Notes: generated by a model from the sequence alone, not told the origin. DNA of 40,542 bases from Candidatus Margulisiibacteriota bacterium (GCA_003242895.1 QKMY01000007.1:1-40542), one strand, 5' to 3'; counted from the stretch's first letter, positions 1 through 40,542 are shown. Made by a program: numbers and translations.

Positions 1-1
1 A

Positions 2-352
2 AATGCGGGAGTTAAGTTGGTGTTAGCTGGGAAGGACACTCGAGGAGAAATATTTGGCGAGCTAAAAATTAAAATATCAGCAGGATGTGCTGACGCTATA
101 ACTGAGGGATTTATGTTGTTAGGTGGTAAATTAGATGTTCCAGAGCTGTTGGAAAAGCTAAAAGCTAAAATAGCAGCAGGGAAGTGGGAGGCAATAAATG
201 CGGGAGTTAAGTTAGTGTTAGATGGCAGGTTAGATGTCAAGAATATAGAGGAGGAGTTGAAAGCGCAAATACGAGCAGGCGATTGGCATTCAATACAGGT
301 GGGAAAAAACTTGGTGTTAGATGATAAGCTCACAATAACTGATGCGGGTATG
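2..352 (+). repeat. Tandem ~33-residue coding repeats
   Basis: At least three copies of a helix-rich unit are visible, with the pattern AIxxGxxLVLDGxLDVxxIEEELKAxIxAGxW. At DNA level the first 33 bases of the window recur at 196-228 with only a few changes. That is an offset of 195 bp, or 65 codons, equal to two units. This near-identity points to recent duplication of a two-unit block. The array continues beyond the left edge. Confidence 0.75.
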
Positions 353-3300
353 GCTACCAGTTTACTGAATAGAGCCAGTACGATGGAAGAATACACTCAA
401 TTGGTTGAGAAATTGGGATTTGAGGGAGTTCTGGATAAGGTATCATTCGAAGCAGCAGATAAGCTGTATGAAACGTCAGCGGCTGAGGTGCTGGAATCAG
501 CAGCGAAACAGCTGCATGCCCGGATAAAAATATCCGGCAACAAGCTCATAATCGATGATTATCATGAAATATTACTGGGAACAGAGATGGCGCATAAACT
601 GGCAGAGTCCTCTGACCCGGTTAAGGCTCTGCCGTTTGTGGTGACAGACCAGTCACTTGAACGGCTCAAAGCCATATCGGACCTGGACCAACTTGGGAAA
701 CCCGGACTGTTCGTGGGTAATAGCGGTGAAGGTAAGACCGCAGCCATTAAATGGTATTGTGAACTCACCGGCAGGGAAGAGCAGTACCGGAGAATAAACC
801 TGTCCCGGCAGACAGATAGTATGGACCTGATCGGAGGGGTCAAACCGGTACCGAGAGTAGATATGGATAAAGTAGCTGAGGGAGACGAGCCTTCGGTAAA
901 AATGTATTTTGAGTGGATAGACGGGATACTGGTAGACGCAGCGAAGAAAGGCCATATCCTGGTGCTGGATGAACTTAATCTGGCACCGGCAGCGGTGCTT
1001 GGCAGACTCAACCAGTTGACGGATGATGAAGGCCGGCTGAACGTGTACGAGAGAGCCGGAGATAGTGAGATAGCGATCGGGGCAGGGTTCCGAATGTTTG
1101 GGACGATGAACTATCACAGCGATGCCGGGAGGAACAAACTGGATGATGCGATAATGAACCGGTTTGTAACGATAAATGTCCCTGATATGAGCGCAGAAGA
1201 TATCTCGGCGGTAGTACAGGGCAGATATGAGCTGCCTGGTGATATGGCAATCAATCTGGGTAAGTTCCAGTACAAGCTGGGAGAGCTGGCACGTGCCCGG
1301 GAGTTGGGTCAGGACAACCGGGAAGCGTATGCGTTTACAATCCGGGATGCACTGAGATGTGCCGGAAGGTATGAGGAATATGTGAGTAGCGGAGCTAGTG
1401 AGAATGACTCGATGGGACTTGCCTTGCAGGAAGCGTACGCTGATGGGTTAAAGAGCGAAACCGACCGGAAGCAGTTCTGGGAACAGGTGAGAGCGCAGTT
1501 CGGGAAGGGAATCGAGAAACCGGAAGAAGGTATAGTGACCGAAGCCGGGCTAAGAGAACTGATAGCCGGGCATCCCGGGATACAGGGAGATGGCAGGAAC
1601 ATCCCAGGCGAGTGGGCAGCGCTGGAGGGCGTGCCGACAACGTGTAAATACGGGAAGAAGATACTTGATTCGCTGATAAGAAGCGAGGCAGTGATGCTGG
1701 AAGGACTGACCGCGGCAGCTAAGAGCAGTATTGTAGGGTATCTGGCAAGGCTGAGCGGAAATAAACTGGATAGGTTTACGATAAATGAGAATTTGGATGT
1801 GGATGATCTGATAGGTACATACCGGCATATGGAAGATGGGAGTGTGAGGTTTGTCGAGGGGATATTGCTACAGGCTATGCTAAAAGGCGAATGGTTATTT
1901 CTGGATGAAGTAAATCTGGGCAAACCTGAGATACTGGACCGGATATTTTCGCTGCTGGATGATGACCGGAATATTGTGGTCACGGAGAATGGGCAGCGCA
2001 GAGTGTTGGTACCGCATGATAAGTTCCGGTTGATAGTAGCGATGAACCCTGCGAGTTATGCAGGACGCAAGAAGCTCTCACCGGCATTTATCAACCGGTA
2101 CCGCCGTATCTGGGTAGAGGATGATATGCCGGATGAAGAAGTCAGGACTATTATAAGAAAAGAGTTGGGAGTTGTTAATTCTGCCGGACATAAGATAGAT
2201 ATTATTCCACTAAATATTACGGCAACAGAGTCTGTGCAAGGTGAGATGAATGAGGTAGTTTCTCCGGGAAATGTTCCGTTACCAAAAAGTATTCGAAGAA
2301 CAAATATGGTTCAGCCGGAAAATACAATAAAAATGTCAGAGGTCGATTATGGGAAGATAAGCATGTTCCTATCAGATACCCAGATGGATAAGGCGCAGGC
2401 GGAAGCAGAGGTGGAAAGGCTAAAGCAGCTAAATTCAAAACTTGTATATCTGGCTAAACTATCTGGTCATAATACCGTTCAATTAGAGATAGGTGAACAG
2501 AATTGTCATTATCCTGAGCGAAATGTAATAGAACTTAATAAAGACGACTTTATTAAACATTCTGATGACGAATTACTGGGAATTATTTTTCACGAGGGCG
2601 GACATTCAGAGCTTACGAGATGTTTTGATATGGAGTTTTATGAGGATAAAATTAAACACTTACTCTTTAATGTCATAGAAGATGGCAGGGTTAATCTCAG
2701 GCAGATAGACAGGTTCGCAGGAGCAAAGGATTATCTGTCGAAAAGGCACGCAAGGATATATGCAGGACCGCAGACCCCAGGAGAAGTTGAAGCAGCGAAG
2801 TTCATGCCTTTATTTCAGCAGTTTAATAGTGAAGTATTGAATTGTTGGCTGGTATCCAAGGAAAATTGCAGTGCTATGTATGATGCGCCGGATTATGTCG
2901 ATAAACGTGTTTCTGATTGTATTTCTAAAGTATTACCTGCAATAAAAGAAGCGTGGGAAGCCCGCCCAACCGAATTTGAGCCTTCTGAAAAGGTAAAGAG
3001 GCAGTATGGTGCAAAAGAGCTGCAAATTATTAAAGAGAAAATCCTTGAAGAATATCTGAACCTGGTAAAGCAGGATAACGAAGATGCAATCGAGCAGTTT
3101 AAGAAAGACAACCTTGACGGCAAATACGGTAAGGGACAACCGTCATCTGGAAATCCACTGAGTATAACCCCGGAGGAATATGACAAGTTGCCTGATGATG
3201 TTAAGAAAGAATTAAATGATATGGCATCCGGGCAAGGACAGGACCTGGGCAAAGAAGCTCGGGATATTCTAAAAAGAATTGTAGACAACAAGATAGAAAA

Positions 3301-4258
3301 AATTGCAAAAAGCGAGTCTGGTAAATTAGAGGGTATGTTTGACAGGCCTGATAAGAGCTATATGGATAAGAAGATGGCTGACCTTGATAAGCTAAGTCAG
3401 GATAGTGAACCGGTTAGCAGCGCAGACAAAAAAATGACAGTTGAAGATATGCTCAAAAGTGCCCGGAACCGAAGAAAGATTACTGAAATAAATGATATAA
3501 ATAACCCATTCACGAAATATTTTCGCAGAGTGTCTTCACTGGCAAATGATATTCTGGGCAGACTGGAATCAGTTTTTGTAATGAATGATAGCCCCAGTTA
3601 TACGTTTCCTCATATGAGCGGGAGTAAGATATCGTCAAAGCATTTGTTGAGATATTACACTTCGCAGGGAACATTTTTAAAGATATTTAAAAAGAAAACA
3701 ATGCCGGAGAAGAGGGATTACAGGTTCGCATTTGTATTGGATGAGTCGGGAAGTATGGATGGACATAAGGAAAGCGTAATGGAGATGATGGCAATATTTA
3801 TGCATGTTCTGGGAGAGCTGGGAATAAAGTATTCCGTGGTTGGATTTTCTGATAGAGCAGTTGTACATAAAGAATTTGATGAAGAGCATGAAGATCTAAA
3901 GGCGAAGAACCGGTTTATAAGTGATGTGGAATCCTATTATTACAATGGGGGTGGCAGTAATGATAGTGAAGGGCTTGCTACTGGAATAGAGACAATAAGG
4001 ACAGTAGGGACAGCTGATGAAAACATCGTTATAGTGCTGACAGATGGCGAGGGAAATATTTCAGGCGGCAAATCTTTGGAACAATTGCAGAAAGAAGCAG
4101 CCAAAGAAGGCATAACGGTTATAGGTATAGGCATAGGAGAAGGAATACAGTCAGTAGAAAAACATTACAAACACTATGTTCAGGAACGCAATATAGATGC
4201 TTTGCCGGGATGTTTAGGCAGACTTCTGGAGAAATTAATCATAGATGGAATCAACTGA
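2..4258 (+). CDS. Midasin-like giant protein: helical repeats, two AAA domains, HEGGH zinc-site domain, VWA domain (5' partial)
   Basis: The frame is open from the window edge. The codons before the TTG at 17 read N-A-G-V-K and continue the repeat unit, so the true start lies upstream. Residues here are counted from codon 17. Residues 1-110 are ~33-residue repeats. A first AAA domain of the dynein/midasin type has Walker A GNSGEGKT (234-241), Walker B DE (318-319) and sensor TMN near 362. A second has a degenerate Walker A, GLTAAAKSS (563-571), with Ala for the last loop Gly, but intact Walker B DE (630-631) and sensor AMNP (675-678). A metallopeptidase-like domain follows (HEGGH 859-863, then VIEDGR at 886-891). 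The C-terminal VWA has the MIDAS start DESGS (1242-1246) and TDGEG, with GGGSND in place of the usual Thr. Such proteins are ATP-driven remodelling machines; the target here is unknown. The stop lies 15 bp from a convergent glycosyltransferase gene. Confidence 0.88.
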   Translation, partial: NAGVKLVLAGKDTRGEIFGELKIKISAGCADAITEGFMLLGGKLDVPELLEKLKAKIAAGKWEAINAGVKLVLDGRLDVKNIEEELKAQIRAGDWHSIQVGKNLVLDDKLTITDAGMATSLLNRASTMEEYTQLVEKLGFEGVLDKVSFEAADKLYETSAAEVLESAAKQLHARIKISGNKLIIDDYHEILLGTEMAHKLAESSDPVKALPFVVTDQSLERLKAISDLDQLGKPGLFVGNSGEGKTAAIKWYCELTGREEQYRRINLSRQTDSMDLIGGVKPVPRVDMDKVAEGDEPSVKMYFEWIDGILVDAAKKGHILVLDELNLAPAAVLGRLNQLTDDEGRLNVYERAGDSEIAIGAGFRMFGTMNYHSDAGRNKLDDAIMNRFVTINVPDMSAEDISAVVQGRYELPGDMAINLGKFQYKLGELARARELGQDNREAYAFTIRDALRCAGRYEEYVSSGASENDSMGLALQEAYADGLKSETDRKQFWEQVRAQFGKGIEKPEEGIVTEAGLRELIAGHPGIQGDGRNIPGEWAALEGVPTTCKYGKKILDSLIRSEAVMLEGLTAAAKSSIVGYLARLSGNKLDRFTINENLDVDDLIGTYRHMEDGSVRFVEGILLQAMLKGEWLFLDEVNLGKPEILDRIFSLLDDDRNIVVTENGQRRVLVPHDKFRLIVAMNPASYAGRKKLSPAFINRYRRIWVEDDMPDEEVRTIIRKELGVVNSAGHKIDIIPLNITATESVQGEMNEVVSPGNVPLPKSIRRTNMVQPENTIKMSEVDYGKISMFLSDTQMDKAQAEAEVERLKQLNSKLVYLAKLSGHNTVQLEIGEQNCHYPERNVIELNKDDFIKHSDDELLGIIFHEGGHSELTRCFDMEFYEDKIKHLLFNVIEDGRVNLRQIDRFAGAKDYLSKRHARIYAGPQTPGEVEAAKFMPLFQQFNSEVLNCWLVSKENCSAMYDAPDYVDKRVSDCISKVLPAIKEAWEARPTEFEPSEKVKRQYGAKELQIIKEKILEEYLNLVKQDNEDAIEQFKKDNLDGKYGKGQPSSGNPLSITPEEYDKLPDDVKKELNDMASGQGQDLGKEARDILKRIVDNKIEKIAKSESGKLEGMFDRPDKSYMDKKMADLDKLSQDSEPVSSADKKMTVEDMLKSARNRRKITEINDINNPFTKYFRRVSSLANDILGRLESVFVMNDSPSYTFPHMSGSKISSKHLLRYYTSQGTFLKIFKKKTMPEKRDYRFAFVLDESGSMDGHKESVMEMMAIFMHVLGELGIKYSVVGFSDRAVVHKEFDEEHEDLKAKNRFISDVESYYYNGGGSNDSEGLATGIETIRTVGTADENIVIVLTDGEGNISGGKSLEQLQKEAAKEGITVIGIGIGEGIQSVEKHYKHYVQERNIDALPGCLGRLLEKLIIDGIN

Positions 4259-4273
4259 TGTATAAGTGCTGCT

Positions 4274-5284
4274 TTAGATGATTCTTAGAAGCTTTTGGAC
4301 ACGATTATCAAAAGTATGATGCTGAAGAATATGTGCGGCGCTCCTTTGAACGATATCGCTTCGGAGTGTTTCATGTTTCAGGTAGAATAAGGTTTTATGC
4401 CATAAATCATCTAATGTTTTGAAAGACACTATGTCCTGTTTGTGGAAGAGCTCTTCAATGCATGGAGCGTATTCCACAATCTGAAACCCCCCGGCAACAG
4501 GGATATCAAAAGTTCGCTGAGTAACAGAATCTATATTCTGGATATGGTTGATATTAAGATTTATTTTGGAATTATAATAAATGTAAGCACACTCTTGCGG
4601 GGTGAGTATTCTATCAATACATCTACCTCGTAGTCCAGTAAAATATGTATATGTGTTTTTCCAGTTTCTGTCCCCGTAGACTACTACGCCATGATCTGCG
4701 ACCGTGTTTATTGCGCTCGCTCTTTTGAGCCCGGTTTTCGAATGACCGCCATAGGAATGTCCGATAAACGAGATATTGCCAAATCTGAGCCTGGAATTCT
4801 TTGTCTGTATAAACAGCTCAGGATCTGTGCAGTTGGGCAAATAGGTCACATTATTGTTGTACTTGAGGATGTCATCCCTAATTGCTCTGTCATGTGTGAT
4901 GATCTGATCTGGCAGGTCCAGGCTATCTTTAACTTCGGGAAAATGAAAGGGGTTATCAACATACCAGGCGATGATAGGGATTCGAAGTTTTTCTTTGACG
5001 GACTGAAAACATGACCTTCTCAGGTTTTGCCCGCCAAAAACCAGTAAAAAGTCCGGTTGGAAACTTGTGATATCTTGTAATATAAATTCTTCCAGTGATG
5101 CCAGGAAAACATCCTGCCTCTTTTTAAACCTTTTATTAAACATTGCGTAATAGTAATAACCAAACCGGTGCTTTAGCTCTGATTTGCAAACGAATTTAAC
5201 TGTGCAACCGGCTTTTTTTAAGGCTTTGGCCACTCCTATTTCAAAATGGTTATACCAGTATACCCCATAGAGATAAATTTTCAT
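4274..5284 (-). CDS. CgeB-type glycosyltransferase (DUF3880-like N domain, GT1-like C domain)
   Basis: A 336-residue cytosolic protein. It begins with a Rossmann-type strand (MKIYLYGVYWYNHFEIG), has FLLVFGGQNLRR around 80-90 and the metal- or sugar-site-like WYVDNPFHFPE. The C-terminal half has the GT1-type donor-binding pattern with a P-VAGGFQIVE stretch, as in CgeB and spore-coat-type glycosyltransferases. The family transfers sugars from nucleotide donors; the acceptor cannot be told. Its ATG overlaps the end of the upstream GT2 gene by 35 bp and has no good ribosome site of its own, so it is probably translated by coupling. Together the two form a minus-strand pair for surface glycan assembly. 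Confidence 0.8.
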   Translation of the reverse strand: MKIYLYGVYWYNHFEIGVAKALKKAGCTVKFVCKSELKHRFGYYYYAMFNKRFKKRQDVFLASLEEFILQDITSFQPDFLLVFGGQNLRRSCFQSVKEKLRIPIIAWYVDNPFHFPEVKDSLDLPDQIITHDRAIRDDILKYNNNVTYLPNCTDPELFIQTKNSRLRFGNISFIGHSYGGHSKTGLKRASAINTVADHGVVVYGDRNWKNTYTYFTGLRGRCIDRILTPQECAYIYYNSKINLNINHIQNIDSVTQRTFDIPVAGGFQIVEYAPCIEELFHKQDIVSFKTLDDLWHKTLFYLKHETLRSDIVQRSAAHILQHHTFDNRVQKLLRII

Positions 5285-6230
5285 GTTTTTTTTGAGTTAT
5301 AAGTTCGCTGGCAGCTTGCGATAAGCTCAAACGGTACACGTGAGTACGAAGGATAATGAGCCTGAGCTGGTGAAGCACCCAATATAATGGAGTGGCTGTC
5401 AGTCCCTGAACAGTATCAAACCGGAATAATTTTATTAAATATTGTCTATTACGCTTTTTGATGTAATGTTGCAATGCTTTTTTAAAATATCTGCGGTAAG
5501 CCGTTAGAATATGGTTGCGAAGATACCTGTCATTCTGGTGTCTTTTGAAGAGCTCTGTCATAACTTGCAAGTTGGCCAGATTGATCTCAAAAGACCCGTT
5601 ATTAACGGAGTTATCCGCATGCAAATGATAAACGGCTAAAGGCTGATTGATAAAGGATACATTATCTTTGCGCATAATTTTCATGATAAAATCATAATCT
5701 TCACAAAAATCCAGCTCCTCATTAAAATAACAATTTATGACGGCTTCCTTCCTGAACATTATGCACATTATTGGAATCATATGACTGTAGATCTGTCTGA
5801 CAAAAATATTATCATCTTTAAATTCATCATTTATGTATTGTTGAAAAGAACCGGTTTTTTCCTTATAACAGTTACAAAAGGCTAATTTTAAGGCCTTATT
5901 GCTTTCCATAACGGTGACTAGCTCCTGATAATAATTATTTAATAATTCATCATCATCATCAAGAAAAGTTACATAATCCCCGGTTGTTCTATTCAAGCCG
6001 GCATTACGTGCCGCGGAGCGTCCTTTATTATCCTGAAATATATAGTGAATAATACCTTTATCAATATAATCACTGAGGACTTGGCTCGCCGGTGGGCTAG
6101 ACCCGTCATCAACCACGATTATCTCCGTATTGTAATAGTTCTGATCAATAATACTGTCTACTGCCAGTTTAATGAAGGCAGGCCTATTGCAGGTTGCGAT
6201 GATAGTTGTGATTTTTGGGAAAATAGCCAT
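5250..6230 (-). CDS. Family 2 glycosyltransferase (GT-A fold)
   Basis: 326 residues. The N terminus has the classic GT2 pattern: TTIIATCNRP, then IIVVDDGS, then the NKGRSAARNAG stretch and the nucleotide/metal site TFLDDDDE near residue 97. No transmembrane segment is evident, so it is probably a peripheral enzyme that adds one sugar to a lipid-linked glycan. It is the first gene of a minus-strand pair; its 3' end overlaps the next gene by 35 bp. The ATG follows AGGAG by only two bases, unusually close, yet no better in-frame start exists before the conserved first strand. It is divergent from the O-antigen ligase-like gene at 6326, with 95 bp between them for both promoters. Confidence 0.88.
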   Translation of the reverse strand: MAIFPKITTIIATCNRPAFIKLAVDSIIDQNYYNTEIIVVDDGSSPPASQVLSDYIDKGIIHYIFQDNKGRSAARNAGLNRTTGDYVTFLDDDDELLNNYYQELVTVMESNKALKLAFCNCYKEKTGSFQQYINDEFKDDNIFVRQIYSHMIPIMCIMFRKEAVINCYFNEELDFCEDYDFIMKIMRKDNVSFINQPLAVYHLHADNSVNNGSFEINLANLQVMTELFKRHQNDRYLRNHILTAYRRYFKKALQHYIKKRNRQYLIKLFRFDTVQGLTATPLYWVLHQLRLIILRTHVYRLSLSQAASELITQKKHENLSLWGILV

Positions 6231-6325
6231 TGCTCCTAAAATATTTTGCTATATATTTGTGGGGCACTATAGCACTATCGATTTTATTTTAAAAGTATCG
6301 TCTTTGTTTCCTAAAAGGAGCTATT

Positions 6326-7645
6326 TTGAAAAAGAAAATAACTATAACCGCTTTGCTGGTCCTAAGCCTGTTATTTGGAGCGCTTTATCATACGGATATA
6401 TTGCCAGTCAGGGATTGTAATGTAGTTTTTCTAATTCTGGCTGTAGCAGTAATTCAACTCCGCAAGCCGGAACTGGGAATATATTGTTCTATGATCGCTT
6501 TGCCCTTTGCTAACTTTCGAAATGTCTATGTGCTGACCCTTTTTACTTTTGCGGCATTCCTTCTCAAAGAAAAGCGTCTAAAAATATCCGGAATAGATTA
6601 TGGTGTGCTCTTATTTCTTTTTATTGTTTTGATAGCTTCGATAATTGCGTTTCCGTTGATTTCCAGCTTTAAAAGTTTCTATTATTATGTCAGCGCAGTG
6701 ATGATTATGTTCATTATCGCTAAAAGCTTTGATAAAACAAAGCTGAACATATTATTACTCTGCTTTCTGTTGTCTGCTACAGTAGTATCGCTTATAGGTA
6801 TATATCAATACTTTACACTTGAGATGTCACCGCAATTATGGTTATGGGCAGATCGCAGTACCAACGCGCACCTGAGAGTCAGAGTATATTCAACTCTTGA
6901 TAACCCAAATATTCTGGCTGAATATCTGGTTATCGCCTGCAGTATCGGTACCGGACTATTTTTGCAGTGCGGTACTGCGTGGAAAAAACGCATTGTTGCC
7001 GTAGCCACCTTGATAAATGTCATGTGCCTTCTCGCAACTTTTTCCAGAGGAGGCTGGCTTGGTTTAGCCCTGGCTTGTTTCATCATACTTTATTATGAAG
7101 AAAGGAAGTTGATTCCTGTCATATTGACGTTAGGGGCAATGCTCCTGGTTTTTTTGCCGGTTGAGGTAATGGAAAGGATCAAAAGCATAGCAAATATAAG
7201 CGATACTGCTAACGCTTACAGGTTCATTATCTGGTCTGCATCCCTGAGGATGTTCAAGGATAGTTGGCTTATCGGTACCGGATATGGCACGTTTAATCAG
7301 ATTTATCCAGGTTATTCAGCAACAACTGTTAACTTTGTCCATGCTCATAATGTGTTCCTTAACATTGCCGTGGAAACAGGTATCTGGGGTTTACTCATGT
7401 TTCTGTTCAATGTAGCGGTAACATGTAAAGCCGGGCTTGTAACAGCACGCAATGCGATTGATCAATATTATAGAAGGCTCTCGTATACCTCAACAGCTGC
7501 ATTGTCAGGACTGTTATTCCACGGGCTGGTTGACCATGTGCTTTATGATGCCCGGATAATATTTATGTTCTGGATGCTTATCGGGATAATATTTGCTGCC
7601 GGAAATGAAGATTATTCCGGGGACTCACTGGGTAATGATAGTTAA
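6326..7645 (+). CDS. O-antigen ligase / Wzy-type polymerase family membrane protein
   Basis: 439 residues with about ten or more hydrophobic segments spread along its length. The Wzy_C/WaaL signature is clear: FSRGGW at 239-244, then the NAYRFIIW stretch, GTGYGTFNQIYP, and HAHNVFLNIAVETG from 339. The long periplasmic loop with the HAHN motif is where ligases and polymerases act on undecaprenyl-linked glycan. The family either ligates O-antigen to lipid A core or polymerises repeat units, and sequence alone cannot separate these. The start is a TTG preceded by AAAAGGAG at five bases spacing; no ATG fits the first membrane segment. The next gene on the same strand is a membrane GT2, 71 bp downstream, so the two are probably co-transcribed. 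Confidence 0.85.
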   Translation: MKKKITITALLVLSLLFGALYHTDILPVRDCNVVFLILAVAVIQLRKPELGIYCSMIALPFANFRNVYVLTLFTFAAFLLKEKRLKISGIDYGVLLFLFIVLIASIIAFPLISSFKSFYYYVSAVMIMFIIAKSFDKTKLNILLLCFLLSATVVSLIGIYQYFTLEMSPQLWLWADRSTNAHLRVRVYSTLDNPNILAEYLVIACSIGTGLFLQCGTAWKKRIVAVATLINVMCLLATFSRGGWLGLALACFIILYYEERKLIPVILTLGAMLLVFLPVEVMERIKSIANISDTANAYRFIIWSASLRMFKDSWLIGTGYGTFNQIYPGYSATTVNFVHAHNVFLNIAVETGIWGLLMFLFNVAVTCKAGLVTARNAIDQYYRRLSYTSTAALSGLLFHGLVDHVLYDARIIFMFWMLIGIIFAAGNEDYSGDSLGNDS

Positions 7646-7716
7646 TCGGAGTTTACTTTTCCTTAAGAAAGTAATATACCTCGAACCAGGCAGGAACAAA
7701 AAAAGGTAGAAAAGCT

Positions 7717-8964
7717 ATGGAGCTCAAATATGTTGTTTCAGTTTTTTTAATAAGTCTGCAATACCTGCTTTTTTTCTTTTGGATATACTGGCTGTTTATC
7801 AGTCTTTTTGGTTTTGGCAAACCGCTTAAACAAAAAACATATGAACCTTACAATAGGTTTCTACTTCTTGTGCCCGCTCACAATGAGGAGCGAGTTATCG
7901 CACAATTGCTGGAAAACCTCAATAACCTGGACTATCCCAAAACGCTCTATCAAATATGCGTTATCGCTGATAATTGCAATGACACCACCGCTGATATAGC
8001 AAGAAAGTCAGGAGCTACTGTCATTGAACACACCTATATCCCGGGAGAACCAAAAGGAAAACCTCATGCTATCAAATATGCCGTAACCCACTACGGCGAG
8101 AGCTTGGCCCAATTCGATGCTGTAGCATTCTTTGACGCGGATAATCTCGTTACTCTTAATTATTTACGGGAAATGAATAATCACCTCTTAAACGGCGACA
8201 GATTGATACAGTGTTATCTTGATACTAAGAACCCCGATGACAACTGGATTACATTGTCTTATGCGACGAGCTATTATTATATGAACCGTTCCTGGCAATT
8301 GGCCAAATCCAAACTAGGGCTGGGTAACGCCATTGGCGGAACCGGTTTCTGTGTAGAGACAAAACTGCTTGTCAAAATAGGATGGACGGTACGTTCTCTG
8401 ACTGAAGACCTTGAATTTACCATGCAATGCTTATTGGAAGGGGTCCCGGCAAAATGGTGCCATACTGCCAGGGTTTTTGACGAAAAGCCGGAAAGTTTCC
8501 GGGCATCGGTTTCCCAACGCCTTCGATGGGTGCGAGGTCACTGGGATGTTAATTTCCGGTATACACATAAACTACTATGGAGGGCCATAAGTAAGTTGGA
8601 CTTCCTGTCTTTTGACGGCGCGGTCTACCTGGTTAATCCCGGTAAAATTATACTCAATACTGTAACTTCGGCGCTATTGTTGGCATCATTTTTCTTTAAA
8701 TCACATTGGTTTGGACTTGTTTTTCATTGGCATGTATGGCTGTTTATTCTGTTATTTCAGTTTGCTTATATTGGTTTTGCTATTTCCACAGATTCAGAAA
8801 AAAAAATAAATATTATAAAAAGTTATATGAGTATGGTTGTTTTTAACTTATCGTATATTCCTTTGTTTTTCTGGGCGCTTTTAACCTTCACGAACAAAAC
8901 CTGGAACCCGACAAAACACACTAAAAGTGTCGACTTCAAGACGATATCAATAAATGGTAAATAA
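7717..8964 (+). CDS. Processive-type membrane GT2 glycosyltransferase (IcaA/NodC-like)
   Basis: 415 residues. A membrane segment at 8-28 is followed by a cytosolic GT-A domain with PAHNEE (45-50), a DNCND site, FFDADN with D140 and D142, TEDLEF (229-234) and QRLRW (267-271). This D, DxD, TED, QxxRW set marks the processive or NodC/poly-GlcNAc/cellulose-synthase type. Three or four membrane segments lie in the last 120 residues. The enzyme probably builds a glycan chain and may help move it through the membrane; the sugar is not readable. It follows the O-antigen ligase-like gene and has the ribosome site AAGGTAG seven or so bases before ATG. Confidence 0.87.
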   Translation: MELKYVVSVFLISLQYLLFFFWIYWLFISLFGFGKPLKQKTYEPYNRFLLLVPAHNEERVIAQLLENLNNLDYPKTLYQICVIADNCNDTTADIARKSGATVIEHTYIPGEPKGKPHAIKYAVTHYGESLAQFDAVAFFDADNLVTLNYLREMNNHLLNGDRLIQCYLDTKNPDDNWITLSYATSYYYMNRSWQLAKSKLGLGNAIGGTGFCVETKLLVKIGWTVRSLTEDLEFTMQCLLEGVPAKWCHTARVFDEKPESFRASVSQRLRWVRGHWDVNFRYTHKLLWRAISKLDFLSFDGAVYLVNPGKIILNTVTSALLLASFFFKSHWFGLVFHWHVWLFILLFQFAYIGFAISTDSEKKINIIKSYMSMVVFNLSYIPLFFWALLTFTNKTWNPTKHTKSVDFKTISINGK

Positions 8965-9153
8965 CAAGGTGTTAGCCTGAATACTCTTGTGCCCTGCCGG
9001 TGCCTTTCTCCAGGAATATATTTGATTTCAAAAATCGATATATCTCTGAATATTCCTTCAAAGATTATTGCAGTTATGCACATAGATTATGTTTGTAATT
9101 AAAAATACCTGGGTAAAATTTTAAATAGATCAGTGAGATTCGGAGGAATCAGA
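8965..9153 (+). promoter_or_regulatory. Intergenic region with a possible weak promoter for the helical-repeat gene
   Basis: There is no gene here. TTGTAA at 9093-9098 and TAAAAT at 9114-9119 could be -35 and -10 elements, but the 15-bp spacer is short, so this is only a candidate. GGAGG at 9142-9147 is the ribosome site for the ATG at 9154. Confidence 0.3.
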
Positions 9154-12018
9154 ATGTTAAATAACAAAATCATAGCGATAAATCCAGAAAAGCTCATTCA
9201 GGATAAAATATCTGAAGCTAAAATCCTTGCTGCCAAAGATTCCTGGCGAATATCATTAGATATTAAAAAATATGGAATTACAGATCAAAAGGCTCTTGCT
9301 GAAATTGCAATGATAGCCGTTACGAAGAACGGCTGGGCAGTATCGGAATATATAAAAAACTATGGAATAGAGGATCAAAAGATTCTTGTTGAAATTGCAA
9401 AAATTGCTGTAGCTAACGATTCACAGTTTTCAGATAGAATTGGGAATTTTGGAATAGTTGAGGAGAAGGACCGAATTGCCATTGCCAAGATTGCTGCTGC
9501 TCATAGTGGCTGGTACACAACAGTGCATATTAAAAATTATAAAATAACAGATCAAAAGGCTTTGGTTGAAATTGCAAAAATTGCTGCAAAATCCGATGAT
9601 AGAATATCGGAACGTATTCAGGAATATGGGATTGAGGATGCAGATTCTCTAATTGAAATTGCAAAAATTGAAGCTGCAAAGGATGGGGAATGTCTATCAA
9701 AATATATACAAAACTATTGTAGTATCAGACGTGAATCACAATATCACTCTGGCTATTATAATGAATCGTTAGAGCATAATCCGGTTGAATTTGCTGAAAT
9801 TGCTAAGATCGCAGCAACTCAGAATGGAGAATTGACATCCAAATATATTAAAGATTATCGGCTAACTGACCAGGAACCATTACTTAACATTTTCCTGACT
9901 TCTATTAACCAGAATATTGATTCCATAAAATATAGAGAAAATTATAATTTTAGTGAGCTAATTCATTTATACATTAATGATATTATTAATGACATGAATT
10001 TTAAAAAAAATAATGAAGATAATAATGAAAATGATTTATATGGACGGTCAATAAAAGCTTATCCTGAACTTCAAATTATAATGAAAAATGAAACTCTCGA
10101 AAATGATTTGAAACTAATTCCTGAAGAATATAATGAACTAAAATCCTTTATTCAAAAATTACGGAATCCGGAATTGCAAATTCAAATGCTTACATTACTT
10201 GCTAAAATCTCAATTAGTAGTAAACTGGCAAAATTACCTATAGAGGAAATCAACGCATCTATACCTATTATTAAGGCAATATTTGATTTGCGGGACCCTG
10301 TCCTAAAAGTAAAGATAGCAGATATATTTCTCGATTTCTTTTTTAAACATAATTCCAACCAAAAAATCAGTGAATGGCTGAACGAGAATATTGATACCTC
10401 CAAGTTGAAATTTACTCAGTCAGGCAACATTATTATCGGGAAATTGCTATGTGAGAGTTTGAATGGTAATTCATTCGATAATAACAGTATATTTATTATG
10501 GATAAAGTCATTACAACAACTAGAAAGAATATCAGCCAGAATGATCGGATGCGCTTATATAATTCCTTAATGACCTTGAAGGAATCCTCTTTATCCGATT
10601 CCGACAAACAACGACTTATCTCCCTGGCTTGCTCAAGGTGTAAATACATAGAGGATCCCGATAATACCGATGAACCTACGATAAAAAAAGTTGTTGAAAT
10701 ACTGATCAAACAATTATCTATTGTGTCAATGTTCATCAATTTGGGAAAAACAGATGACTTATTAAAAAAACAAGCTTCAACGGATTTTGAAAAGCAACTA
10801 AAGCAGCTAGTTGAAAATGATTTTGGAGTTGCTCAGGTAGCTAATCTCTGGAATAAACTTCTGAAAAACGTTTTCTCACTCCGTGATCGTGATGGCATTT
10901 TCCATTTTGGAGCAAAAGTCTGCACGGTTAGCTATCAGGCAAAAAATTTATTCTCTAAATTTCTAACTGCGGTGCTGGAAGGAACTTATTCTGAGTTCAG
11001 ATATAATACTGTGCGAATTCATCTGGATAAGGTATTTGGTAACAATCAGGAGTTAGAGGCCAACTGGCAAAAAGGTACATCTCTTACTTATGAAGAAGTT
11101 GCAACTAATGAGAAAAGCGAAGAATCTCACGACATGGATGTTACTTCATATTTAAGGCAGAAGATTCTTGCCGATAAGCATCTCGAAGCTAAAGATTATT
11201 CATATATTCACGACTTTTTATCTGGTAATAAATCTACATCATCAAATATCAAGACAGCTATAGAAGATAAGCAGACCGAATTAAAGCAGAAATCCAGGTT
11301 GCCGGCAGCCAGGGAAGAATTGCCGGTGCTCAGCAATCAATTATTGCGATTAAGAATACAGGAAATGATGATAACCCTACTTAAAGCTGAAGATATAAAA
11401 AGTAAGAGGAATATAATTAACGAGATTAATCAGTTAGTTGAGAAAAAACAGGTATTACCTGAAGTATTTCTTGCTGATCTGCAAGGATTGTCAAAGCAAC
11501 TCATTGGCGATTTCAAATCTGACCGACAAAAATGGTCAGTTGAAGATACAGATAGCTACGGAGATATGTTGCTCCTCGGAGTAGAGGTGGATGGGAGTTG
11601 CCAAAGCATATATAAGAATATTGACCTTAGTAAATGTCTGCTTGCCTATTTAACTGATGGCAAAAACCGTGCGCTTATTATTCGCGGGGATGATGGCAGA
11701 ATAAAGGGTCGCGCCATTTTTCGTATTCTCTCTGACACAATAGCCGAAAAACCTGTTCTATTCTTAGAGCGCACTTATGTCAGCGGAGAAATAGGACAGA
11801 CAGAAGCAGAGACGGCTATTCTAGAGATGGCAAAGCGCAGGGCACAATCTCTTGGGCTCACACTGGTCGGCAAATATGAAGGTGGTGAAAAGTTTAATAA
11901 TATACTTAAATCCCTGGGAGGGAATTCTCCCTTTGAATATATTGATGCGCTTGGAAATAAAGATAATCGTAGCACTTTTGAGATTTCGAGCGGTACTGCA
12001 AACGTTATTTATCCATAA
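9154..12018 (+). CDS. Helical-repeat protein with C-terminal GSCQ/KCLLAYL-type domain, function unknown
   Basis: 954 residues from ATG 9154. A GTG at 9133 is in frame, but CGGAGGAA sits just before the ATG, and the protein then begins MLNNKIIAIN, matching the start of the protein at 15299. Residues ~24-240 are repeats of 29-30 residues (YGITDQKALVEIAKIAA type) that should form paired helices. The middle is charged and helical. Around 813-930 is a compact domain with GSCQ (814-817), a KCLLAYLTDGK stretch, RAIFRIL and VLFLERTY. From memory, similar domains end large repeat proteins of Chlamydiota and resemble the PcfJ type; this needs a search. No signal peptide or membrane segment is seen. The gene looks more AT-rich than its neighbours. 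Scaffold or effector-like roles are guesses. Confidence 0.8.
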   Translation: MLNNKIIAINPEKLIQDKISEAKILAAKDSWRISLDIKKYGITDQKALAEIAMIAVTKNGWAVSEYIKNYGIEDQKILVEIAKIAVANDSQFSDRIGNFGIVEEKDRIAIAKIAAAHSGWYTTVHIKNYKITDQKALVEIAKIAAKSDDRISERIQEYGIEDADSLIEIAKIEAAKDGECLSKYIQNYCSIRRESQYHSGYYNESLEHNPVEFAEIAKIAATQNGELTSKYIKDYRLTDQEPLLNIFLTSINQNIDSIKYRENYNFSELIHLYINDIINDMNFKKNNEDNNENDLYGRSIKAYPELQIIMKNETLENDLKLIPEEYNELKSFIQKLRNPELQIQMLTLLAKISISSKLAKLPIEEINASIPIIKAIFDLRDPVLKVKIADIFLDFFFKHNSNQKISEWLNENIDTSKLKFTQSGNIIIGKLLCESLNGNSFDNNSIFIMDKVITTTRKNISQNDRMRLYNSLMTLKESSLSDSDKQRLISLACSRCKYIEDPDNTDEPTIKKVVEILIKQLSIVSMFINLGKTDDLLKKQASTDFEKQLKQLVENDFGVAQVANLWNKLLKNVFSLRDRDGIFHFGAKVCTVSYQAKNLFSKFLTAVLEGTYSEFRYNTVRIHLDKVFGNNQELEANWQKGTSLTYEEVATNEKSEESHDMDVTSYLRQKILADKHLEAKDYSYIHDFLSGNKSTSSNIKTAIEDKQTELKQKSRLPAAREELPVLSNQLLRLRIQEMMITLLKAEDIKSKRNIINEINQLVEKKQVLPEVFLADLQGLSKQLIGDFKSDRQKWSVEDTDSYGDMLLLGVEVDGSCQSIYKNIDLSKCLLAYLTDGKNRALIIRGDDGRIKGRAIFRILSDTIAEKPVLFLERTYVSGEIGQTEAETAILEMAKRRAQSLGLTLVGKYEGGEKFNNILKSLGGNSPFEYIDALGNKDNRSTFEISSGTANVIYP
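9220..9870 (+). repeat. Coding repeats of 29-30 residues
   Basis: Six to seven units follow the pattern G-I-x-D-Q-K-A-L-V-E-I-A-K-I-A-A with a spacer and then S-x-Y-I-K-N-Y. Units at residues 41-160 are the best kept; the last two are interrupted by a Ser/Tyr/His-rich insertion around 9720-9780. The units differ at DNA level, so this is an old array, unlike that at the left window edge. Confidence 0.75.
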
Positions 12019-12094
12019 ATATCTATAAATAATGTTCACTGCCGTCCGGTTAAGTAATTTGAAAAGCGCGCCTCTTTCCGCCGAAATCATATAT

Positions 12095-12502
12095 CTATTT
12101 CCCTGAATGAATGTGATAGGTTATATCATCCATCTGGATAATCAATGCTCTGACTGAAAGAGATATTTCTATGAACGAGAGAAGCAAAGATGCCATCAGC
12201 AGGATGAGTGAAATCCCAAAAGACATTTGCCCGAAAAGGTTATTGTTAAAAAACAGGAATGCCATGCTTAATACACAGAAAAAAAAGCTTAATATTCCAA
12301 GTGCCTGCATATACTGAATGATAACGATCCTGATACGAAGATTACTGATCTGGGGCGGGATACTATCTCTGGGATGTGTCTCGTAGCTGGCAATGAGATT
12401 TCGAATAAGGCTTGCGAGCGCGAGGAACCGGTTAGTGTACGCCAGAAGTAGCAATGAAATTGAGGCGAAGAGAAGTCCAGGTGTAGAAAGTGTAAGATCC
12501 AT
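12095..12502 (-). CDS. DUF2721 family membrane protein
   Basis: 135 residues with three hydrophobic segments: residues ~8-28, ~68-90 and ~95-118. The order ISLLLLAYTNRFLALASLIRNL, a short polar loop with QISNLRIRI, then QYMQALGILSFFFCVLSM matches the DUF2721 family, small inner-membrane proteins of unknown function. The ATG at 12502 has GAAGGA upstream at a suitable distance. It is convergent with the helical-repeat gene and divergent from the MoxR gene, so it is probably a single-gene unit. No functional link with either neighbour is shown. Confidence 0.8.
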   Translation of the reverse strand: MDLTLSTPGLLFASISLLLLAYTNRFLALASLIRNLIASYETHPRDSIPPQISNLRIRIVIIQYMQALGILSFFFCVLSMAFLFFNNNLFGQMSFGISLILLMASLLLSFIEISLSVRALIIQMDDITYHIHSGK

Positions 12503-12846
12503 GTTTAATCCTTCATTTTATTTTTTTTGAATATTGTATCCTTACCTTTATAGTTTATCAAACTAACGATTAACCTGAGAGTTCCTTTTGAAATAATTTT
12601 TTGCTGTAAGCAGGAAATAATTTCTAAAGGAATGCTTTGTGATGCTAAGTCTATTAATTTTCTCAGTTTTTCAGGTTTTAACTGATGTCGGTATTTAGGG
12701 ATAGTACCGCGGTTAGCGCAAAAACGCGAAGTTCAAGAAGGGTAGATATGTTTAACAACTTATTCACAGGGGCAAAATAAGAATTGAGAGAAATAATTGA
12801 TAGTAACTGCGATATATTAATAGGTATCTATTTAAAAGGAAAAAAT
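12503..12846. other. Intergenic region between divergent genes
   Basis: 344 bp without a convincing gene. A 10-base direct repeat, GAAATAATTT, occurs at 12590 and 12614. TTGATA near 12797 could be a -35 element, but no good -10 follows at the right distance. A ten-codon reading frame at 12748-12780 has a plausible ribosome site but nothing to show that it is made. Confidence 0.4.
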
Positions 12847-15267
12847 ATGAATATTTTCACAACTAAATTGATCAGTATGCAGGAAGAAATTTCAATTAAG
12901 ACACCCGCTGAGAGCGCCTTCGGAGTGAACGAAGGTGTTCATGCGAATGCACTTTCTGCAATTCAGCTATCAGTGAAGGCGAGAAGCCTCTATGGCTATA
13001 TATCCCGGAACCGGATAATCGGACTGGTGCCGGATATGGGATTCGCACGAGAGGGCCAGGAGACAAAACAAATAAGTTTAAATTCCGAAAAAAATATAAT
13101 GTTGTATCCTGAAAGCTATAGTGCGTTTATTCTCTACAATATCCTTACCAAGCTGATTAACGGATCGGTAATGATACTTGGGGACCCGGGGACAGGTAAG
13201 ACCAGTATGGCTATGATGATGGGGCTGGCAGCCGGCAGAGAATATGACCAGCTCAAGAAAGAAGTTGTCCATGGACAGCCGCAATTAACAATAAGTGACC
13301 TGTTCGGGAATCTGGACCTGGCAGAGTACCAGAAAGGCATTGTTAAGGCCATATTCCACGAACGTATAACCAATCAACAAGCTGACCTGATAATTGATGA
13401 AATTAACCGTATCCCAACTAAGACCCAGTCAGCAATCTTGAGCTTGCTGGCAGAAAAATATGTGGAGTTGTTTGGGGAGGTCATGGATGTTAAGGACAGG
13501 GCAGTATTTGCCACGATGAATGATAAGAACGGTGGCGGGACCTATGAATTGATACATGCACTGCTTGATAGATTTGAAATATCCGTAATGGCCTATCCGC
13601 GCAATTATATATATACAGGAATAACCACACCTGACAATACCGCCCAGTTTCCCGAAGAGTCTATTTTCAAGGCTGATGAACTCAGTGTTGTAAGAAAACA
13701 GATTGATGGGCTGGGGGTATCGCAAGATGCACAGCGCAGGCTGAACTATTTCTTATCGCTGCTCAATGCTGCGGAGAATGCTGCATCTAAACCGGAACAC
13801 GGGTACAAGGCTAACTTGTCGGGCTCAGGAGTAAAAAGTTCCTCGGTATTTAACAGCAAGGGGCATGATGACCCCAAAACAACATTGAGTGCTTTGATCG
13901 AAGGAACAGTGAGTGACCGATTCCTGCGTTCAGTGCTGCATTATGCAAAAGCACTGGCGTGGTTCAGGGGTAAGGAGCAGTGCGATACCGAAGATATAGC
14001 TGCGGTGATCATTCCGGCATCTTTGCACCGGTTTACACCATCGCCGCATTTTGAAAAGATTGATTTGATATATAAATATGATGCCTGGGAGCGAAGCCGG
14101 TATTTGTGGCAACAGGCTATGGAAAAATATGATACAAGGTTCCCGAACAAACAGGAAACAGTAAGCGATCTGAAGAGCGTGCCGGAATATTTTACTGATG
14201 CACAGTATGAACAGGCCTCAGGATACGATAACTACTGGGACCTGAAGGATGCAGTAGAGGAACTTCCTGGATCGGGCGAGAAGCTGGCAGTAATTTATAA
14301 ATCGATGGAAGATTTTGCAAAAGGCCACCTGGAAGGCTCGGAAGGGCTGGAAGAACTACTGGCTATGAAGCTTTTGTTCTATGAAATATATGGGCAGGTG
14401 CTGGACGGCAAGGGACTAATGCCTATCACACCAGAAGAGACAACAACAGCTTCACTGATAAAAGAAAAAATTGTTCAAAAGACCAGCCCGGCAGCAGTAA
14501 CGAATAATATTGACAGTACTACTGACAGTGTCGGCATGAAATATGTGAGGCTTCCCGGAGGCGATAATATACCGCTCGGTTCGGCCGAGTTTAGCGAGAA
14601 TCCACCGCATATAGTGAGCTTGTTGCCATTCAGTATAAGTGAGACGTGTGTTACCCAAGCGATGTATGAGCAGGTAATGGGGATCAATCCATCTGGCTTC
14701 ACAATAACAAATGATAAAATCATTGCTGCTGGAATAACGGATACCGGCAGGCATCCGGTTGAGCAAGTCAATTGGGTTGAAGCTAATGCATATGCCCAGA
14801 AGTTGTCGATGCTGGCAAATGATATCAGTCCCACTATAAAAAATGAAATTAAGGATTTGAGTCCGGGAGACTATAATAAATACACGATATGGCATCCTAA
14901 TGCCCGTTTATTCAGATTGCCTACAGAAGCAGAATGGGAGTATGCAGCTCAAGAGGAAGGCGACGAATCCTGGAGTGCCCGGAATAGCGGTGGCATAACT
15001 CATAGTGTGGATAAAGGAAAGGCAAATATTCATGGTCTAAAGATGAGGGGAAATGTACTGCAGTGGTGTTCCGATACCTGGAATTTAGATTTTTGGAAAA
15101 CAGCCAGTAGTAAAGACCCTGTAAATCTGGGTACAGGTAAGGACCGTGTGGTACGCGGTGTTTCCTGGCTCCATAAGATAGAAAACCAGTTTCGCGCCAC
15201 GTACCGTTGCTCCAGTGGTGCATTTTTTCGTATCGACCATATTGGTTTTCGTGTTGTCAGAACTTAA
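12847..15267 (+). CDS. MoxR-type AAA ATPase fused to a C-terminal FGE/C-type-lectin-fold domain
   Basis: 806 residues from ATG 12847, chosen over a TTG at 12784 because AAAAGGA lies six bases before it. The AAA core has Walker A GDPGTGK (112-118), Walker B LIIDE ending D184-E185, sensor ATMND and a lid domain, in the MoxR style. A helical linker (~330-555) leads to a formylglycine-generating-enzyme-like domain from residue ~564: YVRLPGG, TEAEWEYAA, GNVLQWC, RGVSW, IGFRVV at the end. Of the two catalytic cysteines of true FGE, only one position is Cys (C788 in YRC) and its partner is Arg, so it is probably a binding module, not an active FGE. The VWA partner follows 31 bp downstream. MoxR ATPases remodel targets with a VWA partner. 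Confidence 0.9.
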   Translation: MNIFTTKLISMQEEISIKTPAESAFGVNEGVHANALSAIQLSVKARSLYGYISRNRIIGLVPDMGFAREGQETKQISLNSEKNIMLYPESYSAFILYNILTKLINGSVMILGDPGTGKTSMAMMMGLAAGREYDQLKKEVVHGQPQLTISDLFGNLDLAEYQKGIVKAIFHERITNQQADLIIDEINRIPTKTQSAILSLLAEKYVELFGEVMDVKDRAVFATMNDKNGGGTYELIHALLDRFEISVMAYPRNYIYTGITTPDNTAQFPEESIFKADELSVVRKQIDGLGVSQDAQRRLNYFLSLLNAAENAASKPEHGYKANLSGSGVKSSSVFNSKGHDDPKTTLSALIEGTVSDRFLRSVLHYAKALAWFRGKEQCDTEDIAAVIIPASLHRFTPSPHFEKIDLIYKYDAWERSRYLWQQAMEKYDTRFPNKQETVSDLKSVPEYFTDAQYEQASGYDNYWDLKDAVEELPGSGEKLAVIYKSMEDFAKGHLEGSEGLEELLAMKLLFYEIYGQVLDGKGLMPITPEETTTASLIKEKIVQKTSPAAVTNNIDSTTDSVGMKYVRLPGGDNIPLGSAEFSENPPHIVSLLPFSISETCVTQAMYEQVMGINPSGFTITNDKIIAAGITDTGRHPVEQVNWVEANAYAQKLSMLANDISPTIKNEIKDLSPGDYNKYTIWHPNARLFRLPTEAEWEYAAQEEGDESWSARNSGGITHSVDKGKANIHGLKMRGNVLQWCSDTWNLDFWKTASSKDPVNLGTGKDRVVRGVSWLHKIENQFRATYRCSSGAFFRIDHIGFRVVRT

Positions 15268-15298
15268 TTTTTGTACTATTTGAAAGGTTTTGAACTTA

Positions 15299-17269
15299 AT
15301 GAATAACAAAATAATAGCAATAAAGAATGAACAATCCCGCAATCTTCTTTCTATAGACGAATATAATAAACTCTGGAGGCTGACCGGCCCGCTGCTTGGA
15401 AATGTCAGCCTTAGACAGCCAACAGTTCTGAGGACCGAGCAAGACCTTAAGAAATACCCGGAAATGCAGGACGAGATCGGTGGTATCTCTATACCGACTA
15501 AAGATACGTATATTAATGTTCAAAAATTCCAGAAAGCCTTCGGCCCGTTTACGCAAGATGACTGGAATGAAATAAAAAAATGGATTGAGAATGAAATAGA
15601 TACCAACAGAGATCCGAAAAAAACTACTGTTACGAGAAATCTGCTGGGTGGAATTGCAGAACAAGTCAACTCAGGCACAATATCGATCGAAAAAGCTGGC
15701 TTTCAGGTGTATATGATCATGCTTATGGGCCATGAAATCGGGCATCATAAGTGGATACCCTATGATTTAAAAACATTGATTCTGATTGTTGACTCTGTTT
15801 ATAAGGTGACCGAAGATCAGGACAAGGCTGCTTATATTGCCAATGTTTACGAAGATCTGGTTATTAACGATCGGCTGTTTAGCGAACGTGGGGTGCCTAT
15901 GCATCTGCTCTATGAAAAAATGACCGATGAGAAATCGAATATAAGCCCGTTCTGGCAACTTTATATGCGGACATGCGAACTGCTCTGGCAGCAATCTATT
16001 TTACCTGAAGGGAAAAAAGAGGTCCTCACTTTCTCGGAAGATCTGTTCAAGGCTCAAAGCACGGATATCTCGCCGGAGCTGGAATGCGATGCCGCTTTAC
16101 TGGTCAAAATAATACGTGACAGTCAACCTCGTAATTATATTATAAAAGCCAAAGAAGCCGCAGAGATAATAAATAAATATTATGATCCTCAGGAGAATAG
16201 TAATCCTTCGCCTCTCGACAGCGATATGTCTTCCGGCAACAAAAAGTCCTCTGCAGGGGCAGTGGCTAAAGATGCAGCGAAGAAAGCCGCTGAAGGTATG
16301 AGCCGAAAACAGGAGGGGGAGAATGGATATGGGGCAGTACGGGAATTGCCGGAATATCAAGGTCTGATGCGGCGTATGAACCTGGCTGATGATACGATAG
16401 AAGCAACAATCATGTACTATCTGGACCTGGCTAGCCCGTATGCTGTGCAATTTCCTTCTGTGCCACGCTGGCATGGTGCTGAAGTCATGGAAGGAGTTGC
16501 CGGATGGGACCCTTCCCAAGATCCTATCGAACGACTGGACTTGCCATTATCTTTGCAGCAAGGAATTATTATTCCCGGATATACAACCCTCCAACGTGAG
16601 TATGTGGAAGGTCTCGACACTAAAGAAACAATTGAACCGCCTGATTTGCTTATTTATACCGATGCGTCAGGGTCGATGACTAATCCTAATAAAAAATTAT
16701 CACCACTTACCCTGGCAGGAACAATTGCTGTGGAATCTGCACTAAATTCAAGCAAACAAGTGAGAGCCTGCAACTATGAAACTCAACAGAACTACGTTGC
16801 TATGGACGGGATGTCGGATAATCGTAACGAAATAATGAAATACTTACTTAACTACAATCCAAGACAGGGAAGTACCGAATTTCCTTTTCAAGATTTGGTA
16901 GAAGCTTATGATAATTATAATAATGAACCGGTACATCTGGTTGTTATATCCGATGGTGATTTTTTAAGCGATTTGAGAGCAAATATAGAAGGAAAAACAG
17001 GTCTGCAGATACTTGAAGAAATGCTGCTTTCAAGAAAAGGCGGCGGAACCTTATTCCTTAATTCAGATACGAACGGTATCATAACCGCTTTCAAAGATTT
17101 TGCCTATGAAAAAATTGAAATTAGCAATAAGCTTACAAAAATATACATTCCTGACCTCAAACTAACCATATATCCGGTCCAGCACTGGAATGGCCTTGAA
17201 GCTGCCGCTGCTGATATGTCACAAGCTACATATGATCCTTATGGATATAAAAATATGGTGGGATATTAA
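15299..17269 (+). CDS. VWA protein with HEIGH metallopeptidase-like domain, partner of the MoxR ATPase
   Basis: 656 residues. ATG 15299 is preferred over TTG 15290, which lies too close to GAAAGG at 15282; from here the protein reads MNNKIIAIK, like the protein at 9154. A HEIGH zinc motif (145-149) is followed by VYEDLVIND (183-191), the same layout as HEGGH...VIEDGR in the protein at the left edge. A linker of charged helices comes next. The VWA domain has a complete MIDAS: DASGS from D455, Thr in QGSTEF, and SDGD. CobT-, CbbO- and NorD-type proteins pair a VWA with a MoxR ATPase in this way. The gene lies 31 bp after the ATPase gene on the same strand. Whether the zinc site cleaves anything is unknown. 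Confidence 0.87.
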   Translation: MNNKIIAIKNEQSRNLLSIDEYNKLWRLTGPLLGNVSLRQPTVLRTEQDLKKYPEMQDEIGGISIPTKDTYINVQKFQKAFGPFTQDDWNEIKKWIENEIDTNRDPKKTTVTRNLLGGIAEQVNSGTISIEKAGFQVYMIMLMGHEIGHHKWIPYDLKTLILIVDSVYKVTEDQDKAAYIANVYEDLVINDRLFSERGVPMHLLYEKMTDEKSNISPFWQLYMRTCELLWQQSILPEGKKEVLTFSEDLFKAQSTDISPELECDAALLVKIIRDSQPRNYIIKAKEAAEIINKYYDPQENSNPSPLDSDMSSGNKKSSAGAVAKDAAKKAAEGMSRKQEGENGYGAVRELPEYQGLMRRMNLADDTIEATIMYYLDLASPYAVQFPSVPRWHGAEVMEGVAGWDPSQDPIERLDLPLSLQQGIIIPGYTTLQREYVEGLDTKETIEPPDLLIYTDASGSMTNPNKKLSPLTLAGTIAVESALNSSKQVRACNYETQQNYVAMDGMSDNRNEIMKYLLNYNPRQGSTEFPFQDLVEAYDNYNNEPVHLVVISDGDFLSDLRANIEGKTGLQILEEMLLSRKGGGTLFLNSDTNGIITAFKDFAYEKIEISNKLTKIYIPDLKLTIYPVQHWNGLEAAAADMSQATYDPYGYKNMVGY

Positions 17270-17272
17270 ATC

Positions 17273-17603
17273 CTTAACGCATAAATTCTTATTAGAAAGT
17301 CTGTACTTTTTTGCCTGGGATGAGACGAATTCCAGTCCCGATTCCTGAATTCTTTTCCTAATGCCTTAAATTATATTTGCCCGCTATCAACCTCACGCCA
17401 AGTCTCTATGAAAATAAGTGTCTGATTTGTTACATTTTTGTTCGAGTAATGACAATGCTAGACAAAAATGTATCTTTTCGGGTCCTCCTGATCCCGGATA
17501 AATGAGCTATGCATGAATGAAATACTACAGATATAAGCGTTACGATCATTTGGCTCGTTTTTTGCTGCAATCTTTATAAAAAAAGTAGCAAAGGAGCACA
17601 GCA
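17273..17603 (+). other. Intergenic region with an 11-bp inverted repeat
   Basis: TACATTTTTGT at 17431-17441 and ACAAAAATGTA at 17462-17472 are perfect inverted copies 20 bases apart, followed by TCTTTTCG. This could end the upstream operon or bind a regulator of the next one. Just before the next gene, TTTGCT (in a T-run near 17560) can pair with AGCAAA, which abuts the ribosome site GGAG, so initiation may be sheltered. No gene is seen in the region. Confidence 0.4.
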
Positions 17604-18431
17604 ATGACCATGATCAATTCAGTACAGGCAGGAACAGTTTCGTACACGGCGGTACCCGGAGTCCATCCGGCTTTACAGGAATTGGCCGAAAAATATCAGC
17701 AACCCACTACCACAATGACCGTGAATAATACGAGCTTAAATTCTTTCAGCCGAATTGCGGTCCGATGCTTTGCCGAAGATTATCTGAAAACTTACCCTGA
17801 AGCCAGAAAAAATGATGCCGGGCAGTACTGGCTTTGTATTTATTACTATAATCTCAGTCTGAACCGGAACTTCCACGTACCGAACCCTAACCTGATCTAC
17901 GCCGGGCAAGAGCTGTATATTCCTCCGAAAGGCTATATAAATGACTTTATCGAAACAGTTAAAAAAAACTCGATCGATTTTAACCGCTTTGCTTATGCTC
18001 CAAGCAGATTAGCGCCTCTTAAGGCAGAAGCACCGGAGCCGACTGTTACTTCTGAGAATATCCAAGCTGTTACTGAAGAAAAGCCACAGAACACACCGGA
18101 CATGGCAACGCCGGTCTATCCTCCCATTGCCATTACACAGGTTGATCCGCTTGAGATCGCCCCTCAGGTGGAAGCTACCCCAGCTCCTTCAACGCAATCG
18201 GAGCAATCCGCGACATCTTCGGCCAATGGTTGGTTTGAATCGCTGAAAACTAATGTCCGGTCAGTGGGCTCAGAGATTTCTCAAACCCTTGGGCCTGCAG
18301 CGAATAGTGTATCACACACCATAAGCAATGCCTGGACTGAAGGGAAGAAAAAGTTAAGTGAATCAATCTCCGGCATCACGCCGTATATAGACTATTTCTT
18401 AAAGGGTAAGGTGCCGAAACAAACGAACTGA
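17604..18431 (+). CDS. LysM-like domain protein without signal peptide
   Basis: 275 residues with AAAGGAG about seven bases before ATG. Residues ~45-112 look like a diverged LysM: an N-terminal helix, then WLCIYYYN and NPNLIYAGQELYIPP, which matches the end of the LysM fold. A Pro/Thr/Ala-rich linker follows (~145-205), then a ~70-residue helical tail rich in Ser and Ala. LysM domains bind GlcNAc-containing glycans, but this protein has no signal peptide and starts with a hydrophilic stretch. It may be exported by another route, or the domain may serve as a scaffold as in some phage and secretion proteins. The NadE-like gene starts 45 bp downstream, so the two are probably one operon. Confidence 0.65.
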   Translation: MTMINSVQAGTVSYTAVPGVHPALQELAEKYQQPTTTMTVNNTSLNSFSRIAVRCFAEDYLKTYPEARKNDAGQYWLCIYYYNLSLNRNFHVPNPNLIYAGQELYIPPKGYINDFIETVKKNSIDFNRFAYAPSRLAPLKAEAPEPTVTSENIQAVTEEKPQNTPDMATPVYPPIAITQVDPLEIAPQVEATPAPSTQSEQSATSSANGWFESLKTNVRSVGSEISQTLGPAANSVSHTISNAWTEGKKKLSESISGITPYIDYFLKGKVPKQTN

Positions 18432-18476
18432 AATAAGAGCAGCCAGACTGAAAAAGATAGAAAGAAGGGATTAATT

Positions 18477-21400
18477 ATGAGAAATAAATTTATTGCAGGA
18501 ATAGAAGAACGAGTAATAGCGCGAAGTGTAAGTGAAATATCCAGGAGCTACAGCACAATTGCTTCTACTCAGCATTTGCGGGCTGTTTTTCCCGGGCAGG
18601 TACTTACTTATAACAGGACCAGTGACGGGTATACCGACCCGAAACTGTATCCAGACCATTGTGTTATCAGCACTCCTTTTTATTCGAAGCTGATCGAACA
18701 AATACCAGAGTTGAAAGATTATTCGTTTAAACTCTTTCGTACTGCCGGCTTAAATTCCAATACCTATATTACCACGCTGATTAACAGCGAAACTAAAGAA
18801 ATCCTTTTATCCAAAGACCTTCTTGAGTTTCTTCGGTTCGGAAAACGTGACTATAAAGGACAGGGAGAAGAACTAGTTGAGTTGGCGATCCTAACTAACC
18901 TGCTCAAAAGCACTGATTCCACGATCCGTAACGGCGCTAGCCGGATGCTGAAAAATATTGATGATAACCAAGAAAAAAGACGAACCCTCAACCGGATTGT
19001 TTCTCTTTATACCAGCCATCTTGCCTTCAACGATCAACAGAAAAAGGAGATCAAAGCCGAAGGGATAACCGTTAACGTCAAGGCCGGTGCCTTTGAAGAC
19101 AATTTGCTTAAGCTCAGCCTGGCGCTGGCCGGAGCCCGTGAGCGGAACACCAATCTCGTTATTTTCCCGGAATTGATTGTCTCTTCTTATCAAGTGCTCG
19201 ATTCCGTCGAATATTCACAATTCCTGGCAAAACAAATGTCCGTTGTACAAAATCTCAACAAACAACAACGTTACTATTTTAAAGAAGACATAACCGCATG
19301 GCTTAGTCAGCAACTGCAATTATACGATATCGATAATACTCGGGCTATCATGAGTGAATTCGCAAAAGCGCTCGACGACATTGATGCCGGAGATCTGGCA
19401 ACCGATTCCTGGCATGATGAAACCAAGCAACCACCGCTAAAACAGGAACGGCTCAGTTTTGCTTTGCAGCAGATACTGGAACGACATAACCTTGAGCCCT
19501 GCTCTGAGATTATCAGACGGCTTGAGAATAATTATGATGCTTTTGGAATGGCCAGCATTATCCCTGTAGCCATTGCCAGTAACGACAAACCGTTCAATGC
19601 TGCATTCTGTTTCCGAGGGGATGGAAGTTTGGGTATGCAGGTTCACAAACAACGGCTAGCTGATGATCCCAGTTCATATTTTTATGAAAAACATATCTTC
19701 TCGCCCGGGGATCATAACCGTAAACATGTGTTTCTCTGGAGAGGGCAAAAGATCGGGGTCTATATCTGTGAAGACATGTGGCAGGAGTCTAACCAAAAAG
19801 TCGCAGCCAAACTCATGGATTCTCAGGGTGGAATTATTCTGGATAAAAGGCTGGAAGGAACGCTGAATAGTGCAGCCGATATTCTGATCAATACTTCAGC
19901 CTCGCCCGAACAGGTCGGATACCTCATTCCTCATAAACTGAACCCGGAAAATTTTCGCAACCTTCGTCCTGGAACAGCGATTATAGAGAACATGGCCTTT
20001 ACACTGGAAAATCCTCGCACCGACACCCGGGAAGATCTGATCCGAACTGTCAGCGAACAATACGGAGTGCCTCTTCTTTACATTAATTCACTGGGCGGCC
20101 TCGACCATATTCTGATGGCCGGTGCAAGCTACCTGACTAACGGTAAAGGCGAGTTCGTCGGGACATCCGAACAATACAAAAACTCGATCCTCAGTTTCTC
20201 GTTCTCTAAAAAAGGAGAAATAAGTGTTGACCAGGTTAACCAGGACTATTTGATCAAAGGACCCGAAGAACAAGCGGTACGGAACCTGATCCTGAGTGTC
20301 GCTGATTACTGGGAAAAAAATAATATCCGGTTTGCCGCTTTCAATAACGATGGAACAGTCCAGGGTGATTTTTTGCAACGTATTCTTGGAGAGGCCCAGA
20401 ACCTTCATCATCAACATCTCGTGGAAAAACTTTATCGTCAGGCACAGGTTGCATGGCCGGACAAGACTCCGCAAGATATCAAAAAGCTAGTCGGGAAACA
20501 AGCATTGGAACAGGCAGTCATTATTAAGACCTTTATCATGCCGGCGATGAACCATCGGTTTTTCAATGTGCTGTTCAAAGGGTTGTGGAACGCTTTCAGC
20601 AACAAAACCGAAGTTCAGGTTTCGATCATGTTCAAGCCGGAATGGTTCCTGTCCGGGATGAACCTTACTTTCCTGGCAGCAATAGGATTATCGAACATAG
20701 CTACACATATCACCGGCAATTATGTGGTTTGGCCATTTATTAATACCTTGCTTAAAATTGCAGGTATACAAGGAAAAAGCTATAAAAATCAAGGAGAAAT
20801 GCTGCCTGATCAGGTAACGAATCCTACTGTATTCCGGGAAACACTCAGCCCGGAGGTGATCAACGAACTGAAAACCGAATTGCACAAGAGTATCCCGGAT
20901 AAAGGTCAACGGAAAAAAATCGATCGGTTGATCGATATCTGGGTTGAGTTGGTTGGTCACGTGGAGAACCTGTTTTTCAATAATATCTCTGCACTCCGTA
21001 GCTATTTAGTGACCCGGGAAATGGACCGGCGGGATGCCAAAGGACAATACGCAGTCAATATAGGATCGCTTACCGAAGACAAAAAGAATCGGGGCAACTT
21101 TACGCCCGGCGGGATTGAAGCAAGCGGATTTGCCCCACTGCAATCCATCAGCAGTGCGACTGTCAAATTGCTTTATCTCTATACGATCAAACAAGATCTG
21201 TCCCAATCTCTGAGCGGTGTCTCTGATTTTGCTCTCTCACGAAAACTTCGCCGGACCATCAGTGATCTGTCTAATACCCGGGATGATTTCAGCTTTTTGC
21301 GCAACATTTTCAGTTTAAACCGGATTGACAAGACTGGTATGCTTCTTTATGAGCTTTCTATCTGGAAAGATATCCGGGCACTTTCTTCTGACCCACACCG

Positions 21401-22247
21401 ACAGGAAGCACTCGATAAAAAGATCAATAAACTGGAAAAAATCCTGGGTAGCAAAGAAGCAACTGTCAAAGCAATGAAAAAACCCTTGAAAATCGGTGGT
21501 CTGGAGTTTAAATTTATGCCGATGCGCTTAAACAAAGTCGCGCCCAGCAGTATGAATGCGCTTCTTGACCGGTACCTCACTACCAAGAACCTTGAGCAGT
21601 TCACTGTTATGAAAGAATTTCTCGATCCGGAAAACCTGTTCAACTGGGAAGAATATGCACAGTATATTGCTTACCATATTCTCCGCTACGAAAAAACGAA
21701 ACATAAAAACCAGGGGATCAATGGTCCGATTTTTAATATAAAAACTCCGGGATCTCACCGGGAAACTGTCTCTCTGGAGCGGTCAAGGCGAGAAGAGATC
21801 GTTTTAACTATACTGGAACAAAGCAAAGTGTATGAGCGCAAAGCGCTACGCGATAGCGCCCATCTGGAACAAACCATAGAGATGTTCGATGATATCGCTG
21901 TTATCAAGGAAGATCGTAACCAATGGCTTGACCGGGATTATGAGCAGCACCGGATTGAAGAAGAACTGACCAGGCTCAGTGAACAAGCGAGAAAACATGG
22001 ACATTATCCAGCAGTCATTATTGACGGGCTCAACAGCCTGACTGACGTTATCGCCTTTAATGCCACCAAAAAACGCGGCTTGAAAACGATTGTCCTGACT
22101 TCCACTGAAGAGCTCAAAGATTTGAAGATTCCTGGGAATATCGCTAATCTGGATTACATCTATGTATTTGACAGCAATACTGAAAAAGAAGAGTATTTGC
22201 AAACTCTCATGGGCACTCCGAAAGCTCATGAAATAAAATATCACTAG
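18477..22247 (+). CDS. Nitrilase/NAD-synthetase (NadE)-like giant protein with degenerate synthetase domain
   Basis: 1256 residues, ATG 18477 after AGAAGGGA. It begins MRNKFIAG, like two other proteins here. Residues ~1-190 are an extension of unknown type. The nitrilase (glutaminase) domain keeps the E-K-C triad: E232 in FPELIVSSY, K391 in VHKQR, C431 in YICEDMW. About 90 extra residues lie between E and K. NASP-type and GGLDHILMAG stretches match glutamine-dependent NAD+ synthetases. The second half can be aligned with the synthetase domain, but the ATP loop SGGxDS is replaced by MPAMNH (688-693), and GTGNxSE by VNIGSLTED. So NAD synthesis seems unlikely. About 300 residues at the C terminus are unrecognised. 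NadE is normally 540-680 residues. It may sense glutamine/NAD or make ammonia for a partner; this is inference. Confidence 0.75.
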   Translation: MRNKFIAGIEERVIARSVSEISRSYSTIASTQHLRAVFPGQVLTYNRTSDGYTDPKLYPDHCVISTPFYSKLIEQIPELKDYSFKLFRTAGLNSNTYITTLINSETKEILLSKDLLEFLRFGKRDYKGQGEELVELAILTNLLKSTDSTIRNGASRMLKNIDDNQEKRRTLNRIVSLYTSHLAFNDQQKKEIKAEGITVNVKAGAFEDNLLKLSLALAGARERNTNLVIFPELIVSSYQVLDSVEYSQFLAKQMSVVQNLNKQQRYYFKEDITAWLSQQLQLYDIDNTRAIMSEFAKALDDIDAGDLATDSWHDETKQPPLKQERLSFALQQILERHNLEPCSEIIRRLENNYDAFGMASIIPVAIASNDKPFNAAFCFRGDGSLGMQVHKQRLADDPSSYFYEKHIFSPGDHNRKHVFLWRGQKIGVYICEDMWQESNQKVAAKLMDSQGGIILDKRLEGTLNSAADILINTSASPEQVGYLIPHKLNPENFRNLRPGTAIIENMAFTLENPRTDTREDLIRTVSEQYGVPLLYINSLGGLDHILMAGASYLTNGKGEFVGTSEQYKNSILSFSFSKKGEISVDQVNQDYLIKGPEEQAVRNLILSVADYWEKNNIRFAAFNNDGTVQGDFLQRILGEAQNLHHQHLVEKLYRQAQVAWPDKTPQDIKKLVGKQALEQAVIIKTFIMPAMNHRFFNVLFKGLWNAFSNKTEVQVSIMFKPEWFLSGMNLTFLAAIGLSNIATHITGNYVVWPFINTLLKIAGIQGKSYKNQGEMLPDQVTNPTVFRETLSPEVINELKTELHKSIPDKGQRKKIDRLIDIWVELVGHVENLFFNNISALRSYLVTREMDRRDAKGQYAVNIGSLTEDKKNRGNFTPGGIEASGFAPLQSISSATVKLLYLYTIKQDLSQSLSGVSDFALSRKLRRTISDLSNTRDDFSFLRNIFSLNRIDKTGMLLYELSIWKDIRALSSDPHRQEALDKKINKLEKILGSKEATVKAMKKPLKIGGLEFKFMPMRLNKVAPSSMNALLDRYLTTKNLEQFTVMKEFLDPENLFNWEEYAQYIAYHILRYEKTKHKNQGINGPIFNIKTPGSHRETVSLERSRREEIVLTILEQSKVYERKALRDSAHLEQTIEMFDDIAVIKEDRNQWLDRDYEQHRIEEELTRLSEQARKHGHYPAVIIDGLNSLTDVIAFNATKKRGLKTIVLTSTEELKDLKIPGNIANLDYIYVFDSNTEKEEYLQTLMGTPKAHEIKYH

Positions 22248-22260
22248 GTTTTCCCACCCT

Positions 22261-22295
22261 AACAAGCCCCTTGTTCCCTAAGGGGGCTTGTTTCG
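22261..22295 (+). terminator. Intrinsic terminator of the NadE-like operon
   Basis: AACAAGCCCC (22261-22270) pairs with GGGGCTTGTT (22283-22292) around a 12-base loop, followed by a short T-rich run. It starts 14 bases after the stop codon of the NadE-like gene. Confidence 0.88.
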
Positions 22296-22395
22296 TTCGT
22301 ATATATATAAATAATTAAGAGTTTGAGGGGGGTAGACTTTCGGAATGATTTAATATTATCATTACTATTATTACTCGATTAGGAGATTGAAAAAT

Positions 22396-22608
22396 ATGAA
22401 TAATGTGAATATTAACTACAAATGCCCTAAATGCGGCAACACCGGCTATGAAACCGATGAAATCAGAACAACCGGCGGTATGTCCCGCTTTTTTGATATC
22501 CAGAATAAGAAGTTCACGGCTGTAACTTGTAATAATTGCAAATATACAGAATTATACAAGGCAGAATCAGGATTGCTTGGTAATATATTTGATCTTTTTA
22601 CAAGTTAG
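22396..22608 (+). CDS. Small zinc-ribbon protein (DUF2082-like)
   Basis: 70 residues. ATG 22396 is chosen over TTG 22387 because AGGAG at 22381-22385 is ten bases from the former and one base from the latter. Two Cys pairs, CPKCG near the N terminus and CNNC near residue 50, form a zinc ribbon. The middle has RTTGGMSRFFDIQNKKF, as in the zinc-ribbon nucleic-acid-binding family DUF2082. The role is unknown; such proteins are short, cytosolic and often stress-related. It stands alone after a terminator and before the TerB-like gene, which has its own promoter. Confidence 0.8.
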   Translation: MNNVNINYKCPKCGNTGYETDEIRTTGGMSRFFDIQNKKFTAVTCNNCKYTELYKAESGLLGNIFDLFTS

Positions 22609-22724
22609 GGATTTTTTCTCTCGATTGAGAAATTTAGGGTGGAGCCGGTTCAGCGCACACTCTTCATATCGAAACAGAATTCATTTTCAATGCCTGTGAC
22701 TGATCAGCAGATTGTGGCACATCT

Positions 22725-22752
22725 GTTTACAAACGTGATATAATTTGTAAAC
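22725..22752 (+). promoter_or_regulatory. Extended -10 promoter inside a perfect 9-bp palindromic operator
   Basis: GTTTACAAA (22725-22733) and TTTGTAAAC (22744-22752) are exact inverted copies 10 bases apart. Between and overlapping them is TGATATAAT (22736-22744), an extended -10 element with a consensus hexamer. No good -35 lies at 17 bp, which fits an extended -10 promoter. A dimeric repressor bound here would block RNA polymerase. The TerB-like gene begins at 22796. Confidence 0.65.
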
Positions 22753-22795
22753 TTAAGGCAACAAGTATTATGTTATATTAGGAGGTGTTTTTTTT

Positions 22796-23374
22796 ATGGA
22801 TCAGGATAGCTTTTTGTTCAAGCAGGGTAAAAACCTGGAAGATTTGTTTTTTTATGATCAGGATCAGAAACTGATTGAAAACCTCAAACTCATGGAAAAA
22901 ATGAAAGAGACTAAGGAAACGTTGTCCCAAGTGTCAGGCATTACCGATGATGCAATATTGGAACGGTTGGTGCAGTTGGATATTCATCCGCAAGTTATGG
23001 CTTCGGTATCAATTATTCCATTGGTTGCAGTTGCATGGGCAGATGGTGTAGTTGATGAGAAGGAGAAGAAATCCGTGTTGGAATGTGCGGATAATGATAT
23101 TTTTAGGAAAAATCAGATAGACCGGGATTTGATAGACTCATGGTTAACACATAAACCTCCGAAGAAGCTAATCGACGCCTGGATAAGTTATGTCCACGGA
23201 TTATGTAAAGAGCTTGATGACGCCCAACTCAAGTATTTAAAAGAACAAATCATGGGTCATTGCGATAAGATAGCGCGTGTCAGCGGAGGTTTTTTAGGGA
23301 TCGGGAAAATTTCGGGAGAAGAATCGGCTATGATTATGCGGCTAGGGAAAGCCTTTGATGTCTGCGGTATCTAG
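22796..23374 (+). CDS. TerB-like (tellurite-resistance fold) protein
   Basis: 192 residues with an ideal ribosome site, AGGAGGTG, seven or eight bases before ATG. The core around 75-100 reads PLVAVAWADGVVDEKEKKSVLECA, with the DG-x-x-DEKE pattern typical of TerB-like helical domains, where acidic residues may bind metal. The C-terminal part has a Gly-rich turn GGFLGIGKIS. The protein is all-helical and cytosolic. TerB-like proteins are linked to stress, metal and phage response, but the exact role is open. It is a single-gene unit with a palindromic promoter upstream. Confidence 0.75.
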   Translation: MDQDSFLFKQGKNLEDLFFYDQDQKLIENLKLMEKMKETKETLSQVSGITDDAILERLVQLDIHPQVMASVSIIPLVAVAWADGVVDEKEKKSVLECADNDIFRKNQIDRDLIDSWLTHKPPKKLIDAWISYVHGLCKELDDAQLKYLKEQIMGHCDKIARVSGGFLGIGKISGEESAMIMRLGKAFDVCGI

Positions 23375-23462
23375 TACAGATTGTCCTATATATGTCTGAC
23401 AAGAACTCAGCTGTATGGAGTAAATACATCATTACTATTAATAGCAGTAATTGCCTCTAAAA

Positions 23463-23495
23463 CTTAGAAAGCCCTTATTTCTAGGGCTTTCTAAG
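23463..23495. terminator. Bidirectional terminator between convergent genes
   Basis: CTTAGAAAGCCC (23463-23474) and GGGCTTTCTAAG (23484-23495) form a perfect 12-bp stem with a 9-base loop. On the minus strand the stem is followed by TTTTAG, so it suits the copper-protein gene best, and it may also stop transcripts of the TerB-like gene. Confidence 0.85.
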
Positions 23496-23604
23496 CCGGT
23501 GTTACCTTTCGGAACGGATAAACCTGACTGGAAATAGAGGGCGCTGATGACAGCCCTAATAAATTTGTGCAGCACGTCTTAAAGCTACTCGAAGTTTGTT
23601 GCTA

Positions 23605-23973
23605 CTATGCTGCAGAACGCTCTCCCATTTTGCCACTCATCTGTCGACATACATTAGCACATTGCCGACAGGTGTCTGCACACATCCCCATTTTCATATC
23701 CTCAAACTGATCACAACTGGCAGCAGTCCATTCACAAATTTCTGCACAGGTATAACAGATGCTCTGGTAGTAATCAGAACCTCTCATCATGACATCTGAG
23801 CATGTATTACACATCTCGGTACAATCAAGTAACATTCGCATATGATTTAGCTCTGCATGGTTTCCGCCAAGTTGCAGGCAGTATGTTTGTGTTTCTGTAC
23901 AGGTGTTAGCACAATCTTTTGTAATACCGATACATTCTCTTATTTGGTCGCTTAACTCAAGTATTTTTGCCAT
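23605..23973 (-). CDS. Cysteine-rich four-helix-bundle copper-storage-type protein (Csp/DUF326)
   Basis: 122 residues with about 16 Cys and many Met, in a CxxxC and CxxC rhythm along four predicted helices (for example CIGITKDCANTC, CTEMCNTC, CYTCAEIC, CADTCRQCANVC). This is the four-helix-bundle copper-binding family; the cysteines face the core and hold many Cu(I) ions. No signal peptide is present, so it is a cytosolic Csp3-like form that buffers or stores copper. GGGAGG precedes ATG at 23973. A near-consensus promoter lies upstream and a strong hairpin downstream, so it is its own transcription unit. Confidence 0.9.
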   Translation of the reverse strand: MAKILELSDQIRECIGITKDCANTCTETQTYCLQLGGNHAELNHMRMLLDCTEMCNTCSDVMMRGSDYYQSICYTCAEICEWTAASCDQFEDMKMGMCADTCRQCANVCRQMSGKMGERSAA

Positions 23974-24014
23974 GTTTTTACCTCCCTTTGATTGATAAGC
24001 TATTTATGGGCGGT

Positions 24015-24043
24015 ATGATAGTTTAGAACCGATATATTGTCAA
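24015..24043 (-). promoter_or_regulatory. Sigma-70 promoter of the copper-storage gene
   Basis: On the minus strand, TTGACA (24043-24038), a 17-base spacer and TATCAT (24020-24015). Transcription should start near 24008, giving a leader of about 35 bases. The bases around the -10 carry a short CGGT...ACCG dyad, which could be a regulator site, but four base pairs is weak evidence. Confidence 0.75.
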
Positions 24044-24109
24044 ATCAGAAGGATAGCCATTGCCGCTTAGTTATTTTATATCCTCAATTCAGTATGGTTT
24101 TCAATATAG

Positions 24110-24313
24110 TTTTGTCTTCTTTTTTACAACATCAAATTAAAAAATGAACTTTTTAAACAAGCAGACCTTATACCCAAAGCGACTAACCAGCATAATTATT
24201 TTACCGAATCAGTCGTTCTCACATGGTTTATCAATTATTTAGCAGCTGACAATAAAGGGGTATATTCTCATCAATCACGTTGGAAATGTTCTTGGCAGAA
24301 TAGAAGTGAATAA
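24110..24313 (+). pseudogene. Possible remnant of a coding region (no start codon)
   Basis: A 67-codon open frame with a protein-like composition, including IPKATNQHNYFTESVVLTWF, ends in TAA at 24311-24313. It has no ATG, GTG or TTG near its 5' end and a stop at 24107, so it cannot be an intact gene. I recognise no family. It may be the eroded end of a gene, or chance in AT-rich DNA. Confidence 0.25.
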
Positions 24314-24451
24314 GGTGCAACATTTTTACTTTACTCTCGGAGGTCGGGAAAGTTGTCAGCGAAATATCCAAAAGGCTGCGTGAACAAACGCTAAGGCTTA
24401 GATTGTTGTTAAATCATTCTTATAAATTATCTTGTGTTTTAAGGAGTATCC

Positions 24452-24493
24452 ATGGCAGTACAAGAAGATAAAGATACGATTATTGCAAGTTAG
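24452..24493 (+). pseudogene. Truncated gene start (13 codons)
   Basis: AAGGAG at 24441-24445 stands seven bases before an ATG and opens MAVQEDKDTIIAS, which stops at 24491-24493, inside the 3' end of the convergent 1585-residue gene. The signals look like those of a full gene, so the rest may have been lost when the convergent gene arrived. It could also be chance. Confidence 0.3.
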
Positions 24494-27400
24494 CTGCTTT
24501 GAGCGCATTGTCATATGCTTTGATCGCCATAAGATAATAGAATATACCTCGTTTATCTCCGATGTCTTTGTTAATATGGAAGGGTACGAGTGACGCATAT
24601 ACGTTAGCAAGCTGAAACAAGACCCGGCATCTCCATGAATCTCCGACCCCTATTCCCTTGAATAGAGAATCTTTTTCCAGGTATTTGTGCATTTGATCGA
24701 AAATACCTATGTATTTTCTGGTTACAGTATCGTGCAGTAAGGGATAAAAAGTAACATCAGGCACTTTTCCGCTGCTGTCTATTTTAATTTGAATATTATC
24801 ATCAAAATAATGCCCGTAGTCATAGAGACCTACGGAACTATGTAATAGTTTAGCCATTTCATAGGCCAAATCATTTCCCTCTTTCATGCCTCTGGGATCT
24901 ATCAGCATAAAGTTAAGGTCCTGATACTGATCGGGTAGCCGAGAAGGATCGAGCAAAATGTTATCAAAATGAAAGTCGCCATGGACATCTACCATACAAG
25001 GCGGAGTTAAAAGCATTCTGATATGTTCATTCTGCTGTATTAAGTCCAGATAATGCGATATGTTATAATATTCCCTGCCATTAATTGAGAGTGCCGGCTG
25101 TGAAATAAGTTGAGCTAGATTTTCGCTTTTTGTTTTTGTTTCCTCAATTCTTTCCCTAACTTTATTCACGTGGAACCGATCGACATAATCACCGACCTCA
25201 TTAGAACTCACTCTATTATATAGACTGTTATTCATTTGATTTACTATTTGTTCGATAGCGGATACAGCTAGTTCTGAACTCAGCTCTCCATCAATGATAA
25301 GCCGGCAGATGCTCTTCCCCCAGTATGGCATTTCGTACATCGCCTGTTCAGGGGAAATCTCATGCTTCAATATTTGAGGAAAGTACCGGGAAGATTCCTT
25401 TGATAAACTGCCTATCCAGTTAATTTCTTCAACGAGTTTTTTATATCCTGGCCCGGTAGCAGTTTTTCTGACAATTAAGCCGTTTTCACTGCCAACCAGC
25501 ACTGTTGAGGCGTATGAGCCACCGGATAATTCCTTTATTATTTCCGAACTGTGGTTAGCCGGTAATAAAGGAAATTCATTCGTATCAGGTATTTGCATAC
25601 TCAACTCAAATAGCGTTATGCCTGAACTGTTTGACTTCAATAACCTACACTGGTAATTTTCTTCTATAGCTTGCTTATTCAGATAATTATCAGATTGCCT
25701 GCTCAGTATAATTAGTAATTTCCCATTCCTTCCCAGATGTGATTTTGCAGTCTTTAGCAAGTTTTGCAATATTTCCCCATTCCAGTCGGTAGTTCTTTCA
25801 TCAGGGATCACAGTCACTCCCGCAGGATAGTCAGATTGAGACATCGGCCGCAACCCGTTATAAATAATATACTCATACTGACCTAAGCCGGATAGGTTTT
25901 TTTGCTCATAAATACGTCCGGGTGAACATTCGTTTGCCAGGCAATTCATTTTAGTAACTGCTGAGGAAAGTGCTGAAAAACATACAGTATCCACATTCAG
26001 CTGTCTCCTGGAAGCATTGACTGTTTGCAGGCCGGATTCTCCATTAAAAACAAGCACGTTGTTGTCATGGCTTATTACGTCAAAAATAGCGCCAACTAAT
26101 GGCTCTATGTCTACATTGGATATTTGCAGAAATTCCTGTTCTTTTTTCATAGAACCAACTGCAGTTTTTCCCATCAGGTCAGCAAATGTCTGATAGTAAA
26201 CATCAAGCCAGGGGGAGTATAATCTTAGGGAATAAAAAAATCCTTTCAAACCAAATAACCTATTGATGCTGTCATCCAAAGGATCTAACTGATCAAAAGG
26301 ATTTTCAATAAATCGTAAATCATGTTTTTTTATTATTTCTTCAGCTTTTTTTAAAACAAAGTCTACGATAGGGTTATCGAGAGGTATGCTGTTCAATTTA
26401 TGTAACCAGACTCCTCGATTGTATCCGGTATCATCATTTTTAAGTGTTAACGATATCGGACAGCCTGCATACGTTAGTAATGTTGCCGAAGTTTCTTTGC
26501 CTAATTCTTTTGGTGATCCCCAAGGCAATTTAATATCTAAGCCGAAAAGACCGGTTATGAAATTTTTATTATTTTCGTTGATTGGTACGTTATTTAACTG
26601 AAAAGTTTTATACTGGCGAAGGTAATCCGGGTCTAGTCCAAACAAATCATTAAGCAGAAAGTTTGTTACGTCATTAATCCCTTCGCTAAAAACTTTTTCT
26701 GCTTTAACATATAAGTTGTTTACCTCGTTCATCGATAACGTAGGTAGCGCAGAAGAACTTTCAAAATTCTTCCCAACCTGAAGGTCATCCGCTGATATTT
26801 GATTGTCAGGATGACTATTGCTTAAATACAATTCGACATAACCATCTCTTGTTCTGACTGTCACTGATCCTTGCTGAGATATTCCTATAATCTGCCCGGG
26901 GCTGGAATCATGATGAGAATTATTCTCTATATCTAGCTTTCGTGCATTTTCTATCATTATTCTTTTGCCTTCATAGGTTGTAAAGGCTTCTGGTAAAAAA
27001 TTTTTAAATACCCTAACTCCAGTAATAATCTCATCCGCTGATAGGTCGCGCCAGTTTATTTGTTTTTGATTATTAATCCCAATATCAATGAGAGGCTCTT
27101 GTTCGCTTTTCTTTTTTCGCCAGGAAAATTTAGTAGGCTCGCCGATTTGTGGTACTGGTAGGTCGGTCCCTTTTCCAATTTCGTCCAGATAGGATACTGC
27201 TGCTGCAGTTGCCATCGGCAAAATCCTCTGGAACATTTGATAAGCGGTTTCGTTTTTATCTATTGGGACATCCCGAACTTGTTTAACTATATTGCCCGCA
27301 TCAAAAGCAGAGTTCACTTCATGCCAGGTAAGCGCAGTGGTCTTTTCGCCAGCGAGTATCTGTGCTTGACGCGGGCTAGCCCCTCTATATTGTGGCAGCG

Positions 27401-29237
27401 GGCTCGGATGGTAATTAACCAATCCTTTTTTGAAGGAATCGAAAAGTGCTGACGGCATTTTATGAGACCATTGCATAATCATGCCAACATCAGCGTTTAG
27501 CTCGTGAAGCTTTGTTTGCAGTTCATTGACTTTCTGCGTGTATAACGGATCATCCTGATCAGGAAATATAAGAACAGGAATACCCTTTGCACGAACAAAA
27601 TCTTGGAATTCTTTTGCTTTCCTGGGTATTGCTATAGATATAAGGTTATGGTTGCTTTCTAAAATATCTTCGACAAGCTTTTCTCCGCTTGCAGTTCCCC
27701 TTGAAAAAACTACGACGTTCTGAGCCCGGATTGGTTTCTGGAGTAAACAGGTTGCGTACTCGGCGCTGCTTAGCGCAGTCAGATATGAGTTGTTAATCTC
27801 TGGGTTTACCTCTATATTTAACGATAGTTGATATCTATGCTGCAATATTTCCTGAACAAATTTTATTCGCAGCTCACCCATTTTCCCGCTGACAAACGGA
27901 CCGCCAAGGAATACATTTTCGAAAGGGAACGATCTTTTTCTTAACGCTATAAAACGAGCAGTATATTCACTTAGCATTCTAATTACAGCTTCTGCTATTT
28001 CTCGTTCATCAGTATTACTGCTGTCTAAAAGTTTTTGAATTATTGGTCCGGCTGTATTGTTAGTAATTTCCCCGAAACTATTTAGATCAATATTTTTTGC
28101 AGTCAGAACTTCTAAAAGTATATTGGCAAAACCTCTTGAAGCACAATATTGCTGATATACGCCCGGTGTTCCCGTTGAGCTGTGATTGCGCGCCTTGGAC
28201 GAGGTATCAACTACGATTCTGCTATCGATAGCCGTGTAGTTCTGATGGGTTCCATTTTCATCGATGTATCCTCCCATTAAACTTGTGCCTTCTATGTGGA
28301 AATATGTCTTTGGTTTTAGTCTTGTTGATAGAAAAAATCCTGTCGTTTCCGTGTCATCCAGGATTGCGACCGGAACGTTGAAGTGTTCTTTTATTAAAGC
28401 AGCCAGATTGTTGATCATCTTTTCGTCTGGTGTTCCTTCATAGTGACTTAGAGCGCCGCTGAGCAGAAGTGCTCTGTTCCTGTCCGTGCCGCCACACCAA
28501 CTGATACAAATTGCCGACAAATCTGCCGGTGTAAACTTTGCAGTATCGAGGGTCCTTTTTATTGTTCTGAGTAATCTTGCAATGAACTGAGGCGCCGGCT
28601 CACCAGTAGCGTTAAAAGTTGGGATGGTTTCTGAAGAAACTATTTCATTGTTTTTCTTTACTACTAATTTTGTATTAGTGCCGCCGATGTCGAGCCCGAT
28701 TGCGGTCCCATCGCCGGGATCATAGGAATGGATGGTATCAAAGGCGGGCGATTGAGGCACAATTTGAGATAGTGTCTCCAATGGGACAAATTCGACTATA
28801 TGTCCTGGTGTTTGCTTGTTTTCAATAAGATTAATCTGGTTATATTTGTTATTAATCCGGGTCAACAGACGAGCTTGATATATCTCCGGGAGTGCAACAG
28901 ATATACTTGTTGGAATATATGTATGAATTAAGTCGTTTATATAGCGTGCAATATAGGAAATAATAATGTTTTCATGTTCTTTCCGAAGTAAATCAGCCGA
29001 GGGTACATTGATCGCGAGTTTTCTCACTCCGTGACGATAATCTCTAATTACGAGAGTTATCGGATCTCGATCCTTCTCTGATAGCATGGAATCAATCTTT
29101 GCAAATGTTTGATGCCAGATAAACGGATCATCTTCATTATGTAATTTGGACAACAAACGCTGACAGCTAAGAACGGACTGGGGATTATCTCCTACTGTTT
29201 CTGTTTCTGTAGCAATAAGTTTAAATGAGAGTGTCAT
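24480..29237 (-). CDS. Fusion protein: ROK/ASKHA-like kinase, formyltransferase, degenerate methyltransferase-like part, APH-like kinase
   Basis: 1585 residues. 1-170: unrecognised. 170-500: ROK-like sugar-kinase fold with GLDIGGTNTK (181-190), GGTD and FLGGPFVSGK. 505-850: formyltransferase with HPSPLPQYRG; the catalytic N608, H610 and D646 are all present, and the H-to-D distance of 36 equals that in Fmt, followed by an Fmt-C-like barrel. 860-1240: a domain with a weak Rossmann pattern (VLVFNGESG, then YEYIIYNGLRP) that may be a decayed methyltransferase. 1250-1585: aminoglycoside/choline-kinase-like fold with HGDFHFDN (1419-1426) and D1447 in LIDPRG. It is translated four bases after the DegT gene. 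The set resembles amino-sugar pathways in which a DegT aminotransferase makes an amine that is then formylated (ArnB/ArnA). Product unknown. Confidence 0.85.
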   Translation of the reverse strand: MTLSFKLIATETETVGDNPQSVLSCQRLLSKLHNEDDPFIWHQTFAKIDSMLSEKDRDPITLVIRDYRHGVRKLAINVPSADLLRKEHENIIISYIARYINDLIHTYIPTSISVALPEIYQARLLTRINNKYNQINLIENKQTPGHIVEFVPLETLSQIVPQSPAFDTIHSYDPGDGTAIGLDIGGTNTKLVVKKNNEIVSSETIPTFNATGEPAPQFIARLLRTIKRTLDTAKFTPADLSAICISWCGGTDRNRALLLSGALSHYEGTPDEKMINNLAALIKEHFNVPVAILDDTETTGFFLSTRLKPKTYFHIEGTSLMGGYIDENGTHQNYTAIDSRIVVDTSSKARNHSSTGTPGVYQQYCASRGFANILLEVLTAKNIDLNSFGEITNNTAGPIIQKLLDSSNTDEREIAEAVIRMLSEYTARFIALRKRSFPFENVFLGGPFVSGKMGELRIKFVQEILQHRYQLSLNIEVNPEINNSYLTALSSAEYATCLLQKPIRAQNVVVFSRGTASGEKLVEDILESNHNLISIAIPRKAKEFQDFVRAKGIPVLIFPDQDDPLYTQKVNELQTKLHELNADVGMIMQWSHKMPSALFDSFKKGLVNYHPSPLPQYRGASPRQAQILAGEKTTALTWHEVNSAFDAGNIVKQVRDVPIDKNETAYQMFQRILPMATAAAVSYLDEIGKGTDLPVPQIGEPTKFSWRKKKSEQEPLIDIGINNQKQINWRDLSADEIITGVRVFKNFLPEAFTTYEGKRIMIENARKLDIENNSHHDSSPGQIIGISQQGSVTVRTRDGYVELYLSNSHPDNQISADDLQVGKNFESSSALPTLSMNEVNNLYVKAEKVFSEGINDVTNFLLNDLFGLDPDYLRQYKTFQLNNVPINENNKNFITGLFGLDIKLPWGSPKELGKETSATLLTYAGCPISLTLKNDDTGYNRGVWLHKLNSIPLDNPIVDFVLKKAEEIIKKHDLRFIENPFDQLDPLDDSINRLFGLKGFFYSLRLYSPWLDVYYQTFADLMGKTAVGSMKKEQEFLQISNVDIEPLVGAIFDVISHDNNVLVFNGESGLQTVNASRRQLNVDTVCFSALSSAVTKMNCLANECSPGRIYEQKNLSGLGQYEYIIYNGLRPMSQSDYPAGVTVIPDERTTDWNGEILQNLLKTAKSHLGRNGKLLIILSRQSDNYLNKQAIEENYQCRLLKSNSSGITLFELSMQIPDTNEFPLLPANHSSEIIKELSGGSYASTVLVGSENGLIVRKTATGPGYKKLVEEINWIGSLSKESSRYFPQILKHEISPEQAMYEMPYWGKSICRLIIDGELSSELAVSAIEQIVNQMNNSLYNRVSSNEVGDYVDRFHVNKVRERIEETKTKSENLAQLISQPALSINGREYYNISHYLDLIQQNEHIRMLLTPPCMVDVHGDFHFDNILLDPSRLPDQYQDLNFMLIDPRGMKEGNDLAYEMAKLLHSSVGLYDYGHYFDDNIQIKIDSSGKVPDVTFYPLLHDTVTRKYIGIFDQMHKYLEKDSLFKGIGVGDSWRCRVLFQLANVYASLVPFHINKDIGDKRGIFYYLMAIKAYDNALKAANLQ

Positions 29238-29241
29238 TTTC

Positions 29242-30390
29242 TTATTTCCTCTGTATTACTTCGAGTAACTTTTCGCAAACATAACCGACAGAATCTTCTG
29301 TCATATCAAATCCTGAAGGTAAATTAATGCCGTTTGCAGATACCTTCCGGGCAGTAGGGTTGTTCTGAGGAATATAACCTTGCATGCTGGAAATCGGGTA
29401 ATGCATAGGTCTGATCATAATATTTTTAGAGTGCAGCGCTGAAATTATCGCATCTCTGCGGAGCCCGAAATTTTTATTCAATACTATAGAGGTAAGCCAG
29501 AAAGCATTTCTGGTTCCTGGTTTTTCGACATTCAGTTGTATTCCTTCAATATGTCTGAGCTGATTATTGTACCAATCGAATATTTGTCGTTTTTTTGCAA
29601 CTAAGCTGTCAATATCTCTAAGCTGTGCCAATCCTAAAGGAGCAACGAGGTTCGGCATTTTATATTTATAGCCGACTCCATCAAAAATATAAGGCTCATT
29701 GGTATTCATATTATGATTTCCAAATTTTTTAGCTGTTTCATAAAAAGAAGTATTATTGGTAACCAGCATTCCTCCCTGACCTGTGGTTATTATCTTTGAT
29801 CCTTCGAAACTGAATGTCCCTATATCACCGAGAATACCTGCTTTTGTACCGTTGTAAGATGCACCAAGCCCGGTAGCCGCGTCTTCAAGGATATATAAAT
29901 TATGTTTTCGTGCGATTTCTCTTATGGCAGCCATATCACACACATTTCCGTAGTTATCGACAATGACTATAGCCTTTGTTTTCGGTGTTATTTTCTCAAT
30001 AATAGAATCCGGATCAATTGTCCAGGTGTCTTCTGAGATATCTGCCATAATTGGTTCGGCGCCGCAATACTTTACAGTATCCGCACTGGCAACCCAGGTT
30101 ATTTCCGGCACAATTACTTCATCGCCTTCAGTAATGCCTAATGCCAGCAATGCAAGATGAAGAGCGCCTGTGCAGCTGGATGTGGCAAGCGCATGCTTTG
30201 CCCCGACGTATTGAGCAAATTCCTGTTCAAACTGTTGGATATAATCATAAGCTTTTTCTCCCCACCCAGTGCGGGCAGCATCTGCAACCATTGCTACATA
30301 TTTCTCTGGCATGGGAGGCCTGCCCGTCAGGAGAATTTTATTTCGTGCCGGTGTGTGTGGGAGTGAGATGATTTTTGGATAATGATTCAT
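29242..30390 (-). CDS. DegT/DnrJ/EryC1/StrS family PLP aminotransferase
   Basis: 382 residues, full length for the family. PLP-lysine K199 lies in SFEGSKIITTGQGG. EDAATGLGAS (169-178) supplies the Asp that holds the pyridine nitrogen, and SSCTGALHLAL (71-81) the phosphate-binding turn. These enzymes put an amino group on keto-sugars bound to nucleotides, or on related alcohols. Catalytic Lys is present, so it should be active rather than a PLP-free dehydrase. ATG 30390 has AGGAG seven bases upstream. The large kinase/formyltransferase fusion begins four bases after its stop, so the two are co-translated and likely act on the same compound. Upstream DNA is shared with the divergent FKBP gene. 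Confidence 0.92.
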   Translation of the reverse strand: MNHYPKIISLPHTPARNKILLTGRPPMPEKYVAMVADAARTGWGEKAYDYIQQFEQEFAQYVGAKHALATSSCTGALHLALLALGITEGDEVIVPEITWVASADTVKYCGAEPIMADISEDTWTIDPDSIIEKITPKTKAIVIVDNYGNVCDMAAIREIARKHNLYILEDAATGLGASYNGTKAGILGDIGTFSFEGSKIITTGQGGMLVTNNTSFYETAKKFGNHNMNTNEPYIFDGVGYKYKMPNLVAPLGLAQLRDIDSLVAKKRQIFDWYNNQLRHIEGIQLNVEKPGTRNAFWLTSIVLNKNFGLRRDAIISALHSKNIMIRPMHYPISSMQGYIPQNNPTARKVSANGINLPSGFDMTEDSVGYVCEKLLEVIQRK

Positions 30391-30531
30391 GATTTTCTCC
30401 TGCTTTATTCGTTGTATATACTTAGCGTAAGCTTTTTTCTATAAACTAGTTTACCCATCTTGTGAAACATCGAAACATTGTATCCTCACTTGGCTAGAAC
30501 TTTATCCTGTGTCTTTTTTTGAGTTTAAAGG

Positions 30532-30561
30532 GTGACAGAAATTAGTCTTTTGTGATATTCT
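30532..30561 (+). promoter_or_regulatory. Promoter of the FkpA-like gene
   Basis: GTGACA (30532-30537) is one base from the -35 consensus. After 18 bases comes TATTCT (30556-30561), preceded by TG one base upstream as in extended -10 elements. The leader to the ATG at 30625 is about 55 bases and contains the ribosome site AAGGAGG. The remaining intergenic DNA back to 30391 shows no gene. Confidence 0.5.
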
Positions 30562-30624
30562 ATTGTGCGCGAGAAAATAATTTCTTGTCAAAAGTATCTG
30601 TTTATTACCCAAGGAGGAACACCT

Positions 30625-31329
30625 ATGAATAAATTATTGATTGTTACTGCAGCACTAGTCTTAGTTACTGCAACCGGCTGCACTATTAAAGACAAAAAAG
30701 CAGCTTTAAACAGCCCGAAGGAAAAATATAGTTACGCTATAGGAATGAGTATCGGTACCGGGATTACTAAACAAAAACTGGATTTGGACCCAAAGATAAT
30801 ATCCAAAGGAATTCAAGATGCCTTTGCCGGCAAAACAAAAATAACCGAGGAGGAAATGGCTAAGATCTTGACTGAATTCCAGACAGAACAACGCGCCGCC
30901 CAGGAAAAAAACATGCTGGAATCAGGCAAAAAAAACCTGGAACTCGGACAGAAATACCTCGAACAAAACAAATCCAAGGAAGGTGTAAAAACACTCTCCA
31001 GCGGCATTCAATACAAAGTTATCAAATCAGGTACAGGCGCTTCACCTAAACTTACCGACACGGTTAAAGTGCATTACAGCGGCCGATTAATTGACGGGAA
31101 AGAATTCGACAGTTCATACAAACGTAACGAACCGGTTACTTTTCCTCTAAACGGTGTTATCCCTGGCTGGACCGAAATCCTTCAAATTATGAAACCGGGG
31201 GACAAGTGGGAAGTTACTATTCCGTCACAACTGGCTTATGGTGACCGGGGTGCACCTCCGCAAATAGAACCTAATTCCGTGTTGGTTTTTGATATCGAAC
31301 TAGTTGGAATTGAAACCGCAGGAAAATAG
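30625..31329 (+). CDS. FkpA-like lipoprotein peptidyl-prolyl cis-trans isomerase
   Basis: 234 residues from ATG 30625, with AAGGAGG nine or so bases upstream; an in-frame start at 30565 would put about 20 extra residues before the signal peptide and is rejected. Residues 1-19 are a lipoprotein signal, MNKLLIVTAALVLVTATGC, with C19 as lipid site. The next ~100 residues match the helical FKBP_N dimerisation domain (YSYAIGMSIGTG). Residues ~125-232 are the FKBP domain, with VKVHYSGRLIDGKEFDSS, VIPGW and PPQIEPNSVLVFDIEL. It should fold proteins in the periplasm, anchored in a membrane. The DUF2164 gene follows 91 bp later on the same strand. Confidence 0.92.
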   Translation: MNKLLIVTAALVLVTATGCTIKDKKAALNSPKEKYSYAIGMSIGTGITKQKLDLDPKIISKGIQDAFAGKTKITEEEMAKILTEFQTEQRAAQEKNMLESGKKNLELGQKYLEQNKSKEGVKTLSSGIQYKVIKSGTGASPKLTDTVKVHYSGRLIDGKEFDSSYKRNEPVTFPLNGVIPGWTEILQIMKPGDKWEVTIPSQLAYGDRGAPPQIEPNSVLVFDIELVGIETAGK

Positions 31330-31420
31330 TATTTTGAAAAGAATTATCTGGGTTTGATAGTTGCACCCTGCAGGATATTGTTAAAATCAGGATTTACTAT
31401 GGTTAGAAAGGCCAATTATA

Positions 31421-31663
31421 ATGGAGATAAAATTACCAGAGGAGAATAAAAGAAAACTGATTAGTGATGTGCAGGGTTTCTTTTCTAAAGAGTATGATGA
31501 ACAAATTGGTATAATAGCTGCTGAGAAGGTAATCGATTTTTTTGTGAGTAATCTTGGAACTCAATTCTATCTTAAAGCTATGGACGATATAAAAGCAAAA
31601 CTTGCGACCGTCATTGAAGACATCGACGCTGATTGTTATCCGCTTTATAAAAAACTTTTTTGA
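31421..31663 (+). CDS. DUF2164 family protein
   Basis: 80 residues. It begins MEIKLPEENKRKLISDVQ, then FFSKEYDEQIGIIAAEKVIDFFVSNLG and a helix ending before the D-x-D-x-D-C turn. This is the layout of DUF2164, small cytosolic proteins of unknown function. AGAAAGG precedes the ATG. It may be co-transcribed with the FkpA-like gene, since no terminator is seen in the 91 bp between; a hairpin follows it. Confidence 0.8.
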   Translation: MEIKLPEENKRKLISDVQGFFSKEYDEQIGIIAAEKVIDFFVSNLGTQFYLKAMDDIKAKLATVIEDIDADCYPLYKKLF

Positions 31664-31746
31664 GATTGCAAGAGATTTATAGTTCCGCATCGGACCATTT
31701 TATAATTTCCCCTTCATAAAGTCCCCCTAAAATTAGAAATTATGAG

Positions 31747-31790
31747 AGACATGCATGAGCCTGTTGATTCAGAGTCGTGCATGTCTTATA
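31747..31790 (+). terminator. Hairpin after the DUF2164 gene
   Basis: AGACATGCA (31747-31755) pairs with TGCATGTCT (31778-31786); three more inner pairs, one of them G-T, extend the stem. TATAT follows rather than a true T run, so it is a moderate terminator. Confidence 0.55.
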
Positions 31791-31820
31791 TAGCATCAAT
31801 TATTAGGTAAAGAAGTGATT

Positions 31821-31862
31821 ATGGGAAATATTTTGTGTTGCTTGAAATCCGCCGCCTGCTAA
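31821..31862 (+). CDS. 13-residue Cys-rich leader peptide coupled to the histidine kinase
   Basis: ATG 31821 opens MGNILCCLKSAAC and stops with TAA at 31860-31862, one base before the ATG of the kinase gene. A weak ribosome site (AAAGAAG) precedes it. The kinase ATG has no ribosome site of its own, so ribosomes ending here could restart on it. Three Cys in 13 residues is notable. Whether it is a true peptide or only a coupling device is unknown. Confidence 0.4.
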   Translation: MGNILCCLKSAAC

Positions 31863-31863
31863 T

Positions 31864-34404
31864 ATGCGTACCATGGTAAATAACGATGCTAAGCTTAAAA
31901 TGGGTAGACTAAGTTTTGTTGATACACTAATAGTAGCTCTCTTCTATTATATTGGTGCAAGGGTCGGGCTATTTTTAGTTCAACCGCAGGAAATTGCATC
32001 TCCAATATGGATCTCGACAGGAATCGCACTTGCAGCTGTATTGCTGAGAGGTTATGGAATATGTGCAGGTGTATTTCTTGGCAGTTTTTTTGCTGAATTT
32101 ACATTGTATTACAGTCTCTTACATATAACCAACTTAACGCCAATACTATTATCGAGTGCTGTTATTGGTGCCGGTGCAGCTATCCAGGCATCGGCGGGGG
32201 CTTATTTGATAGTAAGGATTATCAAAACGCCGTTCCCATTTAGAAGTATTTCAAATGTTTTTAAATTTATAATAATTATCTTATTGAGTTGCTTAATAAA
32301 CTCGACCATCGGCGCTATTACTAACGTAGTAGGCGGTTTCCTTCCGGTAACGGCTTTCTGTAAAACATTTGCAGGTTGGTGGCTTGGCGACTTTACCGGT
32401 GCAATATTGTTTGCGCCTTTTATCTTAACCTTTGCAAGGTTTTCCAAATCCACGATTACGATACCTTATGTATTAAACTGCATACTGTTTGTTATATCTC
32501 TAATAATTTTTGAACTGGTTGTTTTTACCAATATATTTTCATGGAACAGCACCTATTATCCAATTCAGTATATGTTGATCTTTTTTATTTTTTGGGGTGC
32601 CTTTAAATTCAATATTGAAGGGGTTGTCACGTATTCCGTAATAAACTTTGTGTTGTCTGTCTGGGGCACCATAAATAGAATCGGACCTTTTGGAAGTGGA
32701 GATCCCGCACTTGAATCTCTATTATTACAGGGATTTCTGTCAATATATACAATTGCCGGCTTAATATTGACAGCTGCATTTAGTGAAATGAAACATTCTG
32801 AGAGCCGCCTTATTCAATTGAACAGAGAGTTGGAATCACAGGTTCAGCAAAGGGCCAGCCAGTTAGAACAGGAATCCATTGAGCTTGACGCTGCACTTTC
32901 AGCTATTGCAGATGGGCTGATTATCTATGATACAGAGGGAAGAATAAAGCGAATGAATCCTGCGATCAGAAATATACTTCGATATGATGAAGCTGTTTTT
33001 AGCTTGCCAATCGAGGAACGGATGGCAGGGATTGTTGAGTTAAAAACAGCACAGGGTAATCCTCTATCTATTAATGATATGTTTATTAAAAAAGCTCTCA
33101 AAGGAGAATCTGTTACAGGAGAAGCTAGTGTTCATGTTTTCGGGACTGATGAGAGATACTGGATACATTCAAGTGCAGCGCCTATCAGAGACCAGAGAGG
33201 AGCTATAGACGGAGTAATAATTACCTTTACTGATTTAACAAGATTAAAGCAGGTCGAAGATGCCCTCTATAGAGAGAGGGAACTTCTACAGACAATAATT
33301 GATAGTGTTCCTGTTATGATAAATATTTTTGATCCCGTCATATCCCAGATTGAGATCAACAAATATACTGAAGAGCTTCTGGGCTGGACGAAAGAGGAGG
33401 TACTGCATATGAATCTGCCGGAAGCCGTATATCCTGATCCTGAATATCGGAAAATGGCTGAGGAGTATGCTCTTTCTTCAGAAACAGGATTTCGGGATTT
33501 TGTGATGATAGCGAAAGATGGAACAAAAAAAATCGTTAGCATGGCACATAGGCAACTGCCGGACGGCAGGCTGGTAGGCATTGGATTTGACGTACGTGAG
33601 CGTAAGAAGGCAGAAGAAAAGTTACAGGAGCTAACCAGGACTCTTGAACAGAAGGCAATCGAACGTACGGCACAGATTCAAGCAACTAATGAAGAGCTGG
33701 AATCTGTTATTTATAGTATGTCGCATGATCTCTATAGCCCGCTAAGAGGCATTAGCGGGTATGCTGGAATGTTGAATGAACTACTCGAAAAGTCCGAAGG
33801 TGATCAGGAAGCCAGGTTATATGCTGACCGAGTACAGGATATAACCAAAAGGATGGAACATATGATAAGTGCAATAAAATTTCTCCTGGGAGTATTTAAA
33901 GATGTTTATCCGAGGCAAGAAACTGATTTGTCCGGAGTATTCACAACAATAGCAAATGAATATAAGAGTAAAGACCCGAAGCGTACGGGAGAGTTTATTA
34001 TCGAGCCTGATCTCGTTGACTGGATTAATAAAGAAGCTATAACAGAAGTGCTAAAAAACCTTATATCCAATTCCTGGAAATATACGGTCCTAAAATCATA
34101 TAAAATAGAATTCGGTAGAATCTATAAAGATGGAAAAGCTACCTATTATGTCAGGGACAATGGTATTGGTTTTGATAATAAGTATGCAGAACAGATATTC
34201 CGTCCTTTTTATCAACTTGGTGGGTATCCTACCGGTGAAACAGGCTACGGAGTCGGGCTAACTGTTGTGCATGCTATTATCAGGAAGCATTTAGGCGAGG
34301 TTTGGGCAGAGGGAGCAGAAGGCAGGGGAGCTATTTTTTATTTTACTCTCGGAAAAAGTATAAATGATTCATCTGCAGAAGAGCTGTCGGAACAACAGGA
34401 GTAG
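31864..34404 (+). CDS. MASE1-PAS-PAS sensor histidine kinase
   Basis: 846 residues. Residues ~10-310 hold eight or so membrane segments of the MASE1 type (YYIGARVGL, PIWISTGIALAAVLLRGYG, WWLGDFTGAILFAPF). A coiled coil (~315-345) leads to two PAS domains (~345-470 and ~475-590). HisKA has the phospho-acceptor H621 in MSHDLYSPLRG; the ATPase part has N732/N736, DNGIGF from D765 and GYGVGL. No receiver or response regulator lies beside it, so the partner is elsewhere. The kinase order resembles phytochrome-like or bacteriophytochrome-type kinases (YSMSHDL). The start ATG lacks a ribosome site; a 13-codon leader ends one base before it. The signal is not known. Confidence 0.9.
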   Translation: MRTMVNNDAKLKMGRLSFVDTLIVALFYYIGARVGLFLVQPQEIASPIWISTGIALAAVLLRGYGICAGVFLGSFFAEFTLYYSLLHITNLTPILLSSAVIGAGAAIQASAGAYLIVRIIKTPFPFRSISNVFKFIIIILLSCLINSTIGAITNVVGGFLPVTAFCKTFAGWWLGDFTGAILFAPFILTFARFSKSTITIPYVLNCILFVISLIIFELVVFTNIFSWNSTYYPIQYMLIFFIFWGAFKFNIEGVVTYSVINFVLSVWGTINRIGPFGSGDPALESLLLQGFLSIYTIAGLILTAAFSEMKHSESRLIQLNRELESQVQQRASQLEQESIELDAALSAIADGLIIYDTEGRIKRMNPAIRNILRYDEAVFSLPIEERMAGIVELKTAQGNPLSINDMFIKKALKGESVTGEASVHVFGTDERYWIHSSAAPIRDQRGAIDGVIITFTDLTRLKQVEDALYRERELLQTIIDSVPVMINIFDPVISQIEINKYTEELLGWTKEEVLHMNLPEAVYPDPEYRKMAEEYALSSETGFRDFVMIAKDGTKKIVSMAHRQLPDGRLVGIGFDVRERKKAEEKLQELTRTLEQKAIERTAQIQATNEELESVIYSMSHDLYSPLRGISGYAGMLNELLEKSEGDQEARLYADRVQDITKRMEHMISAIKFLLGVFKDVYPRQETDLSGVFTTIANEYKSKDPKRTGEFIIEPDLVDWINKEAITEVLKNLISNSWKYTVLKSYKIEFGRIYKDGKATYYVRDNGIGFDNKYAEQIFRPFYQLGGYPTGETGYGVGLTVVHAIIRKHLGEVWAEGAEGRGAIFYFTLGKSINDSSAEELSEQQE

Positions 34405-34513
34405 TGTGTAGCCATACAACGTGTTACAATACGATGCATTTATATTTAATATATGACCTTTCTCTATTAATCTTATATTGTAGGAATAATGCCGGTTAAT
34501 TAAGGAGCCTGTT

Positions 34514-35491
34514 GTGTCTGAAGAATTTAATAAATTTATAAATACAATAGAAACAGAAGAAATTACATACGATCTAACGGAGAAAGAAAAGCCAAAATCT
34601 GTAGACATTTCCAAGATCGAATATATAAAAAAAGATGCTAATTTTGTGGATATACCTTTTTTTAGTTTCAAAAAAAAGAAATATAAAAAAATTAATTATG
34701 TTTTTGATAAAGAAAAGAATATCCAGGTAGAAGTAATCGCTGCTAACAATCAATATGTGCCCACAGCTTTTGATTATAAAGTATTGAATGTGCTCCTGAA
34801 ATATCGTGAATATTATAGAGTTAAGGATTATTTTCTTATTAATGCTTATCGCATATCTAAGGAGCTTTATAATAATAACACTACTACGGGCGGCAAAGAC
34901 TTAAAACGAATAACTGAAAGCATAGATCGTTTGAAGACAACGGTATACAATATTTATAATAAATATATATCAAAAGTTGACGAAAATGAATATTCTTTGC
35001 AGGATGTTCATCTGATGACAATACTGACGGATGTATCCTACACAGATAACCTTTTGTTTGATGACAGGGTTTATGCTATTTCTTTTTCAGAATCTTTTCT
35101 AAATAACGTTAAGAACGATTATAGTTATGAGTTACCGGTTAAGCTTATGAATACTATATCTAATCCTACCGCCCAAAGATTATACGAGGTTATCAGATAT
35201 AGCAATTATGATAAGTTGAATAGACTATCGGCAGTGCTTTCATATGATGAGATTATAAGAAAGATTCCTCTTACCGCCAATGACGTGCGAAACAATAAAA
35301 AGACAATCCAAAAGCTAATAAAAGAGTTGCAGAAACAAGGATTTATTTCGGTGTTTAAGGCTAAATATCCGAAATTAGGATATTTTTACGTGGAATTTGG
35401 TTATGCTGATAAGAACACCACCCTTGATAATGCCGAGGTGGCGACGACTTCACGCAGACTGATTGAAATCGAAGCTATCCCTTATGCGTAA
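34514..35491 (+). CDS. Replication initiator protein A (RPA)-like DNA-binding protein
   Basis: 325 residues from GTG 34514, six bases after AAGGAG. After a variable N terminus come DIPFFSFKKKK and a two-part winged-helix layout. One part contains YFLINAYRISKELYNN and a GGKDLKRITESIDRLKTTVYN helix; the second contains SNPTAQRLYEVIRY, LSYDEIIRKIP and a KKTIQKLIKELQKQGFI recognition helix. This matches the RPA type of plasmid initiators (TrfA/RepA-like). The coding region is strongly AT-rich with many Lys, Asn and Tyr. No partition, toxin or iteron cluster is seen nearby. It may be left from an integrated plasmid or serve the chromosome in this lineage. Confidence 0.72.
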   Translation: MSEEFNKFINTIETEEITYDLTEKEKPKSVDISKIEYIKKDANFVDIPFFSFKKKKYKKINYVFDKEKNIQVEVIAANNQYVPTAFDYKVLNVLLKYREYYRVKDYFLINAYRISKELYNNNTTTGGKDLKRITESIDRLKTTVYNIYNKYISKVDENEYSLQDVHLMTILTDVSYTDNLLFDDRVYAISFSESFLNNVKNDYSYELPVKLMNTISNPTAQRLYEVIRYSNYDKLNRLSAVLSYDEIIRKIPLTANDVRNNKKTIQKLIKELQKQGFISVFKAKYPKLGYFYVEFGYADKNTTLDNAEVATTSRRLIEIEAIPYA

Positions 35492-35508
35492 GGACCTGCT
35501 ATGCTAGT

Positions 35509-35543
35509 AAATACTCAACTCTCTAATCAAGAGTTGAGTATTT
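35509..35543. terminator. Strong bidirectional terminator
   Basis: A perfect 14-bp stem, AAATACTCAACTCT (35509-35522) with AGAGTTGAGTATTT (35530-35543), and a 7-base loop. It lies between the initiator gene and the convergent STAS-like gene, with A-rich and T-rich ends fit for both directions. Confidence 0.88.
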
Positions 35544-35573
35544 AAAAAGGAATATTATTAAGATGGCTGTACT

Positions 35574-35990
35574 TTAAGAATTTTTCTTGAGCCAGGCAAT
35601 TGCTGAATCTACGTCAGCAAATTCTCCTAATGTAATGCCTGCCGGACCAGCATTTACTGAAAAAGAATCTACAGCTAATTTAGTTAAAGAACTCTTAGCT
35701 TTTATGTTAATAAAGAATTTAATTCCACTTTTGCTAAATCTCAAAAAAACTTCATCTTGAATGAATTTTTGTACCGCATTTGGCATTACACCTGTGGCAT
35801 AAGTTGAATCAACAACAACAGCTAACACTTTTTGTTTCTTTGTAAAGGCTATATGAGCGTCAATTAATCCTTTAAATGCTTCTAATGATGCTCCATAAAA
35901 ATTAGACCATGTATCAACTGTTGCATAATCCCCAACGTGATGAACAGAACTCATAACTCCCGGTATTGAATGAATCTCTATCTTAGCCAT
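35574..35990 (-). CDS. STAS-like single-domain protein
   Basis: 138 residues from the ATG at 35990, with AGGAGG seven or so bases upstream; a longer frame up to 36086 lacks a ribosome site. The order of strands and helices, with VLAVVVDSTYATGVMPNAVQKF in the middle and GITLGEFADVDSAIAWLKK at the end, fits the SpoIIAA-like/STAS fold. No clear phosphorylatable Ser in the anti-sigma-antagonist position can be named. It lies downstream of two chemoreceptors on the same strand but 286 bp away, with room for its own promoter. The role is open. Confidence 0.6.
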   Translation of the reverse strand: MAKIEIHSIPGVMSSVHHVGDYATVDTWSNFYGASLEAFKGLIDAHIAFTKKQKVLAVVVDSTYATGVMPNAVQKFIQDEVFLRFSKSGIKFFINIKAKSSLTKLAVDSFSVNAGPAGITLGEFADVDSAIAWLKKNS

Positions 35991-36276
35991 AGTATTCCTC
36001 CTGTAATCGAACATATATAAAATAATTAACCTGGAAACCCAGATTAGATGCTCTTTTGTAATTACTAACCTTTGGTATGGTTTCAACTAATTGATAACAT
36101 AATATATTTAATTCTATATCATTTATTCTCCCTTCTTCGATTAATTGTTGTTTGCAAAAGCAAGCAAATATTATTCTGCAATCATGAAAGTATTGATTAT
36201 ATTAAATATTTAGTATAATTATATATACATTAAGCAATAGAGTAACCGCAATCTTTCTTTTTTCTTTATCATCTGC

Positions 36277-37998
36277 TTAGCTACCGTAGAAAGTTTCTTT
36301 TAACTGTTCTGCTGATTGCTGAAGTTCTTGAGCCTTTGCATTGTATTCCTCGTTCGCAGCTGCCATTTTTACAATGTGCGATGTATAATTATGATTAACC
36401 TCACTCATTTGGGTTATTGTAGTATTTATTAGCTCTATGCCTTGAGCCTGTTCTTCATTCGAACGTGCTACCTGGGCAATCATCTTTGAAGAATCCGTAA
36501 TAGAAGAAACAATATTATCAAAACAAGATACAACCTCTGCTGATGCTGCAACTCCTTTTTCTGCATTCATTACTACACCTTCAAGCATCGATGCCGTATT
36601 CCTTGCAGCCTCCGCACTGTGCAGAGCTAGATTTCTCACTTCGTCAGCGACTACAGCAAATCCTTTACCGGCCTCACCTGCTCTCGCAGCTTCGACCGCA
36701 GCATTAAGCGCAAGAATATTTGTCTGAAATGCAATGCTGTCAATAGTTTTGACGATTTTTGTCGTTTCGGTGGAAGTGTTCTTCATCTCGTTCATTTCAG
36801 CAACAAGATTCAGCATAGAATGCTGACCTTGCTGGGCTAGATCGAGAGCTTGCATCGCAGATTTGTCTGCCTGTTTTGCAGGGGCTACGGTTTGCCTTGT
36901 TACTGAGGATATTTGTGTTAGAGCAGACGCAGCCATTTCCAGTTTAGAGGACTGATTATTCGCGTTTTCTGCCATAAGATTGTTCGTTGACGCTGTTTCA
37001 ATACTGGCAGATGCTATCAACCGGCTATTTTTTGCTATGCCGTTAATATTTATATCTAATGACTTCATAAGATGGGAAGTTATTCCCTGAATAAATAGTG
37101 CAGTAATCACAACAAAAAATACTCCGGCAAATATATTTATCTTTTTTATTCTATTAATATCCTCATAAGTTTCTTCTATCGGGATATTTGCGAGAATAAG
37201 CCAGCCAAGCTTTTCAAAGGTTACAAAATATCCTGTTTTATTGACGTTATCAAAAGAATACTTAAATTCCCCATTTTTTTGGGCTAGCATACGTTTGCCA
37301 AAATCATAGTCAGAGATATTGAGCTTTAAAATATAATCCTTTTTTTTATGAGTAATTGCTTTTCCAGTTTTATCAGTTATTATAATATAACCGGTTTTAC
37401 CTACAATTACTTTGCGGACATATGCGTCAGAAAACATTTCCAGCTGTAGAGGAGCTCCTAGTATTCCAATAATTTCATTGTTCGCATATATAGGAGCTGT
37501 AATCAATGTTATTGGTTTGCCGGTAGCAGGCGATTTTTGAACGTCTCCAATCCATAGTTTTCCTTCCAGCGTTTTTTCGACATTTATTCTATACTCGGGA
37601 ATTTTATCGATTTCGATCCCGATTGTTTTCCCGCCAATTGCATCTGCGAATATCTTCGCTGATTTGTCGGCGATAAAAATATTTTCATAGATTGGCTGTA
37701 TTTCGATGTATTTCTCAAGTCTTTCTTTAGCTTCATTTAAGCGCTGACCTAAACAAGCATCCCGGAATACTCCTGTTTCAGAATATATAGTTATTTGTTG
37801 TTTTTTGTCTTCTATCCAGAGGCTTAGATCTTCCCGGACCTTATTTATCATATGTTCTGCCGTATTCCGTTGTTGTTTCAATATGGCTGAAGAGACAATA
37901 GTATATGAAAAGATTGATACCACTGAAATTGAGATTAGGATCGTAGGAATAATGAAGGACAATAATTTTGAACGGACACTGAACCTGGAGCTAATCAT
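36277..37998 (-). CDS. Methyl-accepting chemotaxis protein with dCache sensor, no HAMP
   Basis: 573 residues. Membrane segments at ~13-35 and ~285-305 enclose a periplasmic double-Cache domain ([41 protein letters not shown]). No HAMP domain is evident after the second segment. The cytoplasmic signalling hairpin is clear: [19 protein letters not shown], then [15 protein letters not shown]. No C-terminal tether pentapeptide is seen. ATG 37998 follows AAAGGAG. It lies 19 bp after the other receptor gene, so the two form an operon. The sensory domains are close paralogues while the signalling parts differ. Confidence 0.92.
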
Positions 37999-38017
37999 TT
38001 TATTCTCCTTTGTGCAA

Positions 38018-40366
38018 TTAGTCGAGTTTAAACTGAGCTATGTTATCGTAGAGTTCATTTGATAGATTAACCATTTCCTCCGAAGAATCTTTAAGCGAAT
38101 TAATTGATGCTGATATTTGTTCTGAGGAGGCGGTTATTTCCTGTGTTGATGAGGAATTATCAGTAGCCACATTGCTAATGTCGTTAATGAGTCCAATAAA
38201 CTCGTCCATTCCATGCTTCATATCGTTTGTGATTGAAACGTTCAGTTTTGCTACTTTGCTGACTACTGCAAAAGAGTCAAAAATTACATTGGAAGAAACG
38301 GATACTTCTTTTACGGCTCCATCTGTGATTTCGGTTAGTTGTGTGAGCTTGTGCATGTTTGCAACATTTTCACATGCAGATGCAGACATTTCTTCGGTAA
38401 AGGCGGATATATTTTCGATCTGATTAACGGTGTCTTTGACCGCATCAATAATAGTGGTAAGTGCCGATTTTGCTTGATTAACCAAACCAGACCCACTACG
38501 GACTTCGTCGGTACTCTCCTTCATAAAGATAACTGCTATATCCGTAGATTCCTGGATGCTTTTGATTAATGTAGCGATCTCTTTGGTAGCTCGTGAAGAT
38601 TTCTCTGCCAGCTTCCTTACCTCATCGGCAACGACTGCAAATCCTCGTCCATGGTCGCCAGCCCGGGCAGCTTCAATAGCAGCATTGAGGGCCAGAAGGT
38701 TGGTCTGTTCAGAGATATCATCAATAACATTGACAATTTCGCCTATTTTGGTGGAATTCTTGCCCAGTTCGTTTATCTTGTCTGCGGCTGATAGAACTTT
38801 CTCACTTATTCTGCCCATGCCGATAACGGTTTGAGTCACTATATTCTCTCCATTGAGAGCTATGTCTCTTGTCTGTTTCGAGTTCTCGGCCGCTCTGGAA
38901 GCATCAGATGCAATCTGGTCCACCGCCTTGGTCATCTGTGAAGAAACATTCATTACCTTATCAGCACTATCTAGTTGTTTTGTCGATGTTTCATTTATTT
39001 GTGACATCGCATCGCTGTTTTGCCTTGAGATTTCCATAGACTTGCTGATATTTTCGTTTTGTTCTTGTGCCCCCTTCGCGATGTTGTTGATCATATCGAG
39101 GAGTGTTCTTGTTTTGTAAATGGCTTCACCGATACTCGTCGTCTGGTCAGATGTCCCTTTTGCAACTCCGTCCAACGCTGTGCTAATCTGGTTTATTCCC
39201 TTTGCAGTTTCCTGGGCTATATGTGCGAGAGTCTTTGAAAAATCCTGCACCTTTATTGCGTGTAATTTTACATTCTTCATTATATTCTGCATTGAATCAA
39301 AAAAATTATTCACGTACTGACACATTTCGCCAAATTCGTCATTGCTTGTCTTCTCTATTCTCCTGCTAAAATCACGTTCTCCTTCAAGCAGATCTTTGAG
39401 AACACTGGATGTCTTTTTGATAGGTTTGATTAGTTTCTCAGAAAATAGCCAGATAATAATGGTTGTTATTATTATAAAGGCCAAGACTGAAACTAGACAA
39501 ATTTGTTTTGCTTTGCTTAATGTAGCGTATATTTCATTTTCAGGTATAGCAGCTACAACAATCCAGTCTCTCTTTTCTATATGTTTTAAGAAAGCAACCA
39601 TCTGCTTGCCTTCTAGTTCATAATGCAGCTCTCCGTTTTTCTGAGTAAGGATTTTTTTGCCATAATCATAATCGCTAATGTTGAGCTTAAAGATTTGTTC
39701 CTTGTTCGGATGAGCTATTGTTGTTCCTGTTTTATCAACAATATAGATAATCCCTGTTTCTCCAAGCTTAATTCCTGATATAAATGTATCTGAAAATGTC
39801 TCAAGCTGAACAGGTGTCCCAAGTATTCCTGCAAGTGAGCCCTCCATATATATAGGCCTTGACATGAAGACAATTGGCATTCCTGTTGCTGGAGATTTAC
39901 CGACATCAGTAATCCATGGCTTCCCTTCTTTGGCTTTTTGAATATTCTTTTCATAAAAAGGTATTTTAGCTATTTCTAGCCCCACTGATTTCCCCCCTAT
40001 GGAATCAATGAGAATTTTTCCGTTCATGTTAGCAAGAAATATGTTTTCATAAATATTCATTATACGGTTGTATTTTGTCAGGGAACGCTGCGCTCCTTCT
40101 GTGTCTATGCCTTTGCATGCATTAATTAGTACGTCAGTAATCGAGTACACTTCGCTTTGCTGTTCAACACTTTTCATCCATTGTTCGATTTCTTCAGCTA
40201 TTTTGTACAGCGACTGATTCATAGATTCTTTTTGCTGAATGCCTATGATTTTTGAAGTTGAATAATACATTACCGCACCAAGTGTGCTTAGTGAGATAAT
40301 AATTAACGGAATAACTGCTAAAAGTAATTTATCACGAAATCTTAAATTTAACGGTTTCATAGCCAT
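38018..40366 (-). CDS. Methyl-accepting chemotaxis protein with dCache sensor and HAMP
   Basis: 782 residues. Membrane segments at ~13-35 and ~285-305 flank a double-Cache domain with the same pattern as in the next gene ([40 protein letters not shown]). A HAMP domain follows ([21 protein letters not shown]). The cytoplasmic part is longer, with the hairpin [19 protein letters not shown] and [17 protein letters not shown]. The RWY-type amino-acid signature of dCache_1AA is not seen, so the ligand is unknown. AAAGGAG lies seven bases before the first ATG (40366); a second ATG two codons later is possible. It is the first gene of the operon. Confidence 0.93.
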
Positions 40367-40542
40367 AACTCCTTTATTGATAATATCGTTCAGCTATCTA
40401 AACAGATGCTGAAAAAAAATTTTCTTATCGTACTTTGAGGCTGTAATATCCTAAAATAAAGCAACTAAAACGTCCTGCATTTTCTCAAGATAACCCAACC
40501 TGAAAAGATACTTTCCATAATTAAAACAACCTAATGGATAAT
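40367..40542 (-). other. Upstream region of the chemoreceptor operon
   Basis: 176 bp without a gene. A CGATAA hexamer near 40425 on the minus strand recalls the -10 of flagellar sigma-28 promoters, but no -35 match lies at the right distance. The promoter is therefore not assigned. Confidence 0.35.

Follow-up and report, generated by a model that had tools for sequence, protein, structure and literature searches.

The window, a stretch of 40,542 nucleotides, is an entire contig from the 3.35-Mb genome of a Candidatus Margulisiibacteriota bacterium (GCA_003242895.1, QKMY01000007.1:1-40542), which is 100% complete with 0.24% contamination. Its minus strand contains two genes that lie in the same orientation with a gap of 4 bases and form a two-gene unit, the first encoding an aminotransferase and the second, downstream of it, a long fused protein. 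The features of this unit, with the residues of the fused protein, are as follows.

29242-30390, minus strand: DegT/DnrJ/EryC1/StrS aminotransferase, 382 aa (ORF and PF01041)
24480-29237, minus strand: fused protein, 1585 aa, single open frame (ORF and codon scoring)
28713-29237, minus strand: residues 1-175, orphan N-terminal alpha/beta domain without family or PDB relative
27738-28712, minus strand: residues 176-500, ROK-like sugar kinase without zinc motif (PF00480)
27204-27719, minus strand: residues 507-678, formyltransferase catalytic domain (PF00551, 1.1e-22)
26826-27071, minus strand: residues 723-804, formyltransferase C-terminal domain (PF02911, 1.4e-8)
26088-26792, minus strand: residues 816-1050, orphan segment without family or PDB relative
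25623-26087, minus strand: residues 1051-1205, PrmC/HemK-like class I methyltransferase fold (PRK14968, MTS)
24483-25622, minus strand: residues 1206-1585, APH-fold kinase (alignment, AlphaFold2 and Foldseek)

Both genes have Shine-Dalgarno-like sequences, AGGAGAAA directly upstream of the aminotransferase ATG and AGGAAA upstream of the fusion-gene ATG. An earlier note, made from the DNA alone, had described one intact chain of 1585 residues, and the frame was found to be uninterrupted over that length. When codon usage was scored, the own frame scored as coding and better than the +1 and +2 frames in all the 100-codon blocks of the 1585-codon frame, and the GC content across the fusion gene was even (0.36-0.42, against 0.40 for the window). 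The uniform coding signal and the even GC thus gave no sign of a frameshift, chimeric join or misassembly in this gene, and the concern raised earlier that the chain could be split by sequencing error was not supported. Among the window genes, no dehydratase or nucleotidyltransferase gene was found adjacent to the pair and no biosynthetic cluster was found around it. Glycosyltransferases and an O-antigen-ligase-like gene are present on the same contig at 4.3-9 kb, ~15 kb from the pair. The plus strand of the window further encodes an AAA_5/VWA protein with a GvpN-like AAA domain (2-4258) and a fusion of a MoxR-type AAA protein with an FGE-sulfatase domain (12784-15267), both of which match profiles of MoxR-vWA ternary systems. 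Two further ORFs on this strand, of 961 aa (9133-12018) and 659 aa (15290-17269), have no Pfam or NCBIfam match. A second chimera of 1256 aa (18477-22247, plus strand) contains nitrilase and NAD synthase-like pieces within its first 620 residues and is without profile match beyond them.

The weakly matching parts of the 1585-aa chain were rescanned as separate segments against Pfam and NCBIfam, by which their scores rise relative to the whole-chain scan. The chain was resolved into six segments, in the order orphan, ROK-like, formyltransferase, orphan, PrmC-like methyltransferase fold and APH-fold kinase. All four parts named in the earlier note were recovered by the profile searches, but its four-part layout had missed residues 1-175 and 816-1050. 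The AlphaFold2 models of the chain were confident only inside single domains, and the regions with pLDDT below 50, which include most of residues 816-1120, part of the ROK domain and the formyltransferase C domain, were left uninterpreted. No Pfam or NCBIfam family and no PDB relative was found for either residues 1-175 or residues 816-1050, and the latter also had no convincing relative among 383 genomes; in a model of the first 830 residues, the confidence over residues 21-130 was about 70-83. A 1086-aa ORF in another genome (G150) matched the middle region of the chain weakly and was rejected as a chance match, since it looks like a tricorn-type protease.

The ROK-like part matched PF00480 at residues 180-296, with 17.6 bits (0.003) in the whole chain and 23.5 bits (4.7e-5) when the segment was scanned alone, against a cut-off of 22.9. 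Its phosphate loop LDIGGTNTK is present at residues 182-190, and in an alignment with two ordinary ROK proteins D295, the candidate catalytic aspartate, aligned with the Asp of NDAN. Most ROK proteins typically carry a zinc-binding cysteine motif, CxCGxxGC; this motif is missing here and TGTPGVYQQYCASRG was found where it was expected. The confidence of the ROK domain model was about 65-75 at its start and 80-90 in the helical part near residues 371-430, with values below 50 in between. Searches of viral contigs, made to deepen the structure alignment, found no ROK relatives, and the N-terminal half of the chain gave only weak ROK matches in phages and plasmids.

The segment described earlier as Rossmann-like does exist, but by profile it is methyltransferase-like with a PrmC-like fold and eroded motifs. 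The match at residues ~1056-1201 is weak (PRK14968 1.3e-4 and MTS 6.1e-4 for the segment alone). FNGESG stands for motif I, VCFSALSSAV lacks the acid after strand 2 and YNGLRP replaces NPPY. The loss of the acidic SAM-binding position and of NPPY makes an active enzyme unlikely, and judging from these motifs the part is probably devoid of SAM-dependent methyltransferase activity.

The formyltransferase part gave a strong match, with 81.1 bits for Formyl_trans_N against a cut-off of 26.1 and a confidence of about 75-85 for the core. Asn-His-Asp is the superfamily triad of formyltransferases such as Fmt and ArnA. This triad is complete as N608, H610 and D646, confirming the earlier claim that the catalytic residues are present, and it does not vary when the part is aligned with its housekeeping and viral relatives. 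The fold matched Fmt, ArnA and WbkC, and sugar N-formyltransferases including WbkC (5vys, 6e-11) were found among both sequence and fold matches. The possibility of a second Met-tRNA formyltransferase was considered, because TIGR00460 fmt is the best profile for the chain (2.5e-30) and the best PDB sequence matches of this part are Met-tRNA formyltransferases. The profile score of 105.7 bits is however well under the cut-off of 201.5, and the tRNA-contacting loop (QPDRPAGRG...PPPVK) is absent, with 11 residues from IAIPRK to GIPV where three Fmt sequences have about 24. Furthermore, the host already has an ordinary fmt beside peptide deformylase elsewhere in the genome (contig C35). A second Met-tRNA formyltransferase is thus very improbable.

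The adjoining aminotransferase matched PF01041 with 358 bits (8e-107) against a cut-off of 19.8. The PLP-binding lysine, which separates DegT aminotransferases from the His-type dehydrases, is kept as K199 in SFEGSK. Its best PDB relatives are perosamine synthetases (271 bits), and inosose aminotransferases reached about 164 bits or less; the earlier assignment to the DegT aminotransferases could therefore be refined to the nucleotide-sugar kind. The relatives in plasmids and other genomes adjoin glucose-1-phosphate cytidylyltransferase and CDP-glucose 4,6-dehydratase, or GDP-mannose 4,6-dehydratase, and acyltransferase or methyltransferase genes are often near. The best genomic relatives point to CDP-sugars, but no enzyme of the CDP-glucose route was found over cut-off in the host genome and a CDP-sugar pathway in the host is not supported. 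The host encodes gmd (587 bits, cut-off 415), and rmlB and rmlA were also over cut-off, so that 4-keto-6-deoxy nucleotide sugars should be available.

The APH part was aligned with 22 relatives, which share the motifs GGSYAST (1239-1245), the VRK lysine K1258, HGDFHFDN (1419-1426) and IDPRG (1446-1450). The last two hold the catalytic residues, which the earlier note had rightly reported. The profile match at about residues 1378-1464 is weak (TCAD9 4e-4 and APH 2e-3 for the segment alone). A second AlphaFold2 model showed about 90 confidence over most of this domain and low confidence in the middle of the chain, and Foldseek matched the domain to APH(3')-Ia, FN3K-like proteins and choline kinase, with aminoglycoside phosphotransferases best. 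A defence-system reading of the gene pair was rejected, as PADLOC had no match to the chain, its matches to the aminotransferase were just generic PLP ones, and TCAD9 was far under its cut-off.

Relatives of the APH part were found in plasmids (Legionella, Citrobacter and Variovorax), in phages (phage G gp311 and IMG/VR contig L070) and, by a peptide-pattern scan of an 84,980-species collection, in genomes of Synergistaceae, Clostridiales, Treponema, Aminicenantes, Marinimicrobia, Streptomyces, Pacearchaeota, Omnitrophota and Methylacidiphilaceae. A typical relative has about 555-640 aa, with a MobA/LicC-like nucleotidyltransferase as the front region in several, and across bacteria, archaea and phages the family is mostly seen in glycan clusters, as the C-terminal half of proteins that join a nucleotidyltransferase to the kinase. 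A recurrent cassette (L152, L156, L158, L160, L162 and L070) combines such a fusion with an RmlD-like reductase, and in several genomes an AAA_33 P-loop kinase and a small cupin protein are present as well. Found in bacteria, archaea and phages alike, the cassette resembles an uncharacterised pathway for the activation of sugars or alcohols. In phage contig L070, the fusion is followed by a LicD protein. The nucleotidyltransferase fusion and the cassette neighbours, taken together, place the family in a putative role in activating sugars or alcohols for surface glycans; we know of no substrate assigned to any member of this subfamily.

Other members show further arrangements. In Bacillus phage G (L026:5998-8427), gp311 lies directly ahead of a HAD phosphatase and a glucose-1-phosphate thymidylyltransferase, with two alpha-glucosyltransferases near, and the same kinase-HAD-nucleotidyltransferase order is seen in a Legionella plasmid (L027). 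In an Omnitrophota protein of 2861 aa (L167:3921-12503), a Nudix-like insertion interrupts an APH domain of this family, and an RmlD domain and HEAT repeats are also present. The host genome itself encodes a tandem fusion with two MobA-like nucleotidyltransferase domains inside a polysaccharide-type cluster (L068:1501-3144; G000:C21:42815), which was rejected as a pathway partner because its neighbours show no link to the gene pair. No nucleotidyltransferase profile was found anywhere in the 1585 aa of the chain.

The pair might instead make or modify a non-glycan metabolite such as an aminocyclitol or amino-polyol, the DegT enzyme aminating a keto-cyclitol or keto-polyol, followed by N-formylation, with the kinases serving in activation or self-protection. 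DegT enzymes do include scyllo-inosose aminotransferases, which were also among the PDB matches, and both the likeness of the APH fold to aminoglycoside phosphotransferases and the missing nucleotidyltransferase are in keeping with such a product. On the other hand, the aminotransferase resembles the inosose enzymes less than it does perosamine synthetase, the APH relatives sit in glycan clusters and the window shows no biosynthetic cluster around the pair, which together leave a non-glycan product unlikely.

The distribution of the fusion was searched at several depths. The ROK-formyltransferase-APH layout did not turn up in any of 74 genomes of the phylum, where the formyltransferases are separate genes and an APH relative occurs only in one genome (G005), apart from the other parts. 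That relative (L024:7008-8750, contig C69) has an in-frame TAA just past the glycine-rich loop, which may reflect gene decay, a split gene or an error of assembly. Among 383 genomes from many families the layout was likewise not found; matches to the N-terminal half were confined to ROK, in frames of 336-495 aa, and the APH part matched in two other genomes. None of 20 APH-bearing loci, picked by short peptide patterns from the 84,980-species collection, had ROK or formyltransferase relatives in the flanks (0/20), no whole-chain relatives were found in viral contigs, and a literature search on the ROK-formyltransferase-APH fusion found nothing relevant. The earlier reader, to whom the layout was new, had proposed a search for the same fusion, and these searches of the phylum, the wider genomes and the APH loci were all negative; the fusion is so far a single known case, as far as searched. 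The peptide-pattern scan could miss distant full-length relatives and may leave out the window's own genome, and uniqueness is thus not proven.

A single case also fits a fusion without single-pathway meaning, in which a chimera-prone lineage has brought together enzymes that serve different tasks, or the chain has partly decayed. The eroded methyltransferase part is consistent with this, and the second chimera in the window and the Omnitrophota protein add some weight by showing that long chimeras occur. However, catalytic residues are retained in the aminotransferase, the formyltransferase and the two kinases, and the frame is uninterrupted with a uniform coding signal, which makes such a fusion rather unlikely.

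Our tentative reading, held at somewhat under an even chance, is that the gene pair encodes a compact set of enzymes for making an N-formylated amino sugar, or a compound much like a sugar, for use in a surface glycan or a secreted molecule. It draws on the two-gene unit with its 4-base gap, the nearness of the aminotransferase to perosamine synthetase and the nucleotide-sugar clusters of its relatives, the formyltransferase with its triad kept, its tRNA loop gone and a separate fmt in the host, and the sugar N-formyltransferases such as WbkC among its matches. In addition, gmd, rmlB and rmlA in the host, the fusion of APH relatives to nucleotidyltransferases in glycan or LicD-type clusters, and the glycosyltransferases and O-antigen-ligase-like gene on the contig point in the same direction. 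Against this reading, no dehydratase or nucleotidyltransferase gene adjoins the pair and the glycan genes of the contig are ~15 kb off, the chain scores best against Met-tRNA formyltransferase, the aminotransferase relatives suggest CDP-sugars whose enzymes are below cut-off in the host, and conservation gives no support where the fusion has no relative.

If the pair does act on an amino sugar, the aminotransferase would swap the 4-keto group of a nucleotide 4-keto-6-deoxy sugar for an amine; the simplest substrate would be GDP-4-keto-6-deoxymannose, for which the host has the 4,6-dehydratase. The formyltransferase part would then move a formyl group from N10-formyl-tetrahydrofolate onto the new amine, as WbkC formylates GDP-perosamine and ArnA formylates UDP-Ara4N. 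The ROK and APH kinases may phosphorylate a free sugar or sugar-like alcohol for activation or attachment, and the methyltransferase-like part with residues 1-175 and 816-1050 may be mainly scaffold. The amination and N-formylation steps are proposed from family and context, and both the phosphorylations and a single shared pathway are conjectural. From the observed domains, gene pair and catalytic residues we infer the substrates, the order of the steps and their sharing of a single pathway.

It is doubtful, though conceivable, that the chain is a dedicated single-chain enzyme for a new N-formylated, phosphorylated amino sugar or amino polyol, in which the aminotransferase product would be channelled via the formyltransferase to the two kinases, and the repurposed methyltransferase fold and residues 1-175 and 816-1050 would act as substrate-handling or scaffold modules. 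If there is one pathway, a single polypeptide would combine kinases with a sugar-type N-formyltransferase, which would hint at a formamido sugar, activated or phosphorylated and so far undescribed, in this little-studied lineage. The weight of the fusion is limited by its being a single case so far, and the wider lead is the APH kinase subfamily, whose members in bacteria, archaea and phages are usually joined to a nucleotidyltransferase and encoded in glycan clusters.

Among the known systems, WbkC, the GDP-perosamine N-formyltransferase of Brucella, together with perosamine synthetase has the same kind of aminotransferase and an N10-formyl-THF-type formyltransferase with the same triad. The formyltransferase part of this chain matches WbkC by sequence and fold but, unlike it, is joined to two kinases and further segments. 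ArnA with ArnB, likewise a match by sequence and fold, is similar in that a DegT aminotransferase is partnered by a formyltransferase whose N and C domains are joined to a further enzyme; the decarboxylating dehydrogenase domain of ArnA is however missing and kinases are found instead, with an ArnA family score of 67 bits against a cut-off of 777 and no dehydrogenase profile. With ROK sugar kinases the chain shares the phosphate-1 loop, the candidate catalytic Asp and the phosphate-2 and adenosine-region glycines, but differs by lacking the zinc cysteines, by an identity of about 20% and by being fused. PrmC/HemK-type methyltransferases match residues 1051-1205 weakly across the whole fold, whereas their SAM-binding acid and NPPY motif are lost in the chain. 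The nucleotidyltransferase-APH fusions (for example L150-L162 and L070, with phage G gp311 as a stand-alone form) have APH domains 23-32% identical to that of the chain, with all catalytic motifs, but carry a MobA/LicC-like domain in front where the chain has ROK, formyltransferase and methyltransferase-like parts. The chain fails a defining feature of each of ArnA, fmt and the nucleotidyltransferase-APH family and is thus a member of none of them; in kind, it is a multi-enzyme fusion around a sugar-type formyltransferase, as in ArnA. Each recognisable enzyme in it belongs to a known family, and their joint arrangement is new as far as searched.
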